A DNA stretch of 64,000 bases, from contig NZ_JAJAYI010000070.1 of the NCBI RefSeq assembly GCF_026786305.1, positions 1 to 64,000 on the forward strand, in the 5' to 3' direction. Made by a program: the position numbers and the translations under genes. This document shows, in pieces, positions 1 to 64,000 of this stretch (position 1 is the first letter of the stretch; each line of letters starts with the position of its first letter). The notes beneath the pieces are model-generated. The model worked only from the letters and a program-made list of their open reading frames with translations, was not told the DNA's origin and did not search any database. This DNA is from Cryobacterium sp. (GTDB lineage Bacteria; Actinomycetota; Actinomycetes; Actinomycetales; Microbacteriaceae).

Positions 1-105
1 GGGGCGGGTTTTTTTTAATATCCTCCTTGTTTCAAACCCCGGCCCCCCCAAAATTACCTCCCCGGGGGGGGCCGCGGTTTTTGGGGGGGGGCCCCGCCCG
101 GCGAC
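1..105. other. Low-quality, homopolymer-rich contig end
   Basis: This stretch has runs of T8, C7, G7 and G8-9 and no codon structure, unlike everything after about position 106. It looks like assembly fraying at a contig terminus rather than biology. Do not read genes from it. Confidence 0.7.
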
Positions 106-180
106 GTCATTTCGATGAAGGCGGGCACTCGTACCAGACGCAGCAACCAGGTCGTCATCTGGCGGCAGCTCAGACCATAG
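103..180 (+). CDS. Possible 3' tail of an upstream gene (partial)
   Basis: A reading frame with good high-GC codon use runs into a TAG at 178-180 and ends in NQVVIWRQLRP. It sits just 5' of the methyltransferase and could be the C-terminus of a gene cut off by the contig edge. Only about 25 codons are readable, so no family can be named and it may be chance. Confidence 0.25.
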   Translation, partial: DVISMKAGTRTRRSNQVVIWRQLRP

Positions 181-244
181 TCAGCTCCACGTTTCGCTTT
201 CACAGCTCGAACTGGTTGCACCAGCACCACTTTCAGGGGGAACC

Positions 245-1456
245 ATGTCCGAATCGGACGCGTTTAGCCAGTCCGCGCCGCGGAACACCAGAACCACAGA
301 GAACACGCGGGTGAAAGGCGCCGCCCCGAACGTGAACGAATTCGATTTCGATCGTCTGCGCCGTCGCCCTGATATTGAGGCGGAGAACCTGTTCGCCGTC
401 GATGCGAGCGACCGGCTCATTCTCGATGAGGCGGCTGGCGCGCTCGCCGCCTACCGCTCCGGTGGCGTTGTCGTGCTCGAGGACCGCTACGGCGCCCTCA
501 CCCTTGGCGCTGCCGCCCTGCACAATGCCCGCGGCATCCGTGTCTACCAGGACGCGCTCTCGGGCGAATACGCACTCGACAGCAATGCCTCCGGCGTTAA
601 CCTGACGGATGCCTACCGCTCCCTTCCGCTCGGCGAAGCGCTGCTGAAAGACGCCCACGTGGTGTTGTTGCAGTTGCCGAAAAGCCTGGAAGCGCTCGAC
701 GAGATTGCCGACGCCATAGCCACGTACGCCGCCCCCGACGTGATCGTTTTCGCCGGTGGCCGTATCAAGCACATGACCGTGAGCATGAACGAGGTGCTGC
801 GCCGACACTTCGGTGCCCTCAATGTGCGCCCGGCTCGCCAGAAGTCTCGCGTGCTGATTGCCTCCTCGCCGTTGGCCACGTCAACGACCGACTGGCCGCA
901 CAGCGAACGCCACGAGGACTTTGACCTGACCGTGCGCGGCCACGGCGGCGTGTTCGCCGGTACCAGCATCGACATCGGCACGCGCGCACTGCTCGAGGTG
1001 CTCGACCGCATGAAGCCCGACGCGAAGCGCGCCATTGACCTGGGCTGCGGCACCGGCGTACTCGCCTCGGCCCTGGCCGCGCAGCGTCCCCTGCTGCAGG
1101 TGCTCGCGACCGATCAGTCGGCCGTGGCCGTCGCATCCGCTCGCGCGACCGTCGACGCCAATGCGCTCGCCGATCGCATCACCGTGGTGCGCGCCGACGG
1201 CCTCTCTGGCCAAGCGGATGACTCGGCTGACCTGATTCTGCTCAACCCGCCGTTTCACATCGGGGCGTCCGTGCACGCGGGCCTCGCCGAGAAGCTGTTC
1301 AATGACGCGGCGCGGGTGCTCACACCCGGCGGCGAGCTGTGGACGGTGTGGAATACGCACCTCGGCTACCGTCCGATGCTCACCCGAATCGTCGGCTCGA
1401 CCCGCCAGGTCGGCCGCAACACCAAGTTCACCGTGACGGTCTCCACCGGCCGCTAA
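245..1456 (+). CDS. RsmC/RlmG-type class I SAM-dependent methyltransferase
   Basis: A 403-residue protein with a divergent N-terminal half and a C-terminal MTS (small-methyltransferase) domain. The SAM-binding glycine loop DLGCGTG lies near residue 265 and the catalytic NPPFH motif near 333. NPPF is characteristic of N2-guanine rRNA and N-amino methyltransferases, and the two-half layout matches RsmC (16S G1207) and RlmG (23S G1835). The substrate is therefore probably a ribosomal guanine, but which one cannot be decided. The ATG at 245 has AGGGGG just upstream. The gene stands alone and converges on the phosphatase gene. Confidence 0.8.
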   Translation: MSESDAFSQSAPRNTRTTENTRVKGAAPNVNEFDFDRLRRRPDIEAENLFAVDASDRLILDEAAGALAAYRSGGVVVLEDRYGALTLGAAALHNARGIRVYQDALSGEYALDSNASGVNLTDAYRSLPLGEALLKDAHVVLLQLPKSLEALDEIADAIATYAAPDVIVFAGGRIKHMTVSMNEVLRRHFGALNVRPARQKSRVLIASSPLATSTTDWPHSERHEDFDLTVRGHGGVFAGTSIDIGTRALLEVLDRMKPDAKRAIDLGCGTGVLASALAAQRPLLQVLATDQSAVAVASARATVDANALADRITVVRADGLSGQADDSADLILLNPPFHIGASVHAGLAEKLFNDAARVLTPGGELWTVWNTHLGYRPMLTRIVGSTRQVGRNTKFTVTVSTGR

Positions 1457-1472
1457 CGCAAGCTGGGCGGAG

Positions 1473-2066
1473 TCAGACGCGCACGAGGGACTCACCGTTC
1501 AGCATCTCGAGCTGCCACGTCGTCATACCATCGGCGTGCGCAAGGTGGTGGTGCACGAGGTTGAGCGTGGCGTTACTGATGCTGCCGATGCGTTGGTCGA
1601 GAGCGTGGGCCAGGCTCAACCGGATGAGCGTGCCGTGCGCGACGACGATGATGCGGGCTCCGGGATGCTCGCGGGCGAGCTGACGCAGGGCGTCGATGCC
1701 GCGCGCGGCCACAGCCGCCTCGGTCTCGGCGCCGCGGAATCCACCGGGGAAACGCAGGGCGTCGAGCTCGGCGCCGGCACTGAGTCCCTCGGCCGGCCCG
1801 TAGTTGCGCTCGATCAAGCCCGCAATGCGCCGGGCGGAGTCGAGCCGGAGCTGTTTGCCGATGAGGTCGGCGGTTTCGGCCGCACGGCAGAGCGGGGACG
1901 AGACGATGAAATCCCAGTCGTAGCGGGAGAGGGGGGCGACCGCATCCGTTGCTTGGCCGCGCCCCACGTCGTTGAGCGGAATGTCGGTGGCGCCCTGAAT
2001 GCGCGCGGCGGCGTTCCAATCGGTCTGGCCGTGGCGAATGAGGGCGAAGGTCGTCGTCGTAGTCAC
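1473..2066 (-). CDS. Histidine phosphatase family protein (phosphoglycerate-mutase-like)
   Basis: A 197-residue protein carrying the RHG catalytic motif LIRHGQTDWN near residues 9-18 and the second catalytic histidine in VVAHGTLIRLSL. This is the branch-1 histidine phosphatase fold used by cofactor-dependent phosphoglycerate mutases and broad-specificity phosphatases such as CobC. The start is GTG and overlaps the stop of the upstream membrane-protein gene (GTGA), so the two are probably translationally coupled. The substrate cannot be predicted. The residues after the start are five threonines. Confidence 0.8.
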   Translation of the reverse strand: MTTTTTFALIRHGQTDWNAAARIQGATDIPLNDVGRGQATDAVAPLSRYDWDFIVSSPLCRAAETADLIGKQLRLDSARRIAGLIERNYGPAEGLSAGAELDALRFPGGFRGAETEAAVAARGIDALRQLAREHPGARIIVVAHGTLIRLSLAHALDQRIGSISNATLNLVHHHLAHADGMTTWQLEMLNGESLVRV

Positions 2067-3385
2067 TCGTCTATTCTGCCTTGACCGACTGGGAGTGTGC
2101 GCCGGGCCATCAGAAGGGCTTCTCGCCGCGGCGCCGCCCAGACCAATCGAGCGAGGTCATTGACCGACCAGCCCAACAGCACGACGAGCAGCCCGTTGCG
2201 CACCGTGAGCAGCAGCAGTGGGAACAGGTCGCCGTCAATGAGCGGCAGGTAGAAAATTGGAAAGATCAGTGTTGTCAGGCCGGAGATGGCCAGCATCAGC
2301 ACGCCGGGCACGCGCCACATCATCCAGCTGCGGCCGACACCGACCGCGACCACCGGCACCAGCCAGAGCATGTATTGCGGCGACCCGACCTTGTTGAAGA
2401 CGATGAACACGCTGACCAGGGCCAGGGAACCGAGCAGCAGTAGCTGGGTGTCATCCACGTGCCGACGCTGTGCAACGAGCATCAGCACGAAGATCGCCGC
2501 GATGGCGCCGAACATGAGCGGTGTCATCAGGGAGGCGACCAGATCGGTGCCGGGGCCGCTGACCTCGCGGGTGGCTATCGAGTAGTTCTCGTAGATGACC
2601 GTGCCATGGTGGCCGAGCGTGGCCAGCCACACCCACGGGGTCGTGATCGGTGCTTCGAGTTGCAGGGCGCGGTCGGATTGTTCGGTGACGAATGCGGTGA
2701 GATAGTGCAGGCCACCCAGCAGCCAAACGGATGCCGCCACCGCGACCGAGAAGACCGCCCCGGTGAGCACCACCGTGCGTCGTCGGGACGACGCGGTGAC
2801 CACGGCGAGGAACACGGCAGCCGGCCAGACCTTGATCCAGGTGGCGAGGGCCAGAATGACCGCGGCGACCACCGGCCGCCGCGCGAGTAGCACGAGCCCG
2901 ACGATGACGAGCGGCGCCGTGATGCCTTCGAGGCGCAGCAGGCCGACCGGGCTCAGCAAGAACGACGCGAACAGCCAGTACCAGGCCGGTTTGAAGCCGC
3001 TGCGGCGGCGTCCCCAATCGGTGAGGGCTCCCACCGCGACGGCGTTGAGCGTGGTCGTCAGAAGAAACCAGAGCAGTTGGTAGAGCAGCGGCCCGGCGAC
3101 TCCCGCGAAGGCGATCGGCAGCATGGCGCCGATCGGGTACACCCACCCGGTGTCAATGCCCTGCCAGACTCCGTGTTCCAGGCCGAGTTCGGCCCAGGTT
3201 CGGTAGAGCGGAAGGTCGCCGAGCGCCCTGCCGGTGAGGATGGTGGGCAGCAGGGCGAACAGAAACACCGTGTGCAGGCTGAGAAACCCGAGTACGAGGG
3301 TGCGCGGGCGTTGCAGGGTGAGGCGGCGGCTCGGGGTGAGGGCCCGGGCCAGGCGGGCGTCGACCCGATCGAAGATTGTGGACAT
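2063..3385 (-). CDS. Polytopic GT87/DUF2029-like membrane protein (putative polyprenyl-sugar mannosyltransferase)
   Basis: A 440-residue integral membrane protein with about ten hydrophobic helices. After helix 1 it has an extracytoplasmic loop (GRALGDLPLYRTWAELGLEHG) resembling the loop-1 region of GT-C enzymes, and segments like LLRLEGITAPLVIVGLVLL are typical of the GT87/DUF2029 actinobacterial mannosyltransferase group. Such enzymes transfer mannose from polyprenyl-phosphate to lipoglycans in the cell envelope. The assignment is by overall pattern; no activity is proved. It is coupled to the downstream histidine phosphatase by a 4-base overlap. Confidence 0.6.
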   Translation of the reverse strand: MSTIFDRVDARLARALTPSRRLTLQRPRTLVLGFLSLHTVFLFALLPTILTGRALGDLPLYRTWAELGLEHGVWQGIDTGWVYPIGAMLPIAFAGVAGPLLYQLLWFLLTTTLNAVAVGALTDWGRRRSGFKPAWYWLFASFLLSPVGLLRLEGITAPLVIVGLVLLARRPVVAAVILALATWIKVWPAAVFLAVVTASSRRRTVVLTGAVFSVAVAASVWLLGGLHYLTAFVTEQSDRALQLEAPITTPWVWLATLGHHGTVIYENYSIATREVSGPGTDLVASLMTPLMFGAIAAIFVLMLVAQRRHVDDTQLLLLGSLALVSVFIVFNKVGSPQYMLWLVPVVAVGVGRSWMMWRVPGVLMLAISGLTTLIFPIFYLPLIDGDLFPLLLLTVRNGLLVVLLGWSVNDLARLVWAAPRREALLMARRTLPVGQGRIDE

Positions 3386-3461
3386 GGGACCGTTTCTGCA
3401 GCGTGCGAGGTGAGGCCGTCGCGTGCAGTATAGGGGTGCTGGGTGAACGTCCGGTGTCGGC

Positions 3462-6400
3462 TCAGGCGAGGAGCTCGCGAATGTCGGCGGCCGTCAGAGC
3501 GGTGCCCTGCGGAGCGCCATCGGTCATGACACTTTCGAACAAGCGGGCCTTCGTGGCCTTGAGGGCCATGACCTTTTCTTCGATGGTGTCCTTGGAGACG
3601 AGACGGTAGACCATAACGTTCTTGGTTTGGCCGATGCGGTGCACGCGGTCGACGGCCTGCGCCTCGGTCGCCGGGTTCCACCAGGGGTCGAGCAGAATGA
3701 CGTAGTCGGCCTCGGTGAGGTTGAGGCCGAAACCGCCGGCTTTGAGGCTGATGAGAAAGACGGAGCTGTTGCCCTCTTTGAAATCACTGATCGCCTTGGC
3801 CCGGTTGCGGGTCTTGCCGTCGAGGTAGGAGTAACTGATGCCGGCGGCGTCGAGCCGGTCGCGCGCCTTGCCGAGGTACTGCGTGAACTGGCTGAAGATG
3901 AGGGTGCGATGACCCTCGGCAACGGTGTCTTCGAGCAGTTCCAGCAGGGCGTCGAGCTTGGTCGACGGCACACTGTCGTATTTCGCGTCGTAGAGGCTCG
4001 CGTCGAGGCTGAGCTGGCGCAGCATGGTGAGCGAGCGGAAGATCTCAAACCGGTTCGCGTTCATGTCCTCGATCAGGCCGAGCACCTTCTGGCGCTCGCG
4101 GGCCAGATGCATGTCGTACACCTTGCGGTGCTTCGGGTGCAGGTTGAGTTCAAGCACCTGCTCCTGTTTCTCGGGAAGATCGCTGGCCACCTCGGCCTTG
4201 GTGCGCCGCAACATGAAAGGACGGATGCGGCGGCGCAGCTGCGCGAGCCGGTCGGTGTCGGCATCCGTTTCAATGGGCTTGCGGTAGTAGTCGCCGAAGC
4301 GGCTGGGGCTGGGGAACAGGCCGGGCGCGGTGATGGAGAGCAGCGACCACAGCTCCATCAGGTTGTTTTCCATCGGCGTGCCGGTGATGGCGAGCTTGAA
4401 CGGGGTGCGCAGGCGGCGGGCGCAGACATGCGCCTTGCTCTGGTGGTTCTTCACGAACTGGGCTTCGTCGAGCAGCAGCCCGGCCCAGTCGTGTGCGTTG
4501 TACTCCTCGAAGTCGAGGCGGAACAGCGTGTAGGAGGTGATCACGACATCCGCTTGGCCCATTTCGTCACGCAGACTGGAGCCGCGCTTGCCGGCGGTCT
4601 GCGTGATGGCGACAGGGCGGAGGCCGGGCGCGAAACGGGCGCACTCGCTGGCCCAGTTCGAGACGACGCTCGTGGGCGCGACCACGAGAAACGGCGTGCG
4701 GGCGGCGCCGGGCCGGGCGTCCTGGCTGTCGCGTGCGTGGGCGATGAGGGCGATCGCCTGGAGCGTTTTACCGAGTCCCATATCATCGGCGAGCACGCCG
4801 CCGAGCTGGTGGTCGTAGAGAAAGCTGAGCCAGTCGAATCCGGTCTGCTGGTAGGCGCGCAGGGTGGCGTGCACGGCAGGCGGAAGCGGGCGTTCGGTGA
4901 TGGGCGCTGCTTCCGACAACCCCTCGACGGCGCTGCGCCAGGTGGCGGCCTGTTCGGCGACAACACCGAGCAGCTGCAGTTCGTCCCAGAGGTCGGCCTG
5001 AAAACGGCTGAGGCCGAGTGAGCCGGCGTTGCTCTCCTGCAGGCCCCTCGCCTCTTCGATCAGGCGGCGCAACTGCTGCAGCTCGGGCCGGTCGAGGCTG
5101 AAATACGTGCCGCTGTCAAGGATCATGAGGTCCTGGTCGGTGGCCAGCGCCCGAAACAGGTCGTCGAAGGGTATGTCTTCGCCCTCGATCGTCACGGTGA
5201 CGGCGAGGTCGAACCAGTCCCGGGTATTGGTGCTTTCGGTGGTGGCGAGGCTGATCACCGGCGCTTCGTCGGCTTCTCGGTAGCTCGGGGCGTCGGCCGA
5301 GACCTGCACGACGATGCCAGCCGCCGTGAGCAGCGGCACGGCCTGGCCGAGGAAGGTGATCATGACGGCGCCGTGCAGTTCGGAGTGCTCGAGCAGTTGG
5401 GCCGAGCTGATTGGAGTGGCGGCCTGCCACAGCGTGGCGAAGGAGGCGGCCGCGCGTTCGACCGCGTGCAGCATGTCGCTCTCCCGGGTCAGGTCGCGAA
5501 AGCGGGTGTCACCGGGCGTCGGGCGCAGGGGGTGGTGGTAGAGCACCGCGGCGGGTTCGATCGCGACGGCGGTGGCCGCGATGTCGGTGGCGGCGGTGTC
5601 GGCAGCGTCGGCCTGGGCGGCAACGGATGCCTCCGCCGGGCCTATATCGGTGGGCGCTACGTACTGCCACTCCCAGGCCAGGGTGATGCGGGCATCCGTG
5701 TGGTGGGTGATCGTGAGGGCCAGCTGGGGCCGGGCGGTCTTGGGTAGCTCGAAGGAAGCGTCGTGGCTGGTCACGGACAGTTTCTGCTGCAGGAACGGAT
5801 AGTAGTCGGCGAGGAAGGCGCCCTCGTCGTCGGCCGGAATGTCGAAGCCATCGGTGACTGCGAGAGCGCGAATCTCGGAGCTGACCGGGGCATTCAGCCG
5901 GGCGAGGGTGAGCTGTTGGCCGCTCGAGAGCGGGTCGGCCGGGCTGGTCCAGGTGTACGCACCGTGCGCCGGGTCGCCGATGAAACCGAATTCGGCGCCG
6001 CGGTGCAGCTGCTCGTTCAGCACGAGTAGCGGGGTCAGTTGCAGGCCCGCATCGTCACGGCGAATGTCGACCTCGAGCACGGCCGGCGTGGGCGAGAGCA
6101 GAACGGAATTCTGGGCATCCGTTGCGCAGACCAACGGCAGACCGATCATCTGGGCTTCGTGCAGCAGATCCCAGAGGGCCTTGTTCTCGAAGTTGTCGAG
6201 GTAGAGCCAATGGTCGGTGTAGCTGTAGTAGCGCTGCCCGGTGGCCGAGAGGGCATAGAGAGCGTTGAGAATCTTGCGGTGGCCGCGGTTGTAGGTGCCA
6301 GGGGTCCAGGACAGGTTGTCCCAGGTGAGGGAGCCGCGGATCCACTTGCCTTTCTTGCCCATGACCATGGGGCGTGCGCCGAGACGGCGGGGTCCCTGAC

Positions 6401-6953
6401 GTCGGTTGGGGCTGTAAGCGGGATCGAGCAGGTCGAACTGCAGCGCGAGGGCCGTGTTGGTGGCCGTGTCGCCGCCGGTCGGCCTGGCGATCGGTGCCAG
6501 GGCGGCGCGCCAGGCGGGCACCGGTGGGCGGATCGGAGTGACGGAGGCCGGGGTGGGCGGCTGGTACGCGGCCGGCACGAAAGTCGATTCGAACACGGGG
6601 GTGCGGCGGTCGCCGATCGCGCGCACAGTGGCGGCGGCGCGTTCAGCGTTCAACTCAGCGGGGGCACTGCGGCTGGCCAGCAACAGTGCGGCGACGTGTT
6701 TGCAGTTGCTGCCCATCGGGCAGGTGCAGGTTCCACTGGCCCGCACCGCCTGCCCGGCGGCATTCAGCGTGAACGAGACGAGCACGGTGTACGGCTCGGG
6801 GCCGGTGCCACTGACCCGACCGGTGAGGTGCGTTCCCGACGCGGCCCAGGACTGTGCGGTGACGTGCCCGTTGCGGGCGTATCGTTCACCGCGCGAGAAC
6901 GACCGGCTGCCGACGATGCGGGCGATCTCGTGAGTGCTGAGGGAATGGGCCAT
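3462..6953 (-). CDS. SWIM zinc-finger SNF2-family DEAD/DEAH helicase
   Basis: A 1163-residue Swi2/Snf2 ATPase. An N-terminal SWIM zinc finger (CTCPMGSNCKH, about residues 76-86) is followed by a long bacterial SNF2 accessory region, then the helicase core: Walker A DDMGLGKTLQ, Walker B as DEAQ (LLLDEAQFVKN), motif III ITGTPMENN, and the C-terminal lobe with DPWWNPA and DRVHRIGQ. Proteins of this layout translocate on double-stranded DNA or remodel DNA-protein complexes; the bacterial role is poorly defined. The frame opens upstream at 6986, but the ATG at 6953 is preferred because GGAG lies 11 bases before it and the family begins here. Monocistronic. Confidence 0.88.
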   Translation of the reverse strand: MAHSLSTHEIARIVGSRSFSRGERYARNGHVTAQSWAASGTHLTGRVSGTGPEPYTVLVSFTLNAAGQAVRASGTCTCPMGSNCKHVAALLLASRSAPAELNAERAAATVRAIGDRRTPVFESTFVPAAYQPPTPASVTPIRPPVPAWRAALAPIARPTGGDTATNTALALQFDLLDPAYSPNRRQGPRRLGARPMVMGKKGKWIRGSLTWDNLSWTPGTYNRGHRKILNALYALSATGQRYYSYTDHWLYLDNFENKALWDLLHEAQMIGLPLVCATDAQNSVLLSPTPAVLEVDIRRDDAGLQLTPLLVLNEQLHRGAEFGFIGDPAHGAYTWTSPADPLSSGQQLTLARLNAPVSSEIRALAVTDGFDIPADDEGAFLADYYPFLQQKLSVTSHDASFELPKTARPQLALTITHHTDARITLAWEWQYVAPTDIGPAEASVAAQADAADTAATDIAATAVAIEPAAVLYHHPLRPTPGDTRFRDLTRESDMLHAVERAAASFATLWQAATPISSAQLLEHSELHGAVMITFLGQAVPLLTAAGIVVQVSADAPSYREADEAPVISLATTESTNTRDWFDLAVTVTIEGEDIPFDDLFRALATDQDLMILDSGTYFSLDRPELQQLRRLIEEARGLQESNAGSLGLSRFQADLWDELQLLGVVAEQAATWRSAVEGLSEAAPITERPLPPAVHATLRAYQQTGFDWLSFLYDHQLGGVLADDMGLGKTLQAIALIAHARDSQDARPGAARTPFLVVAPTSVVSNWASECARFAPGLRPVAITQTAGKRGSSLRDEMGQADVVITSYTLFRLDFEEYNAHDWAGLLLDEAQFVKNHQSKAHVCARRLRTPFKLAITGTPMENNLMELWSLLSITAPGLFPSPSRFGDYYRKPIETDADTDRLAQLRRRIRPFMLRRTKAEVASDLPEKQEQVLELNLHPKHRKVYDMHLARERQKVLGLIEDMNANRFEIFRSLTMLRQLSLDASLYDAKYDSVPSTKLDALLELLEDTVAEGHRTLIFSQFTQYLGKARDRLDAAGISYSYLDGKTRNRAKAISDFKEGNSSVFLISLKAGGFGLNLTEADYVILLDPWWNPATEAQAVDRVHRIGQTKNVMVYRLVSKDTIEEKVMALKATKARLFESVMTDGAPQGTALTAADIRELLA

Positions 6954-6997
6954 AGGTGTGGGAGCTCCGTACGAACAAGGGACCAACCCTCATTGTC

Positions 6998-7519
6998 TCA
7001 CGGGAGCCTGACCGGCGGCACGGCCGGCACGGGGGGTGCCGCCGTGTCGGCCGCAGCTGCGGTGGCCTGCAGCAGAGCGAGGGCCTGCGCCTCGATGTGG
7101 GTCTGCAACACGATCACGCTCGAGGAGCGCACAACCGTCTGCGTGGCGACGATCAGATCGAGCACGCGCTGCACGTCGGCGTTCGACCGGGCGACGACCC
7201 GGGCAAGCATGTCGCTGTCGCCCGAGACCGTGTGCAACTCGAGAATCTCGGGAATCCGGGCGAGGGCCGCGACCACGACGGCGTGGCCTGCGTCCTGTCG
7301 CACGGTGAGTGAACAGTAAGCCGTGACCGGGTAGCCGAACGCGTTCGGGTTGAGTATGGGTGCCCAGGACTTGATCACCCCGCGCCTCATGAGACGGTCG
7401 ATGCGGGCCTGCACCGTGGCTCGGGCTACCTTGAGCCGGCGCGAGGCCTCGAGCACCGAGAGCTTCGGTCGCTCGCAGAACAGGGTGACGATGCGGGAAT
7501 CCAGGGAATCGATGTCCAT
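6998..7519 (-). CDS. Lrp/AsnC family transcriptional regulator (BkdR-like by position)
   Basis: A 173-residue protein with an N-terminal winged HTH (starting MDIDSLDSRIVTLF) and a C-terminal RAM ligand-binding domain. The frame is open upstream to 7618, but the ATG at 7519 is chosen: AAAGG precedes it and the AsnC-type HTH starts immediately after. It is divergent from the branched-chain 2-oxoacid dehydrogenase genes. In Pseudomonas and Streptomyces, Lrp-type BkdR controls bkd operons, so control of the neighbouring operon by a branched-chain amino acid is a reasonable inference. The protein ends in an Ala/Pro-rich tail. Confidence 0.85.
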   Translation of the reverse strand: MDIDSLDSRIVTLFCERPKLSVLEASRRLKVARATVQARIDRLMRRGVIKSWAPILNPNAFGYPVTAYCSLTVRQDAGHAVVVAALARIPEILELHTVSGDSDMLARVVARSNADVQRVLDLIVATQTVVRSSSVIVLQTHIEAQALALLQATAAAADTAAPPVPAVPPVRLP

Positions 7520-7707
7520 GTGGGTGGCCTTTCGCGCGTGTCGGCCGGTCGGCGTTGCCGCGACCGGTGAATGTACTAACTGTATGATTTTTGGCCGAAA
7601 ATACACACAAATATTCACAGAATGTGCACTCCAATTAATCAGTGTGGCAAGCGCTTGGCAAAGTCACTAAATTTGCTGTGACCCGCCCACCGATGGAAGG
7701 AGCCAGC
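7520..7707. promoter_or_regulatory. Divergent promoter region between lrp-type regulator and E1 alpha
   Basis: This 188-base gap contains an unusually AT-rich patch (about 7565-7670) inside high-GC DNA, as expected for divergent promoters and Lrp sites. No exact operator can be assigned by eye. The E1 alpha ribosome-binding site GGAAGGAG is at 7695-7702. Confidence 0.5.
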
Positions 7708-8802
7708 ATGGCGCCTCGCGCACTCGCTGCCACGCTCGACACCCTGCCCCCGCCCGTCTCACAGCTTCTAGAAGCGGATGCCTCCGCACCCGACCCAGCA
7801 CAGCTGCGCGACCTCTACCGGATGCTGTCGAACGTGCGCCAGCTTGACCGCGACGCCGTGGCGTGGCAGCGGCAGGGCCTCATTCCCGGCTACGCGCCGA
7901 TGCTCGGCCAGGAGGCCGCCCAGGTCGGCGCCGGCGCTGCCGTTGACAAGAACCGGGACTTCGTCTTTCCGACCTATCGCGAGATGGGCGTGGCCTACAC
8001 GCTCGGCGTGAACATGGTCGAGTACATGTCGACGCACAAAGCGATCTGGCACGGCGGGCTCTACGATCCCGTCGCCACCCACTTCGCACCCTTTCAGGCG
8101 GTCGTGGGTGGATCTGTTCTGCACGCGGTTGGGTGGGCGCACGGCCAGACCCTGAACGGGCCGGGGGCATCCGTTTATGCGGGGCTCGGCGTGGGCCTGG
8201 CGTTTCTCGGTGATGGCGCGAGCTCGCAGGGTGACGTGCACGAGGCGATGAACTTCGCCGCGATCGTGAAGGCGCCGGTCGTCTTCTTTGTGCAAAACAA
8301 CGGCTGGGCCATCTCGGTGCCCACCGAGCAGCAGGTGGCCGGCGGTTCGGTGGCCGCACGCGCCGCGGGCTACGGCATGCCGGCCGTGCGGGTCGACGGC
8401 AACGACGTGCTCGCCGTTCTCGCTGCCACGCAGCGCGCCGTCGCCCATTCCCGAGCGGGCCTCGGCCCGGTCGTCGTCGAGGCCATGACCTACCGGCGCG
8501 GTCCGCACTCCACGAGCGACGACCCCGGCCGCTATCGCACCCTCGACGACGAGAAAATCGGCGGCGGCGAAGACCCGTTGAGCCGGTTTCGTAAGGTGCT
8601 GTCGGCGCGCGGCGTGGCCGATGCGGCCTTCTTCGCAGGCGTCGATGCCGAGGCGCAGCAGCACGCCGATGATATCCGCGACGGCGTCGTCGCACTCTGC
8701 AGTAGACCCGGCAGCGAAATGTTCGACTTTGTCTTTCAAGAAACAACCCCGACGCTCGGCGCCCAGGCGCGCCAGTGGAGAGAGGAATCCGAGCATGTCT
8801 GA
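7708..8802 (+). CDS. bkdA: 2-oxoacid dehydrogenase E1 alpha subunit (branched-chain type)
   Basis: A 364-residue thiamine-diphosphate enzyme subunit. The ThDP/Mg motif is GDGASSQGDVHEAMNF with the closing NN of FFVQNN; PTYREMG and the phosphorylation-loop region HSTSDDPGRYR are typical of branched-chain alpha-keto acid dehydrogenase E1 alpha. With E1 beta it would decarboxylate branched-chain 2-oxoacids and reductively acylate a lipoyl domain. The ATG at 7708 with GGAAGGAG upstream is preferred to the longer frame from 7642. The 3' end overlaps E1 beta by 8 bases, so this is the first gene of a four-gene operon. Acetoin or pyruvate as substrate cannot be fully excluded. Confidence 0.85.
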   Translation: MAPRALAATLDTLPPPVSQLLEADASAPDPAQLRDLYRMLSNVRQLDRDAVAWQRQGLIPGYAPMLGQEAAQVGAGAAVDKNRDFVFPTYREMGVAYTLGVNMVEYMSTHKAIWHGGLYDPVATHFAPFQAVVGGSVLHAVGWAHGQTLNGPGASVYAGLGVGLAFLGDGASSQGDVHEAMNFAAIVKAPVVFFVQNNGWAISVPTEQQVAGGSVAARAAGYGMPAVRVDGNDVLAVLAATQRAVAHSRAGLGPVVVEAMTYRRGPHSTSDDPGRYRTLDDEKIGGGEDPLSRFRKVLSARGVADAAFFAGVDAEAQQHADDIRDGVVALCSRPGSEMFDFVFQETTPTLGAQARQWREESEHV

Positions 8803-9838
8803 CACCCTCGAAGCCGTGCGGGAGACCCTACCGATGCCGCTCGTGCAACTCTCGATGCAGCAGGCCATCAACCGGGCGCTCGGTGAGATTCTTGACGCCG
8901 ACGACCGCGCCCTCGTCTTCGGTGAAGACGTCGGTGTGCTCGGCGGTGTCTTTCGAGTCACCGACGGGCTGCAGGCGCGCTTCGGCGCGCACCGCGTGTT
9001 CGACACCCCGTTGGCGGAGTCGGGCATTCTCGGCACCGCGATCGGCCTGGCCATGGCCGGATTTCACCCGATCCCGGAGGTACAGTTCGACGGCTTCGCC
9101 TACCCGGCCGTGAACCAAATCATCACCCAGCTCGCCCGCATGAACTATCGCAGCCGCGGCACTTTGCCGATGCCGGTAACGCTGCGCGTGCCGAGCTTTG
9201 GTGGCATTCGGGCGCCGGAACACCACGGCGAAAGTCTCGAGTCGCTGTTCGCGCACGTGCCCGGACTCAAGGTCGTGTCGCCGTCGAGCCCGCAGCAGGC
9301 CTATCACCTACTCAAGCACGCCGCCTCGATGCCCGACCCGGTCATCTTCATGGAACCCAAGGCGCGCTACTGGAACAAGGCCGGGGTCAACCTGGCGGAC
9401 AACGTGGTCGGTGCGGGCAGCGCCTCCCTCGAGGGCTCGGTGGTTGTCCGCCCCGGCAAGCATGCGACCCTGATTGCGTGGGGCGCCATGGTGTCCCGCT
9501 GCCTGCAGGTCGCGGAGCTGGCCGCGGAAGACGGCATCGAACTCGAGGTGCTCGACCTGCGCTGGTTGAAGCCGATCGACGAAGCCGCTCTGGCGGCATC
9601 CGTGTCGCGCACCCGTCGCGCCATCGTCGTGCACGAGGGGCCGCACACTGCGGGCCTCGGTGCCGAGGTGGCCGCGCTCGTCTCACAGAGTTGTTTCGAC
9701 GTGCTGCGGGCACCGGTCGAACGCGTGACCGGCTTCGACGTGCCGTACCCCTCGGGTGATCTCGAGGACGAGTACATCCCGAACATTGATCGAATTCTCT
9801 TCGGAGTTCAGCGAGTACTGGAGTACCGCCGTGGCTGA
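8795..9838 (+). CDS. bkdB: 2-oxoacid dehydrogenase E1 beta subunit
   Basis: A 347-residue transketolase-like subunit: N-terminal pyrimidine-binding domain (FGEDVGVLGGVFRVT, then FDTPLAESGILGTAIG with the conserved glutamate) and a C-terminal domain with DLRWLKPID and VVHEGPHTAGLGAE. It pairs with the upstream alpha subunit as an alpha2beta2 heterotetramer. The true start is the ATG at 8795, eight bases inside the end of the alpha gene with GAGAGGA before it; upstream in-frame codons are out of place for the family. Its own end overlaps the lipoyl gene by 8 bases. Confidence 0.88.
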   Translation: MSDTLEAVRETLPMPLVQLSMQQAINRALGEILDADDRALVFGEDVGVLGGVFRVTDGLQARFGAHRVFDTPLAESGILGTAIGLAMAGFHPIPEVQFDGFAYPAVNQIITQLARMNYRSRGTLPMPVTLRVPSFGGIRAPEHHGESLESLFAHVPGLKVVSPSSPQQAYHLLKHAASMPDPVIFMEPKARYWNKAGVNLADNVVGAGSASLEGSVVVRPGKHATLIAWGAMVSRCLQVAELAAEDGIELEVLDLRWLKPIDEAALAASVSRTRRAIVVHEGPHTAGLGAEVAALVSQSCFDVLRAPVERVTGFDVPYPSGDLEDEYIPNIDRILFGVQRVLEYRRG

Positions 9839-10160
9839 AATCTCCTTTCCCCTGCCCGACCTCGGTGAGGGACTGCTCGAGGCGACCGTGCTCGAATGGC
9901 TCGTCGCCGTCGGCGACCAGGTCGAACGCAACCAGCCGTTCGTCGAGGTCGAAACGACCAAGTCGTCGGTGGAACTGCCCTCGCCGATCGCCGGCATCGT
10001 GCTCACGCTGCACGGCGAGCCCGGCGATGTCGTGCTCGTCGACACCCCGCTGATCACCTTTCGGGTAGCCGACGATTCCGCTGGCATCGTGGGCACCGTG
10101 CCGCAGGAGGCCGCGCCGAAACGCCGCGTGCGCCTCTCCGCCGTGCTCGACGAAGACTGA
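9831..10160 (+). CDS. Stand-alone lipoyl-domain protein (E2 fragment without acyltransferase domain)
   Basis: A 109-residue protein beginning at GTG 9831, inside the end of E1 beta. It is a single biotinyl/lipoyl domain: FPLPDLGEGLLEATVLEW at the start and the lipoylation lysine in VETTKSSVEL near residue 43. A normal E2 of 400-plus residues would continue with a peripheral subunit-binding domain and the CAT acyltransferase; here the protein stops after a short basic tail (APKRRVRLSAVLDED). The next gene is an alpha/beta hydrolase one base downstream. The same two modules are fused in AcoC-type E2 proteins, so this looks like a split E2, not a truncation by mutation. Confidence 0.85.
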   Translation: MAEISFPLPDLGEGLLEATVLEWLVAVGDQVERNQPFVEVETTKSSVELPSPIAGIVLTLHGEPGDVVLVDTPLITFRVADDSAGIVGTVPQEAAPKRRVRLSAVLDED

Positions 10161-10161
10161 G

Positions 10162-10953
10162 ATGCTCACCACAACCACAACCACAACCACAACCACCCTG
10201 CGCTGGCAGCAGCACGAACCCGCTCTCGACGCGGGCCGCGCCCCGGTGCTGCTCGTGCACGGTTTCGCCTCGTCAACCGCCCTCAATTGGGAGGCGACCG
10301 GTTGGGTGCGAGACCTGACCAACGCCGGTCGGCGTGTGCTCACCGTCGACCTTCTCGGCCACGGCACGAGCCACGCACCGCTCGAAACGGATGCCTACGC
10401 CCCCAGCCGCCTGCGTGCCGGTGTTCTCGAGGTGCTCACGCTGGCCGGCGCCCGGCCCCGCGACGCCGGTAACCCCGCCTCCGGCGTCGACCTGGTCGGG
10501 TATTCGCTCGGGTCGCGCCTGGTCTGGGAGGTCGCCGCCGAGCGGCCCGATCTGATCAATCGTGCGGTGCTCGGCGGTATGAGCGCCGAGGACCCCCTCG
10601 CCGACTTCGACCTCGACGCGGCCGCCCGGTTTCTTGCCGACTCGAGTGCGATCGCCCACGAGTCCACCGCCTCGCTCATGACCCTCATGCAGCTCGCCCC
10701 GGGTGCCAACACCCCGGCCCTGCTGCGGCTGGTCGCTGCGACCAAGCGGGAACGCTTCGAGCCGGGCGCATCCGTTCCCAAGCGGCCGATGCTTTTCGTC
10801 ACCGGAGACCGCGATGTGCTCGCGACCGGAACGGCGAAGCTTGCGGCGCTCGCCGCCGACACCGAGGTGCTCTGGCTGCCGGCCCGCACCCACACCAACG
10901 CCGTCAGTTCCCGGGCCTTCAAGCGGGCGGCGATCGCGTTCCTCGGCGGCTAA
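10162..10953 (+). CDS. Alpha/beta hydrolase, last gene of the 2-oxoacid dehydrogenase operon
   Basis: A 263-residue alpha/beta hydrolase: oxyanion region VLLVHGFASS, nucleophile elbow GYSLGS (serine), late Asp in VTGDRD, and a final His probably in ARTHTNA. It starts one base after the lipoyl-gene stop and is clearly co-transcribed. In AcoC-type acetoin dehydrogenase E2 proteins a lipoyl domain is fused to an alpha/beta hydrolase, so this may act as the acyl-releasing partner of the free lipoyl domain. A plain thioesterase or esterase is the alternative. The N-terminus is odd: ten consecutive threonines encoded by alternating ACC/ACA. Confidence 0.75.
   Translation: MLTTTTTTTTTTLRWQQHEPALDAGRAPVLLVHGFASSTALNWEATGWVRDLTNAGRRVLTVDLLGHGTSHAPLETDAYAPSRLRAGVLEVLTLAGARPRDAGNPASGVDLVGYSLGSRLVWEVAAERPDLINRAVLGGMSAEDPLADFDLDAAARFLADSSAIAHESTASLMTLMQLAPGANTPALLRLVAATKRERFEPGASVPKRPMLFVTGDRDVLATGTAKLAALAADTEVLWLPARTHTNAVSSRAFKRAAIAFLGG
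10168..10197 (+). repeat. ACCACA microsatellite encoding Thr10
   Basis: Ten threonine codons in a row, mostly alternating ACC and ACA, right after the start codons of the alpha/beta hydrolase. The 6-base unit keeps the frame when it expands or contracts, so it changes N-terminal length, not expression phase. Confidence 0.9.
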
Positions 10954-10984
10954 ACGGCTGCGGGCTCATGGTGTGTGACGCAGA

Positions 10985-11012
10985 AGCTGGTGGGCGGCGA
11001 TCGCCACCAGCT
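10985..11012. terminator. Hairpin downstream of the 2-oxoacid dehydrogenase operon
   Basis: A 9-bp perfect stem (AGCTGGTGG at 10985-10993 with CCACCAGCT at 11004-11012) and a 10-base GC-rich loop, 32 bases after the hydrolase stop. It lacks a U-tract, which is common in actinobacterial terminators. The rest of 10954-11188 shows no gene. Confidence 0.5.
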
Positions 11013-11188
11013 CGAGACGGATCACGGCCACGGCAAGTCATTCGCGCCTCAGCTCACACACCCGAACTCGACACCCCGCGAACAACCCACTGCCGCCACT
11101 CACTCGTGGAAGTCACAAAATTCTGCTGAGTTTGCCGCAGGTTGAGTTTGTCGCAGTAGCGCGAGATCGTTGGGTTCCCGAGCTTTGC

Positions 11189-11980
11189 CTAACCGAGCAG
11201 GGCTCGATCGTCGAGGCTGGCGCCCTTGATCTTCGCGAACTCGGCGAGCAGGTCGGGCACGCTCATCGTGGCCTTGCGCTCGGCGTCGACGTCGAGAATG
11301 ATCCGCCCCTCATGCATCATGATGAGCCGGTTGCCGAGGCGCAGCGCCTGGCCCATGTTGTGCGTGACCATGAGGGTGGTCAGGTGGTGCTTTTCGACGA
11401 TGCTCTCGGTGAGCGTTGTGACCAGTTCGGCCCGCTGCGGGTCGAGGGCGGCCGTGTGCTCGTCGAGCAGCAAAATGCGCGGCTGGGTGAAGCTCGCCAT
11501 GAGCAGTGAGAGCGCTTGGCGTTGGCCGCCGGAGAGCAGTCCGACCCGGGCCTTGAGCCGGTTTTCGAGGCCGAGTTCGAGCGAGAGAAGTTCGTCGCGA
11601 AAGAACGCACGGCGCGTGTGGGTGACGCCCCAGGACAGCCCGCGACGCTGACCGCGGCGCAGCGCGAGCGCGAGGTTCTGCTCGATCGACAGGTCGGGCG
11701 CGGTGCCGGCCATCGGATCCTGGAACACGCGGCCGACGTAGGCGGCGCGTGCGTAGTCGGGCATCCGCTTGACGGAACTGCCATCGATCGCCAGGTCGCC
11801 CGAATCGATCGGCAGCTTGCCGCTGATCATGTTGAGCAGGGTGGATTTGCCGGCGCCGTTGCTGCCGATGACGGTGACGAAGTCGCCGGTGTTCAACTGC
11901 AGTGACACATCGTTGAGTGCGACGCGTTCGTTGACGGTGCCGGGAAAGAAGGTCTTGGTGATGTTCTCGATCAGCAGCAT
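11189..11980 (-). CDS. ABC transporter ATP-binding protein (TrpXYZ/DUF534-type importer)
   Basis: A 263-residue ATPase: Walker A GSNGAGKST, signature LSGGQRQALSL, Walker B RILLLDEHTAALD. It closes a three-gene minus-strand operon (lipoprotein, permease, ATPase) whose binding protein is of the ABC_sub_bind/TrpX type. Such systems import small amino-acid-like ligands. The gap to the permease is 7 bases. Confidence 0.88.
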   Translation of the reverse strand: MLLIENITKTFFPGTVNERVALNDVSLQLNTGDFVTVIGSNGAGKSTLLNMISGKLPIDSGDLAIDGSSVKRMPDYARAAYVGRVFQDPMAGTAPDLSIEQNLALALRRGQRRGLSWGVTHTRRAFFRDELLSLELGLENRLKARVGLLSGGQRQALSLLMASFTQPRILLLDEHTAALDPQRAELVTTLTESIVEKHHLTTLMVTHNMGQALRLGNRLIMMHEGRIILDVDAERKATMSVPDLLAEFAKIKGASLDDRALLG

Positions 11981-11987
11981 GAGACTC

Positions 11988-12887
11988 CTAGTTGGCTGTC
12001 ACGGCGGCAGCGGAACGCATCTGGCGCAGGGAGGGGATGCGTTTGAGAAAGCCCCAGCGCGGCAGCAGCAGTGCGGCCACGACGAGCAGTGCCGAGATGA
12101 GCTTCATGTCGTTCGGGTTGAGGCCGGCGCCGAGGGCGAAGAAGATCACCAGGCGGTAGATGACGGCGCCGCCGATGACGGCGAGCGAGGCGAGAAAGAT
12201 GTTGCGACGCCCGAAAACGGCCTGGCCGACGATGACCGAGGCGAGGCCGACCAGAATGAGGCCGATGCCCATGCTGACGTCGGCGAAGCCCTGGTACTGC
12301 GCGATGAGCGCGCCGCACAGGGCGACGAGCCCGTTCGAGATGGCGAGAGTGAGAATCGTTGTGCGGTGTGTATTGACACCGAGGCTGCGGATCATCTGCT
12401 CGTTGTTGCCGGTCGCCTGAATCGACAGGCCGAGGTCCGTGCTGAGGAACCAGTCGATGGCGAACTTGATGACGAGAGCGGCGCCAGCGAAGATCAGGAT
12501 GCTCCAGGCCCCGCCGAGCAGGCCGGCGTCACGCAGCGGCGTCATCAGGGTGTCCTCCCTCAACAGTGGCAGGTTGGATTTGCCCATGATGCGCAGGTTG
12601 ATCGACCACAGGGCGATCATGGTGAGGATACCGGCGAGCAGGCCGTCGATACGGCCCTTGGTGTAGAGCACACCGGTCACCAAGCCGGCCACCGCCCCCG
12701 ACGCCGCCCCGGCGAGGGTGGCGAGGGGAGCTGGCACTCCGTTGATGATAAGCGACGCGGCCACTGCGGCCCCGGTCGTGGAGCGTCCGGCGACGGGGAG
12801 GTCGGGGAAGTTGAGGATTCGAAACGTCAGGTAGACACCCAACGCCATGATTCCGTAGAGCAGGCCGAGTTCGAGAGCCGCATTCAT
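11988..12887 (-). CDS. ABC transporter permease (branched-chain-amino-acid/TrpY-like)
   Basis: A 299-residue polytopic membrane protein with about eight helices and the conserved stretch LGVYLTFRILNFPDLPVAGR, typical of the permeases encoded beside ABC_sub_bind lipoproteins. It lies between the substrate-binding lipoprotein and the ATPase genes and forms the membrane channel of that importer. Confidence 0.85.
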   Translation of the reverse strand: MNAALELGLLYGIMALGVYLTFRILNFPDLPVAGRSTTGAAVAASLIINGVPAPLATLAGAASGAVAGLVTGVLYTKGRIDGLLAGILTMIALWSINLRIMGKSNLPLLREDTLMTPLRDAGLLGGAWSILIFAGAALVIKFAIDWFLSTDLGLSIQATGNNEQMIRSLGVNTHRTTILTLAISNGLVALCGALIAQYQGFADVSMGIGLILVGLASVIVGQAVFGRRNIFLASLAVIGGAVIYRLVIFFALGAGLNPNDMKLISALLVVAALLLPRWGFLKRIPSLRQMRSAAAVTAN

Positions 12888-12914
12888 CTGGTTATTCCTT
12901 CGCTCGTATCGGCT

Positions 12915-13910
12915 CTAGTCGATGAGCCGGTCGGCCTTGGCAATGAGCTCGTCGGAGAGGGTCACGCCCATGCGCTTGGCGGCGGCCGGGTTGAGTATGA
13001 ACTCGATCGTGTCGAGGGTCTCGACCGGCATGTCGGCCGGCTTCTCGCCGTCTTTGAGGATGCGAATGGCCATCTGGCCGGTCTGGTAGCCGAGGTCGGT
13101 GTAGTTGATGCCGTAGGTGGCGATGGCACCGCGCTCGACCTGGCCGTTTTCGGCGCCGAACAGCGGAATCCGGTTGGCCTCGGAGTACTGAATAACGGCT
13201 TCGAGGCCCTCGGTGACGCGGTTGTCGGTGGGGATATAGATGGCGTCGACGTTGCCGAGCGACTCGGTGGCCTGGGCGACCTCGCTCGAGTTGGTGACGG
13301 TGGCTTCCTTGATGGTGAGGCCGAGGGTCTTGGCTGCCTCCTTGGCCAGGTCCACCTGCACGTCGGAGTTGACTTCGCCCGAGCTGTAGATGACGCCGAC
13401 CGACTTGGCGTCCGGCAGAATCTCCTGGATCAGTTCGAGCTGCTCCTTCACCGGGTTGAGGTCGCTGGTGCCGGTGACGTTGCTGCCCGGCTTCTCCCAA
13501 CTCTCCACCAGTCCGGCTTCCTCCGGCTCGGTCACCGCGGTGAACAGCAGCGGAATGTCAATGATCGTCTGCGCGGCGGCCTGCGCCGTGGGCGTGGCGA
13601 TGGCGAGCACGAGGTCGACCTTGTCGGCGGCGAACTTGGCCGCGATGGTGCTCGCGGTGGCCTGCTCGCCCTGTGCGTTCTGCTCGTCGAAGGTGATGTC
13701 GGTGCCCTCCACGTAGCCGCCGTCGACAAAAGCCTTCTTGAAGCCCTCACGGGCGTCGTCGAGCGCCTGGTGCTGCACGATCTGGCTGATGCCGATCGTG
13801 ATCATGTCGTCTGAAGCGGACGCTGTCGGCTCACTGGCCGCGCATCCACTCAGCGCGAAGGTGCTCGCGGTAACCAGGGCGAGGGCTGACAAAGACGTGG
13901 TGTGCTTCAT
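12915..13910 (-). CDS. ABC transporter substrate-binding lipoprotein (ABC_sub_bind/TrpX-like)
   Basis: A 331-residue lipoprotein; signal peptide MKHTTSLSALALVTASTFAL with lipobox LSGC. The mature part is a periplasmic-binding fold of the ABC_sub_bind (DUF534) family, with features such as FTAVTEPEEAGLVES and YGINYTDLGYQTGQMA. TrpX members bind tryptophan or other aromatic compounds. The ATG at 13910 is preferred over the frame start at 13982 because AAAGGAG precedes it and the signal peptide begins there. The adjacent upstream gene is an aromatic aminotransferase-like enzyme, which makes an aromatic amino acid a sensible ligand guess. Confidence 0.85.
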   Translation of the reverse strand: MKHTTSLSALALVTASTFALSGCAASEPTASASDDMITIGISQIVQHQALDDAREGFKKAFVDGGYVEGTDITFDEQNAQGEQATASTIAAKFAADKVDLVLAIATPTAQAAAQTIIDIPLLFTAVTEPEEAGLVESWEKPGSNVTGTSDLNPVKEQLELIQEILPDAKSVGVIYSSGEVNSDVQVDLAKEAAKTLGLTIKEATVTNSSEVAQATESLGNVDAIYIPTDNRVTEGLEAVIQYSEANRIPLFGAENGQVERGAIATYGINYTDLGYQTGQMAIRILKDGEKPADMPVETLDTIEFILNPAAAKRMGVTLSDELIAKADRLID

Positions 13911-14003
13911 GCTGGGGAATTCTCCTTTGAACTCTGCTGGGGAACGTTCTGATGCGGCGCGCGCGGGAACGAGTGTTCTCATGCGGCCGAACGGTATGGG
14001 GTG

Positions 14004-15071
14004 TCAGACGGTGGCGGGCGCGAGTGCGGCTGCCGCGGCGACCAGAAAGCGGTCGTTCTGCTGGGTCGTTCCGATCGTCACGCGCAGTCCTTCGCCGGGA
14101 AAAGCGCGGCCGAGGATGCCTTCATCAATGAAGACGGCATTCACGCGGTCGGTGTCGTCGCCGGTGCGCAGCCAGACGAAGTTTGCCTGCGAGTCGGTGA
14201 CGCGCCATCCGCTCTCCCGCAGGACGCTCAGCACGCGGGTGCGTTCGGCCACGATGTCGTCGATGCGCACGGCGAGCTCGGCTTCGGCGTCGAGTGAGGC
14301 GAGGGCGGCGCGCTGGGCGAGCGCGGTCACGCCGAACGGCAGGGCGACTCGGCGCAGGTTGGCGGCGACGGCGGTGGGCGCGATGGCGTAGCCGATGCGT
14401 AGGCCAGCCAGGCCGTAGGCCTTGGAGAAGGTGTGCAGCACGGCCACGTTGGGGTAACGGCGAAAGAAGTCGATGCCGACGGCCGAGGCGGCGTCGCGGT
14501 TGAAGTGCAGGTAGGCCTCGTCAACGATGACGAGCACGTCTTCGGGCACCCGCGCCATGAAGGCGTGCAGTTCATCGGCGGTGACGAAAGCGCCGGTCGG
14601 GTTGTTGGGGTTGCAGACCACAATGAGCCGGGTCTGGGCGGTGATCGCGTCGGCCATGGCGTCGAGGTCGTGGCGCTCATCGCCGGTGAGGGCGATCGGC
14701 ACGGGTGTTGCACCCGCGACCTGCACCAGAATCGGGTAGGCCTCGAACGAGCGCCAGGCGAAGATGACCTCGTCGCCGGCCCCGGCGCTCGCGTGGATGA
14801 GCTGCGACAGTACCTCGACCGAGCCGGCGCCGAAGGCCACGTTCTCGGCGGCGACATCGAACCGGGCCGCAATGCGGTCGGCGACCTCGGCCACGGCCAT
14901 GCTCGGGTACCGGTGAATCTCACCGAGAGCGGATGCGATGGCGTCGGTGACCGAGGCAAGCGGCGCGAACGGGTTCTCGTTGGACGACAGCTTGAACGCT
15001 GGCGAATCGCCGGCAGCGGCGCCCTGCTTGTAGGCGGGCAGCCTGCTGATGGTTTCGCGTTGGTGCACCAT
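14004..15071 (-). CDS. Histidinol-phosphate/aromatic aminotransferase family (Pat/HisC-like)
   Basis: A 355-residue fold-type I PLP enzyme. The PLP lysine is in HTFSKAYGLAGLRIGY, and SSNENPFAPL near the N-terminus and VVCNPNNPTG are family hallmarks. Actinobacteria carry both HisC and the related phenylalanine aminotransferase Pat. The gene is not in a his operon but precedes the aromatic-type ABC importer on the same strand, which favours an aromatic aminotransferase role. A HisC function cannot be ruled out. Confidence 0.8.
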   Translation of the reverse strand: MVHQRETISRLPAYKQGAAAGDSPAFKLSSNENPFAPLASVTDAIASALGEIHRYPSMAVAEVADRIAARFDVAAENVAFGAGSVEVLSQLIHASAGAGDEVIFAWRSFEAYPILVQVAGATPVPIALTGDERHDLDAMADAITAQTRLIVVCNPNNPTGAFVTADELHAFMARVPEDVLVIVDEAYLHFNRDAASAVGIDFFRRYPNVAVLHTFSKAYGLAGLRIGYAIAPTAVAANLRRVALPFGVTALAQRAALASLDAEAELAVRIDDIVAERTRVLSVLRESGWRVTDSQANFVWLRTGDDTDRVNAVFIDEGILGRAFPGEGLRVTIGTTQQNDRFLVAAAAALAPATV

Positions 15072-15312
15072 AACTTCTCAACCTCACTCGTGAACCCTGT
15101 TCCAGACATGCTCGGCGAGTAAAGCGTCGGCGATGACGGGTTGATTCAGAGCGTAGTGATCGCGCAGAAGTTTGACAATTCGATCAGTATGCACGACACA
15201 AACTGCATCATGTGACCGGTGCTGGGCGAGCTTCGTTGAACAAGTTGCTCGGTTCTCGACTATTTGGTGGCCGGGAGTTATCCGCTGGCGCGCTGCGCGA
15301 CCTGGTACTAAA
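15072..15312. other. Intergenic region, divergent pat-like / clpB
   Basis: A 241-base, comparatively AT-rich gap that must contain the promoters of both the aminotransferase (minus) and clpB (plus). No gene or RNA structure was recognised. Confidence 0.5.
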
Positions 15313-15333
15313 CTTGAGTCGGTAAGGCTCAAC
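15313..15333. promoter_or_regulatory. HAIR-like operator (HspR-associated inverted repeat)
   Basis: CTTGAGT - 7 bases - GCTCAAC. The established HAIR consensus in actinobacteria is CTTGAGT-N7-ACTCAAG, so 12 of 14 positions match with the exact spacer. It lies 17 bases before the clpB start codon. HspR represses dnaK and clpB regulons through HAIR, so heat-shock control of this clpB is expected. Confidence 0.8.
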
Positions 15334-15349
15334 TTTGGAGGAGACAGCG

Positions 15350-17530
15350 ATGCAAGCCGGTCAGCAACCACCGCAGCAAGACGCCAAGACGGCCCTCGAA
15401 CTGTATGGGGTGAACCTCACCGATATCGCCCGCAGCGGCAAGCTCGACCCGGTGATCGGGCGGGATGGCGAGATTCGCCGCATCAGCCAGGTGCTCACCC
15501 GGCGCACCAAGAACAACCCGGTGCTGATCGGTGAACCCGGCGTGGGCAAGACCGCGGTGGTGGAGGGCCTGGCCCAACGCATCGTGGCCGGCGACGTGGC
15601 CGACTCCCTCAAGGGCAAGCAGCTGGTCTCCCTCGATCTGGCGGCCCTCGTGGCCGGCGCCAAGTATCGCGGCGAGTTCGAGGAGCGGCTCAAGGCCGTG
15701 CTCAAGGAGATCAACGACGCCGAGGGTCAGATCATCACCTTTGTTGACGAACTGCACACTCTGATGGGTGCCGGCGGCGGTGAAGGCTCCGTCGCTGCCA
15801 GCAACATGCTCAAGCCCATGCTCGCGCGCGGTGAACTGCGCCTGATCGGTGCCACAACCCTCAACGAGTATCGCGAATTCATTGAAAAGGATGCGGCGCT
15901 CGAGCGTCGCTTTCAGCCGGTGCTTGTCGACGAACCGTCGGTGGAGGACACCGTTGCCATTCTGCGCGGGCTCAAAGAACGTTACGAAGCCCACCACAAG
16001 GTTACGATCGCCGATTCTGCCCTCGTGGCCGCGGCATCCCTCTCGAATCGTTATATCACCGCCCGTCAGCTGCCCGACAAGGCCATCGACCTCATCGACG
16101 AGGCCGCGAGTCGGCTGCGCATGGAGATTGATTCCTCCCCGGTCGAGATCGACGAGCTGCGGCGCAGCGTCGACCGGCTGAAGCTCGAAGAACTCGCGTT
16201 GAAGAAGGAAAAGGACGATGCGTCGAAGGCGCGGCTGGTGAAACTGCGCAGTGATCTCGATGAGCGGCAGGCCAACCTGAAGGAGCTGCAGGCGCGCTGG
16301 GACGCTGAGCGGGCCTCGCTCAACCGGGTCGGCGAGCTGCGCGAGCGTCTCGACGCCGCCCGGATCGAATCCGACCGGGCCCAGCGCGAGGGCAACCTCG
16401 AAAAAGCTTCACGGCTGCTCTATGGGGACATTCCGGTGATGGAACGGGCGCTCGCCGACGCCGAGAAGGAAGAATCCGTCGGCCCGCGCATGGTCAACGA
16501 TCAGGTCACGAGCGAGGACATTGCCGCCGTGGTCGCCGCCTGGACGGGAATTCCGGTGGGTCGACTGCTGCAGGGCGAGACCGAAAAACTGCTGAACCTC
16601 GAAAACGAGCTCGGCCACCGTCTGATCGGCCAGAAGCGGGCCGTGCGTTCGGTCGCCGACGCCGTGCGACGCAGCCGGGCCGGCATCTCTGACCCCGACC
16701 GGCCGACCGGATCGTTTCTGTTTCTCGGCCCGACCGGAGTGGGCAAGACCGAACTGGCCAAGGCCCTCGCCGAGTTTCTGTTCGACGATGAAAAAGCCAT
16801 GGTGCGCATCGATATGAGCGAGTACGGCGAGAAGTTCTCGGTGTCCCGCCTGGTCGGAGCGCCTCCGGGCTATGTCGGCTACGAGCAGGGCGGCCAGCTG
16901 ACCGAGGCCGTGCGACGTCGCCCCTACTCGGTGATTCTGTTCGACGAGGTGGAGAAGGCGCATCCTGAGGTGTTCGACGTGCTGTTGCAGGTGCTCGACG
17001 ACGGCCGCCTTACCGACGGCCAGGGCCGTACGGTGGACTTTCGCAACACCATTCTCGTGCTCACCTCGAACCTCGGTTCGCAGTTTCTGGTCGATTCCAC
17101 CCTGTCGGTGGAGCAGAAGGAGGAGGCCGTTCAGGCACTCGTGCGGCAGGCCTTCAAGCCCGAGTTCGTCAACCGGCTCGACGACATCGTGGTGTTCTCC
17201 TCGCTCACGACGGAGGAGCTGGGTGAGATCGTTGAGCTCGACGTCGACCGGTTGCAGAAGCGTCTCGCCGAGCGCCGGCTGGAGCTTGCGGTGACACCGG
17301 ATGCCCGCCTGTGGCTGGCCGAGCGCGGTTACGACCCGATCTACGGCGCACGTCCGCTACGGCGCCTGATGCAGCGCGAGATCGACGACCGCCTCGCGCG
17401 GGCGCTGCTCGCCGGGAGCATTCGCGACGGCGACACGGTGCTCGTCGCGCTGGCCGTCGGCGGGAATTCTCTCACCGTCACCTCCGCTCCGGCGCTGCTG
17501 ACGGCCTCGCTGAAAGACGAGCTGCTGTAG
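15350..17530 (+). CDS. clpB: ClpB-type AAA+ disaggregase lacking the N-terminal domain
   Basis: A 726-residue two-ring AAA+ protein: NBD1 Walker [10 protein letters not shown] near residue 61, a ClpB-type coiled-coil middle domain (about 265-380, highly charged), and NBD2 Walker [10 protein letters not shown] near 461. With DnaK it would resolubilise aggregated protein. It starts directly at the linker ([25 protein letters not shown] split over NBD1 entry), so the Clp_N repeat domain of about 145 residues is absent; E. coli makes a similar short form by internal initiation. ATG 15350 follows GGAGGAGA at 15337-15344, leaving no room for a longer product. Expression is probably HspR-controlled through the upstream HAIR. 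Confidence 0.9.
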
Positions 17531-17591
17531 CCGTTACCGGGTGGGGCGAACACGGAGGTGGGTCTCAGGTTCGTCCGGTTAGGCTCAAACA

Positions 17592-18641
17592 ATGCTCGCA
17601 ACTGTGATTTATGGTGAACGGGATGTTCGCCTCGAAGAAGTTCCCGAACCCGTACTCTCGACCGGGGGCGACGCCATCGTTCGCGTGGTCGCGGCCTGCG
17701 TCTGCGGGTCGGACCTGTGGCCCTACCGCGGCGTCACACCGACCAATGAACCGCAACGGATCGGCCACGAATTCGTCGGCATCGTCGAAGCCATCGGTCC
17801 GGACGTGTCGACCCTCACGGTCGGCGACTTCGTCATCGCGCCGTTCTACGACTGTGACGGAACCTGCGTCAACTGCCAGAACGGCGTGAGCACCTCCTGC
17901 CTCAACGGCGGCTGGTGGGGAGCGAAGGACCAGCTCGGAGGATTCGCCGATGGCGCGCAGGGGGAGCGCGTGCGCGTTCCCCACGCCGACGGTTCACTCG
18001 TTGTCACACCGACCGTTCCAAATGACGACCTCGTACCGAGCCTGCTGACCCTCGCCGACGTTATGGGCACGGGACATCACGCGGCCGTCTCGGCCGGGGT
18101 GACGCCGGGCAGCACCGTTGTCGTTGTCGGTGATGGAGCCGTCGGGCTGTGCGCCATTCTGGCGAGCAAGCGCCTCGGTGCGAGCCGCATAGTTGCCATG
18201 TCACGCCACGCCGACCGCCAGGCCGTGGCCCGCGAATTCGGTGCGACCGATGTCATCAAGGAGCGCGGTGACGAGGGCGTCGCCGCCGTCAAGGCCCTGT
18301 TCGACGGTGTGGGCGCCGATTTCGTACTGGAGTGCGTCGGTACCCAGGAATCCATGGATCAGGCCATCCGCTCGGCTCGCCCCGGGGGAATGGTCGGCTA
18401 CGTCGGCGTGCCCAACGGCGGCGCCGAACTGCCGATTCGCACCCTGTTCGGAACGAACGTCGGCGTGAACGGGGGCGTCGCATCCGTTCGCAGCTATGTG
18501 GAGGAGCTTTTGCCCGAGGTGCTCTCTGGTCAGATCAACCCGGGAAGGGTGTTCGACCTGCAGCTGCCTCTCGGCGAAGTCGCCGAGGCCTACGCCGCGA
18601 TGGATGAACGCCGCGCCATCAAGGTGCTTCTGCGCCCGTAA
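17592..18641 (+). CDS. Zinc-dependent alcohol dehydrogenase family protein (MDR)
   Basis: A 349-residue medium-chain dehydrogenase. CVCGSDLWPYRG and GHEFVGIVEAIG give the catalytic zinc ligands (Cys, His, Glu); the structural-zinc lobe is present as CDGTCVNCQNG...C. The Rossmann motif VVVVGDGAVGLCA binds NAD(P). It oxidises an alcohol or reduces an aldehyde of unknown identity. It stands 61 bases after clpB on the same strand. Confidence 0.85.
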   Translation: MLATVIYGERDVRLEEVPEPVLSTGGDAIVRVVAACVCGSDLWPYRGVTPTNEPQRIGHEFVGIVEAIGPDVSTLTVGDFVIAPFYDCDGTCVNCQNGVSTSCLNGGWWGAKDQLGGFADGAQGERVRVPHADGSLVVTPTVPNDDLVPSLLTLADVMGTGHHAAVSAGVTPGSTVVVVGDGAVGLCAILASKRLGASRIVAMSRHADRQAVAREFGATDVIKERGDEGVAAVKALFDGVGADFVLECVGTQESMDQAIRSARPGGMVGYVGVPNGGAELPIRTLFGTNVGVNGGVASVRSYVEELLPEVLSGQINPGRVFDLQLPLGEVAEAYAAMDERRAIKVLLRP

Positions 18642-18690
18642 TACCCGGACGGATTGACCAAGACCGGGCGGCCGCTGTGGAAGGACAGTC

Positions 18691-19161
18691 GTGAATCAAC
18701 CGTTCCTCTGGGGAGGGCTGCTGTTTTTCACCGGTGCCGTCGCAATTCTTAGGCTCGTGGTGGGGCGCCCTCTGCTTCGCCTACGTTCGGTTCGCGTGGG
18801 GTGGGTGTGGGCCTCGGTGGCGTTTGCAAGCGGGCTTGCGCTCGTGTTTCACTGCGCGGCAATGTTCTTCGGACCCTGGATCGACGCAGTGCCGTTTCTG
18901 CAGGCACCGGCGGACATGGTTCGCCTGATGGGCGTTGGAAGCGAAATCGCGTACTGGGTACCCGCCGCCGCCCTGTTGGTGGCGTGGCGGCGCGTATGGT
19001 GGCCGGCCCTCGCGGCCCTCGTCGTCACCCTTGCCGGCGTGGGCGTGACCATGTACTGGCCGTTTCCGCTCTCGGTGCACCTCGCCTGGCTCACGGCGGT
19101 GATCATTGTCGGTTCGTTGGTTCCGACCCTGTTGCTCCGTGGGCCACTCGCTGTTCGATAG
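18691..19161 (+). CDS. Small four-helix membrane protein of unknown function
   Basis: A 156-residue protein with a GTG start preceded by GGAAGGAC. It has about four hydrophobic helices (residues 8-25, 38-60, 85-110, 130-150) and arginine-rich connectors. No family was recognised. It lies 50 bases after the alcohol dehydrogenase and may be co-transcribed with it. Confidence 0.65.
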   Translation: MNQPFLWGGLLFFTGAVAILRLVVGRPLLRLRSVRVGWVWASVAFASGLALVFHCAAMFFGPWIDAVPFLQAPADMVRLMGVGSEIAYWVPAAALLVAWRRVWWPALAALVVTLAGVGVTMYWPFPLSVHLAWLTAVIIVGSLVPTLLLRGPLAVR

Positions 19162-19182
19162 TCGTACGCTGTTATTTTGCGC

Positions 19183-19818
19183 TCAGTCGTTGACGAGCAG
19201 CAGCTCCGTGAGGGGCTTGCGAGTGCGCGGGGCAACTTCGCGCTCGCGCAGCTCCGGGGTGAGGTCGTCGAGCTTGCCGAGCACGCCGAGTGCGGTGACG
19301 GTCACGACGGCTTGGTCCTCGGTGAGGTTGAACGCTGCCGCGATCGCCGGCCCGTCGAAGCCACCCATCTGGTGAGTGTGCAGACCGTCGTGCTGGGCTT
19401 GAATCGTGAGGTGGGCAACGGCCTGGCCGAGGTCGTAGCGCGCCCACGGGTTTTCGCGCGTTTCATCGATCGAGAGCTTCGCAACGCTGACAATCAAAAC
19501 GGATGCCGTGTCGGCCCACGCCCTGTTGAACCCCATCAGCGCGTCGTTGATCGTGGCGAAGCTCGCCGATCCGCGGCGGGCAACGATGAAGCGCGACGGC
19601 TGCATGTTACTCGCCGAGGGGGCCCAACGAGCCGCTTCGAGCACCGTCGTGAGGGTCGCCTCGTCGATGACGGCGGTCGGGTCGTAGGCGCGGGGGCTCC
19701 AGCGCGCGGCCAGGCTCGGCAGCAGGGGGGACAGGGTGTTGGCGTGGCGGTCGGCCGGAATAGTTGCAGTCAGCGTAGTTGCAGTCAGCGCAGTTGCAGT
19801 CAGCGGGGCGTCAGTCAT
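19183..19818 (-). CDS. Nitroreductase family protein
   Basis: A 211-residue flavoprotein of the NfsA/B-like fold: RWSPRAYDP, RWAPSASNMQPSRFIV (FMN phosphate and ring contacts) and QAVAHLTIQAQHDGLHTHQMGG are family motifs. It uses NAD(P)H to reduce nitro- or quinone-type compounds. The N-terminus is unusual: three LTAT-type pentapeptide repeats precede the domain. The domain itself begins near residue 25, so a downstream start is conceivable. Confidence 0.85.
   Translation of the reverse strand: MTDAPLTATALTATTLTATIPADRHANTLSPLLPSLAARWSPRAYDPTAVIDEATLTTVLEAARWAPSASNMQPSRFIVARRGSASFATINDALMGFNRAWADTASVLIVSVAKLSIDETRENPWARYDLGQAVAHLTIQAQHDGLHTHQMGGFDGPAIAAAFNLTEDQAVVTVTALGVLGKLDDLTPELREREVAPRTRKPLTELLLVND
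19762..19806 (-). repeat. Three tandem 15-bp repeats in the nitroreductase N-terminus
   Basis: AGTTGCAGTCAGCGN occurs three times head to tail and is translated on the minus strand as LTAT-type pentapeptides. Only the last base differs between copies. It directly follows the start codon. Confidence 0.9.
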
Positions 19819-19903
19819 GGCGGGTCCTTTGGAAGAAGTGGCCGAGCGGATAGGCGGGGCAACTCTGACCCATCTGCTTCAACGTATTCGGCGCTGGGCT
19901 ATT

Positions 19904-19928
19904 CCGCCAAACGTGCCGATCTTGGCGG
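19904..19928. promoter_or_regulatory. Inverted repeat between nitroreductase and lipoprotein genes
   Basis: CCGCCAA and TTGGCGG are separated by 11 bases inside the 157-base divergent gap 19819-19975. It could be an operator; nothing more can be said. Confidence 0.3.
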
Positions 19929-19975
19929 CTGGGTGTGGGCAACCGCTAGGGTGACATACAACGGGGGAACACAGC

Positions 19976-20683
19976 ATGGTTGCTCGCACGCCGGTTATTC
20001 ATCGTCAGCTCCACGCTCGGCTGAGCGCTGTCGGTGCCGTGCTTGCGCTGTCACTGAGCGGATGCAGCGCGTTCTTTCCCAACGAGGTGACGCCCACCGG
20101 CGCTGTTGCGTCTCCCGAGCCCGCAGCCTGCAGCACCGCGGATGCGCACCTGGTCTGGCAGCGCATGCAGGAGGCTCAGCCCGCGGCACTCGGCCACCGG
20201 GAGATCACGGTTTCTGCGGACGGCTCCGAGACGAAGGTCGATACCGAACTTCTTTATACGTCGAGCCTCACGAGCGACGAGTTGCGGTCGCGCGACTATT
20301 TCGCTCCTGACTGGATCAATTTTCTGCTGTCGGAGTTTGAGGACACCGGGCAGACGGATATGACCGATCTCGGCCATCCGCACGTTGATTTTGATGCGGC
20401 GAAACCGTCGGTCCCGCTGGTTGGAACGACGATCGTGGGCTTTCAGACCGACCAGATTCAGGTCGCCTTCGATGTGTCGTGCAATGGGAGCGAGATGGGT
20501 TCGGGGCTGCTCACCACGAGCGGGAACGGACTGAATGCGACCATGCTGCTGTGCGGAGCGCTCAGCGAGCACGACCAGCCGACGCCCGAGCCTACGACCG
20601 ACGCCCCGAACGTCGGCGGTTTTAGCTTTCCCGATGAGGGGTATCAGAGGCAATTAAGCAGCTACTGCCCCGACCACGGATAG
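19976..20683 (+). CDS. Predicted lipoprotein of unknown function
   Basis: A 235-residue protein with a positively charged N-terminus, hydrophobic core and lipobox LSGC (SVGAVLALSLSGCSAF region), so it is anchored outside the membrane. The mature part has four cysteines that could form disulfides and a Pro/Thr-rich segment near residue 200. No family recognised. Its stop TAG abuts the stop of the convergent acyl-CoA ligase with no gap. Confidence 0.75.
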   Translation: MVARTPVIHRQLHARLSAVGAVLALSLSGCSAFFPNEVTPTGAVASPEPAACSTADAHLVWQRMQEAQPAALGHREITVSADGSETKVDTELLYTSSLTSDELRSRDYFAPDWINFLLSEFEDTGQTDMTDLGHPHVDFDAAKPSVPLVGTTIVGFQTDQIQVAFDVSCNGSEMGSGLLTTSGNGLNATMLLCGALSEHDQPTPEPTTDAPNVGGFSFPDEGYQRQLSSYCPDHG

Positions 20684-22369
20684 CTACTTGCCCTGGAGGC
20701 GATTGCGCACTTCGCGGCGCAGCACCTTGCCGAGCAACGAGCGCGGCAGGTCGTCAACCTCGACGATGCGCCGTGGCACCTTGTAGGCGGACAATCGGGT
20801 GCGGCAGTACTCGCGCACCGCGTTCACGTCTAGTTCCGCGCCGGGGGTGAGTACCACGACGGCGACCACGTCTTCGCCACCGTTTGCGCTCGGTACCCCG
20901 ACTACGGCCGCATCGGAAATGTCGGGGTGGGAGAGCAGCGCCTCTTCGACCTCGGAGGGCGACACGTTGAAACCGCCGGTGATGATGAGCTCTTTCATGC
21001 GGTCGACGACGGTGATGAAACCATCGGCCGAGACCCGCACGATGTCGCCGGTGCGCAGCCATCCGCCGGGTAGCAGCGCCTGGGCGCTCTCGGTCGGTCG
21101 GTCCCAATAGCCCGAGAAGATCTGCGGGCCGGCTACGAGCAGCTCGCCCTCCTCCTCGAAGCCGCGCTCGATCGTCGGGTCTTCCGGGTCGACCACGCGA
21201 ATGTCGGTGCTCGGAAACGGCACACCGACCGTTCCGGGGCGACGGCTCGGGCCGATCGGATTACCGGCCACGATCGGTGAGGCCTCGGTCATGCCATAGC
21301 CCTCGACCAGCAGTCCGCCGGTGGCATTCTCCCAGCGTTCCACAATCAACACCGGCAAGTTCATGGCGCCAGAGATGGCAAAGCGGATGCCCGCGAGGCT
21401 CACCTTCTTCTTCGCCGCGGCCATGACCAGGCGGTCGTAGATTGGCGGCACCGCCGGCAGAAAGGTGGGTGGCGCGTGCCTGGTTGCATCGAGCACGAGC
21501 TTCTCGTCGAACTTGGGAAACAGCACGAGTCGGGCGCCGATGCTCATCGAGAAAGTGAGGCAGAGGGTGAGGCCGTAGGCATGAAACATGGGCAGTACGC
21601 CGTACACCGTTTCATCACCTGGTCGGAGGCCTGCAACCCAGGCGGAGCCCTGTGCAGCGTTGGCGCGCAGGTTGTAGTGGCTGAGAATCGCGCCCTTCGG
21701 GGTGCCGGTCGTGCCGCTCGTGTATTGCAGCACGGCGGTGTCGGTCAGTAGCGGGCGTTGGTGTGACGGGTGCAGCTTCCGGGCTCCCACGATCGACTCC
21801 CAGGTGATCGCACCCTTTCCCGGCCCGCCGGTCAGGGCTGCACGAGCCTCCTGGGCCTTCTTGATCGGCAGCTTGAGGGCCAGCCGTTTCGAGAGCGGCA
21901 TCGCGCGTGTGAGGTCAACGGTGACGACATCCGCCACCCCCATGTCTTTTGGAAAAGCACGCACGGCCTCGTAGGCCTTGTCCCAGACGATCGCGACACG
22001 AGCGCCGTGGTCTTCGAACTGGTGGCGCAGTTCCCGCGGCGTGTAGAGCGGGTTGTGCTCGACCACGATGGCGCCGAGGCGCAGCACCGCATAGAACGCG
22101 ACGACGTGCTGCGGGCAGTTGGGCAGCACGAGGGCCACTCGGTCGCCCGGGCTCACGCCGAGCTTGCGCAGTCCGTTCGCGGCCCGGGAGATCTGCTCGC
22201 CGAGCTGCTCGTAGGTGGTTGTGGAGCCGAAGAAGTCGAGGGCGATTGCCGGCGCAAACTGCTCAGCCGAGGTTTCCATCATGTCGGTGAGGGTTTGGGT
22301 GGTTTCGGCGATCGTGCCGGGAACGCCGGGGGCGTAGGAGGCCAGCCACGGCTGATCCCTCAAGGTCAT
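20684..22369 (-). CDS. Long-chain acyl-CoA ligase (AMP-forming)
   Basis: A 561-residue ANL-superfamily enzyme. The P-loop is YTSGTTGTPKGA, the adenylate motif VEGYGMTEASP, the hinge WLRTGDI and the C-terminal lysine region SLLGKVLRRE. It activates a fatty acid to acyl-CoA through acyl-AMP. The frame is open far upstream, but the product starts at ATG 22369, which overlaps the stop of the upstream lyase gene (ATGA). Confidence 0.88.
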   Translation of the reverse strand: MTLRDQPWLASYAPGVPGTIAETTQTLTDMMETSAEQFAPAIALDFFGSTTTYEQLGEQISRAANGLRKLGVSPGDRVALVLPNCPQHVVAFYAVLRLGAIVVEHNPLYTPRELRHQFEDHGARVAIVWDKAYEAVRAFPKDMGVADVVTVDLTRAMPLSKRLALKLPIKKAQEARAALTGGPGKGAITWESIVGARKLHPSHQRPLLTDTAVLQYTSGTTGTPKGAILSHYNLRANAAQGSAWVAGLRPGDETVYGVLPMFHAYGLTLCLTFSMSIGARLVLFPKFDEKLVLDATRHAPPTFLPAVPPIYDRLVMAAAKKKVSLAGIRFAISGAMNLPVLIVERWENATGGLLVEGYGMTEASPIVAGNPIGPSRRPGTVGVPFPSTDIRVVDPEDPTIERGFEEEGELLVAGPQIFSGYWDRPTESAQALLPGGWLRTGDIVRVSADGFITVVDRMKELIITGGFNVSPSEVEEALLSHPDISDAAVVGVPSANGGEDVVAVVVLTPGAELDVNAVREYCRTRLSAYKVPRRIVEVDDLPRSLLGKVLRREVRNRLQGK

Positions 22370-23430
22370 GACAACTCTCGGGTGATTGCGGCGACGAACT
22401 GATCGATGTCGTCTTCGGTGGTGTCGAAGCCGCACATCCAGCGCACCTCGTTCTTTGAGGCGTCCCAATCGTAGAACCGAAAAGACTCCCGCAACCGGTC
22501 GGCGACGCCGGGGGGGAGGATGGCGAAAATGGCGTTGGCCTGCGTGGCCTGGCTGAAGGCCAGCCCCCTGATGGTGCCTTGAGCGAGTTCGCCCTCGAGC
22601 GCACCGCGCAGTCGGATGGCCATCGCGTTGGAATGGGTCGCGTTCCGCAGCCAGAGGTCGCCGTCGAGCAGCGCGATGAGCTGCGCCGAAACGAAACGCA
22701 TCTTGCTGGAGAGCTGCATGTTCGACTTGCGCAGAAACTTCAAACCAGTGGATGCGGCCGGGTTGAGTACCACGATGCACTCACCGAGCATCATGCCGTT
22801 CTTGGTGCCGCCGAAGCTGAGCACGTCGACGCCGGCATCCCGGGTGAACGCGCGTAGCGGCACCCCGAGGCTCGCGGCCGCGTTGCTGATGCGGGCACCG
22901 TCCATGTGCAGCGTCATGCCCTTGGAGTGGGCGTGATCGGCGATGGCGCGCACCTCGTCGACCGTGTACGCGGTGCCGAGCTCGGTGGTCTGCGTGATGG
23001 CCACGACGAGCGGCTGGGCGCGGTGCTCATCGCCCCAGCCCCAGGCCTCCTGGTCGATGAGTTCGGGGGTGAGTTTGCCGTCGGGGGTGGCTATCGGAAG
23101 CAGCTTGAAACCGCCGACGTGTTCGGGGGCGCCGCCCTCGTCGTTGTGAATGTGCGCGGTGGCCGAGCAAATCACGGCGCCCCAGCGTGGCAGCATCGAC
23201 TGCAGGCCGGTGACGTTGGCGCCGGTACCGTTGAACACCGGGAACGCTTCGACGCCGTCACCGAACTGTTCGACGAAGACTTCCTGCAGGCGGGCCGTGT
23301 AGGCGTCTTCGCCGTAGGCGATCTGGTGGGCGCCATTGGCCTCAGCCATGGCCTCCAGAATTTCCGGATGGATTCCGGAGTAGTTGTCGGAGGCGAAACC
23401 GCGAGAAGTCAGATCATGGAGTTGGGTCAC
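22366..23430 (-). CDS. Low-specificity threonine aldolase / beta-eliminating lyase
   Basis: A 354-residue fold-type I PLP enzyme resembling GntG/LtaE threonine aldolases: DNYSGIHPEILEAMAEAN, GTGANVTGLQ, the PLP-phosphate region and the lysine in LSFGGTKNGMM. It would cleave L-threonine or allo-threonine to glycine and acetaldehyde, or a related beta-hydroxy amino acid. The GTG at 23430 is chosen because GGGAGGA lies 7 bases before it. Translationally coupled to the acyl-CoA ligase. Confidence 0.82.
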   Translation of the reverse strand: MTQLHDLTSRGFASDNYSGIHPEILEAMAEANGAHQIAYGEDAYTARLQEVFVEQFGDGVEAFPVFNGTGANVTGLQSMLPRWGAVICSATAHIHNDEGGAPEHVGGFKLLPIATPDGKLTPELIDQEAWGWGDEHRAQPLVVAITQTTELGTAYTVDEVRAIADHAHSKGMTLHMDGARISNAAASLGVPLRAFTRDAGVDVLSFGGTKNGMMLGECIVVLNPAASTGLKFLRKSNMQLSSKMRFVSAQLIALLDGDLWLRNATHSNAMAIRLRGALEGELAQGTIRGLAFSQATQANAIFAILPPGVADRLRESFRFYDWDASKNEVRWMCGFDTTEDDIDQFVAAITRELS

Positions 23431-23486
23431 GCCTCTATCCTCCCGCATTCGGCTGGTCATCTGCCCGACGTGCGCAGGAGCAACTC

Positions 23487-24599
23487 TCAGCGGTGCAGGG
23501 CCTCGCGCAGCGAGACGCGGGCGCCCATGCGCAGCAGCGCGTTGGAGTAGATGCGCGACCCGATCACAATCACCACCATTGTCGACAGGGCCAGCACGAC
23601 CAGGGAAAGCACGGGCTCCCACCATTCGGCCTGGCCGAGGAAGATGCGCACCGGCATGCCGACCGGGGCCGAGAACGGAACGTACGACATAATCGCCAGC
23701 ACGAACGGGTTGTCGTTGAAGAAGACGACCATAAAGTAGGGGATCATCACGAGGAACAGCACCGGCGAGGTCGCCGAGCCCACGTCTTCCTGCCGGGACA
23801 CCATCGACGCCGTGGCCGCGTAGAGTGCGGCGAGCAGTACAAATCCGAAGGCGAAGAACACGGCAAACCAGACGATGGCCGGGCCGACTTCGGCCAGCAG
23901 CACCCGTTGACCGGTCACCGCCAGGCCGATGGACACGAGCAGGCCGATGGACACGATCTGCCCGAACGCCATCAGGCTGTTGCCGAGCACCTTGCCGGCG
24001 AGCAGAGCCCGCACCGAGATGGTCGACATGAGAATCTCGACGATGCGGGTCTGCTTCTCTTCGACCACGCTCTGGGCGATCGTCGCGCCGAAGGTCGTCG
24101 CCGACATGAGAAAGATGATGCCGAACCCGATGGCAACGAGGTAGGCGAGAAAGCCGTCTTGTTGGGCTGGGTCGAGAATCTTCAGGTCTGGGCTCACACT
24201 GAGCGTGCCGAGCACCTCGCGCGGCGCTGAATCCAGGGCGATCACCGTGATGCCGAGCCGGGAATCGGCATTCGTCGACGGCACAACGGCCGCATCGACC
24301 GTGCCGGCGCGCACGAGCGCTTCGGCGTCGGCGACAGTGTCGGCCTCCACGATGTCGAAGGCTTCGGTTTGTTCGACAACGCCGAGGGCGGTGCCCACCA
24401 CCGCGACCTTGGTCAGGCTCGGGTTCTGGCTGACGATGCTGCCGACGATGACCGATGCCATGGACAGGAGCAGCAGAATTCCGGTGGCGATGAGAAAGGA
24501 TCTACTGCGCAGTCGTGCCGAAATCTCGCGGTTGGAGATCAGCCAGACGCCCTGGGCGAAGGTGGGCGCGGTGTGCACCGGGCGGGTGGCGTTGGTCAC
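23487..24599 (-). CDS. ABC-2 type exporter permease (NatB-like)
   Basis: A 370-residue membrane protein: one N-terminal helix, an extracytoplasmic domain of about 130 residues, then five to six helices. It matches the ABC2_membrane_3/NatB architecture (sodium or small-molecule extrusion). The start is GTG 24599, overlapping the ATPase stop (GTGA). Confidence 0.82.
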   Translation of the reverse strand: MTNATRPVHTAPTFAQGVWLISNREISARLRSRSFLIATGILLLLSMASVIVGSIVSQNPSLTKVAVVGTALGVVEQTEAFDIVEADTVADAEALVRAGTVDAAVVPSTNADSRLGITVIALDSAPREVLGTLSVSPDLKILDPAQQDGFLAYLVAIGFGIIFLMSATTFGATIAQSVVEEKQTRIVEILMSTISVRALLAGKVLGNSLMAFGQIVSIGLLVSIGLAVTGQRVLLAEVGPAIVWFAVFFAFGFVLLAALYAATASMVSRQEDVGSATSPVLFLVMIPYFMVVFFNDNPFVLAIMSYVPFSAPVGMPVRIFLGQAEWWEPVLSLVVLALSTMVVIVIGSRIYSNALLRMGARVSLREALHR

Positions 24600-25480
24600 G
24601 AGGTGACCTCCTTGAAGATGGTCGCGAGGGTGGGCCTCTGCTGGCTGAAGGTGTGTACCGCGCCGAGCGCGACCGCACGGTGCAGAACGTCCTGGCTGGC
24701 GGTATCCGTTTCAGCTTCGAACACAGCGAAGTCGCCGTCGAAGTCTATGACGGTGATGCCGGGCACCGTGCGGATCCAGCCGGTGTCGCCGGCGGTGCGA
24801 ATCTCAAAGCGCGGGCTACCGTGCTGCTCGCGCAGGGCGTCGCGGGAGCCGTTCGCGCGGATCTCGCCGTCGGCGATGATGACGAGGTCGTCGCAGAGCC
24901 GTTCGACGATGTCGAGCTGGTGCGAGGAGAACAGCACGGGTGCGCCCTGCGCCGCGAAGCCGGCGAGCACGCTCATCACAACCTCCACCGCGAGCGGGTC
25001 GAGGCCGGAGAACGGCTCGTCGAGCACGAGAAATTCGGGGTCGTGCACGAGTGCGGCGGCGATCTGGGCGCGCTGCTGATTGCCGAGCGAGAGGGACTCG
25101 ACGGTGTCGCGGGCGCGCTCGCCGAGACCGAGGCGCTCAAGCAGATCGGCGGTGTTGCGGCGAGCGGATGCCGGCGACAGCCCATGCAGGCGGGCCAGGT
25201 ACACAAGCTGCTCGGCGACCTTCATCTTTGGGTAGAGGCCGCGCTCTTCGGGCATATAGCCGAACCGGCGGCGGTCGCTCGCGGTTACCGGCACTCCGTC
25301 GATGAGCACGGTGCCGGAATCGGGAGAGAGCACACCGAGAATGATGCGCATCGTCGTGGTCTTGCCGGCGCCATTCGCGCCGACGAAGCCGGTCATGCGG
25401 CCGTCGGCGACGGTGAAGCTCACGTCGGTGAGCACCTCCCTCATGCCGTAGCGCTTGTTGACGCCCCTGATATCGAGCAT
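24596..25480 (-). CDS. ABC exporter ATP-binding protein (NatA-like)
   Basis: A 294-residue ATPase: Walker A GANGAGKTT, signature LSLGNQQRAQ, Walker B FLVLDEPFSGLD. The C-terminal domain of about 80 residues is the DUF4162 type found in ABC-2 drug/sodium exporters. It is the first gene of a two-gene operon with the permease. Confidence 0.88.
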   Translation of the reverse strand: MLDIRGVNKRYGMREVLTDVSFTVADGRMTGFVGANGAGKTTTMRIILGVLSPDSGTVLIDGVPVTASDRRRFGYMPEERGLYPKMKVAEQLVYLARLHGLSPASARRNTADLLERLGLGERARDTVESLSLGNQQRAQIAAALVHDPEFLVLDEPFSGLDPLAVEVVMSVLAGFAAQGAPVLFSSHQLDIVERLCDDLVIIADGEIRANGSRDALREQHGSPRFEIRTAGDTGWIRTVPGITVIDFDGDFAVFEAETDTASQDVLHRAVALGAVHTFSQQRPTLATIFKEVTS

Positions 25481-25533
25481 TGCCGCCCCTTCGTCGCCGG
25501 TAGTCTCACGCTAGCGCGATCGACGGCAGCTGT

Positions 25534-25568
25534 GCCGACGTTCCAGCGCCGACGTTCCAGCGCCGACG
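25534..25568. repeat. Two and a half tandem 14-bp repeats
   Basis: GCCGACGTTCCAGC occurs twice head to tail, followed by a half copy, in the 254-base gap 25481-25734 upstream of the exporter ATPase. The rest of the gap shows no gene. Confidence 0.85.
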
Positions 25569-25734
25569 AGATCATCCATCGAGATAGCCGTCGTGTTGGG
25601 CTCATCAAGACGATTCCACTGGTACGTGTACGTGCTTCCCGCGTCCCGGTTTGTTCCCGCATCACCGGTCAATACCTGTCCTGCTCCGACCTCACCGGTG
25701 GTGGTGGCCGGGCCTGTCAGCCGGGCCCCAGCAA

Positions 25735-26448
25735 CTACTGCGTGCGACGCGATGGCGTGCCTCCGGCCGCATTATCTGCCGGACCGGGCTCGAGCACGAC
25801 TCGGGCGTCATGAGCGGATGCCTCGGCCTCGGTCCACAGCCCCACCACACGCCCAGCCAGCTCGCCTTCAAGCCCTGCGAGCGATCGCACAACGAAGATC
25901 ACTGCGGCGGCCGGTACGGCGGCTTTCGCAAACCCGTGCCCGATCGCGCGCACCCAGGTCTCGGCCGCGGACTTCGCCGCGGCGTAATTCGCACCGCCCG
26001 CAGTGGGGTTGTCGACCGAGACGCTCGAGACGATTGCGAGTCGCCCAGCCGACGAGGCCAGCAGGTCGGCGTTGAATGCCCGGGTCGTGTTGCGCAGCGT
26101 GGAGATCACGTGCGCGTGCAAAAAATCCCAGTCCTCGTCGGTCTGGCCGGCGAGACCGCCGCCGCCGCGCCATCCACCCACCAGATGAATCAGCCCGTCA
26201 ATGGGGCCGTGCAACGCCGATACCTGTGCCGCAAGAGCAGTTACCGCGTCGAAGTCGGCGAGGTCGCACTCGAAGACCGCCGCTTCGGGTGCGACCTGGA
26301 GCACCGACTGGAGGCGGGCGAGGTTGGAGCCGACGGCGATGACGCGCGCACCGGCATCCGATAGCGATGAGGCGACGGCCAGACCGGCCGTGCTGGTCGC
26401 CCCGGCTATCAGCACGGTGCGGCCGGCGACGGCCGGACTGACGCTCAT
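25735..26448 (-). CDS. SDR family oxidoreductase
   Basis: A 237-residue short-chain dehydrogenase/reductase: nucleotide motif LIAGATSTAGLAVASSL (atypical TGxxxGxG), acidic VFECDLADFD, and the catalytic Ser...Tyr-x-x-x-Lys as VSSVS and YAAAKSAAE. It forms a TAATG-coupled pair with the upstream DUF6421-like gene. Substrate unknown. Confidence 0.82.
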   Translation of the reverse strand: MSVSPAVAGRTVLIAGATSTAGLAVASSLSDAGARVIAVGSNLARLQSVLQVAPEAAVFECDLADFDAVTALAAQVSALHGPIDGLIHLVGGWRGGGGLAGQTDEDWDFLHAHVISTLRNTTRAFNADLLASSAGRLAIVSSVSVDNPTAGGANYAAAKSAAETWVRAIGHGFAKAAVPAAAVIFVVRSLAGLEGELAGRVVGLWTEAEASAHDARVVLEPGPADNAAGGTPSRRTQ

Positions 26449-27857
26449 TAGTCGACCGCGCTGCCGGTGATGCCGGCCGTCGAGTCGATGACCGCTCGCA
26501 TCTTTTTCTCGAGCGCTTCGAAGAACATCGACAACGGAAACTCATCGTCGAGAACCTGGTCTGTGTAGCCCTTGGGCGCTCCGGCGAGCACCTCGAGTGG
26601 CAGCCCACGCGCCCAGCTCGACGCCGGGTTCGGCGTGAGGGTCTTCGAGATCATCTCGTAGGCCGCGAGCCAGTGCGCCTTCTTGGGCCGGTCGATCGAC
26701 GCCCAGTAGAGCTCGTCGATCTGTGCTCCGAGTGCAATGACAACCTCGGGCACGGCTTCCCAATCAAAAGTGAGCCGGGTGTCGGTCCAGTGCAGCACTT
26801 TGTGCTGGTGCATCCAGGCGAACAGCAGCTGACCGCCGAGGCCGTCATAGTTGCGCACCCGGTTGCCGGTTATCGCGAACCGAAAGATACGGTCGAAGAT
26901 GACCGTGTACTGCACCAGTTTGGCGTGGCGGCGGGCCTCGGGGCTCGCCAGTTCGCTGCGCTCGATCGTGACCGACTCGCGAAAAGCGGTCAGGTCGCAG
27001 CGCAACTCCTCGAGCGAATAGAGGAAGAACGGCATGCGCTGCTTGATCATGAACGGATCGAACGGCAGATCCCCTCGCATGTGCGTGCGGTCGTGAATGA
27101 GATCCCACATCACGAAGGTCTCTTCGGTCAGGTGCTGGTCGTCGAGCAGCTGGGCCGCGTCGTTGGGCAGCTCAAGCCGGGTGATCTGGGCGGCCGCGCG
27201 CACCACCCGACGAAAACGGGCGGCTTCGCGGTCGGCGAAGATCGCCCCCCATGTAAACGTCGGAATCTCGCGCATCGCGACCGTTTCGGGAAACAAGACG
27301 GCCGAGTTGGTGTCGTAGCCGGGGGTGAAGTCGAGAAAACGAATCGGCACGAACAGTTTGTTCGTATAGCCGGCTTCGAGTTCGCCGATGAATTCCGGCC
27401 AGATGACCTCGATCAGCACGGCTTCGACCAGTCGATTGGCGCTGCCGTTCTGGGTGTACATCGGGAACACCACCAGGTGCCGCAGCCCGTTCACACGGAG
27501 TTGCTGCGGCTGAAAGGCCATCAGGGAATCGTAGAAGTCCGGCACGCTGAATCCATCGGACACCCAGCGGTCGAAGTCCAGGACCACGGCCGCCAGATAC
27601 GCGGCATCGTGCGTGAACTGCGGCGTGAGCTCGACGATCGCTGTGGTGATGAGCGAAACGGATGCCGCGGCCTCCGTGTGCCGCTGGGCGTCAGCAATCG
27701 ACCCGTCTTGCGACTGGAGGGCCTGCAGCGTGGTCGCCGCGGCCTTCAGTCTCAGCCAGGACGCATGCTGAGCGAGGGTCGTGCCGCCGTCTTCGAGAAC
27801 CTCGGGCTCTCCGACCAGAGCGTTAGCTACGTGTGTTTTTTCAACAGATATCGACAT
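26448..27857 (-). CDS. DUF6421-like protein of unknown function
   Basis: A 469-residue soluble protein that I match, by memory of the family pattern, to the actinobacterial DUF6421 group. It is rich in aromatic residues and contains WDLIHDRTHMRGDLPFDPF, whose His-x-x-x-His could bind a metal, and RNYDGLGGQLLFAWMHQHKV. It begins at ATG 27857 with GGGAGG seven bases upstream; the open frame above that is not coding. Its stop overlaps the SDR start by one base, so the two proteins probably act together. No function is proposed. Confidence 0.65.
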   Translation of the reverse strand: MSISVEKTHVANALVGEPEVLEDGGTTLAQHASWLRLKAAATTLQALQSQDGSIADAQRHTEAAASVSLITTAIVELTPQFTHDAAYLAAVVLDFDRWVSDGFSVPDFYDSLMAFQPQQLRVNGLRHLVVFPMYTQNGSANRLVEAVLIEVIWPEFIGELEAGYTNKLFVPIRFLDFTPGYDTNSAVLFPETVAMREIPTFTWGAIFADREAARFRRVVRAAAQITRLELPNDAAQLLDDQHLTEETFVMWDLIHDRTHMRGDLPFDPFMIKQRMPFFLYSLEELRCDLTAFRESVTIERSELASPEARRHAKLVQYTVIFDRIFRFAITGNRVRNYDGLGGQLLFAWMHQHKVLHWTDTRLTFDWEAVPEVVIALGAQIDELYWASIDRPKKAHWLAAYEMISKTLTPNPASSWARGLPLEVLAGAPKGYTDQVLDDEFPLSMFFEALEKKMRAVIDSTAGITGSAVD

Positions 27858-28033
27858 GGGAACCTCCCGTTCTCGTGAGTGCCGCGGTTGCGGCGGGCGT
27901 GCACGCCGAAGCGTTCCTTCAGAATATCGGGCAGTGCGCGGCGTTTTCTTGCGATTTGTCGCAACGAATAAGGGCTCCAACCGGGTTTAAGCGCTGAGAA
28001 TCGCCGTTTGGTCGCGGATTCACGGTAGATGCC

Positions 28034-28924
28034 CTACTCGCCGATCAGGCGCAGACCGTTGTACCAGCACACCGCGCGCAGCCAGTCGTCGTCAAGCCGC
28101 GGCTCCCTGTCACGCAGCCGTTCGAGCGACTCCAGCTGGTGCGCGTACGGGTACGGGATGTTGGGAAAGTCGCTGCCCAACACCACCCGGTCGGGCAGAT
28201 CGGCCAGCCGTGGCAGCAGAGAGGGGTCGAACGGCGCAAGCTGCTCGAAAAAGTCGGTGAACACCATTGTGGTGTCGAGATGCACCCAGGGGTAGCGCTC
28301 GGCGAGATCAAGAAACTCGCCGTACTCCGGGGCGCCGAGGTGAGCGACGACGGCCATCAGGAGCGGATGCCTTGCCAATACTCCCGCAAGATTGTCCGGT
28401 CCGGTGATTCCCGGCCGTGCGACCGGCCCGCTACCGACATGGATCACCACCGGGATCGCGGCGTCGGCCAGCAGCCCCCAGACCGGGTCGAGTAGGGGTT
28501 CGCGGAGGTCGAACGCCCCGATCTGCGCGTGAACTTTGAACACCCGAGCGCCACGGTCGAGGGCGGACTGCACGTGGTCGAGCACGCCCTCTTCCGGGTA
28601 GAACGTGGCGCTCGGCACGCAATCGGCGTGCTCCGCGGCCAGATTGAGCGAGAAATCGGTCAGGGATGCCGCCATCCCCGGGCGATGCGCATAGGACAAC
28701 GCGGTGAAGCGGCGCACACCGAGGCGACGAATAGTCGCCAGCCGCACATTCTCGTCGTCGCGATACTGTATCGGCCACTCCCGACCGATCAACGTCTCGA
28801 TCTGGTCGAAGTGCGCCCACACGCGCCGCAGCATCCGCTCGGGTAAGAAATGGGTGTGCAGGTCTACCAGTCCGGGCAGGCCGAGGCCGCGCCACCAGGC
28901 CGGCACGTCGTTGTCTGTATGCAT
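28034..28924 (-). CDS. Amidohydrolase (TIM-barrel metal-dependent hydrolase)
   Basis: A 296-residue amidohydrolase-2 protein. Metal ligands appear as DLHTHFLPE near residue 22, HVG (VVIHVGSGP) and the late Asp in LGSDFPNIPYP. The family contains decarboxylases and hydrolases of aromatic or lactone substrates; the reaction here is not predictable. It follows the broken LLM gene on the same strand at 54 bases. Confidence 0.8.
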   Translation of the reverse strand: MHTDNDVPAWWRGLGLPGLVDLHTHFLPERMLRRVWAHFDQIETLIGREWPIQYRDDENVRLATIRRLGVRRFTALSYAHRPGMAASLTDFSLNLAAEHADCVPSATFYPEEGVLDHVQSALDRGARVFKVHAQIGAFDLREPLLDPVWGLLADAAIPVVIHVGSGPVARPGITGPDNLAGVLARHPLLMAVVAHLGAPEYGEFLDLAERYPWVHLDTTMVFTDFFEQLAPFDPSLLPRLADLPDRVVLGSDFPNIPYPYAHQLESLERLRDREPRLDDDWLRAVCWYNGLRLIGE

Positions 28925-28978
28925 CGTTCCCCGTAATTTGCCAGCGTCAATCTTCTTTGCTCGACCATCCGGCGACAG

Positions 28979-29728
28979 CTAGCTCAGGGCAGGAATAACT
29001 TCGCGCTCGAACAGCTCGATGCCGGAACGGTCGTAGGCCGCCTCGGGAAAGTAGTGGATCGAATAGCCGAGGCCGCGCTTCTTCATCGCGGTCAGGCGTT
29101 CGACGACTTGTTCGGGGTGCCCACCCCTTGGGCGCTGCCGCTGCGATAGTCGGCCATGAATTTCTCGCCGCCCCCGGCGATCCAGATCGGGATGCCGCCC
29201 TGCTGCAACGGGAGCGGCCGAAAAATGGCACCATGCGTGCATTTGATAATGCATCCCGTCGAGGGTGGCGGTGCCCGCGCGCCAGGCCTGCTTCATGATT
29301 TGAACGTCCTCGTCGAGGCGGGCGAGGCGCTCGCCCGCTCGGGGAAACCCGTGGCCATAGGCCCGCCACTCGTGTTCGTACCAGCCGGCGCCGATGCCCA
29401 TCTCGATGCGCCCGCCCGAGATGATGTCGGCCGTCGTGGCGACCTTGGCCAGGTAGCCCGGGTTGCGGTAGCTCATGCAGGTGCACATCTGGCCAAGGCG
29501 CACCCGGGTCGTGGTGGCTGCGAAGGATGAAATCAGCGACCACGCCTCGTGGGTGGCCGGCTCGCTCGGTACCGGCACGGTGTGAAAGTGGTCGTAAACC
29601 CAGATCGACTCCCAACGGCCGGCATCCGCGTGGGCGGCGAGACCGCTCATCGCGGCCCACTGCTCGGCGGGGTCAATACCGACTAGATCGTGACGCCATC
29701 CTTGGGGAACGAATAGTCCAAATCTCAT
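28979..29728 (-). pseudogene. LLM-class flavin/F420 oxidoreductase, frameshifted and shortened
   Basis: The N-terminal 145 residues are a good luciferase-like monooxygenase (VYDHFHTVPVPSEP, GGRIEMGIGAGWYEHEW). After HYQ the frame becomes nonsense (MHAWCHFSAAPVAAGRHP), while the +1 frame reads GAIFRPLPLQQGGIPIWIAGGGEKFMADYRSG, the expected continuation. At about 29118 the frame returns to EQVVERLTAMKKRGLGYSIHYF. So there is one extra base near 29245 and one missing base near 29118. The corrected protein is still only about 250 residues, 60-80 short of the family, with material missing after GGGEKF. Either a decaying gene or clustered sequencing errors plus a deletion. Confidence 0.75.
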
Positions 29729-29816
29729 GCGATCAGCCTACGGGGGAAGCCTCAACCGGAGCCGGACGATACGATCGAGCTAGAGGGCCGCACTCGCCGG
29801 GCCGCCGAGACAGAGC

Positions 29817-30224
29817 ATGAGGGGCACCGTGGATCTGCACTCCTTCGTCGGCATCCTCAGCGAGATTCTCACGCTTGTCGGCTTGATCATCGGCGGCATC
29901 CTCTTTGTCATCGGCCTGGCCGTGCGTGGCATCAGTGGCCACTGGGTGAAAACGGATGCCGTGATCGCGGCCTCCGCAACCGGCACGGTCATCCGCTGGT
30001 TCGACGACCTCGGCGACGTTCATGAATGCCCGGCGGCCACGCAGGAGACCCATCAGCTCGCCCCCGGCAGCGACGTCGTGCTGTGGTTTCGCCGGCGGAC
30101 GCCCGATCGCTGCCGGACCCACGACCCCGACCTCGACGGCAAGGGGCTGCGCCTGACCGGACTCGTGCTGCTCGGCCTGGGTGTCGTGGCCGGCATCATC
30201 GGCATTGCGCTGATGTTCCTCTAG
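29817..30224 (+). CDS. Small DUF3592-like membrane protein
   Basis: A 135-residue protein with a transmembrane helix at each end (about residues 12-38 and 110-133) and a small beta-rich domain between them containing DVVLWFRRRTPDRC. This layout resembles DUF3592 proteins. The start may be ATG 29817 or GTG 29829. Function unknown. Confidence 0.6.
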   Translation: MRGTVDLHSFVGILSEILTLVGLIIGGILFVIGLAVRGISGHWVKTDAVIAASATGTVIRWFDDLGDVHECPAATQETHQLAPGSDVVLWFRRRTPDRCRTHDPDLDGKGLRLTGLVLLGLGVVAGIIGIALMFL

Positions 30225-30227
30225 CGT

Positions 30228-31376
30228 TCAACTCGCGGACTGCGGCCCGAATGTCTCCTGCGCGGCCACGCGCCCGCTCGCAAGCGCCGTCACCGCGATC
30301 GTGACCAGTGCCCCCAGAATGAGCGCGGCCGCCTCGCCGGGCAACAGTAATCCGAGTTGGGTGCCGATGGTCGCGGCCGCGATGGGAATGCCGAGCTGGG
30401 CGGCCGAGAGCAGGCCGAGCGAGATCGGCAGGCCGAGGACCCGCGTGGTGGCGTGCGTCAGCAGGGTTGCCGCTCCGAGCACTAAGCCCAGCAGAATCAT
30501 CTGCGGGTTGGCCCACAGCTCGGCGATACTCAGCGAGGCGCCGAGCCAGACGAAGAACAACGGCCCCAGAAATCCGTCGGCGAGGGCGAAGAGCTGCCGA
30601 GCGAGGCGGCGCGGCTCCCCGACCGCGGCGACGGCCAGCCCGAAGGAGAATCCGGCGAGCATGACCGAGACGTGGGCGAACTCGGCGACCGCCGACAGGG
30701 CAAACAGAATCGCCAGCTGAAGGCGCAGTTCGAGGGCGAACTTGCGCCGCTCCGAGAGCCGGTGCAGCCGAGACCTTGCGCCACTCTGCTCGAGGTGGTT
30801 CAGCACGAAATACAGCGCCACGGCGAGCAGGGCGATCAGGCCGGCACCGAGCGCGGCCCGCCCGGCATTCGGCGGGTCAATCGCGAGCGGCAACGCGACA
30901 ATGGCGGCAATGTCGGCGATGGCCACCTGCGCGGTCAGCTCGAGCGCGCCGCGCCCGCGCAACCGCAACGAGCCGAGGATCGGCAGCACGAGCGCGGCCG
31001 ATGACGAGGCGAGCAGCACGATGTAGAGCGGGGCGTGCTGGGTGCCAAAGAACAGGGCGATGGCGATGCCGAGCCCGGCCGCCGAGATCACGACAACGGC
31101 TGCCCGGGACAGGCCGGTCGCCAGGGCCGCCCGTATGGCGGTGCTGCGCATGGGCACGTGCGTGCCGGCCACGAACATCATCAACGCGAAGCCGACATCC
31201 GCTAGCAGTGTCAGCGTGGGATCGGTCGAGTCAACCAGGCCCAGGCCGGCCCGGCCGACTAAAATGCCAGCCACGAGCTGGCCGATCACGACGGGAATGT
31301 TCCAGCGCGGCGGCGTCGCCAGAAGCGGGCCAAGCATCGCCACCACCGAGATGACAGCGAGAGTCTGGAAGGTCAT
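30228..31376 (-). CDS. Cation:proton antiporter (Kef/CPA2-type) membrane domain
   Basis: A 382-residue polytopic protein of about eleven helices. VVIGQLVAGILVGRAGLGLV and the paired unwound segments typical of the Na_H_Exchanger family are visible. It lacks the C-terminal TrkA-N/RCK domain of full KefB/C. It would exchange Na+ or K+ for protons. The product starts at ATG 31376; a longer open frame upstream has no coding character. Divergent from the SDR gene. Confidence 0.8.
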   Translation of the reverse strand: MTFQTLAVISVVAMLGPLLATPPRWNIPVVIGQLVAGILVGRAGLGLVDSTDPTLTLLADVGFALMMFVAGTHVPMRSTAIRAALATGLSRAAVVVISAAGLGIAIALFFGTQHAPLYIVLLASSSAALVLPILGSLRLRGRGALELTAQVAIADIAAIVALPLAIDPPNAGRAALGAGLIALLAVALYFVLNHLEQSGARSRLHRLSERRKFALELRLQLAILFALSAVAEFAHVSVMLAGFSFGLAVAAVGEPRRLARQLFALADGFLGPLFFVWLGASLSIAELWANPQMILLGLVLGAATLLTHATTRVLGLPISLGLLSAAQLGIPIAAATIGTQLGLLLPGEAAALILGALVTIAVTALASGRVAAQETFGPQSAS

Positions 31377-31439
31377 GGTTGTGAGCGTAGACCGCCGTGC
31401 GTGTACCCGTTGGGGCGCGCATGTTGCAATGATGGGGGT

Positions 31440-32291
31440 ATGAGTCGAAGCGTCGCGGGAGCCCGCGTATTGATTACCGGAGCCGCCATGGGTATGGGCC
31501 GGCTGTATGCCGAGCGATGCGTCGCAGAGGGGGCGAAAGCCGTGATTCTTTGGGATCGGGATAGCGCCGCGCTCGCCGCGACCAGCGCCAATCTTAATGA
31601 ACGCTCCAACGGGCGCACGCAGGTCGCCCCCTACGTCGTTGATATTGCCGATCTCGGCGCGATCGCGCAGACCGCCCAGCGGGTGCGCACCGAGATCGGT
31701 GACCCCGATGTTGTCATCAACAATGCCGGAATCATTCGTGGCAAGTATTTCTGGGAGCACGACAACGGCGCCGACACCCGCCCGACCATGCAGATCAACG
31801 CGCTCGCGCCGATGTACATCACCCGAGAGTTTCTGCCTGCGATGATTGCGAGCGCATACCGCGAGTCACGCATCGTGAACATCGCGTCGGCCGCCGGCAC
31901 CCTCAGTAACCCGCGAATGAGCGTCTACGCCGCCTCGAAAGCGGCCCTGATCGGCTGGAGCGATTCGCTGCGGCTCGAACTCGTGCAGCAGGGGCACGGT
32001 TACGTCAAGGTGACGACGGTGTGCCCGAGCTACATCGACACCGGCATGTTCGAGGGAGCCCGGGGGCCGTTGTTCACCCCACTGATGACCCCGGAATACG
32101 TGGTTGACCGGGTCTGGCGGGCGATGCTCGCCGGCACGCCGCAGCTGCTGCTGCCCTGGACGGTGAACCTGTCCAAGGTGCTGCGCGGCGTGCTACCCCT
32201 GTCGGCGTGGGACGCCGTCGCCGGTCGGGTCTTCGGCGTGTACCGGTCGATGGATCGGTGGGTCGGTCGCGGGCAGATGACTCGCGAGTGA
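31440..32291 (+). CDS. SDR family NAD(P)-dependent oxidoreductase
   Basis: A 283-residue classical SDR: TGAAMGMG nucleotide motif, NNAGIIRG, catalytic serine in IVNIASAAG and YAASKAAL as the Tyr-x-x-x-Lys. The C-terminal third resembles SDRs acting on lipids or retinol-like substrates (VDRVWRAMLAGTPQLLLPW). ATG 31440 follows a GGGGG tract. Confidence 0.85.
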   Translation: MSRSVAGARVLITGAAMGMGRLYAERCVAEGAKAVILWDRDSAALAATSANLNERSNGRTQVAPYVVDIADLGAIAQTAQRVRTEIGDPDVVINNAGIIRGKYFWEHDNGADTRPTMQINALAPMYITREFLPAMIASAYRESRIVNIASAAGTLSNPRMSVYAASKAALIGWSDSLRLELVQQGHGYVKVTTVCPSYIDTGMFEGARGPLFTPLMTPEYVVDRVWRAMLAGTPQLLLPWTVNLSKVLRGVLPLSAWDAVAGRVFGVYRSMDRWVGRGQMTRE

Positions 32292-32673
32292 TTGCCGCCC
32301 GTGAGGGTGATGGACTCAAGACAGGCAAGCACCGCCAGTGCACCATCTGCGCCCGCGTCAGCGTAGACGCGAGCGGAAACAAACGCGGACACCATCGCGA
32401 CCACGCACCACCACCACGCACCGGATACGCTGCTCAAAGTCCTCGGAAATCGAGATGCGCTCACCGTCGACTGGGGACCATGATCGGCTTCGGCTGGGTC
32501 GTGCTGGCCGGTGTCGTGCAGAGCCTCGTCGTGCTCGTCGTCGGTGTCGGTCGCCGCGATCGGCCATGACGCCGACGAGCGCCTGCTCGGGAGCCGCGGG
32601 TCGCGCCACTCCCAGGGCCATCTACCGAACACACCTGCACCCAAAAAGAGCAATTTACCTGAGAATCCCTCGA
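32292..32673. other. Long intergenic region without a recognised gene
   Basis: Almost 400 bases between the SDR stop and the DUF222 palindrome. Short open frames exist on both strands but lack start signals or recognisable domains. Its base use is less uniform than neighbouring genes, and it may be degenerate coding DNA. Confidence 0.5.
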
Positions 32674-32715
32674 CTCTGGCTCATGGTTTTGGTAGAATGA
32701 AACCATGAGCCAGAG
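32674..32715. promoter_or_regulatory. Perfect 16-bp inverted repeat enclosing the DUF222/HNH start codon
   Basis: CTCTGGCTCATGGTTT at 32674-32689 and AAACCATGAGCCAGAG at 32700-32715, loop 10 bases. The gene's ATG (32705-32707) is inside the right arm, so in RNA the start and any ribosome-binding site would be locked in a hairpin. As DNA it is a symmetrical protein-binding or nuclease target. Confidence 0.9.
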
Positions 32716-34405
32716 CGGCGACACCCCCGAGCCGGGCTCCGTCGATCCGTTCGTTGCGGCGTACGGATGCTCGCCAGTGTCGGTCGCGGAACGCCTCGAG
32801 TTCGAAACATTTTGGGCCCAGTGTGAAACCGACTGGAGGCACCACGACGCGGCTGATCTCGCCGCTGATCTCGCCGCTGATCTCGCGGCTGAGTTTGCGG
32901 CTGAGTTCGCGGCTGATGCCGCGCAGTATTCGGGGCTCACCGACCGCGAAGAGGCGGGTCCTGGGTTCGCCGATGACCTTCCTGACGACGCGGCCGACGA
33001 CGCGGCGGACGACGTGGCCGCTGGCCTTGCCGCTGGCCTTGCCGCTGGCTTTGCCGCCGACTGGGCCGGTGACGGGAATTTGCTGCAGCGCCGTCAGGCG
33101 CAGTTTGTTGATCGTGTGGTGTATCTCGAGAGGGTCATCGCGTGGGCGCAAGCGAGCAAGGCGGAGGTTCTCGCCGACGCCTGGAACTACACGTCGAGTA
33201 TCGCCGAGACCGGTCGTCCCCTGGCCGGTCCTGGCCGGGAGCACGATTGGGATGCCACCTTCGCCGCCCAGCAGGGGCTCATCGCCGAGATGGCGTGCGC
33301 GCTGCGTATCCCCTCCGGCACCGCATCCGGCCTGATCCAGCAGAGCCGGGCGCTGGTTGAATCCCGCCCGCTCACCCTCGACGCCCTCCGTCGCGGGCAG
33401 ATCTCCCTCCGCCATGTGCGGAGGCTACTCGACCAGCTCGACTCCGTGCCGACATCCGTCCACACCGACCTTGAAGCGGTGCTGCTGCCACACGCGAAGA
33501 AGCTCACGGCTGCCCAGTTCGATGACAAGGCCCGTAAGATCCGCGAACGCTTCCACCCCGACAGCATCACCACCCGCCGCGCCCGGTGCCTGGCCGACCG
33601 CACGGTCATGCTCTACCCCGACAACGACGGTATGGCCACGCTGTGGATGCGCGCCGCCGGCGAGGACCTCCTCGCCATCTACCGCCGCGTCACCGACACC
33701 GCCCGCAGCCTGCAGGGCCCCGGCGAGTCGCGCACCCTCGCCCAGTTGCGGGCGGATGTCGCCGTTGACCTGCTCGCTTGCGGCGTCACCGAGACCGGTC
33801 TCGGCGCGGGTGTCGGCGCGACCGTGAACGTGACCGTTCCGGTGCTGACCCTGCTCGGTCGAAGCGACGAGCCGGCCGAATTGGAAGGGTACGGGCCGAT
33901 CGATCCGCACACCGCCCGCAGGCTCGCCGGCACCGCGACAAGTTTTCTGCGCATCCTCACCCACCCGCACACGGGCATCGTGCTCGATGTCAGCGCAACC
34001 CCGTTCCGGGTGCCGGCCGCGTTGAAGAAATACCTGCAACTGCGAGATGGCACCTGCCGGTTTCCCGGCTGCAACCGCGCCGCCAGGCACAGCGACCTCG
34101 ACCACACCCGTGATAAACAGTTCGGCGGCGCGACCAGTGCCACCAATTTGTTTCACCTCTGCCCGGCCAACCATAACCTCAAACACTTCAGCGCGTGGAC
34201 CCCGACCGCACTGCCCGACGGCACCCTCCACTGGGTCAGCCCCGCCGGTAAGCACTACGCCACCGACCCCGCCACCCGCATCAGCCCACACCCCCACGAC
34301 ACCACCAGGAACCCTTCCCCCGCACGAGCCCCCGCTGCCCCGCCCGTGCGCGACCCGTGGAACTCTCCCTGCCACTTCGACGACCCCCACCCCCAACCGT
34401 TCTAA
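32705..34405 (+). CDS. DUF222 / HNH endonuclease signature protein (13E12 family)
   Basis: A 566-residue protein. After an unusual Ala/Asp-rich repetitive N-terminus (about residues 48-115) comes the DUF222 helical domain (about 130-400) and a C-terminal HNH nuclease: RDGTCRFPGCNRAARHSDLDHT (split over zinc cysteines and the DH metal pair) then NLFHLCPANHNLKH with the closing histidines. The 13E12/DUF222 family is present in many copies in actinobacteria; it may nick DNA and act as a selfish element, but its role is unproven. The C-terminus is Pro-rich and disordered. The start lies within a perfect inverted repeat. Confidence 0.85.
   Translation: MSQSGDTPEPGSVDPFVAAYGCSPVSVAERLEFETFWAQCETDWRHHDAADLAADLAADLAAEFAAEFAADAAQYSGLTDREEAGPGFADDLPDDAADDAADDVAAGLAAGLAAGFAADWAGDGNLLQRRQAQFVDRVVYLERVIAWAQASKAEVLADAWNYTSSIAETGRPLAGPGREHDWDATFAAQQGLIAEMACALRIPSGTASGLIQQSRALVESRPLTLDALRRGQISLRHVRRLLDQLDSVPTSVHTDLEAVLLPHAKKLTAAQFDDKARKIRERFHPDSITTRRARCLADRTVMLYPDNDGMATLWMRAAGEDLLAIYRRVTDTARSLQGPGESRTLAQLRADVAVDLLACGVTETGLGAGVGATVNVTVPVLTLLGRSDEPAELEGYGPIDPHTARRLAGTATSFLRILTHPHTGIVLDVSATPFRVPAALKKYLQLRDGTCRFPGCNRAARHSDLDHTRDKQFGGATSATNLFHLCPANHNLKHFSAWTPTALPDGTLHWVSPAGKHYATDPATRISPHPHDTTRNPSPARAPAAPPVRDPWNSPCHFDDPHPQPF
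32852..32923 (+). repeat. Six tandem 12-bp repeats in the DUF222 protein
   Basis: GCTGATCTCGCC-type units repeat six times, coding for ADLA/AEFA tetrapeptides; the first two are identical and later copies drift. The 12-base unit keeps frame. Confidence 0.88.
33017..33052 (+). repeat. Three tandem 12-bp repeats in the DUF222 protein
   Basis: GCCGCTGGCCTT occurs twice followed by a one-base variant, coding for AAGL/AAGF tetrapeptides, about 95 bases after the first repeat block. Confidence 0.85.
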
Positions 34406-34422
34406 ACGAGGCGGCGCCCCGA

Positions 34423-35238
34423 TCACAGGTTGTTGGTCGCGAGCCAGCTGATCAGTACGCGCTGAAATTCGAGCGGATGCTCCACGCTCGGCAGATGGGC
34501 CGCGGCACGGAATGTGCATCCGCTCGCCTGCGGCAGTATCTCTAACAGGAATTCGTAGTGGGCCAGCGACGACGTGACGTCGAGCTCGCCCACGGTCACC
34601 AGCGCCGGAACGTCGATGTCACTGACCCTGTCGAATGCGGGCGGCTCAAGCGGAATCGAGATCGGGGCATCCATGGCGTGCACCACGTTGCGCAGGTTGA
34701 GTTCCTGCGCGAGGGTCAGAAAGGCCGAGTCGACATCGGCCGCCTTGCGGGTCGGTCCGACCGCCCAGAGCGCAACCTCGAGCCGGGCCAGCCGCGGCCA
34801 TTGGTGGGCGGTGAACGCCGCATCCAGCTTGTCGAACAGGGCGTCCTCACGCTCGGTGAGCTCCACATCGGGAAACCCGCTCGGCCCTGACCCGATCGTG
34901 ACCAGGCCGGCGACCCGCTCCGGGCTCTCCACGGCAAGGTCGATCGCGATCGTGCCGCCACGCGAGCACCCGATGAGGGTGGCGCGATCGACGCCGAGAT
35001 GATCGAGCAGGGCCGTGGCATCCGCTCGGTTGGAGAATTCAACATTCTCGGTCGTCGTCTGGCCGAAACCGCGGGTGTCGAAGCGAATGACGTAATGATT
35101 CGCCGCGAGGGCCGCGACCTGGGGATCCCACATGCGCAGGGTCGCGATCCCGGCATGGATCAGCAACAGGGCTGGCGAGCCGGGGTCGCCCTGAGCCTCG
35201 TAGTAGAGGGAAGCGCCAGGAACGTCAAGTCGGGGCAT
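34423..35238 (-). CDS. Alpha/beta hydrolase (3-oxoadipate enol-lactonase-like)
   Basis: A 271-residue alpha/beta hydrolase: LLLIHAGIATLRMWDPQ, RFDTRGFGQT, nucleophile elbow GCSRGG, Asp in VTVGELDVTSS and His in AAHLPSVEHP. The motif RGFGxT and HLPxxE are shared with PcaD-type lactonases, but substrate is not predictable. Starts at ATG 35238; divergent from the AEC transporter. Its stop is 17 bases from the convergent DUF222 gene. Confidence 0.8.
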   Translation of the reverse strand: MPRLDVPGASLYYEAQGDPGSPALLLIHAGIATLRMWDPQVAALAANHYVIRFDTRGFGQTTTENVEFSNRADATALLDHLGVDRATLIGCSRGGTIAIDLAVESPERVAGLVTIGSGPSGFPDVELTEREDALFDKLDAAFTAHQWPRLARLEVALWAVGPTRKAADVDSAFLTLAQELNLRNVVHAMDAPISIPLEPPAFDRVSDIDVPALVTVGELDVTSSLAHYEFLLEILPQASGCTFRAAAHLPSVEHPLEFQRVLISWLATNNL

Positions 35239-35319
35239 GCAACGAGCGTAGCAACGCGGCGTACCCGCCCGAAAGAGCCGCGCGGGCCAACGGCCGGGCG
35301 AGGTCCTAGGCTGAGCATA

Positions 35320-36240
35320 ATGGTCGGGGTTTTGGTTGGGTTTTCGATTATCGGATTTGTGATCCTGATCGGGTACTTCGTTGAGCGGTTCGGCATTATC
35401 GGGGAGGGCGCCGGTCGGGTGCTCAACCGCATGGCCTTCTTCGTCGCGACTCCCGCGTTGCTGTTCACCGTGCTCGCCCACGCGGATGTCTCGGTGCTGT
35501 TCTCCGAGTTCCTGGTCACCATCGTCTGCACCATCGCGGTGGGTGTCCTGCTCTACGTCGCCCTCGCCCGCCTGTTCTTTCGCACGCCGCTGGCCGATAC
35601 GGTGCTCGGAGCGTCGAGCGCGACCTACGTCAACGCCAACAACATCGGGCTGCCCGTGGCTCTCTACGTGCTCGGCAGCGCCCAGTATGTGGCACCGGTG
35701 CTGCTGCTGCAGCTGGTGGTTCTGGCGCCGACCATTTTGGCGGTGCTCGATGTCACGACCCGCGGACGGGCCTCGTTCGTGGCGATCTTGACGCAGCCGT
35801 TTCGTAATCCGATGATTCTCGCCTCGCTCGCCGGGGTTCTTGTGGCGCTTTCCGGTACGACACTGCCGGACCCGGTGCTGGCGCCGTTCGAACTGATCGG
35901 CGGTGCGGCCATCCCCATGGTGCTGTTGTCGTTTGGCATGTCCCTGCACGGCCAACGCCTGCTCAAAGCCGGCACCGGGCGCAGACAGGTCGTGGCTGCC
36001 ACCGTGATCAAGGTCGTGCTGATGCCGATCATCGCGTACCTGTTCGGGCATTTCATGTTCGACCTCGACGGCGCCGAGCTCTTCGCCGTGGTCGCCGTGT
36101 CGGCGTTGCCGACCGCTCAGAACATCTTCAACTTCGCATCACGCTACGACCGGGCTCTCGTCGTCACCCGGGACACCGTGTTGCTCACCACGATCACGTC
36201 GATGCCCGCTTTGCTCGTGATCGCCGCACTGCTTGCCTGA
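35320..36240 (+). CDS. AEC family transporter (auxin efflux carrier fold)
   Basis: A 306-residue membrane protein with about ten helices; the conserved NNIGLPVALYVLG segment (residues about 107-119) marks the AEC crossover region. Members export or import malonate, malate and other carboxylates in bacteria. The FAH-family hydrolase 17 bases downstream suggests that an organic acid is the substrate. Confidence 0.8.
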   Translation: MVGVLVGFSIIGFVILIGYFVERFGIIGEGAGRVLNRMAFFVATPALLFTVLAHADVSVLFSEFLVTIVCTIAVGVLLYVALARLFFRTPLADTVLGASSATYVNANNIGLPVALYVLGSAQYVAPVLLLQLVVLAPTILAVLDVTTRGRASFVAILTQPFRNPMILASLAGVLVALSGTTLPDPVLAPFELIGGAAIPMVLLSFGMSLHGQRLLKAGTGRRQVVAATVIKVVLMPIIAYLFGHFMFDLDGAELFAVVAVSALPTAQNIFNFASRYDRALVVTRDTVLLTTITSMPALLVIAALLA

Positions 36241-36256
36241 CTCCAGAAAGGACCCC

Positions 36257-36979
36257 ATGTCTGCTTCCAGCCCATTCACCGCACCCGAACCCACGAGTTT
36301 ACCGATCCTGCACTCGACCGAGCGGTACTACCTGAACCGCGTCTATTGCGTGGGACGCAACTACGCCGAGCACGCCCGCGAGATGGGTGACGACCCCGAC
36401 CGGGAGCCGCCGTTTTTCTTCACCAAGCCGGCTGACGCGGTGTTCGCCATCACCGAGGGTGTTGCCCCGCGCGGCGTTGCTCCGCACTTGGTTCCCTACC
36501 CGCCGGCGACCGACAACCTGCACTTCGAGATGGAACTTGTCGTCGCGATCGGCGTCGGTGGCGCCGACATTGCGGCAGCGGATGCCCTCACCCACGTTTT
36601 CGGCTACGGCGCCGGCGTTGACCTCACCCGGCGCGACCTACAGGACGCCGCCAAGGCCCTGCGTCGCCCCTGGGACCTCTCCAAAGGGTTCGATTTCTCT
36701 GGACCCTGCACCCCCCTCGTCGCCGCGAGCGCTATCGGCCATCCCACTGCGGCCCGCATCTGGCTCGACGTCGACGGCGAGACCCGCCAGGATGGCGACC
36801 TCGCGGATCAGATCTGGCCGGTGCCCGACGTGATCGCCGCTCTCTCTCGGTTCGTCACGCTGCGGCCCGGTGATCTCATTTTCACCGGCACGCCCGCAGG
36901 CGTCGGCCGGATCGAGCCAGAAAGCGTTGTCACCGCGGGCATCGACGGGGTCGCCGACCTCGCCTTTCGCGTGGCGTGA
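36257..36979 (+). CDS. Fumarylacetoacetate hydrolase family protein
   Basis: A 240-residue FAH-fold enzyme. CVGRNYAEHAREMG near the start, the acidic metal site HFEMELVVAIG (Glu-x-Glu) and VFGYGAGVDLTRRDLQ, and ILIFTGTPAGVG-type ending (DLIFTGTPAGVG) are diagnostic. It cleaves a C-C bond in 2,4-dioxo acids; fumarylpyruvate hydrolase is the nearest size class. The ATG at 36257 follows AGAAAGGA and is preferred over the frame opening at 36233. Confidence 0.85.
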   Translation: MSASSPFTAPEPTSLPILHSTERYYLNRVYCVGRNYAEHAREMGDDPDREPPFFFTKPADAVFAITEGVAPRGVAPHLVPYPPATDNLHFEMELVVAIGVGGADIAAADALTHVFGYGAGVDLTRRDLQDAAKALRRPWDLSKGFDFSGPCTPLVAASAIGHPTAARIWLDVDGETRQDGDLADQIWPVPDVIAALSRFVTLRPGDLIFTGTPAGVGRIEPESVVTAGIDGVADLAFRVA

Positions 36980-37002
36980 TCTGAGGCCAGCGTCGGCTCA
37001 GG

Positions 37003-37665
37003 CTAGATCGGCAGCAGTGCGCCGAGGGCCGTCGTGGCATGACCGCGATGCTCGTCGAGTAGGCGAATGACGAGCTCGGCGTTGCCGGCGGCGAATGCGT
37101 CGACGATTGCCGCGTGCTCGTGTTCGACGCGCTCCCGGTTACCGGACTCTTCGTAGTAGAGCCGGCGGTAGGCCTCGGTTGAATCCCAGAGGGCCCGCAG
37201 AATGCGTTCGAGCCGGGGCAGCCCGGATTGGGTCACGAGCACGAAGTGAAATCGCCGGTTGGCTTCGTTCATGGCGAGCAGATCACCGGCCGCGTTGGCC
37301 CGTTCCACCTCGGCGCCGGCCGCGCGCAGATCGGCGAGCACCCGAGCGTTGCCGGCGGTGATCGTGGTGCGAACGGCCTCCGCCTCGAGCAGCTGGCGCA
37401 GTCGGTACACCTCGAGCAGATCGGCGAGCGACAGCTCAGTCACGCGGTAACCGCGATGTGGCTCGTGCACGACGTGCCCCTCGGATTCGAGCGTGTTCAG
37501 CGCTTCCCGCACCGGAACCCGGCTGACGCCGAGGCGTTCAGCCAGGTCTTCCTGCCGCAACGGCTGGCCGGGCACCAACTCGCCGACCGCGATCAGGCGC
37601 CGCAGCTCGCCGAGCACGAACGCAGGAACGGTCGGCGGCCGGGGGGTTCGCTCAGAAAATGGCAT
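37003..37665 (-). CDS. GntR-family regulator, FadR/FCD subfamily
   Basis: A 220-residue protein: N-terminal winged HTH (QPLRQEDLAERLGVSRVPVR) and an all-alpha FCD effector domain with Asp and His metal ligands. ATG 37665 is eight bases after AAGGA. It is followed upstream, on the same strand, by glutaryl-CoA dehydrogenase and CoA-transferase genes and is their most likely regulator, responding to an organic acid such as glutarate. Confidence 0.85.
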   Translation of the reverse strand: MPFSERTPRPPTVPAFVLGELRRLIAVGELVPGQPLRQEDLAERLGVSRVPVREALNTLESEGHVVHEPHRGYRVTELSLADLLEVYRLRQLLEAEAVRTTITAGNARVLADLRAAGAEVERANAAGDLLAMNEANRRFHFVLVTQSGLPRLERILRALWDSTEAYRRLYYEESGNRERVEHEHAAIVDAFAAGNAELVIRLLDEHRGHATTALGALLPI

Positions 37666-37698
37666 GCTCAATATCCTTTCTTCAGCAATCCAGGCGTC

Positions 37699-38904
37699 TC
37701 AGCGAAAGGCGGCGATGCCGGTGATGTGCTGACCGAGAATGAGGGTGTGCACCTCGTCGGTGCCCTCGTAGGTCCGCACGCTCTCCAGGTTGTTGGCGTG
37801 GCGCATCGGGGAATACTCGAGGGTGATGCCGTTGCCACCGAGCATTGCGCGCGCCTCGCGGCAGATGGCGATGGCTTCGCGGCAATTGTTCAGCTTGCCC
37901 ACCGAGATCTGGTGCGGAGCGAGAGTGCCGGCGTCCTTGAGGCGGCCGAGCTGCAGCGCGAGCAGGGTGCCCTTGTTGATTTCGAGAGCCATGTTGACGA
38001 GCTTCTGCTGGGTCAGCTGGTAGCTGGCGAGCGGCTTGCCGAACTGCATCCGCTCTTGGGAGAATGCCAGCGCCGTGAGGTAGCTGTCGCGGGCTGCGCC
38101 CATGACGCCCCAGACGATGCCGTACCGGGCCTCATTGAGGCACTCGAACGGTCCGCGCAGGCCGCGCGCCTTCGGCAGCATGGCCGAATCGGGCAGGCGG
38201 AGCTCGGTCAGCTCAATCTCGCACTGAATGGAGGCACGCATCGAGAGCTTCTGCTCGATCGGCGTCGCGGCGAATCCTGGGGTGTTCGTGGGCACGACAA
38301 AGCCGCGGATCCCCTCATCCGTCATCGCCCAGATGATCGCGACCTGCGCGACCGATGCGAGGCCGATCCAGCGCTTGGTGCCGTTGATCACCCACTCGGT
38401 GCCGTCGCGGCGCGCGAAGGTGGTCATGCTCGCCGGGTCGGAGCCCGCGGTGGGCTCGGTCAGTCCGAAGCAGCCGATGACCTCACCGGCGGCCATGCGC
38501 GGCAGCCACTCGTTCTTCTGGTCCTCGGAGCCGTGCTTGTGGATGGCGCTCATCGCCAGCGATCCCTGCACGCTGACGAAGGTGCGTAGCCCGGAGTCGC
38601 CGGCTTCGAGTTCGAGCGCGGCGAGGCCGTACTCGACCGAGCTGCGCCCCGGGCAGCCGTAGCCCTGGAGGTGCATGCCGAGCAGGCCGAGCTTGGCCAT
38701 CTGCGGAATGATTTCGAGCGGAAAGGCCGCCCTCTCGTACCATCCGGCGATGTTCGGCTTGATGGTCGTGTTGACGAAGGCGCGCACATCGTTGCGCAGG
38801 GCGATCTCGGTTTCGGTCAGGAGGGAATCGATGCCCACGAGGTCGGCAGCATCGGTGGGGTCGATTTCGGTCAGTTCGGCATTAGTGAGGACTGCAGTAG
38901 TCAT
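37699..38904 (-). CDS. gcdH: Acyl-CoA dehydrogenase, glutaryl-CoA dehydrogenase type
   Basis: A 401-residue flavoenzyme. CFGLTEPTAGSDPASM and GTKRWIGLAS are FAD-contact motifs; the C-terminal catalytic base is the glutamate of TYEGTDEVHTLILG, the signature of the glutaryl-CoA dehydrogenase clade, and GLLGMHLQGYGCPG is also typical. It would oxidise and decarboxylate glutaryl-CoA to crotonyl-CoA. The adjacent class III CoA transferase would supply glutaryl-CoA. Isobutyryl-type substrates are less likely. Confidence 0.82.
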   Translation of the reverse strand: MTTAVLTNAELTEIDPTDAADLVGIDSLLTETEIALRNDVRAFVNTTIKPNIAGWYERAAFPLEIIPQMAKLGLLGMHLQGYGCPGRSSVEYGLAALELEAGDSGLRTFVSVQGSLAMSAIHKHGSEDQKNEWLPRMAAGEVIGCFGLTEPTAGSDPASMTTFARRDGTEWVINGTKRWIGLASVAQVAIIWAMTDEGIRGFVVPTNTPGFAATPIEQKLSMRASIQCEIELTELRLPDSAMLPKARGLRGPFECLNEARYGIVWGVMGAARDSYLTALAFSQERMQFGKPLASYQLTQQKLVNMALEINKGTLLALQLGRLKDAGTLAPHQISVGKLNNCREAIAICREARAMLGGNGITLEYSPMRHANNLESVRTYEGTDEVHTLILGQHITGIAAFR

Positions 38905-38974
38905 GAGTCGTCTTTCGGTCAGTGGAGCGGATGATTACGGTCGGCTTTTCGAGATCAAGAAGGGTCGCGAGCTA

Positions 38975-40168
38975 TCACGCGTCGAGAGCGCTCAGCGCGC
39001 CCTCTTTATTGAAGAACGTCGCACCGGTGTGCTCGCCGAGCAGGGGCGGCGGGCGCAGATAGCGCGCGGGGGTGTCGGAGAGCCCGATCGGGTTGGCGAT
39101 TTGGCGGCTCACGCGGGAACCAGCGGCATCCGTGACCGGCACGATGGGGGCCAGGCCGAGTAGAGCGGCCAGATCGAGCGCCTCGGCGATCGAATTCACC
39201 TTTCCGGCGGGCACCCGCGCGGCCGACAGCCGGGCAGTCCACTCGACGGCCGGCCGCGTCTCGAGCTGTTCCTCGAGCATCGCCTTCAGCACAGCACGGT
39301 GCGCGAGGCGGCTTGCATTGCTGCCGAAGCGCGTGTCGGTCGCGAGTTCGGACACCCCGAGCACCTGAACGAGGGCACTGAACTGTTTGTCGGTGCCGAC
39401 GGCGACCGCGATGGGGTCGTCCAGGGTGCGGAACGTCTCGTAGGGCGCGATGCTCGGGTGTGCGTTTCCGAGCCGCTTGGGGGCGACGCCGGTGGCGAGG
39501 GTGCTCGAGGCCTGGTTGACGAGCCCGGCGAGCAGAGAGGAGAGCAGGTTCACGTCGACCCGCTGGCCGCGGCCGGTCTCGTCGCGGGAGCGCAGCGCGG
39601 CGAGAATGCCGATGACCGCGTTCTGCCCGGTGAGAACGTCGACCAGAGCGACGCCGACCTTGCTCGGTTCGGAATCGGGGGAGCCGGTCACGCTCATGAG
39701 CCCGCCCACGGCCTGCACGAGCAGGTCGTAGCCGGGCAGTGCGGCGCCGCCGGTGCGGCCGAACCCGGTGATCGAGCAGTAGACCAGTTCAGGGCGCTCG
39801 GCTTTCAGCGTCCCGTAGTCCAGGCCGTACCGTTCCATGACTCCCGGGCGAAAATTCTCGATCACGACATCGGCACGCAGCGCGAGAGCGCGTGCCTCGG
39901 CCAGTCCGCGGTCGGTGCGCAGGTCACACACGACCGAGCGCTTATTACGGTTGACGCTGGCAAAGTAGCTGCCCATGCCGTTCTCGTCGACCGGTGGTAC
40001 CCAAGCGCGGGTGTCATCGCCGAGCGGATGCTCAATCTTGATCACGTCGGCGCCGAAGTCCGCGAGTATCATCGTGGCAAATGGCCCCGCCAGCACGCGG
40101 GAGAAATCGGCGACACGGATGCCGTCGAGCGGCCCGGAACCGGGTGCCTCACTATCATTCCAACTCAT
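38975..40168 (-). CDS. Class III CoA transferase (CaiB/BaiF), probable succinyl-CoA:glutarate type
   Basis: A 397-residue family III CoA transferase: VADFSRVLAGPFATMILADFGADVIK split near the N-terminus, NRNKRSV and the catalytic aspartate in LPGYDLLVQAVGG. It moves CoA between acids through an Asp-linked thioester. With glutaryl-CoA dehydrogenase 70 bases downstream on the same strand, glutarate is the best-supported acceptor. Start at ATG 40168, preferred over 40210. Confidence 0.8.
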   Translation of the reverse strand: MSWNDSEAPGSGPLDGIRVADFSRVLAGPFATMILADFGADVIKIEHPLGDDTRAWVPPVDENGMGSYFASVNRNKRSVVCDLRTDRGLAEARALALRADVVIENFRPGVMERYGLDYGTLKAERPELVYCSITGFGRTGGAALPGYDLLVQAVGGLMSVTGSPDSEPSKVGVALVDVLTGQNAVIGILAALRSRDETGRGQRVDVNLLSSLLAGLVNQASSTLATGVAPKRLGNAHPSIAPYETFRTLDDPIAVAVGTDKQFSALVQVLGVSELATDTRFGSNASRLAHRAVLKAMLEEQLETRPAVEWTARLSAARVPAGKVNSIAEALDLAALLGLAPIVPVTDAAGSRVSRQIANPIGLSDTPARYLRPPPLLGEHTGATFFNKEGALSALDA

Positions 40169-40170
40169 CT

Positions 40171-40183
40171 GTATACTGTATCC
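40171..40183. promoter_or_regulatory. Candidate GntR/FCD operator GTATACTGTATCC
   Basis: An imperfect palindrome (GTATAC and GTATCC around a central T, one mismatch) immediately before the CoA-transferase start codon. GTATAC-centred palindromes are common FCD-type GntR sites, and a GntR/FCD regulator is encoded in the same cluster. Confidence 0.45.
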
Positions 40184-40418
40184 AATTTGCTGGAGAAGCG
40201 GAAGAGCCAACTGCTCTCACCCGCCGTCTGTGGTCATCTGGTGCCTTTGTCTGCGCCCCCGTGGTCAGGGTTGGCCTCGGTTTTCAGCTCGCTACAGGGG
40301 CAAATGGTTAGTGTCTTTTGGCCACATGACCATATTTCTGCGAGACTGGCTCTTTGAGCTTGCCCGCATCCCGGGCATTCACGTCCTGTACGTCGGGCAT
40401 CCCAACAAAGGAATCCCA

Positions 40419-41924
40419 TTGACGGATCAAACTTTTCAGATAATTGCGATCGTTTTATATCTCGCTGGCATGGTCGCCATCGGGTACTTCGCCTTCCGGC
40501 AGACCAAAGATCTTGACGACTATATGCTCGCCGGCCGCGGCCTCAGACCCGGCACCGCCGCGCTGAGTGCCGGCGCTTCCGACATGTCGGGCTGGCTGCT
40601 GCTCGGTCTTCCGGGAGCCATCTACGTGTCCGGTCTCGTTGAGGCCTGGATCGCCATCGGCCTCACCATCGGCGCCTGGCTGAACTGGAAGTTCGTGGCA
40701 CCGCGGCTGCGCTCGTACACCGAGGTCTCCAACAACTCGATCACCATCCCGAGCTTCTTCGAGAACCGACTCAAGGATACGTCGCGCCTGTTGCGCGTGG
40801 TCTCCGGCGTCATCATCCTGGTGTTCTTCACGTTCTACGTCTCTTCTGGCATGGTCGCCGGTGGTGTGTTCTTCGAGAACTCCTTCGGCTCCACATTCCT
40901 CACCGGCATGCTCATCGTCGGCGGCGTCACCCTGCTCTACACGCTTTTCGGCGGCTTCCTCGGCGCGACCCTCACCGACGTCGCCCAGGGAATCCTCATG
41001 CTCCTCGCGCTCGTCGCGGTGCCCCTCGTGGCCCTCGACGCGACCGGCGGAATCACTGCCACCCTCGACTCGATTCGCGCGTTCAAACCAGACCTGCTCT
41101 CCCTGACGGCGGGCGGATCCGTGCTGGGCGTCATCTCCGCAGCAGCCTGGGGCCTCGGCTATGTCGGCCAGCCGCACATCATCGTGCGTTTCATGGCCAT
41201 GCGTACCCCGCAGGATGCCAAGGCCGGCCGCCGGATCGGCATCGGTTGGATGATCGTCACCGCCCTCGGTGCTGTTGCCACTGCCCTCATCGGCATCGCC
41301 TACTTCCAGCAGCACCCCGAGCTCACCCTGGCGAACCCGGAAACGGTGTTCCTGCTGCTCTCGCAAACACTGTTCCACCCGTTTATCGCCGGCCTCGTGC
41401 TGGCCGCCGTGCTCGCCGCCATCATGAGTACCATCTCCTCGCAGCTGATCGTCTCATCCTCGGCGCTGGTCGAGGACCTGTATAAAATCGTGGGAAAGAA
41501 AGACGCTTCGTCCAAGCAGATGGTTATGCTCGGCCGTCTCGGCGTGCTGCTCGTCGCGGTCGTTGCCGGGCTCATCGCGCTGAACCGCGACGCGACCATC
41601 CTCGAGCTTGTCGGCTTCGCCTGGGCTGGTTTCGGTGCCGCGTTCGGACCGGTGGTCATTCTCTCCCTGTACTGGAAGAAGCTCTCCACCTGGGGCACGC
41701 TCGCCTCCATGGTCACCGGCGCCGTCGTCGTCTTCATCTGGGGTAACTCCCCGCTGAGCGGCATCATGTACGAGATCGTGCCCGGCTTCGCCGCCAGCCT
41801 GCTGGTTGCCGTCGTGGTCTCGCTGGCCACGTACAAGCCGAACACCGAGATCGACGCCGAATTCGACGCCGCTGCGGAACAGGCCCATGCGAACTACAAG
41901 GTTCCCGAAATGGTTTCCGCCTAA
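40419..41924 (+). CDS. putP: Sodium/proline symporter
   Basis: A 501-residue SSS-family transporter, the standard PutP length. ASDMSGWLLLGLPGA (Na+ site helix) and FTFYVSSGMVAGG are characteristic. The start is TTG 40419 with AAAGGA six bases before it, giving LTDQTFQII at the N-terminus, as in PutP homologues; upstream in-frame ATGs would add residues foreign to the family. It imports proline with sodium for nutrition or osmoprotection. Confidence 0.88.
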   Translation: MTDQTFQIIAIVLYLAGMVAIGYFAFRQTKDLDDYMLAGRGLRPGTAALSAGASDMSGWLLLGLPGAIYVSGLVEAWIAIGLTIGAWLNWKFVAPRLRSYTEVSNNSITIPSFFENRLKDTSRLLRVVSGVIILVFFTFYVSSGMVAGGVFFENSFGSTFLTGMLIVGGVTLLYTLFGGFLGATLTDVAQGILMLLALVAVPLVALDATGGITATLDSIRAFKPDLLSLTAGGSVLGVISAAAWGLGYVGQPHIIVRFMAMRTPQDAKAGRRIGIGWMIVTALGAVATALIGIAYFQQHPELTLANPETVFLLLSQTLFHPFIAGLVLAAVLAAIMSTISSQLIVSSSALVEDLYKIVGKKDASSKQMVMLGRLGVLLVAVVAGLIALNRDATILELVGFAWAGFGAAFGPVVILSLYWKKLSTWGTLASMVTGAVVVFIWGNSPLSGIMYEIVPGFAASLLVAVVVSLATYKPNTEIDAEFDAAAEQAHANYKVPEMVSA

Positions 41925-41952
41925 GAGACACCTCGCACGACGGACACCTCGC

Positions 41953-42005
41953 ACACCAAGGGCACCTGCCCTCGGCCAGACGGCCAGGACGGGTGCCCTT
42001 GGTGT
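41953..42005. terminator. Bidirectional terminator between putP and the convergent gene
   Basis: ACACCAAGGGCACC (41953-41966) and its exact complement GGTGCCCTTGGTGT (41992-42005), a 14-bp stem around a GC-rich 25-base loop, lie between two convergent genes. No long U-tract. Confidence 0.7.
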
Positions 42006-42024
42006 TGGTGCGGGCTCAGCACAA

Positions 42025-42645
42025 TCAGCGGGACCGGGGCTGTCTCTGCAACCAGGGGCGCAGCATCCGTGTCACCCAGGGCAGCACGAAGTAGGCCATC
42101 AGCGGCGTGAGAGCGAGGGTGGTCAGCAGTACCTTGAGGGCCGTCGCCAGATCGCTCCAGCCGGGCACGAGCCAGGTCACGAGCAGCGTGAAAATGAGGT
42201 TGACCGGAAAGAAACCTAGCCAAATGCTGATCGCCTGCTTCCACCGCGGCGGTGGCAGCAGTGCGGGGGTGCCGGGGGGCGCCTGCTGCACGGTGTCGAA
42301 CCAGCCCTCGATGCCGGTGCGCTTCTCTACCCGGGCGTCGAGAACGAGGTCCGTGCCCGCTTCGAGCCACTCGGTGCGCTCGTCAGAATTCTCCCAGGCC
42401 TCCACACTGTCGCTGTTGGAGAAGCGATACAGCATGTTCCAGGTGGCGGAATCTTCGCTGTCGCGCACCCAGCCCGACCCGAGAAAGCCGGGATATGTGT
42501 GGGCGAGGTTGATGCCGAACTGCACCCACTCGCTCGCTTCGGTGAAACGCGCCGGATCGACCGTGCGGGTGATGGAAACGGTCACGGATTCTGACGCGGG
42601 CGGGGGTGGTACCGAAGCGTCGGGATCCGACTCTCGTGAAGTCAT
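42025..42645 (-). CDS. Antibiotic-biosynthesis-monooxygenase-domain membrane protein
   Basis: A 206-residue protein. Residues about 20-115 form an ABM-type ferredoxin-like fold (GSGWVRDSEDSATWNMLYRF), and the C-terminal part has two membrane helices (WLGFFPVNLIFTLLVTWLVP and VLLTTLALTPLMAYFVLPW). This ABM + two-helix architecture is a known but uncharacterised family. Ends in a basic tail. Confidence 0.75.
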   Translation of the reverse strand: MTSRESDPDASVPPPPASESVTVSITRTVDPARFTEASEWVQFGINLAHTYPGFLGSGWVRDSEDSATWNMLYRFSNSDSVEAWENSDERTEWLEAGTDLVLDARVEKRTGIEGWFDTVQQAPPGTPALLPPPRWKQAISIWLGFFPVNLIFTLLVTWLVPGWSDLATALKVLLTTLALTPLMAYFVLPWVTRMLRPWLQRQPRSR

Positions 42646-42667
42646 TGCCCCAGTATCCCTGATTGGC

Positions 42668-43504
42668 CTAGAAGATCATCGGGCGGTCGTCGTCATCGCC
42701 ACCGAGGTCGAGGTCGACAAGCACCGGCACGTGGTCGCTCGGTGCGTCACCCTTGCGCTCGTTGCGGTGGATGCTGGCATCCGTCACCAGGTCGGCGAAG
42801 GCGGGCGACCCCAGGATGAAGTCGATGCGCATACCTTCGTTGCGCGGAAACCGCAGCTGCTTGTAGTCCCAGAAGGTGAACCCCTCCGGCACGATCGGCC
42901 GCACGACATCGGCCATCCCGGCGTCCTCGAAGGCGTCAAACGCCGCACGTTCCTCGGGCGAGATGTGGGTCGACTGGCCGGGAACGAAACCCGGGTCGCC
43001 CATATCCTCGTCGCGGGGAGCGACGTTCCAGTCTCCCATCATGGCCAGAGCGAGCGCAGGGTGGGCGGTGAGCTCCTCGGCCGCGTGCGCCTTGAGGGCG
43101 TTCAGCCAGGCCAGCTTGTAGGCGTAGTGCGGGTCGTCGAGCGACCTCCCGTTCGGCACGTACAGACTCCACAGTCGCAGGTCGTTCACGGTCACCCCGA
43201 GCGCGCGCGCCTCGAGTGGCTGGTCGGGGCCAACCGCACCTTTTTGGAAGCCGGGCATATTCGGAAAAGCGGTGACGACATCCGTCATCGGTTCACGGCT
43301 GGCAAAAGCCACGCCATTCCACTGGCTCAGGCCGTGAATGGCGAGGTCGTAGCCAGCATCTTCGAACGCCTGCGACGGAAACTGCTCGGGCTTGCACTTG
43401 ATCTCCTGCATGGCGAGAACGTCGATGTCCTCACGTTCCATCCAGTCGACGACTCGCCCGGATCGGGCACGAATAGAGTTGACGTTCCAGGTGGCAATGC
43501 GCAT
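42668..43504 (-). CDS. xth: Exodeoxyribonuclease III / AP endonuclease
   Basis: A 278-residue ExoIII-family nuclease: ATWNVNSIRAR with the catalytic Asn, QEIKC with the metal Glu, MGDWNVAP with Asp/Asn, and the terminal SDHVPVLVDL with Asp-His. It repairs abasic sites and 3' blocks in DNA. Monocistronic, near-complete family length. Confidence 0.9.
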   Translation of the reverse strand: MRIATWNVNSIRARSGRVVDWMEREDIDVLAMQEIKCKPEQFPSQAFEDAGYDLAIHGLSQWNGVAFASREPMTDVVTAFPNMPGFQKGAVGPDQPLEARALGVTVNDLRLWSLYVPNGRSLDDPHYAYKLAWLNALKAHAAEELTAHPALALAMMGDWNVAPRDEDMGDPGFVPGQSTHISPEERAAFDAFEDAGMADVVRPIVPEGFTFWDYKQLRFPRNEGMRIDFILGSPAFADLVTDASIHRNERKGDAPSDHVPVLVDLDLGGDDDDRPMIF

Positions 43505-43629
43505 GCCTCCAGCCTATAAGGGGCGAAGCGGATGCCGCCTCCGCGGTATGGGGTGCGGCCTCCCTCGTGGTGCGATTGAATAGACGCAAACTGAATAGGT
43601 ACAAAACACCGACAGGCAGGAAGTTCACA

Positions 43630-44631
43630 ATGACGGAGTTGCAGATTGGCTACGCGGCCATGTTGGAGCAGTTCGCACCGGCTGAGGCGGTCGCACTCTC
43701 GGCCTACGCCGAGGAACACGGCTTCACCGGCGTCATGGCGGCCGATCACTTTCAACCGTGGGTTCCGGCCCAGGGGCAGTCCAGCTTCGTCTGGAGCGTG
43801 CTCGCGTCGATCGCCGAGCGCACAACGGGCGACTTCGGTCCCGGTGTTACCGCGCCCACGTTTCGCTGGCACCCGGCCATGGTCGCCCAGGCCTCCGCTA
43901 CCCTCGCGTCGATGTATCCCGGCCGGCACTGGCTCGGACTCGGCTCCGGCGAGGCCCTGAACGAGCACATCGTGGGTGGCTACTGGCCCGAAGCGCCCGA
44001 GCGCATCAACCGCATGTTCGAGGCCATCGAGATCATCTCGAAGCTGTTCGCCGGCTCGATCGCCGGCAAGGACGTCAAACACTCCGGTCAGTTCTTCAAG
44101 CTCGAGTCAACCCGGCTGTGGACCATGCCCGAGGTTGCGCCCGAAATTCTGGTCGCCACCGCCGGTCCGGTCACCGCCAAGCGCGCCGGCCGGCTGGCCG
44201 ACGGCCTGATCACGGTCGGCGCCCCGCTCGAGAAAATCTCGATGCTGTTCGGCAAATTCGATGACGGTGCCCGCGAGGCCGGCAAGGACCCGTCGATCAT
44301 GCCCAAGGTGCTGCAGTTGCACATGAGCTGGGCCGAGACCTACGAAGAGGCCATGACCAACGCGCTGCACGAGTGGCCGAACGGTGGCATGAAGTTTCCC
44401 AAGGGCGACATCCGTTCGCCATTTGAGTTCGAACAGATGGCCAAGCTCGTGCGCCCGGAGGACTTCGAAGGTCGCATGATCATCTCAGCCGACCCTGACG
44501 AGCACCGCAAATACATTCAGAAGTTCGTCGACCTCGGCTTCGATCGCATCTACCTGCATAACGTGGGCCGCAATCAGAAACAGTGGATCGACGTCTTTGG
44601 CGCATCCGTTCTGCCGAAACTCGTTCGGTAG
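43630..44631 (+). CDS. F420-dependent LLM-class oxidoreductase (TIGR03557/G6PDH-like)
   Basis: A 333-residue luciferase-like TIM barrel. FTGVMAADHFQPWVPAQGQ, GLGSGEALNEHIVG and ILVATAGPVTAKRAGRLADG match the F420-dependent glucose-6-phosphate dehydrogenase-like subgroup. It would transfer hydride between F420 and a substrate that may or may not be glucose-6-phosphate. ATG 43630 follows AGGAAG. The stop is immediately followed by the cofE ATG, so enzyme and cofactor-maturation gene are co-expressed. Confidence 0.85.
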   Translation: MTELQIGYAAMLEQFAPAEAVALSAYAEEHGFTGVMAADHFQPWVPAQGQSSFVWSVLASIAERTTGDFGPGVTAPTFRWHPAMVAQASATLASMYPGRHWLGLGSGEALNEHIVGGYWPEAPERINRMFEAIEIISKLFAGSIAGKDVKHSGQFFKLESTRLWTMPEVAPEILVATAGPVTAKRAGRLADGLITVGAPLEKISMLFGKFDDGAREAGKDPSIMPKVLQLHMSWAETYEEAMTNALHEWPNGGMKFPKGDIRSPFEFEQMAKLVRPEDFEGRMIISADPDEHRKYIQKFVDLGFDRIYLHNVGRNQKQWIDVFGASVLPKLVR

Positions 44632-45453
44632 ATGCCGCACGATTCGCTGCCCGACGCGGCGGCCGCCTCGCGCGGGACCACGGAATTGTTCGGCCTCACG
44701 GTGTTCACGCTCGGTGGTTTCGGTGAGATCAGGGCCGGTGATGACCTCGCCAGTCTGATCGCAGAGGCAGCACAGTCGCGTCTGCTTGACGGCGACATTG
44801 TGGTCGTGACCAGCAAGATCGTCTCTAAAGCCGAGGGGCGTGCCGTCGCGGCTGCAGACCGGGAGCAGGCGATCACCGACGAGACCGTGCGCGTCGTGGC
44901 GTCGCGCGCGTACCCCGGCGGGGTCACCCGCATCGTCGAAAACCGGCAGGGCCTGGTGATGGCGGCGGCCGGCGTCGACACGAGCAACGCGCCGGCGGGT
45001 GTGGTGTTGTTACTGCCGGTTGATCCGGATGCGTCGGCACGAGCCATCTGCGCTGCAGTGCGCGAGCGCACCGGGCTGCGGCTCGGCGTGCTGGTGACCG
45101 ATACCGCCGGGCGCCCGTGGCGCGAAGGCCAGACCGATATCGCCATCGGCGCCGCCGGGCTGGCGGTGCTCGATGACCTGCGCGGCACGGCGGATGCCTC
45201 CGGTCGCCGCCTCGACGTCACCGTCGCCGCAGTCGCTGACGAGATCGCCGGCGCCGCCGACCTGGTCAAGGGCAAGACCAGTGGCAATCCGGTGGCCGTG
45301 GTGCGCGGACTCGACAGGCTGGTCGGTGAGCTGGATGCCGTCGGCGCTCGGGCGCTGCAGCGGCCAAGCGACACCGATATGTTTCGCCTCGGCACGGCAG
45401 AGGCCTATGCCGAGGGCTTCGCCGCCGGGCGTGCTGCGGCCGGGTTGGGCTAG
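44632..45453 (+). CDS. cofE: Coenzyme F420-0:L-glutamate ligase
   Basis: A 273-residue Cof[15 protein letters not shown] near residue 60, [18 protein letters not shown]-type segment ([14 protein letters not shown]) and [14 protein letters not shown]. It adds glutamates to F420-0 using GTP. Mycobacterial FbiB is about 450 residues with an added C-terminal nitroreductase-like domain; that domain is absent here. Its stop codon shares the palindrome CTAG with the stop of the convergent gene. Confidence 0.9.
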
Positions 45454-45866
45454 ATCGAGATGGTGAGGGCTTGGATCAGGCCGCTCTCGGCGTCGAGCTC
45501 GAACCGGTAGTTCAGGTCGACGCTGTGGCCCGGAAAGTTACCCGCAACGCGGTTGACGACGGTCGTCGCCGACTCGTCCTTCTCGGTGCGCAGCAGGGTG
45601 GTCGTGTACTCGAACGCGGTGGCGGTGCCGGCGAGCCAGGCAGCGATGGCCGCCTCGCCCGTGTAGGTTTTGCCGTCATCGACCACAACCGCGTTCTCGG
45701 TGAATGTCTGTCTGGCGGAGGCGGGCTTGGCGCTTGCACTGCGTTCGAGGTAGGTGGTAATCGCCATGGGCAGCGCGCGGGACTGTGCGATGAGGGGCTG
45801 TGCAGTGAGGGGCTGTGCAGTGAGGGGCTCTGCAGTGAGGGGCTGTGCGGTGAGTGAATCTGACAT
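45450..45866 (-). CDS. SnoaL/NTF2-like small protein with repeated N-terminus
   Basis: A 138-residue protein. From [15 protein letters not shown] onward it is a single NTF2-like alpha+beta cone of about 105 residues, found in polyketide cyclases, isomerases and proteins of unknown role. Before it lie [10 protein letters not shown] pentapeptide repeats. ATG 45866 has an excellent AGGAGG five bases upstream, so the repeats are translated. Function unknown. Confidence 0.72.
45791..45850 (-). repeat. Four tandem 15-bp repeats in the SnoaL-like N-terminus
   Basis: TGAGGGGCTGTGCAG repeats four times with one-base differences, encoding LTAQP-type pentapeptides just after the start codon. Confidence 0.9.
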
Positions 45867-45898
45867 GGGACCTCCTGGGTCGTTAATCAAACGTAATC

Positions 45899-45925
45899 GG
45901 GTCGACGGATGTGTGCACTCGACCC
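45899..45925. promoter_or_regulatory. Inverted repeat in the SnoaL-like / cofC divergent region
   Basis: GGGTCGA and TCGACCC separated by 13 bases between divergent start codons (gap 45867-46008). Possible operator; weak evidence. Confidence 0.3.
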
Positions 45926-46008
45926 TCAAGGCTACCGCGCGCTGGGTGCGCCCGGCGTTGCCCACGATTGCATCGGGGTTGCAGCAGCCGCGCTGGTAGC
46001 GTTTTACC

Positions 46009-46698
46009 ATGGACGAAACCCAGGGCGCCGTGAGCCGAATGGCGTCGCCGAACCCTGCCGCGCCGCGCTGGGCGGTCGTGGTGCCGGTCAAGGGGAGTCC
46101 GGGCGCCAAGAGCAGGCTGGGCGCTCTGCCCAAGCGGGCGGCACTCGCCGAGGCGTTCGCGCTCGACACGGTGGCGGCGCTCGTGGCGGCATTCGTTGTG
46201 GAGCGCGTGTTTGTGGTGACCGGTAGCACCCACCTCGGCGGACTGCTGGCGGGGCTCGGCGCGGTCATGGTGCCGGAGGCGCCGGGGGATGAAACGGGGC
46301 ATGCCCGCTTGAACGCCGCGATCGCGCAGGGCATCGCTGCCGCTCGGCGCGCCTGTCCCGACGCGAATCTGGCAGTGATGACCGGGGATCTGCCCTCCCT
46401 GCGCCCGGCCGACGTCGAGACCGCGTTGTCGCTCGCCGCCTCACACCCGCGTTCGATGGTGCCCGACGCCGACGGTGTGGGAACGACGACCCTGTTAGCC
46501 CGCGCAGGGGTCACGTTCATGCCGCGCTTTGGACCCGGCTCCCGCGCCGCGCACGAGGCCGATGGACACATCGCGCTCGACCTCTCACCGACCTCGTCGA
46601 TGCGCCGCGACGTCGACACCGCCGCCGATCTCGACGCTGCCCGGGCGCTCGGGCTGGGGCCGCACACGAGCGCGCTGCTGGCACTATCGAAGCGCTGA
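46009..46698 (+). CDS. cofC: 2-phospho-L-lactate / phosphoenolpyruvate guanylyltransferase
   Basis: A 229-residue nucleotidyltransferase: WAVVVPVKGSPGAKSRLG (nucleotide-binding loop), VMTGDLPSLRPADV with the metal Asp, and RFGPGSRAAHEADG. It activates phospholactate or PEP with GTP for F420-0 assembly (also called FbiD). Converges with cofD, whose stop is 11 bases away. Confidence 0.9.
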   Translation: MDETQGAVSRMASPNPAAPRWAVVVPVKGSPGAKSRLGALPKRAALAEAFALDTVAALVAAFVVERVFVVTGSTHLGGLLAGLGAVMVPEAPGDETGHARLNAAIAQGIAAARRACPDANLAVMTGDLPSLRPADVETALSLAASHPRSMVPDADGVGTTTLLARAGVTFMPRFGPGSRAAHEADGHIALDLSPTSSMRRDVDTAADLDAARALGLGPHTSALLALSKR

Positions 46699-46709
46699 CC
46701 CCGCAGTAC

Positions 46710-47699
46710 TCAGCCTTCGGCGGCGAGGCGCAGCACGGCCGCGGCCATCGCGGTCGTGGCGGGCAGGTCGGTCATCCACAGCGGAGCAGCCGCAGAACGG
46801 ATGCCGGCGGCCGCCAGCGCGGGCAGCGACGCGGCATCCGTTTCATCGATCAGCCACGCATCAAGTACTCCGCCTGAGCTCCGCGACCCATAGTGCACAC
46901 CCACACCCAGCGCACTCGTCTCGACTCCAATTGTCGACAGGCACGCGTCGGCCATGCCTCGCACCGCCGCACCGCCGATGATCGGGGACACCCCGACGAC
47001 CCGCGCGGACGTAGAACGCAGGGCCTCACGCACGCCCGGCACCGCCAGAATCGTACCGACCGACACGACCGGGTTCGACGGCGGCAGCACGACGAGGTCG
47101 GTCGTGCCGATGGCCTCGAGTACGCCCGGTGCGGCGACCGCTGACGCGAGCCCGCGCTGCTCGAACCCGGTCACGGCCACTCGGGCGCGGTACCGCACCC
47201 ACCATTCCTCAAAATGGATACAGTCACCCGCAGCGTGCTCATCAGCATTCTCGGCGAGGCATGCGTGGGTTTCGATCGGCTGGTCACTCATCGGCAGAAG
47301 TCGAACGCCGGGCTGCCAGCGGCGGCAGAGAAACTCGGTGACCTCCGACAGGGTTGAGCCCGAGCGCAGAAGGTCGGTACGCACGATGTGCGTGGCGAGA
47401 TCGAGGTCGCCGAGCGTGAACCACGACCAGCCGCGGCCATAGGCGGCGATCTCGGCCGAGGCCCGGCGGGTTTCGTCGGGGCGGCCCCAGCCCTGCTCCT
47501 CGTTGATGCCGCCGCCGAGGGTGTACATGATGGTGTCGAGGTCGGGGCAGATGCGCAGGCCGTCGAGCCACATGTCGTCGCCGGTGTTCGCAATGACCGT
47601 CACGGCTGCGTCGGGGGCGGCGACGGCGAGCTGGGCGAGCAGTCCGCGGGTGAAGCGAGCTCCGCCGACGCCGCCGGCCAGCACGGTCACGCTCTTCAT
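46710..47699 (-). CDS. cofD: 2-phospho-L-lactate transferase
   Basis: A 329-residue CofD/FbiA: VLAGGVGGARFTRGL at the N-terminus, NTGDDMWLDGLRICPDLDT and LPPSNPVVSVGTIL. It transfers the phospholactyl or phosphoenolpyruvyl group from the CofC product onto the deazaflavin Fo. The ATG at 47699 overlaps the ABC ATPase stop by four bases, so cofD is the last gene of the transporter operon. Confidence 0.9.
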   Translation of the reverse strand: MKSVTVLAGGVGGARFTRGLLAQLAVAAPDAAVTVIANTGDDMWLDGLRICPDLDTIMYTLGGGINEEQGWGRPDETRRASAEIAAYGRGWSWFTLGDLDLATHIVRTDLLRSGSTLSEVTEFLCRRWQPGVRLLPMSDQPIETHACLAENADEHAAGDCIHFEEWWVRYRARVAVTGFEQRGLASAVAAPGVLEAIGTTDLVVLPPSNPVVSVGTILAVPGVREALRSTSARVVGVSPIIGGAAVRGMADACLSTIGVETSALGVGVHYGSRSSGGVLDAWLIDETDAASLPALAAAGIRSAAAPLWMTDLPATTAMAAAVLRLAAEG

Positions 47700-48487
47700 G
47701 ATTTGCCCGCCGATACGGCTGCCGCCGAGTACACGATGACCGGATGCCCGCCGCGTGGATGCTCCAGAATGAAGCAATCCACGCCATAGACGGCTCCGAT
47801 GATCTCGGGGGTGAGTACCTCGGCGGGCGTGCCGACGGCCACGAGCTGGCCACCGTCGAGAAGGAGGATCTGGTCGCAATACGCCGCCGCGAGGTTCAGA
47901 TCGTGCAGGGCCATGATCGCCGTCACCCCGAGCTCGCGCACCTGCCCGAGCAGCGAGAGCTGGGCACTCACGTCGAGATGGTTGGTCGGTTCGTCGAGCA
48001 GCAGCAGGCTCGGCTGCTGCGCCATGGCTCGCGCGATCTGCACGCGCTGCTGCTGTCCGCCGCTCAGCGTGTGCCAGGAACGATCGGCTAACGACGCCGC
48101 GCCGACCGCCTCGAGGGCGTCGAAAGCGACGGCGCGATCGTCGTCACCGCCGAACGAGCCCATCAGCTTGGTGCGATGTGGAATGCGCCCGAGGAGCACG
48201 ACCTCGAGCACGGTCAGTTCCACGCTCGGCGACGCATTCTGTTCGAGCAGGGCGACGCGGCGGGCCGCTTCGCGCCGGGGCAGCGACCCGACCGAGACGC
48301 CGTCGAGGGTGACGGTGCCGGCATCCGCTTTGTCGATGCCGGCGACGAGCCGCAGCAGGGTGGACTTACCGGCGCCGTTCGGCCCGAGTAGGCCGGTGAC
48401 ACTGCCGGTCGGCAGCGACGCTGAGACGTCGCGCAGAATTCTGGTGCCGTCGATGGCGAACGACAGTTGGTCGAGGTCTACGCCCAC
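47696..48487 (-). CDS. Putative F420-0 ABC transporter ATP-binding protein
   Basis: A 263-residue FecE-like ATPase: Walker A GPNGAGKST, signature LSGGQQQRVQI, Walker B LLLLDEPTNHLD. It starts at GTG 48487, ten bases inside the permease gene. Together with the permease and lipoprotein it forms the cassette type for which F420-0 import was proposed from gene co-occurrence (TIGR03868/03869/03873 models, from memory). Generic siderophore or cobalamin uptake is the alternative. Confidence 0.8.
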   Translation of the reverse strand: MGVDLDQLSFAIDGTRILRDVSASLPTGSVTGLLGPNGAGKSTLLRLVAGIDKADAGTVTLDGVSVGSLPRREAARRVALLEQNASPSVELTVLEVVLLGRIPHRTKLMGSFGGDDDRAVAFDALEAVGAASLADRSWHTLSGGQQQRVQIARAMAQQPSLLLLDEPTNHLDVSAQLSLLGQVRELGVTAIMALHDLNLAAAYCDQILLLDGGQLVAVGTPAEVLTPEIIGAVYGVDCFILEHPRGGHPVIVYSAAAVSAGKS

Positions 48488-49497
48488 AGGTGCGATTTCT
48501 TTCTCTTGATCAGCACAATAAACACCGGCACGCCGATGAACGCGGTGATGATGCCCACCGGCAGCTCGCGCGGGTCGAACACCGTGCGGGCGAGCGTGTC
48601 GGCGATGACCAGAAACAGTGCCCCGCAGACCGCCACGAGCGGCAGCAGCCGGCGGTGCCCGGGGCCGCTCACACCGCGCGCGAGGTGCGGCAGAATGAGC
48701 CCGACGAACCCGATCGCTCCACTGACGGCGACCATCGCGCCGGTCAGCAGCGCGACCGACCCGAGCAACGCCCAGCGGGTGCGATTGACGTTGATGCCGA
48801 GGCTCGCCGCCGAGGTATCGCCGAAGGCAAAGGCGTCCAGCCGGGTCGCCGACAGAAGGATGCCGGTGCAAACGACCAACACGGCCGTCGCTGCGATCGC
48901 GACGCTGCTCCAGGTGGCGCCAGCCACCGAGCCGAGCAGCCAGTTGAGAATCTCCCGGTAGGAATCGCCCTTGGCCGCCCAGAAGATGATGAATGAGGTC
49001 AGGGCGCCCGCGAGCTGCGCGATGGCGAGCCCCGCGAGTACGGCCCGCACCGGAGTGATCGTTCCGCCGACCCGGGCGATGCTGAGTGTTGCGACGAGGG
49101 CGAGCAGCGCGCCGAGAAAGGCGGCGAGGGGCAGGGCGAATCCGATGCCGAGAATGACGACGCCAACCGCACCGACGGATGCCCCGCTCGACAGCCCGAG
49201 CAGGTACGGGTCGGCGAGGGGGTTGCGTGTCACGCTCTGCATCACCGCGCCGCTCAGCGCGAGGCCGGTGCCCACCAGCGCGGCCGTGAGCACACGCGGT
49301 AGCCGCAACTGCCAGACGATCGAGTCGACCAGCACCGGAACCGGAGAGTCAGTCGGAATGCCGAGGTGAGCGCCGATACTGCCCGCTACCTGGGCCAGAC
49401 TCACCGCCGCCGGCCCAATGGTCACCGCCACGCCACACACGAGAACGAGGGCAACCGTGGCAATCACGAACCACCCGACGTAACGCCCCCGGGTCAC
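48478..49497 (-). CDS. Putative F420-0 ABC transporter permease (FecCD family)
   Basis: A 339-residue BtuC/FecCD-type permease with about ten helices: LRLPRVLTAALVGTGLALSG, NPLADPYLLGLSSGASVGA and IGFVGLILPHLAR are family hallmarks. GTG start. The family normally carries siderophores, heme or cobalamin; its place in an F420 locus is the reason for the F420 assignment. Confidence 0.82.
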   Translation of the reverse strand: MTRGRYVGWFVIATVALVLVCGVAVTIGPAAVSLAQVAGSIGAHLGIPTDSPVPVLVDSIVWQLRLPRVLTAALVGTGLALSGAVMQSVTRNPLADPYLLGLSSGASVGAVGVVILGIGFALPLAAFLGALLALVATLSIARVGGTITPVRAVLAGLAIAQLAGALTSFIIFWAAKGDSYREILNWLLGSVAGATWSSVAIAATAVLVVCTGILLSATRLDAFAFGDTSAASLGINVNRTRWALLGSVALLTGAMVAVSGAIGFVGLILPHLARGVSGPGHRRLLPLVAVCGALFLVIADTLARTVFDPRELPVGIITAFIGVPVFIVLIKRKKSHLWA

Positions 49498-49518
49498 GAG
49501 TTCTCCCGATTGTCCCGC

Positions 49519-49574
49519 GAGATCGGGTACACGGTTGCTTCAACCGTGCTGAAGCAACCATGTACCCGCTCGGG
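49519..49574. repeat. Intergenic palindromic element, copy 1
   Basis: Core arms GGGTACACGGTTGCTTCA (49525-49542) and TGAAGCAACCATGTACCC (49550-49567) with one mismatch and a 7-base loop, inside the gap between lipoprotein and permease genes of the same operon. It resembles the hairpin at 62532-62594 over about 22 bases. May process or attenuate the operon mRNA. Confidence 0.8.
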
Positions 49575-49591
49575 CGGACAGGAGGTGGAGC

Positions 49592-50593
49592 TCACTCGTT
49601 CAGTTCGGCTAGTTGGGTGATGGTGGAGGCGGCAGCCTCGACGTTGCGAATGCCGGCCTCGGTGGCGGCGAACGGCAGAATGATATAGCGCTGGTTCTTC
49701 ACGGCGTCGAGCACCCGGGTGGCCGGGTCCGATTCGAGCTGGGCGATTTTCGATGCGGCGGTGTTCCAGGTGGCGTCGACGAGCACAATGACGCTCGGGT
49801 TGGCCGCGATGATCGATTCCCAGCCCACCGAGGTCCAGGTGTCGCTCACGTCCGCGAAAATGTTGGTGAGCCCGGCGGCCTCCATGATCATTTCCGGCGA
49901 GCCGATGCCGGCGCCGACGTAGGGGGAGGTCGTGCCGCTTGAATACCAGAGCGCCGTCGTAGTTTGGGCAGTCGAGGGCGTCAAGCCGGCGAGGTCGTCC
50001 TGCAACGTCCTGACCAACTTGGTGGCGGCGGGCTCGGCGCCAAAGATTTTGCCGGCCTCGTCAATTTCGGTGAACACGGAATCGAAGGTGAGGGGGTTGG
50101 GCATGAAGTCGCCCTTGCAGGCGGCCGGTGACACGTAGCTGCCGACGCCGAGCGCCGCGAGGGCATTGCGGTCGCCCACTCCGTCGGCGCTGAAGTTGGA
50201 TTCCCAACCGCCGTAGATGAAGTCGGGGTTCAGGCCAAGCACGGCCTCCTGGCCGGGAAGAAAGTCGCTGATCACGTTCAGGCCGGCGCCGGCCGGGGCG
50301 AGCGACTCGGGCAGCGGGCCGTCGAGAAAGGCCGAGCCGACAATGCGGTCGCCGAGGCCGAGGGCGAGCAAGAGCTCCGTCGCCGAGGACTTGATCGACA
50401 CGATGCGTTTGGGCGCGGCCGTGACGGTGACGTTCGTGCCGCAATTGTCTACGGTGAGCGGGTAGCTCGCGCTCGCGGCGGGGGTCTCGGCCGGTGTGGC
50501 GAGGGGAGTCGCCGCGGCGGAGCATCCGCTCAGCACCAGGGTCGCGCAGGTCGTGGCGATGATCATAGATCGGCGCACGGTGATGGGATTCAT
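49592..50593 (-). CDS. Putative F420-0 ABC transporter substrate-binding lipoprotein
   Basis: A 333-residue class III periplasmic binding protein (BtuF/FepB fold) with signal peptide and lipobox LSGC near residue 23. APKRIVSIKSSATELLLALG and the long linking helix DLAGLTPSTAQTT are typical. It would capture the ligand of the adjacent FecCD-type permease. Ligand identity (F420-0, Fo, or a siderophore/corrinoid) rests on neighbourhood only. Confidence 0.8.
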   Translation of the reverse strand: MNPITVRRSMIIATTCATLVLSGCSAAATPLATPAETPAASASYPLTVDNCGTNVTVTAAPKRIVSIKSSATELLLALGLGDRIVGSAFLDGPLPESLAPAGAGLNVISDFLPGQEAVLGLNPDFIYGGWESNFSADGVGDRNALAALGVGSYVSPAACKGDFMPNPLTFDSVFTEIDEAGKIFGAEPAATKLVRTLQDDLAGLTPSTAQTTTALWYSSGTTSPYVGAGIGSPEMIMEAAGLTNIFADVSDTWTSVGWESIIAANPSVIVLVDATWNTAASKIAQLESDPATRVLDAVKNQRYIILPFAATEAGIRNVEAAASTITQLAELNE

Positions 50594-50754
50594 GAGGTCT
50601 CTTTCGACTCTCGCAGGCGAGCGTTGCAGCGCCGTGAACGGCAGAGCGCGGGCGCAGACTGGCGGAATAGTGGTGGACCTCAGCCCAAATCCAGGCCAGC
50701 AGGGCCGGTCAAAGCAAACCGGTGGTCTCGCTCAACCCTAGGCCCCCACCAGCG

Positions 50755-52122
50755 CTACGACCAGCGCGCACCGACCGCGTGCACGGTCGAATCCAGCGGA
50801 TGTGCCGCCGCGGCGAGTGCCTCCGCCACCGGTCTGACGTTGTCGGTCAGGGCGCCGGCGGTCACCCGAATGAACGCGGGGCCGCCCTCGGTCGCCAGAA
50901 ACGGCGAGCCGCCGGCCACCCGAATACCGGAGGCGGCGAGGCGCACCATGGCGTCGCGCTCGTTCTGCACGGGTAGCCAGGTATTGATGCCGTCGGCCTG
51001 CACCACGTCGAGCCCAAAGGCGGTCAGAGCGTCGGCGAGGGCGCGCTGGCGGGCGAAGTAGATGCGGCGGGCCTCACTCACCTGCGCCATGCTCTCGCCG
51101 TTGGTGAGCAGATCGTGCAAAATCGTCTGCAGCATGCGGCTGGTCCAGCCCGGACCGAGCATGCGCCGCGACACAATCGGGTCGATGAGCGCGGCCGGAC
51201 CGCCGAGCGCGGCCATGCGAAGGTCTGGTCCGTGCGACTTCGAGAAGCTGCGCACGTGCAAGGTGCGGCCCGGCAGCCAGAGGCCGAGACTCACATCGGG
51301 GGCGATGCTGATCTCGGCGGAGTGGTCGTCTTCGATGACGATGGTGTCGGCGCTCGCCGACGTGTTCCGCAGTAGGCGGGCCAGTTCCTCGGCCCGATTC
51401 GCGGTCATCGACGCGCCGGTGGGGTTCTGCGCGCGCGGCTGCAGAAGAACGGCGGCCGGCCCGAGCTTCAGCGCTGCGGCAAAGTCGGCTGGAATGATGC
51501 CGTGCTCGTCAACGGCCACTGGCAGGCGTTCCAAGCCGAGCTGGTCGAGCAGGTCGAAGAACGGCGGAAACGACGGGTTCTCCATGATGACCCGGTCGCC
51601 GAACCGGGTCACCGCGTCAAGGCTGCGCGAGATCGCGTCGAGGGCGCCGTCGACGATGGTGATCGTCTCGACCGGGTATGGCCACGATGCCCGCAGCGCC
51701 TTGAGCAGCTCCGGAATGATCGGCAGGTCCTGGTAGCTCGGGGTCACCGCGCGCTGCGATACCCGCGAGAGCGCCGGTCCGAGCGCCGGCAGCAGCAGCG
51801 GGTCGGGCGTGCCGCGCGAGAGGTCGAGGCGGGCCGGTCCGACCGTACCGATCATGGATTGGCTACGGGCCGGCAACCACTTGGGTGCGGCATCCTGCAC
51901 GAAGGTACCGCCCCGACCGCGCGACACGATCAGGCCGACCGCCGAGAGCGCCTGCCAGGCGTGACTGACCGTGGCGGGGCTCACGCCGAGCTCACCGGCC
52001 AGCACCCGCACGGTGGGCAGGCGGTCGCCGGGTGTGAGCCGACCGGAGGCGATCAGCCGCCCGATGGCCGCGGCGATCCCCGCGGGGGTGCGCTGCTCAA
52101 TTTCGTCAATAAAGTTCGGCAT
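50755..52122 (-). CDS. MocR/PdxR-type GntR regulator with aminotransferase domain
   Basis: A 455-residue fusion: N-terminal GntR winged HTH (GDRLPTVRVLAGELGVSPAT) and a fold-type I aminotransferase domain with NPTGAS and the PLP lysine in LHVRSFSKSHGPDLR. MocR proteins sense PLP or amino-acid adducts. It is divergent from the pyrimidine catabolic operon, so it most likely controls that operon, perhaps by sensing beta-alanine or a related beta-amino acid. Confidence 0.85.
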   Translation of the reverse strand: MPNFIDEIEQRTPAGIAAAIGRLIASGRLTPGDRLPTVRVLAGELGVSPATVSHAWQALSAVGLIVSRGRGGTFVQDAAPKWLPARSQSMIGTVGPARLDLSRGTPDPLLLPALGPALSRVSQRAVTPSYQDLPIIPELLKALRASWPYPVETITIVDGALDAISRSLDAVTRFGDRVIMENPSFPPFFDLLDQLGLERLPVAVDEHGIIPADFAAALKLGPAAVLLQPRAQNPTGASMTANRAEELARLLRNTSASADTIVIEDDHSAEISIAPDVSLGLWLPGRTLHVRSFSKSHGPDLRMAALGGPAALIDPIVSRRMLGPGWTSRMLQTILHDLLTNGESMAQVSEARRIYFARQRALADALTAFGLDVVQADGINTWLPVQNERDAMVRLAASGIRVAGGSPFLATEGGPAFIRVTAGALTDNVRPVAEALAAAAHPLDSTVHAVGARWS

Positions 52123-52323
52123 TGCTCTTGTCCCTGGCTGAGTTGGACGACAGGATGATTAATGCGTGCGTTACACAGAGAAACACATTTGAAATGTTTA
52201 CGTCAAATAATAACAATACGGACAGCGCGGTTCGTAACGGCCCGACAATGGCCAGGGCAGACCGGTTTTTCACCGACAGCCGGTTGATTCCTTGGCTAAC
52301 TCACAGTAAGTGGAAGGCACAGC
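52123..52323. promoter_or_regulatory. Divergent promoter region MocR / pyrimidine cluster
   Basis: A 201-base AT-rich gap with the 13-bp palindrome ACATTTGAAATGT at 52185-52197, a plausible operator. A conserved ribosome-binding site GGAAGG precedes the nitrilase gene. Confidence 0.55.
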
Positions 52324-53202
52324 ATGAGTACGGTTCCCACTAACACCAACAGCAGCCACGTCGTTCGAACCGCTATCACCCAAGCCACCTGGACCGGCGA
52401 CGAAGAATCCATGATTCACAAGCACGAGGGCTTCGTGCGCGCCGCAGCCGCTCAGGGCGTGCAGGTGATCTGCTTTCAGGAACTCTTTCACGGACCGTAT
52501 TTCGGCATCGTGCAAGACGCCAAATACTACGACTATGCGCAGGCCGTGCCCGGCCCGATCGTCGAACGGTTTCAGAAGCTCGCCGCCGAGTACAAGATGG
52601 TCATCGTCGTGCCGATGTACGAAGAAGAACAGCCCGGCGTGCTGTACAACACCGCCGCGGTCATCGACGCCGACGGAACCTACCTCGGTAAGTACCGCAA
52701 GCATCACATCCCCCATCTGCCGCAATTCTGGGAAAAGTTCTACTTTCGCCCCGGCAACACCGACTACCCGGTCTTCGACACCACGTACGGCAAGATCGGC
52801 GTCTACATCTGCTACGACCGGCACTTTCCCGAGGGCTGGCGCGCGCTCGGCCTGAACGGCGCCGAGATCGTGTTCAACCCCTCGGCCACCAAACCCGGCC
52901 TGTCCAACCGCCTGTGGGAGCTCGAGCAGCCGGCCGCCGCGGTCGCCAACCAGTATTACGTCGGCGCGAACAACCGCATCGGTAACGAAAAAGCCGAATT
53001 CGGCGACGAGGCCGTGACGTTCTACGGCAGTTCCTATTTCGTCGACCCCAAGGGCAACTACGTGGGCGAAGTCGCCTCGACCGACAGCGAGGAGATTCTC
53101 GTGCGCGACCTCGACCTCGGCGTAATTCGCGAGGTACGCAACTCCTGGCAGTTCTACCGCGACCGTCGCCCCGACTCCTACGAGACCCTCGTCGCGCCCT
53201 AA
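52324..53202 (+). CDS. Nitrilase-superfamily beta-ureidopropionase / N-carbamoylase
   Basis: A 292-residue carbon-nitrogen hydrolase with the catalytic Glu-Lys-Cys triad: Glu in CFQELFHGPYF, Lys in YRKHHIPH, Cys in YICYDRHFPEGWR. The sequence resembles beta-ureidopropionases (PydC) and N-carbamoyl-amino-acid hydrolases, which release beta-alanine or beta-aminoisobutyrate plus CO2 and ammonia. First gene of the cluster, followed 77 bases later by dihydropyrimidinase. Confidence 0.88.
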   Translation: MSTVPTNTNSSHVVRTAITQATWTGDEESMIHKHEGFVRAAAAQGVQVICFQELFHGPYFGIVQDAKYYDYAQAVPGPIVERFQKLAAEYKMVIVVPMYEEEQPGVLYNTAAVIDADGTYLGKYRKHHIPHLPQFWEKFYFRPGNTDYPVFDTTYGKIGVYICYDRHFPEGWRALGLNGAEIVFNPSATKPGLSNRLWELEQPAAAVANQYYVGANNRIGNEKAEFGDEAVTFYGSSYFVDPKGNYVGEVASTDSEEILVRDLDLGVIREVRNSWQFYRDRRPDSYETLVAP

Positions 53203-53279
53203 CAGGTCGCGCCCTAACAGCTCAGGCACGGGTTCGGCAGCATCCGCTACCCCCGGACAATTTCAGTGAAGAGGATGCC

Positions 53280-54698
53280 ATGAAGACTTTGATCAAGAAC
53301 GGCACCGTGGTCAACGCCACGGGTCGAGGGCTCGCCGACGTGCTCATCGACGGCGAAAAAATCGCGGCGGTGCTCGCACCCGGCTCGAATCTGCTCGGCT
53401 TCGATGTGGCGGGCAATGTTGACCGCGTCATCGACGCCGGCGGCAAGTACGTCATTCCCGGGGGCATCGACGCCCACACCCACATGGAGATGCCCTTCGG
53501 TGGTACCGAGGCCAGCGACACCTTCGAAACCGGCACCCGCGCGGCTGCCTGGGGCGGCACCACGAGCATTGTCGACTTCGTCGTGCAGTATGCCGGCGAG
53601 GACGTGCTCGAACGCTACGCCGCCTGGCAGCAGAAGGCCGCCGGCCAGTGTGCCATCGACTACGGCTTTCACCAGATCCTCTCCGATGTGCAAGACAGCT
53701 CGCTCACCGCGATGGACGAACTCATCGACGAAGGAGTCTCGAGTTTCAAACTGTTCATGGCCTACAAAGGCGTATTCCTCAGCGACGACGGCCAGATCGT
53801 CAAGGCCATGCAGCGCGCGGCCATGAACGGCAGCATGATCATGATGCACGCCGAAAACGGCAGCGTCATCGACCTACTCGTGCAGCAGGCGGTCGCCGCC
53901 GGCAACACGAGCCCGCTCTACCACGGACTCACCCGCCCGTGGCAGGCCGAAGAAGAGGCCACCCATCGGGCGATCATGCTCGCCAATCTCACCGGTGCAC
54001 CCCTCTATATCGTGCATGTTTCGGCCAAGCAGGCCGTGCACCAGATTGCCGAGGCTCGAGACAACGGCCAGAACGTTTTCGGTGAGACCTGCCCGCAGTA
54101 CCTCTATCTCTCGCTCGAGGACAACCTGGGCGCCCCCGGCTTCGAGGGCGCCAAGTGGGTCTGCTCGACGCCGCTGCGTGCGAAGGCTGAGGGTCACCAG
54201 CACCACATGTGGCAGAGCTTGCGCACGAACGACATTCAGATGGTCTCCACCGACCACTGCCCGTTCTGCATGAAGGGCCAGAAAGACATGGGCCTGACCG
54301 ACTTCTCGAAGATTCCCAATGGTATCGGCTCGGTCGAACACCGCATGGACCTGCTCTACCAGGGTGTTGTCGACGGCAAGATCTCGCTCGAACGCTGGGT
54401 CGAGGTGTGCTCCACGACCCCGGCGCGCATGTTCGGCATGTACGGCCAAAAGGGCGTCATCCAGCCCGGCGCCGACGGCGACGTCGTGATCTACGACCCG
54501 AACGGGCACACCTCGATCGGGCTCGATAAGACCCATCACATGAACATGGACTACTCCGCCTGGGAGGGCTACGAGATCGACGGCCACGTCGACACCGTCA
54601 TCTCCCGCGGCAAGGTCGTCGTCGACGACAACGCCTACCTCGGCGCCAAGGGTGACGGTCGCTTCATTAAGCGCGGCCTCAGCCAGTACCTGATCTAA
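53280..54698 (+). CDS. hydA: Dihydropyrimidinase / hydantoinase
   Basis: A 472-residue amidohydrolase with a binuclear zinc site: GIDAHTHMEMPF (HxH), carbamylated lysine in SSFKLFMAYKG, His in MMHAENG and IVHVSA, Asp in VSTDHCPF. It hydrolyses 5,6-dihydrouracil/dihydrothymine to N-carbamoyl-beta-amino acids, or hydantoins. Full family length. Followed after 9 bases by the LLM gene, so the three enzymes are one transcription unit. Confidence 0.92.
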   Translation: MKTLIKNGTVVNATGRGLADVLIDGEKIAAVLAPGSNLLGFDVAGNVDRVIDAGGKYVIPGGIDAHTHMEMPFGGTEASDTFETGTRAAAWGGTTSIVDFVVQYAGEDVLERYAAWQQKAAGQCAIDYGFHQILSDVQDSSLTAMDELIDEGVSSFKLFMAYKGVFLSDDGQIVKAMQRAAMNGSMIMMHAENGSVIDLLVQQAVAAGNTSPLYHGLTRPWQAEEEATHRAIMLANLTGAPLYIVHVSAKQAVHQIAEARDNGQNVFGETCPQYLYLSLEDNLGAPGFEGAKWVCSTPLRAKAEGHQHHMWQSLRTNDIQMVSTDHCPFCMKGQKDMGLTDFSKIPNGIGSVEHRMDLLYQGVVDGKISLERWVEVCSTTPARMFGMYGQKGVIQPGADGDVVIYDPNGHTSIGLDKTHHMNMDYSAWEGYEIDGHVDTVISRGKVVVDDNAYLGAKGDGRFIKRGLSQYLI

Positions 54699-54707
54699 GG
54701 GGATGGC

Positions 54708-55724
54708 ATGGATTTCGGAGCAGTACTACAAACCAACCCGCCGTCGGCGCGCACCGTGCAACTGGCCAAACTGGCCGAGGCGCACGGGTTCAGCCACGTC
54801 TGGACCTTCGACTCGCACCTGCTTTGGCAGGAACCCTATGTGATCTACAGCCGCATCCTGGCCGAGACCAGCAAGATTATCGTCGGCCCCATGGTCACCA
54901 ACCCGGCCACCCGCGACTGGACCGTGACGGCGTCGACCTACGCGACCCTGAACGAGATGTACGGCAACCGCACCATCTGCGGCATCGGTCGTGGCGACTC
55001 GGCGGTGCGCACCACCAACGGGGCGCCGAGCAACCTCAAGACCCTGCGCGAGTCGGTGCACGTCATTAGGGAACTGGCCAACTCTCGCTCCGTGGAATAC
55101 AACGGCGCGACCGTGCAGTTTCCGTGGAGCACGGGGTCGACTCTCGACGTCTGGGTCGCCGCCTACGGCCCGCTCGCGCTCAAACTCGCCGGCGAAGTCG
55201 GTGACGGATTCATTCTGCAAATGGCCGACCTCGACGTCGCCGAATGGATGATCAACACCGTGCGCACCGCAGCCTCGAACGCCGGCCGCGACCCGGCATC
55301 GATCAAGTTCTGTGTCGCCGCGCCCATGTATATCGGCAACGACTGGGAGCACATGCGCGACCAGTGCCGCTGGTTCGGTGGCATGGTCGGCAACCACGTC
55401 GCCGACATCGTCGCCAAGTACGGCACGGATTCACAGGTGCCCAAAGCGCTCACCGATTACATCAAGGGCCGTGAGGGCTACGACTACAACCAGCACGGCA
55501 AGGCCGGTAACGAGCATGCCGCGTTCGTGCCCGACGATATCGTCGACCGCTTCTGCCTGCTCGGCACTGCCAAAGACCACGTCGACAAGCTCGAGGCGCT
55601 CAAAGCACTCGGCGTCGACCAGTTCGCCGGCTACCTGCAGCACGACAATAAAGAAGAAACGCTGCGCGTCTATGGCGACACGATCATCCCGGCCATGGCC
55701 GAGCACGTCACGGCCACGAAGTAG
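54708..55724 (+). CDS. LLM-class flavin/F420 oxidoreductase of the pyrimidine cluster (TIGR03842-like)
   Basis: A 338-residue luciferase-like TIM barrel: GFSHVWTFDSHLLWQEPY, TICGIGRGDSAVRT, WVAAYGPLALKLAGEVGDGFILQ. It begins 9 bases after dihydropyrimidinase, so it acts on a pyrimidine-pathway intermediate. No PydA/PreT-PreA dihydropyrimidine dehydrogenase occurs in the window, so it may reduce uracil/thymine (or oxidise a dihydro-compound) with F420 or FMN. RutA is an LLM pyrimidine oxygenase but its product would not need dihydropyrimidinase. Cofactor and reaction are unproved. Confidence 0.8.
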   Translation: MDFGAVLQTNPPSARTVQLAKLAEAHGFSHVWTFDSHLLWQEPYVIYSRILAETSKIIVGPMVTNPATRDWTVTASTYATLNEMYGNRTICGIGRGDSAVRTTNGAPSNLKTLRESVHVIRELANSRSVEYNGATVQFPWSTGSTLDVWVAAYGPLALKLAGEVGDGFILQMADLDVAEWMINTVRTAASNAGRDPASIKFCVAAPMYIGNDWEHMRDQCRWFGGMVGNHVADIVAKYGTDSQVPKALTDYIKGREGYDYNQHGKAGNEHAAFVPDDIVDRFCLLGTAKDHVDKLEALKALGVDQFAGYLQHDNKEETLRVYGDTIIPAMAEHVTATK

Positions 55725-55751
55725 CCACCGCCAGATGAACGGACGCCCCGC

Positions 55752-56663
55752 ATGACCCCGTTGTCGCCGCCACTCCCGGAGCGGTTCGGCCTGCCTGCCC
55801 GCTGGCGGGGCGCGGTCTTCGGCGTTCTGGGCGTCGTGGTGCTCGCCCTGCTCTGGGAACTCTACACAGTGCTCGGGCCCGAGGATGGCGTCGTCATCGG
55901 CACCCTCACCGTGTTGCCCCGCACCAGCGACCTCGCCATGCCGCACCTGGCGACGATGTTTGCGCGCATCTTCGAACCGGTCACGGGCGCGGCGAGTGCT
56001 CGGCCGCTGTGGCAGGCCGTCGCGGCGGGGTCGCTGTTCACCCTCGGGATCGCCAGCGTCGGCTGGCTGGTTGGGGTCATCGTTGGCCTGGCGCTCGCCC
56101 TGCTCCTGCAGCGCTTTCGGCTGGCCGAGTCGGCGATTCTGCCGTGGATCATTTTGAGCCAGACCGTTCCCCTCATCGCCATCGCCCCGCTCGTGCGGCG
56201 CTGGGGCGCGCAGCTTCAGTTCGGCGAATTCACCTGGGAGAGCTGGATGTCGGTGGCACTGATCGCCTCCTACCTCGCGTTCTTCCCGGTGTCGATCGGC
56301 GCCCTGCGCGGACTTGGCTCGCCCGACGCCAACCACGTCGACCTCATGCACTGCTACGCGGTCGGCTGGTGGAAGACCCTGTGGCGGCTGCGCCTGCCGG
56401 CCAGTGTCGGCTACCTGCTGCCTGCGCTGCGGCTCGCCGCGGTCAGCGCCGTGGTCGGCAGCGTGGTCGCCGAGGTCTCCATCGGGCTGCGTGGCGGTAT
56501 CGGCCGCCTGATCGTCGAGTACGCCGGTTCGGCCGGTGGCGACCCGGGAAAACCCTGGGCTCCCATCTTCGGGTCGATCCTGGTCGGCCTGGTCGCCGCC
56601 GGCTTCGTGGGCCTGATCGGCCTGTTCCTTCGTCGTTTTCGCAGGGGAGAGGTCTCGATATGA
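55752..56663 (+). CDS. ABC transporter permease 1 (ThiX/SsuC-like)
   Basis: A 303-residue permease with six helices and the ABC loop near DLMHCYAVGWWKTLWRLRLP (EAA motif). Part of an NMT1/THI5-type importer with two different permease genes. Overlaps the ATPase gene by ATGA. Confidence 0.85.
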   Translation: MTPLSPPLPERFGLPARWRGAVFGVLGVVVLALLWELYTVLGPEDGVVIGTLTVLPRTSDLAMPHLATMFARIFEPVTGAASARPLWQAVAAGSLFTLGIASVGWLVGVIVGLALALLLQRFRLAESAILPWIILSQTVPLIAIAPLVRRWGAQLQFGEFTWESWMSVALIASYLAFFPVSIGALRGLGSPDANHVDLMHCYAVGWWKTLWRLRLPASVGYLLPALRLAAVSAVVGSVVAEVSIGLRGGIGRLIVEYAGSAGGDPGKPWAPIFGSILVGLVAAGFVGLIGLFLRRFRRGEVSI

Positions 56664-57523
56664 CCGGCAGAAGCACGATCGACAGCACGATTAGCCCCGC
56701 CGGTAACAGTTCCGCCGTTGACGTGCGCGGCGTCAGCCGCATTTTCGCCGCCCGCAGGGGTCCCGGCGTCACCGCCCTCGACGACGTGAGCCTCGTGGTC
56801 GCGCCCGGCGAATTCGTCTCCCTGATCGGGCCGAGCGGCTGCGGCAAGAGCACCCTGCTGCGCCTCATCGCCGACCTCGACACACCGACTGCCGGCAGCG
56901 TAGAGGTCTTCGGCAAGCCGGCCAGGCAGGCCCGTATCGACCAGGACTACGGCATCGCGTTTCAGCAGGCCGGGCTGTTGCCGTGGCGCACCGTCGCCGG
57001 CAACATCGAGTTACCGCTCGAACTGCACGGTGTGGGCAAGGCGGCGCGGCGGGCACGGGCAGCCGAACTGATCGAACTGGTGGGCCTGGCCGACTTCGCC
57101 GGCCACTACCCCGACCAGCTCTCCGGCGGTATGCAGCAACGCGTCGCGATCGCTCGTTCCCTCGCCGAGAGCCCGAGCCTCCTGCTCATGGACGAACCGT
57201 TCGGCGCCCTCGACGAGATGACCCGTGAGCGGATGCAGAATGAGCTCGTGCGCATCTGCGCCGAAACCGAGGCGGCGGTCGTGTTCGTGACCCATTCCAT
57301 TCCCGAGGCCGTTTTTCTCTCCAACCGTGTCGTCGTCATGTCACCGCGCCCCGGCCGCATCCGCTCGGTCGTCACCGTCGGACTTGGCGACAGGAGCCGC
57401 CGCGGCGAAGACCTGCGCGAAGACGAGGGCTTCTTTCAGGCGCTCAGCCAGGTGCGCGACCTGCTGCGCGGCGATGAGGCCGCGAGCACGCCGCAGGGTG
57501 CGCAGGGGGTGGAGACCCGATGA
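56660..57523 (+). CDS. ABC transporter ATP-binding protein (SsuB/ThiZ-like)
   Basis: A 287-residue ATPase: Walker A GPSGCGKST, Q-loop FQQAGLLPWR, signature LSGGMQQRVAIAR, Walker B LLMDEPFGALD. It energises the two neighbouring permeases. The ATG at 56660 overlaps the first permease stop; its own stop overlaps the second permease start. Confidence 0.9.
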   Translation: MTGRSTIDSTISPAGNSSAVDVRGVSRIFAARRGPGVTALDDVSLVVAPGEFVSLIGPSGCGKSTLLRLIADLDTPTAGSVEVFGKPARQARIDQDYGIAFQQAGLLPWRTVAGNIELPLELHGVGKAARRARAAELIELVGLADFAGHYPDQLSGGMQQRVAIARSLAESPSLLLMDEPFGALDEMTRERMQNELVRICAETEAAVVFVTHSIPEAVFLSNRVVVMSPRPGRIRSVVTVGLGDRSRRGEDLREDEGFFQALSQVRDLLRGDEAASTPQGAQGVETR

Positions 57524-57549
57524 GAGGCAGCCCGATGAGAGGCAGCCCG
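57520..57549 (+). repeat. Exact 15-bp duplication containing the start codon
   Basis: ATGAGAGGCAGCCCG occurs twice in tandem. The first copy carries the stop-start overlap with the ATPase gene, the second an alternative ATG. Confidence 0.95.
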
Positions 57550-58302
57550 CCGCGTCTGTTGCAGACGGTGCTCGCACCGATCGTCTTCGGCGTGGTCGTG
57601 GTGCTGCTCTGGCAGGCTGTTGTTACAGGGCTCGCGATCAAGGCGTTCATTCTGCCTGCCCCCCTCGCGATCGGCGCCGAATTCGGCTCCAACCTGCAGA
57701 ACGTCGCCAACGGCATGGCGGTTACCGGGCGAAACGCCCTCGTCGGCCTGCTGATCGGGGCTGTCCTGGGCATCCTGCTGGCGATCCTGTCAGCCCTGGC
57801 CCGGGTCTTCGATGACATGGCCGCGCCCGTGGTCGGTGCCCTCTCGGTCGTGCCGATCGTCGCCCTCGCCCCGGTGCTGTACACCATGTTTGGGGCCGGA
57901 GCCGAGACCGCGCGGCAGCTCGTCGCAGCGCTCGCCGTGTTCGTGCCGGTGTACTTCACTACCCTCAAGGGCCTGCGCCAGGTGCGCCCGGTGCACCGCG
58001 ACCTCATGCGCTCCTACGCCGTCTCAAGCGCCCAGGCGACCCGGGCGGTGACCCTCCCAACGGCGCTGCCGTTCGTGTTCACCGGGCTGCGCATCGCGTC
58101 GTCGCTCGCGGTCATCTCGGCGCTCATTGCCGAGTACTTCGGTGGTCCGGTCGGCGGTCTCGGCAAGTCCATCACCTCGGCGGCGGCGAGCAGCAATTAT
58201 GGTCTGGCCTGGGCTTACGTGCTCGGCTCGATCATCCTCGGACTGGTGTTTTTCTGCGCGGCGCTCGGTGTCGAGAAGCTGGTCAGCAGGCGCACCGGCT
58301 AG
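57520..58302 (+). CDS. ABC transporter permease 2
   Basis: A 260-residue six-helix permease with EAA motif RDLMRSYAVSSAQATRAVTL. It begins ATGA-overlapped with the ATPase, but the first 15 bases are exactly duplicated, giving MRGSPMRGSP and two usable starts (57520 and 57535). Probably pairs with permease 1 as a heterodimer. Confidence 0.87.
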   Translation: MRGSPMRGSPPRLLQTVLAPIVFGVVVVLLWQAVVTGLAIKAFILPAPLAIGAEFGSNLQNVANGMAVTGRNALVGLLIGAVLGILLAILSALARVFDDMAAPVVGALSVVPIVALAPVLYTMFGAGAETARQLVAALAVFVPVYFTTLKGLRQVRPVHRDLMRSYAVSSAQATRAVTLPTALPFVFTGLRIASSLAVISALIAEYFGGPVGGLGKSITSAAASSNYGLAWAYVLGSIILGLVFFCAALGVEKLVSRRTG

Positions 58303-58372
58303 GAAGCGCCGCCTAGACGTTCCATCGGCAGCAGCACCACCTTTCTCTGCATCAGCAATCAAGGAGGCAAAC

Positions 58373-59524
58373 ATGAAACACCGCACCACACGACTCGGCA
58401 CCATCGCAACAGTCGCCGCGCTCGGCGCGCTGGTTCTCAGCGGATGCAGCACCTCCGGCGGCACAGGTGGCGTGACCGACGCCGCTTCGGCCGGGCTCAC
58501 CCCGATCACCCTGCAACTGCAGTGGGTAGCGCAGGCCCAGTTCGCGGGCTACTACGCCGCGGTCGACCAGGGCTATTACAAAGACGAAGGCCTCGACGTC
58601 ACCATCGAAGAAGGTGGCCCCGACATCGTTCCGCAAGACGTGCTCGCGGCCGGCGACGTCGACTACGCCATCTCCTGGGTGCCCAAGGTGCTCGGCTCGA
58701 TCGAACAGGGTGCCAACATCACCGACGTCGCGCAGATCTTCGAGCGCAGCGCCACCACGCAGATCTCCTTCACAAACAAGGACATCACCACGGCCGCCGA
58801 CCTCACTGGCAAGAACGTGGGTAGCTGGGGCTTCGGCAACGAATGGGAGCTTTTCGCGGGCATGCAGCAGGCCGGTGTCGAGGTCGGCGATATCTCGCTG
58901 ATTCAGCAAGCCTTCGACATGAACGCGTTCCTCTCGGGTGACATCGATGCGGCGCAGGCAATGACCTACAACGAGTACGCGCAGGTGCTGGAAACCGAAA
59001 ACCCCGACACCGGTGAGCTCTACCAGCCCGAGGACCTCAACGTCATCGACTGGAACGACGAGGGCACCGCGATGCTCCAGGACGCCATCTGGGCCAACGC
59101 CGACAAGCTGGCGAGCGACCCGGACTACGCCGACAACACCGTGAAATTCATCAAGGCTTCGATCCGCGGCTGGATCTACGCGGCGAACAACGCCGAAGAG
59201 GCCGCCGGCATTGTTACCGCGGCCGGCTCCTCGCTCGGCCAGAGCCACCAGCTGTGGATGACCAACGAGGTCAGCAAGCTGATCTTTCCGTCCACCAACG
59301 GCGTCGGCCTGATCGACGAAGCCGCCTGGGCGAACACTGTCGATATTGCGATGAACACCAAGAACGAGACCGGAGCGACCATCATCACTGCAGAACCTCC
59401 GGCAACCGCGTTCTCGAACGAATACGTACAGAAAGCTCTCGACGAGCTGACCGCCGACGGTGTCGACGTGATGGGTGCCGATTGGGCCCCGATCGATGTC
59501 ACCCTGAATAAGGGCGGCAACTAG
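58373..59524 (+). CDS. ABC transporter substrate-binding lipoprotein (NMT1/THI5-like)
   Basis: A 383-residue lipoprotein with lipobox LSGC near residue 24. LQLQWVAQAQFAGYYAAVDQ and GYYKDEGLDVTI are the hallmark start of NMT1/THI5 domains, which bind pyrimidines (ThiY: formylaminopyrimidine), riboflavin or sulfonates. In this cluster a pyrimidine, hydantoin or dihydropyrimidine ligand is likely. ATG 58373 follows AAGGAGG. Confidence 0.88.
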   Translation: MKHRTTRLGTIATVAALGALVLSGCSTSGGTGGVTDAASAGLTPITLQLQWVAQAQFAGYYAAVDQGYYKDEGLDVTIEEGGPDIVPQDVLAAGDVDYAISWVPKVLGSIEQGANITDVAQIFERSATTQISFTNKDITTAADLTGKNVGSWGFGNEWELFAGMQQAGVEVGDISLIQQAFDMNAFLSGDIDAAQAMTYNEYAQVLETENPDTGELYQPEDLNVIDWNDEGTAMLQDAIWANADKLASDPDYADNTVKFIKASIRGWIYAANNAEEAAGIVTAAGSSLGQSHQLWMTNEVSKLIFPSTNGVGLIDEAAWANTVDIAMNTKNETGATIITAEPPATAFSNEYVQKALDELTADGVDVMGADWAPIDVTLNKGGN

Positions 59525-59648
59525 CCGCACCGCCTGGCTCGCGACCGATTGGCTGGCCGGGCGGCGGTATCCGCTACCCGGTCACTCCACAATTTACCTA
59601 ACGCACGACCTCTTCACCAGTACATCTAAACCGAAAGAAGCGATATTT

Positions 59649-60986
59649 GTGAACGACACCACGTTAGTAGGCACCGCGCAACTCGGACTGAACGAGAGCA
59701 CCACCGAGCTCGATCGCGCGCACGTCTTCCACTCATGGTCTGCACAGGCGGCGTTGACGCCGCTCGTGGTCGCCGGCGGCCTCGGCTGTCGGGTGTGGGA
59801 TCACGATGGGCGCAGCTACCTCGATTTCTCGAGTCAGCTGGTGAACGTGAATATCGGCCACCAGCATCCGGCCGTTATCAAGGCGATCACCGAACAAGCC
59901 CACACCCTGACCACCATTGCGCCGTCGACGGCCAACCTGTCCCGCGGCGAGGCGGCACGGCGCATCACCGACCGTGCCCCCGAGGGGTTCAACAAGGTCT
60001 TCTTCACCAATGGTGGAGCGGATGCGAATGAGAACGCCATCAGAATGGCCCGATTGCACACCGGTCGCGACAAGGTGTTCTCGCTGTACAAGTCGTACCA
60101 CGGCAACACCGGTTCGGCGATCGTCGCGACCGGCGACTGGCGCCGCATCCCCAACGAATATGCTCGCGGACACGTGCACTTCTTCGGCCCGTACCTCTAC
60201 CGCAGCGAATTCTGGGCGACCAGCGAGGCCGAGGAGTGCGCCCGCGCGCTGCACCACCTCGAACGCGTCATTCAGGGCGAGGGCGTGTCGTCTGTTGCCG
60301 CCATTCTGCTCGAGTCGATTCCCGGCACCGCCGGCATCATGATGCCGCCGGCCGGCTACCTGCCCGGCGTGCGCGCCCTCTGCGACAAGTACGGCATCGT
60401 GCTCATCCTCGACGAGGTCATGTGCGGCTTCGGCCGCACCGGCAACTGGTTCGCGTTCCAGGCCTACGACGTCGTGCCCGACCTGATCACCTTCGCCAAG
60501 GGCGTCAACTCCGGCTATGTGCCCACCGGGGGCGTGATCATCTCCGATGCCATTGCGGCGACCTTCGACGAGACCGTCTTTCCCGGCGGACTCACCTACA
60601 GCGGGCATCCGCTTGCCATGGCGTCGATCGTCGGCGCGCTCGATGCAATGCAGAGCGAGGGCATCGTCGAGAACGCCGCCCGCATCGGCCGCGACGTGCT
60701 CGAGCCGGGGCTTAAAGCACTGCAGGCCAAGCACCCGATCATCGGCGAGGTTCGCGGTGTCGGGGTGTTCTGGGCGGTTGAACTCGTCGCCGACCCCGAG
60801 ACCCGTGAACCGGTGAGCGCCGCCGTCATGGCGCGCGTGAAGGCCGAGCTGCTCGGCCGCAACCTGCTGCCGTTCCTTATGGAAAACCGCATCCACGTGG
60901 TGCCCCCGTGTGTCGTTACCGACGCCGAGGTCGCCGAAGCCCTCGCCATCTACGACGAAGTGCTCAGCCTCGACCTGCTCTCCTAA
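59649..60986 (+). CDS. Class III aminotransferase (beta-alanine/beta-amino acid : 2-oxoacid)
   Basis: A 445-residue fold-type I omega-transaminase: FSSQLVNVNIGHQHP, GGADANENAIRMAR, LDEVMCGFGRTGNWFA and the PLP lysine in ITFAKGVNSGYVPTGG. It would convert beta-alanine or beta-aminoisobutyrate, the ureidopropionase products, to malonate or methylmalonate semialdehyde. GTG start at 59649 after GAAAGAAG. Taurine or GABA transamination is the alternative. Confidence 0.87.
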   Translation: MNDTTLVGTAQLGLNESTTELDRAHVFHSWSAQAALTPLVVAGGLGCRVWDHDGRSYLDFSSQLVNVNIGHQHPAVIKAITEQAHTLTTIAPSTANLSRGEAARRITDRAPEGFNKVFFTNGGADANENAIRMARLHTGRDKVFSLYKSYHGNTGSAIVATGDWRRIPNEYARGHVHFFGPYLYRSEFWATSEAEECARALHHLERVIQGEGVSSVAAILLESIPGTAGIMMPPAGYLPGVRALCDKYGIVLILDEVMCGFGRTGNWFAFQAYDVVPDLITFAKGVNSGYVPTGGVIISDAIAATFDETVFPGGLTYSGHPLAMASIVGALDAMQSEGIVENAARIGRDVLEPGLKALQAKHPIIGEVRGVGVFWAVELVADPETREPVSAAVMARVKAELLGRNLLPFLMENRIHVVPPCVVTDAEVAEALAIYDEVLSLDLLS

Positions 60987-61015
60987 CCAACGGACCAACG
61001 AAAGGTTTCATCAGA

Positions 61016-62524
61016 ATGACTGTCACCACCGCAGTATCGCTCCTCACTCACTGGGTCGACGGGGCACCGTTCGCCGGCACCTCCACCCGCACCTCCCCGG
61101 TGTACAACCCGGCTACCGGGCTCGTGACCAAGAACCTCACCCTGGCCACAGCAGCCGATCTCGACGCTGCCGTCGCGATCGCCCAGGCCGCGTTCCCCGA
61201 GTGGCGCGACACCAGCCAGGCCAAGCGCCAGACCATCATGTACAACTTTCGCGAGCTGCTCAATGCGCGCAAGGGTGACCTGGCCGACATCCTCACCGCC
61301 GAACACGGCAAGGTGACCTCGGATGCCCTCGGCGAGATCATTCGCGGGCTCGAGGTCGTCGAATTCGCCCTCGGCATGCCGCACCTGTCAAAGGGTGACT
61401 ACTCCGAAAACGTCTCGACCGGCGTCGATGTCTACACGCTGCGTCAGCCGCTCGGCGTCGTCGGCATCATTAGCCCGTTCAACTTTCCGGCGATGGTTCC
61501 GCTGTGGTACTTTCCGATCGCGATTGCCGCCGGCAACACCGTCGTGCTCAAGCCGAGCGAGAAAGACCCATCGGCCGCTAACTGGCTCGCCGAGTTGTTC
61601 GCTGAGGCCGGCCTGCCCGCCGGCGTGTTCAACGTCGTCCACGGCGACAAAGAAGCCGTCGACGCTCTGCTGGTCAACCCCGATGTGCAGGCAATCTCGT
61701 TCGTCGGGTCGACTCCCATCGCCCGTTACATCTACGAAACAGCAGCCAAGCACGGCAAGCGTGTGCAGGCACTCGGCGGGGCCAAGAACCACATGCTCGT
61801 GCTGCCCGACGCTGACCTCGACCTGACAGCGGATGCCGCGGTCAACGCCGGATTCGGATCGGCCGGCGAGCGGTGCATGGCCATCAGCGTGATCGTCGCG
61901 GTTGAGCCCGTCGCCGATGAGCTCATCAAGAAGATCACCGAGCGTATGAGCGGCCTCAAGGTCGGCGACGGCACCCGCGGCTGCGACATGGGCCCGCTCA
62001 TCACCGAGGTGCACCGCGACAAGGTGGCAAGCTACATCGACATCGCCACGGCGGATGGCGCCACCGTTGTGGTTGACGGTCGCGGCATCGAAGTCGACGG
62101 CGCTGCCGACGGTTTCTGGCTCGGGCCCACCCTGTTCGACAACGTCAGCGTTGATTCGGCCGTCTACATCGACGAGATCTTCGGCCCGGTGCTCTCCATA
62201 GTGCGCGTCGACAGCTACACCGAGGGCCTCGACCTCATCAACGCGAGCCCGTACGGCAACGGCACGGCGATCTTCACCAACGACGGCGGCGCCGCTCGCC
62301 GGTTCCAGAACGAGGTGCAGGTCGGTATGGTGGGCATCAACGTGCCGATCCCCGTTCCGGTGGCATACCACTCCTTCGGTGGCTGGAAGAACTCCCTGTT
62401 CGGTGACGCGAAGGCCTACGGTCCGGCCGGCATCAACTTCTTCACCCGCGAGAAGGCCGTGACGAGTCGTTGGCTCGACCCGAGCCACGGCGGCATCAAC
62501 CTCGGGTTCCCGCAGAACCAGTAG
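61016..62524 (+). CDS. mmsA: CoA-acylating (methyl)malonate-semialdehyde dehydrogenase
   Basis: A 502-residue ALDH-superfamily enzyme: VVGIISPFNFPAMVPLWYFP, LGGAKNHMLVLPDADLD and catalytic Cys in GFGSAGERCMAISV, the MmsA/IolA signature. It oxidises malonate or methylmalonate semialdehyde to acetyl- or propionyl-CoA with CO2 release, the last step after the aminotransferase, 29 bases upstream. Confidence 0.92.
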   Translation: MTVTTAVSLLTHWVDGAPFAGTSTRTSPVYNPATGLVTKNLTLATAADLDAAVAIAQAAFPEWRDTSQAKRQTIMYNFRELLNARKGDLADILTAEHGKVTSDALGEIIRGLEVVEFALGMPHLSKGDYSENVSTGVDVYTLRQPLGVVGIISPFNFPAMVPLWYFPIAIAAGNTVVLKPSEKDPSAANWLAELFAEAGLPAGVFNVVHGDKEAVDALLVNPDVQAISFVGSTPIARYIYETAAKHGKRVQALGGAKNHMLVLPDADLDLTADAAVNAGFGSAGERCMAISVIVAVEPVADELIKKITERMSGLKVGDGTRGCDMGPLITEVHRDKVASYIDIATADGATVVVDGRGIEVDGAADGFWLGPTLFDNVSVDSAVYIDEIFGPVLSIVRVDSYTEGLDLINASPYGNGTAIFTNDGGAARRFQNEVQVGMVGINVPIPVPVAYHSFGGWKNSLFGDAKAYGPAGINFFTREKAVTSRWLDPSHGGINLGFPQNQ

Positions 62525-62531
62525 GTTCAAA

Positions 62532-62594
62532 CCGCGAGAGCGGGTAAACGGTTGCTTGTGCATGGTCGAGGCAACCGTGTGCTCGCTCTCGCGG
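62532..62594. terminator. Palindromic element copy 2 / bidirectional terminator
   Basis: A near-perfect stem of 24 pairs (62532-62555 with 62571-62594; one mismatch, two G-U pairs) around a short loop, exactly between the convergent mmsA and LysR genes. Its left arm GAGAGCGGGTAAACGGTTGC matches the element at 49519 in all but two positions. Confidence 0.85.
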
Positions 62595-62596
62595 CC

Positions 62597-63511
62597 CTAT
62601 GGCTCGGTGTGGGATTGCTGTACCCGCGCAGCTTCGGCTTGGAGTTCCTCTATGACGGTGCGCACGGCAAGGCGTTCGGCGCGGTCAGGGCGCATGAGCG
62701 CAACGATCTGCCGCTCCGATTCGATGCCGCGCAGCGGTTTGAGCACGAGGCGGCCGGGCTGGCCGCCGCCGGAGGTGTAGCGCGGCACGAGCGCGATACC
62801 GAGCCCGGCAATCACGAACGATTCGATCAGGGCGAGGTCGGCGAAGCGCTGCGACATCGACAGGCGTGCACCGGCCTCCTGTTCGATCGCGTGCAGAATA
62901 CGCTCGAACGGATAGCCGTCGGTCACGCCGATCCAGGTCTCCCCGACGAGATCGCGCGGGCCGACCCAGACGCGATCGGCGAGCGGATGCCCCACCGGCA
63001 GCCCCACATCGAGCGGCTCCGTCATGAGCGGAACGACCGTGAGGCCCCGGCCGGCCCAGGACAGCTGCCCGCTCATCGAGTGGGCAAGCACGATGTCGTA
63101 CTCGGCCGTGAACGCGGGGAAGTCGCTCAGTTCGGGGTCTTCGTCGGCGCAGTTGAGCACGAGGTCGGCGCCGAGTTTCTTGATGACGCCGGGCAGCAGC
63201 ATCTGGCCGGCGGTGGGAAAGGTGACGAGGCTCACTTCGCCGCTGGCCTGGTTGCGAAATTCGTCCCAGAGTGCGGTGGCCTTCGCGAGCGACACCGCGA
63301 CATCCGTTGCACTGCGGGCCAGGGCGCGGCCCGCGTCGGTGAGTACGAGGCCGCGACCCTGCCGCTGGGTGAGGGGCAGGCCGGCTTCTCGTTCGAGCAC
63401 CTTGAGCTGCTGGGAGACGGCCGAGGGGGTGCGGTGGGTGGCGAGGGCGACCGCCGTGACGCTACCGCGATCGGCGAGTTCGCGGAGGAGTTCGAGTCGC
63501 TGCACGTCCAT
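62597..63511 (-). CDS. LysR-family transcriptional regulator
   Basis: A 304-residue LTTR: N-terminal HTH (VTAVALATHRTPSAVSQQLK) and a LysR substrate-binding domain. The target is not evident: it converges on mmsA and diverges from a 62-residue membrane protein gene. A palindrome overlaps its own start, suggesting autoregulation. Confidence 0.87.
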   Translation of the reverse strand: MDVQRLELLRELADRGSVTAVALATHRTPSAVSQQLKVLEREAGLPLTQRQGRGLVLTDAGRALARSATDVAVSLAKATALWDEFRNQASGEVSLVTFPTAGQMLLPGVIKKLGADLVLNCADEDPELSDFPAFTAEYDIVLAHSMSGQLSWAGRGLTVVPLMTEPLDVGLPVGHPLADRVWVGPRDLVGETWIGVTDGYPFERILHAIEQEAGARLSMSQRFADLALIESFVIAGLGIALVPRYTSGGGQPGRLVLKPLRGIESERQIVALMRPDRAERLAVRTVIEELQAEAARVQQSHTEP

Positions 63512-63525
63512 GTAGAAAATCTACA
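63511..63525. promoter_or_regulatory. Palindrome TGTAGAAAATCTACA at the LysR start
   Basis: Six-base arms around three A residues, touching the LysR start codon. LysR regulators usually bind dyads of this kind near their own promoters. Confidence 0.45.
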
Positions 63526-63574
63526 CGATGTATGCAGAACAATGCGATTGTGCTGCACGGTTGGGAGTGGTCAG

Positions 63575-63763
63575 ATGGAAGAGTCATACACGAGCAATGT
63601 CGCCTCCGTGCCGGGCCACCCCACCTCCTTCGAAAGGCATCTCGTGTTCGTCCTCATCGCCATCCTGCTCGTCTCTGTTGCTTCTATCGCCGCCCTCGTC
63701 GTCGAGGTGCATCGCGATGGCTACCGTCAGACCGAGCGTCAGAACCTGGTTCGCATCTTCTAG
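63575..63763 (+). CDS. Small single-helix membrane protein (62 aa)
   Basis: The frame from ATG 63575 gives 62 residues with one strong transmembrane helix (LVFVLIAILLVSVASIAALVV, shown here as residues 23-43) followed by a charged tail. It is divergent from the LysR gene with a 63-base gap. No family recognised; the helix and codon use support it as real. Confidence 0.5.
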   Translation: MEESYTSNVASVPGHPTSFERHLVFVLIAILLVSVASIAALVVEVHRDGYRQTERQNLVRIF

Positions 63764-63983
63764 CTCCTGCCCTCTCCTTCGCGCGATACCGGGTGGGATA
63801 GCGGGAACAGGCTCACCTGCTCCTCGCTGGAACATTCGGGTGTTTCGGGGACCACCGCGAAAAGTGCGCGGCGCCCACCCCGGAACACTCGCCGCCCCCG
63901 CCTACAACCCCGCCCCCGCCTCAGGCTCTCGCGACATTTGGCGGCCGGGGTGAGCGGCGTGGGCATGCCCTAAACTGGCAACC
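63764..63983. other. Intergenic region with no recognised gene
   Basis: About 220 bases. A -10-like TAAACT at 63971-63976 lies 7 bases before a GTG, the arrangement of leaderless actinobacterial genes. Confidence 0.4.
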
Positions 63984-64000
63984 GTGACTGATACACGGCA
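63984..64000 (+). CDS. Possible start of the next gene (cut by window edge)
   Basis: GTG at 63984 followed by ACT GAT ACA CGG (MTDTR). Placed after a -10-like motif, it may be a leaderless start; too short to identify. Confidence 0.35.

Follow-up and report, generated by a model that had tools for sequence, protein, structure and literature searches.

Dihydropyrimidine dehydrogenase (PreA/PreT, PydA) uses NAD(P)H and acts ahead of dihydropyrimidinase, the same step that we propose here for the protein family TIGR03842, from which it differs in being built of other protein families (DHO_dh plus FAD/Fe-S domains). The pyrimidine monooxygenase RutA, which acts on uracil, is like the TIGR03842 protein described here a member of the LLM superfamily. 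TIGR03842 (F420_CPS_4043) is itself catalogued in NCBIfam as a hypothetical equivalog, with a name and description that give no substrate. Also catalogued is a putative F420-0 importer (TIGR03868, TIGR03869 and TIGR03873). The closest published proposal, in the portion of the article available, concerns a uric acid cluster of Chloroflexota in which a putative luciferase-family, F420-dependent reductase takes the ring-reduction position before an amidohydrolase, as in our locus, but for a purine-derived substrate and as a prediction only (PMC12507026, 2025). According to the accessible part of a 2021 review, F420H2-dependent reductases are unstudied in bacteria outside the actinobacteria, and Paracoccus denitrificans makes only traces of F420 (PMC8498797). 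The literature searched yielded neither a report of an F420-dependent uracil/thymine reductase of this kind nor an assay of any TIGR03842 enzyme, and the accessible parts of papers on kasichelin and on beta-alanine synthase contain nothing on a TIGR03842 enzyme. As far as this literature shows, the substrate assignment and the links to pyrimidine degradation and F420 salvage are therefore new relative to the catalogue entry.

A pyrimidine gene cluster with an LLM oxidoreductase

We analysed a 64,000-nucleotide stretch of a Cryobacterium genome (hereafter the window). The pyrimidine gene cluster that it carries is confirmed, with the coordinates in Table 1. The original prediction described an LLM oxidoreductase gene 9 bases after the dihydropyrimidinase gene, in a cluster with its own importer, and this arrangement is as claimed. 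The genes for the later steps are likewise present; they follow the pathway order only loosely, with the amidase gene in front and the importer genes between the LLM gene and the transaminase. The predicted ureidopropionase does belong to the CN_hydrolase family, but its name is presumptive because its best equivalog match, to N-carbamoylputrescine amidase, scores under the model cut-off. Matches to the divergent MocR-type regulator were found in 14 of 20 stretches retrieved from the window's family.

Table 1. Genes of the window considered in this study
Position	Strand	Product	Supporting match
43567..44631	+	FGD-like F420-dependent LLM oxidoreductase, possible F420 reducer	TIGR03557 278 bits (cut-off 210)
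44632..45453	+	CofE, F420-0:L-glutamate ligase	TIGR01916 237 bits (cut-off 181); NF009810 305.7 (cut-off 304)
46710..47699	-	CofD, 2-phospho-L-lactate transferase	TIGR01819 342 bits (cut-off 257); Pfam CofD
47696..48481	-	ATPase, putative F420-0 ABC importer	best model TIGR03873 337 bits, below cut-off 372
48478..49497	-	Permease, putative F420-0 ABC importer (BtuC/FecCD type)	TIGR03869 461 bits (cut-off 437)
49592..50593	-	Substrate-binding protein, putative F420-0 ABC importer	TIGR03868 414 bits (cut-off 392)
50755..52122	-	MocR-type (GntR + aminotransferase-like) regulator, divergent from pyrimidine cluster	
52324..53202	+	Carbon-nitrogen hydrolase, presumed beta-ureidopropionase	PF00795 (CN_hydrolase) 231 bits; TIGR03381 262 bits, below cut-off 410
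53280..54698	+	Dihydropyrimidinase / D-hydantoinase	TIGR02033 558 bits (cut-off 393)
54708..55724	+	TIGR03842 LLM oxidoreductase, proposed F420H2-dependent uracil/thymine reductase	TIGR03842 590 bits (cut-off 295)
55752..56663	+	ABC importer permease A	BPD_transp_1
56660..57523	+	ABC importer ATPase	overlap of its start with the stop of permease A
57520..58302	+	ABC importer permease B	BPD_transp_1
58373..59524	+	NMT1/THI5-type substrate-binding protein	PF09084 127 bits
59649..60986	+	Class III aminotransferase, presumed beta-alanine/beta-aminoisobutyrate transaminase	NF004718 (PRK06062 subfamily) 741 bits (cut-off 472)
about 61016..62524	+	CoA-acylating (methyl)malonate-semialdehyde dehydrogenase (MMSDH)	TIGR01722 684 bits (cut-off 448.5)
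62597..63511	-	LysR-type regulator	

The LLM protein matches TIGR03842 over residues 2-330, above the curated cut-off of 295.45, which is also passed by a protein each from Leisingera, Devosia and Chloroflexi. Invariant residues of the protein include H37, W40, N65, R95-S98, N229 and H230. By both sequence and fold its nearest relatives are enzymes whose entries name F420: in the fold search the closest solved structures were F420 enzymes (Mer), with FGD and Adf also among the fold relatives and RutA far off. Mer, the F420-dependent methylenetetrahydromethanopterin reductase, is a C1 enzyme of methanogens and is 26-29% identical to the window protein. The RutA model TIGR03612 is absent from the 24 NCBIfam models that the window protein matches (E<=0.001), and a tblastn search for RutA (1e-10) gave no match at the five LLM matches of the host genome with about 1.5 kb on either side.

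The classical first enzyme was sought in the same genome. PreA gave no match at E<=1e-60, as the original prediction would have it, with one DHO_dh match over the cut-off. Nor was PreA found in the 62 genomes with TIGR03842 among 296 sampled from the phylum; this is weak evidence, because PreA is also rare in sampled actinobacteria lacking TIGR03842 (2 of 234). PreA and PreT were absent from 80 named and 60 actinobacterial TIGR03842 neighbourhoods, and the Paracoccus denitrificans genome (G494) has no PreA match at E<=1e-40. The argument from an empty dehydrogenase position is not universal: among 48 named genomes bearing TIGR03842, 7 have a PreA match over the cut-off and five more have weaker ones (142-219 bits), so that the two are not mutually exclusive.

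TIGR03842 neighbourhoods in other lineages

The arrangement is not due to chance. TIGR03842 has a dihydropyrimidinase or ureidopropionase-type gene as a neighbour in 54 of 60 actinobacterial loci outside the window, whereas control LLM loci have one in 4 of 20 cases. Among the named loci, 22 of 80 have no pathway gene by the criterion used. In Proteobacteria, TIGR03842 is often the last gene of a cofGHDCE-npdG operon with pyrimidine genes adjacent; the Paracoccus denitrificans locus (L066) combines NCS1, dihydropyrimidinase and Zn hydrolase genes with cofGHDCE-npdG, and in Devosia genes for FGD, CofE and the importer accompany TIGR03842. No F420 genes were found beside TIGR03842 in the 60 actinobacterial loci of the phylum sample, so the physical link in actinobacteria is confined to the window's family.

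Some of these neighbourhoods bear on whether the protein might instead be a dehydrogenase that acts on a later intermediate (e.g. a semialdehyde or alcohol) and reduces F420, with the F420H2 going to other enzymes. Its fold relatives FGD and Adf do work in the F420-reducing direction; against this, genes for an F420 reducer already stand next to it at many loci (npdG at 46 of 80 named ones, FGD in Devosia), the later steps are covered by enzymes of their own, and the first would be left empty. We give this explanation scarcely any weight.

Sources of F420

Upstream of the pyrimidine cluster, at 43567-50593, lies a group of F420 genes that had been overlooked in the original prediction. The FGD-like enzyme scores below the FGD equivalog TIGR03554 (210 bits, cut-off 420) and below TIGR03885 (314 bits, cut-off 399), and its gene probably starts somewhat downstream of 43567. 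The genes at 47696-50593 match all three models of the putative F420-0 importer, two of them over the cut-off; for the ATPase, TIGR03873 ranks first of 182 models, 97 bits ahead of the next (240). Unlike the catalogued system, the importer here adjoins a pyrimidine cluster. FO synthase, including CofG, was not found in the host genome, and de novo F420 synthesis is probably absent. A host without any F420, suspected from the missing CofG, was rejected given CofD, CofE and the importer in the window; together with the lack of FO synthase, these genes suggest that the source of F420 would be import.

Co-occurrence was assessed in 199 genomes of the window's family, 92 of which carry TIGR03842. 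An F420 source accompanies TIGR03842 in 91 of the 92 (FO synthase in 39, the importer in 52, both in none), and FO synthase or the importer occurs in 15 of the 107 genomes without it. Across the whole sample, importer and FO synthase were never found together at 300 bits (13.9 genomes expected), a mutual exclusion that would further support deazaflavin salvage by the putative importer. Of the 75 genomes with an importer match, 15 were left out of the count because their matches, at 146-233 bits, are probably to other FecB-type proteins; G372 and G456 among them carry TIGR03842 and CofH, and counting the weak matches would bring importer and FO synthase together in these two genomes. CofD is absent from 20 of the 60 importer genomes, and tblastn revealed no divergent CofD next to the importer within the stretches retrieved from them. 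Among the 48 named genomes, CofG is missing in 12, of which 7 have the importer operon; no F420 source was found in the other five, four Chloroflexi and one Pleurocapsa-labelled metagenome-assembled genome.

The absence of a CofG match in all five Chloroflexi-like bearers tested would suit an enzyme that uses reduced FMN, like RutA and other LLM monooxygenases, leaving nearby F420 genes to serve other enzymes; the superfamily contains many FMN enzymes, and a common fold is no proof of cofactor. Yet the ten frames neighbouring TIGR03842 in two of the Chloroflexi loci and the Pleurocapsa-labelled locus encode no flavin reductase (DUF433, Uma2, an M16 peptidase and a 23S intervening-sequence protein were recognised; one frame has no family match), and dihydropyrimidinase would be superfluous after a ring-opening oxygenase. 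With the Mer-like sequence and fold, the lack of a RutA model match, the near-universal F420 source in the family sample and the cof operons ending in TIGR03842 also against it, we regard FMN dependence, one of the options originally raised, as unsupported and very unlikely.

Discussion

We consider it likely that TIGR03842 is an F420H2-dependent uracil/thymine reductase that stands in place of dihydropyrimidine dehydrogenase. What the computation establishes is the set of genes and their arrangement, the family to which the protein belongs, the family's occurrence alongside F420 sources, the operons of unrelated phyla and a nearest fold among F420 enzymes. The use of F420 is strongly supported, and uracil or thymine is the substrate that we infer from the pathway. 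The original interpretation is partly supported overall: its F420H2-dependent pyrimidine reductase is well supported by the co-occurring F420 sources, the shared cof operons of Proteobacteria and the lack of PreA in the host and the 62 genomes, while a hydantoin substrate is less likely, since the transaminase and semialdehyde dehydrogenase suit beta-amino acids derived from six-membered dihydropyrimidines.

An F420-dependent enzyme could also reduce a different ring compound that is passed on to dihydropyrimidinase, for example a modified pyrimidine or a ring derived from a purine, rather than plain uracil or thymine. The Chloroflexota proposal for a purine-derived ring is a precedent, a second uracil reductase would be redundant in the seven named bearers with PreA, and the importers are not alike across lineages. 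The ureidopropionase type, the transaminase (AptA-type in Leisingera) and the MMSDH downstream nevertheless suit uracil and thymine, and 41 of the 48 bearers have no PreA over the cut-off; we judge a different ring improbable, though the most plausible of the alternatives considered here.

If uracil and thymine are indeed the substrates, the pyrimidine would be taken up by the NMT1-type ABC importer (by NCS1 symporters in some lineages other than this one) and TIGR03842 would transfer a hydride from F420H2 to ring carbon 6. Dihydropyrimidinase would then open the dihydropyrimidine ring, the amidase would cleave the N-carbamoyl-beta-amino acid, and the transaminase would convert the resulting beta-amino acid to a semialdehyde, to be turned into acetyl- or propionyl-CoA. 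For the cofactor, the BtuCDF-type importer may take up a deazaflavin (FO or F420-0), which CofD and CofE would complete and the FGD-like enzyme may reduce.

With somewhat less assurance, we favour the broader view that in many bacteria F420 serves chiefly as the reductant of uracil and thymine through TIGR03842, and that for auxotrophs it is a shared vitamin, scavenged through a B12-type importer, the Devosia module uniting import, glutamate addition, reduction and use in one gene group. If the assignment is right, a central catabolic step, the reduction of uracil and thymine, has a second, unrelated solution run by F420, and F420 gains a concrete physiological role in Proteobacteria, which would answer what it does in many of them and in the window's family. 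Many dihydropyrimidine dehydrogenase gaps in metabolic models could close, given the presence of TIGR03842 in 62 of 296 phylum and 92 of 199 family genomes. The adjacent import and finishing genes hint at the purpose of F420 where its bacterial role is obscure; the putative transporter family becomes a testable route of cofactor scavenging, and F420 may be a traded vitamin.

A pyrimidine cluster beside F420 genes

The cluster lies on the plus strand. It opens with genes for a carbon-nitrogen hydrolase, dihydropyrimidinase and an LLM oxidoreductase, continues with an ABC importer (two permeases and a binding protein of the NMT1 type) and closes with a class III transaminase and methylmalonate-semialdehyde dehydrogenase. 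Gene content and coordinates bear out the original prediction as to this arrangement, in which the LLM gene lies 9 bases behind the dihydropyrimidinase gene. In a profile search the LLM protein is a clear member of TIGR03842, a catalogued family without assigned function (590 bits against a cut-off of 295). The original prediction placed it in the slot of dihydropyrimidine dehydrogenase and called for a genome search for preA; in the host genome, an assembly of 109 contigs totalling 3.06 Mb (completeness 100, contamination 3.5), there is no PreA match at E<=1e-60 and one DHO_dh match above the cut-off. A gene for a MocR-type regulator, whose ligand may be PLP or an amine of the pathway, adjoins the cluster and is also found in 14 of the 20 stretches fetched from the family.

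Directly upstream of the cluster, on the opposite strand and not noticed in the original prediction, are the three genes of a putative F420-0 ABC importer and CofD, beyond which lie CofE and then an FGD-like LLM gene. The importer's binding protein and permease exceed their own cut-offs, and the ATPase falls below its own. The NCBIfam authors reportedly proposed F420-0 import for this system on the grounds that its hosts, CofE aside, have no F420 synthesis. FO synthase was found neither in the host genome nor in three sampled genus mates (CofH, E<=1e-10), and CofG was absent from the host genome at E<=1e-60. CofE and CofD are separated by about 1.25 kb that holds no confident gene; by eye, a SnoaL-like reading frame seemingly occupies the left end of this interval, and the whole frame has no Pfam match.

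Coordinates of features in the window
Feature	Position	Strand
CofE-CofD interval	45454-46709	
Putative F420-0 importer (TIGR03868, TIGR03869, TIGR03873)	47696-50593	-
MocR-type regulator	50755-52122	
TIGR03842 LLM oxidoreductase	54708-55724	+

Neighbourhoods of TIGR03842 genes

Of 296 genomes sampled from the phylum, 62 have a TIGR03842 match above the cut-off, and stretches of up to 20 kb were fetched around 60 of these, leaving out the window's own locus and that of genome G268. Dihydropyrimidinase is present in 44 of the 60 neighbourhoods and a nitrilase- or Zn-type ureidopropionase in 54, while PreA, PreT, RutA and F420 genes are present in none within this distance. The six loci without a pyrimidine hydrolase are mostly truncated by contig ends, locus L193 being the exception. 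As a control we took the 20 highest-listed LLM loci below the cut-off in that search, skipping pieces and repeats; two have dihydropyrimidinase and four have either dihydropyrimidinase or a ureidopropionase type, a contrast that is inexact since nine of these stretches are shorter than 19 kb. At one locus of the sample (L201, G225:C1:2193491-2194476) the TIGR03842 gene matched as two overlapping pieces, indicating a frameshift or sequencing error.

A plasmid search returned 13 TIGR03842 records. In Leisingera caerulea the gene ends the run cofG-cofH-cofD-cofC-cofE-npdG-TIGR03842, divergent from which are genes for an NCS1 symporter, dihydropyrimidinase, a Zn hydrolase, a transaminase and NAD(P) transhydrogenase; in Paracoccus alcaliphilus it closes the same cof operon and is followed by an ABC importer. 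Of 593 confirmed loci in a wider scan, the best 80 were kept (gene calls of at least 80 bits), a set skewed towards the Leisingera-like query and including near-duplicates. Here dihydropyrimidinase occurs at 40 loci, dihydropyrimidinase or a ureidopropionase type at 49, any pathway gene at 58, a cof or npdG gene at 56, both kinds at 38 and neither at 4; PreA, PreT and RutA occur at none. A complete importer accompanies nine (Devosia, Pelagibacterium and one Hyphomicrobiales MAG). The Devosia group at locus L107 combines an FGD equivalog, CofE, the importer, whose ATPase is below its cut-off as in the window, and TIGR03842, with no pyrimidine gene adjoining. A contig labelled Nocardioides marinus (JAHVJD010000013.1) has a Leisingera-like cof-TIGR03842 operon with an LLM protein of 98% identity, and is probably mislabelled or contaminated.

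A FastTree tree of 82 rows has two sides, one proteobacterial-Chloroflexi and the other mainly actinobacterial; the Devosiaceae proteins of the importer type nest in the first, beside Aquamicrobium, which has the cof operon. Taken with the neighbourhoods, this split places links to both F420 genes and pyrimidine genes on either side of the deepest division.

Co-occurrence with a source of F420

CofG (E<=1e-60) is present in 147 of the 296 phylum genomes and in 51 of the 62 with TIGR03842. The association was examined more closely in 199 genomes from the family to which the window belongs. TIGR03842 is present in 92 of them, CofD in 89 and both in 72; in these 72 the two share a contig in 64 and lie within about 20 kb in 63. 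FO synthase (CofH, E<=1e-10) was found in 46 genomes, only 12 of which exceed the strict cut-off and one of which (G469) has a short fragment, and the importer binding protein (at least 300 bits) in 60. Among the 92 TIGR03842 genomes, FO synthase occurs in 39, the importer in 52, both in none and neither in one (G445, in 170 contigs), as against 15 with either source among the 107 genomes lacking TIGR03842. Applying the strict cut-off to the importer gives 88 of 92 versus 14 of 107. P values for this co-occurrence ignore kinship, an objection partly answered by the count by genus, compiled by hand (44 of 44 TIGR03842 genera versus 4 of 41 others), and by a switch inside one genus, where G404 has the importer and G332 and G460 have FO synthase.

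Importer (at least 300 bits) and FO synthase coincide in none of the 199 genomes, against 13.9 expected, after 15 weak importer matches were dropped; were these counted, G372 and G456 would carry both. This exclusion is a strong sign of deazaflavin scavenging by the putative importer. CofD is present in 40 of the 60 importer genomes and absent from 20. The 20 TIGR03842 genomes without CofD all have the importer (18) or CofH (2), so that the importer's cargo may differ, being FO where CofD is present and F420-0 or F420 where it is absent. Every stretch fetched from these 20 genomes includes dihydropyrimidinase, and importer genes are nearby in 12.

A predicted pyrimidine reductase

Against this reading, 7 of the 48 named TIGR03842 bearers have a PreA match above the cut-off (three Leisingera, Aquamicrobium, Devosia psychrophila, Limimaricola and one Geminicoccaceae MAG), and five more give weaker matches, of which the one in G514 (219 bits) is full length. 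CofG is present in 36 of the 48, and the importer operon in 7 of the 12 without it. In the remaining five, four Chloroflexi and one Pleurocapsa-labelled MAG (Chloroflexi-like loci L123, L126, L128, L130 and L135), a search for CofG found no F420 source; all five carry pyrimidine genes, and this branch either scavenges by another route or uses another cofactor. Uma2-type genes lie between and behind the LLM and dihydropyrimidinase genes at L126 and L130.

The full-text matches listed, whose coverage lies mostly outside subscription papers and preprints, describe no pyrimidine reductase that depends on F420, and one could have been published elsewhere. A 2025 paper on uric acid (PMC12507026) predicts that a related purine pathway has a luciferase-family reductase dependent on F420, an encouraging parallel, itself a prediction.

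The beta-amino-acid genes downstream favour six-membered pyrimidines over hydantoins, and we infer uracil or thymine as the substrate, as well as the direction of the reaction. By analogy with dihydropyrimidine dehydrogenase, F420H2 would deliver a hydride to C6 and a proton would be added at C5, with F420 kept reduced by npdG and transhydrogenase (encoded at 46 and 10 of the best 80 of 593 loci, respectively) or by FGD and FGD-like enzymes. Between the F420H2 and FMN dependence that the original prediction entertained, dependence on F420 is strongly supported by computation, FO synthase or the putative importer accompanying TIGR03842 in 91 of 92 family genomes; the exclusive role in place of dihydropyrimidine dehydrogenase is qualified by the bearers that also have PreA. 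The finding stands, on firmer ground than the original prediction knew, and the TIGR03842 LLM protein is likely a pyrimidine reductase.
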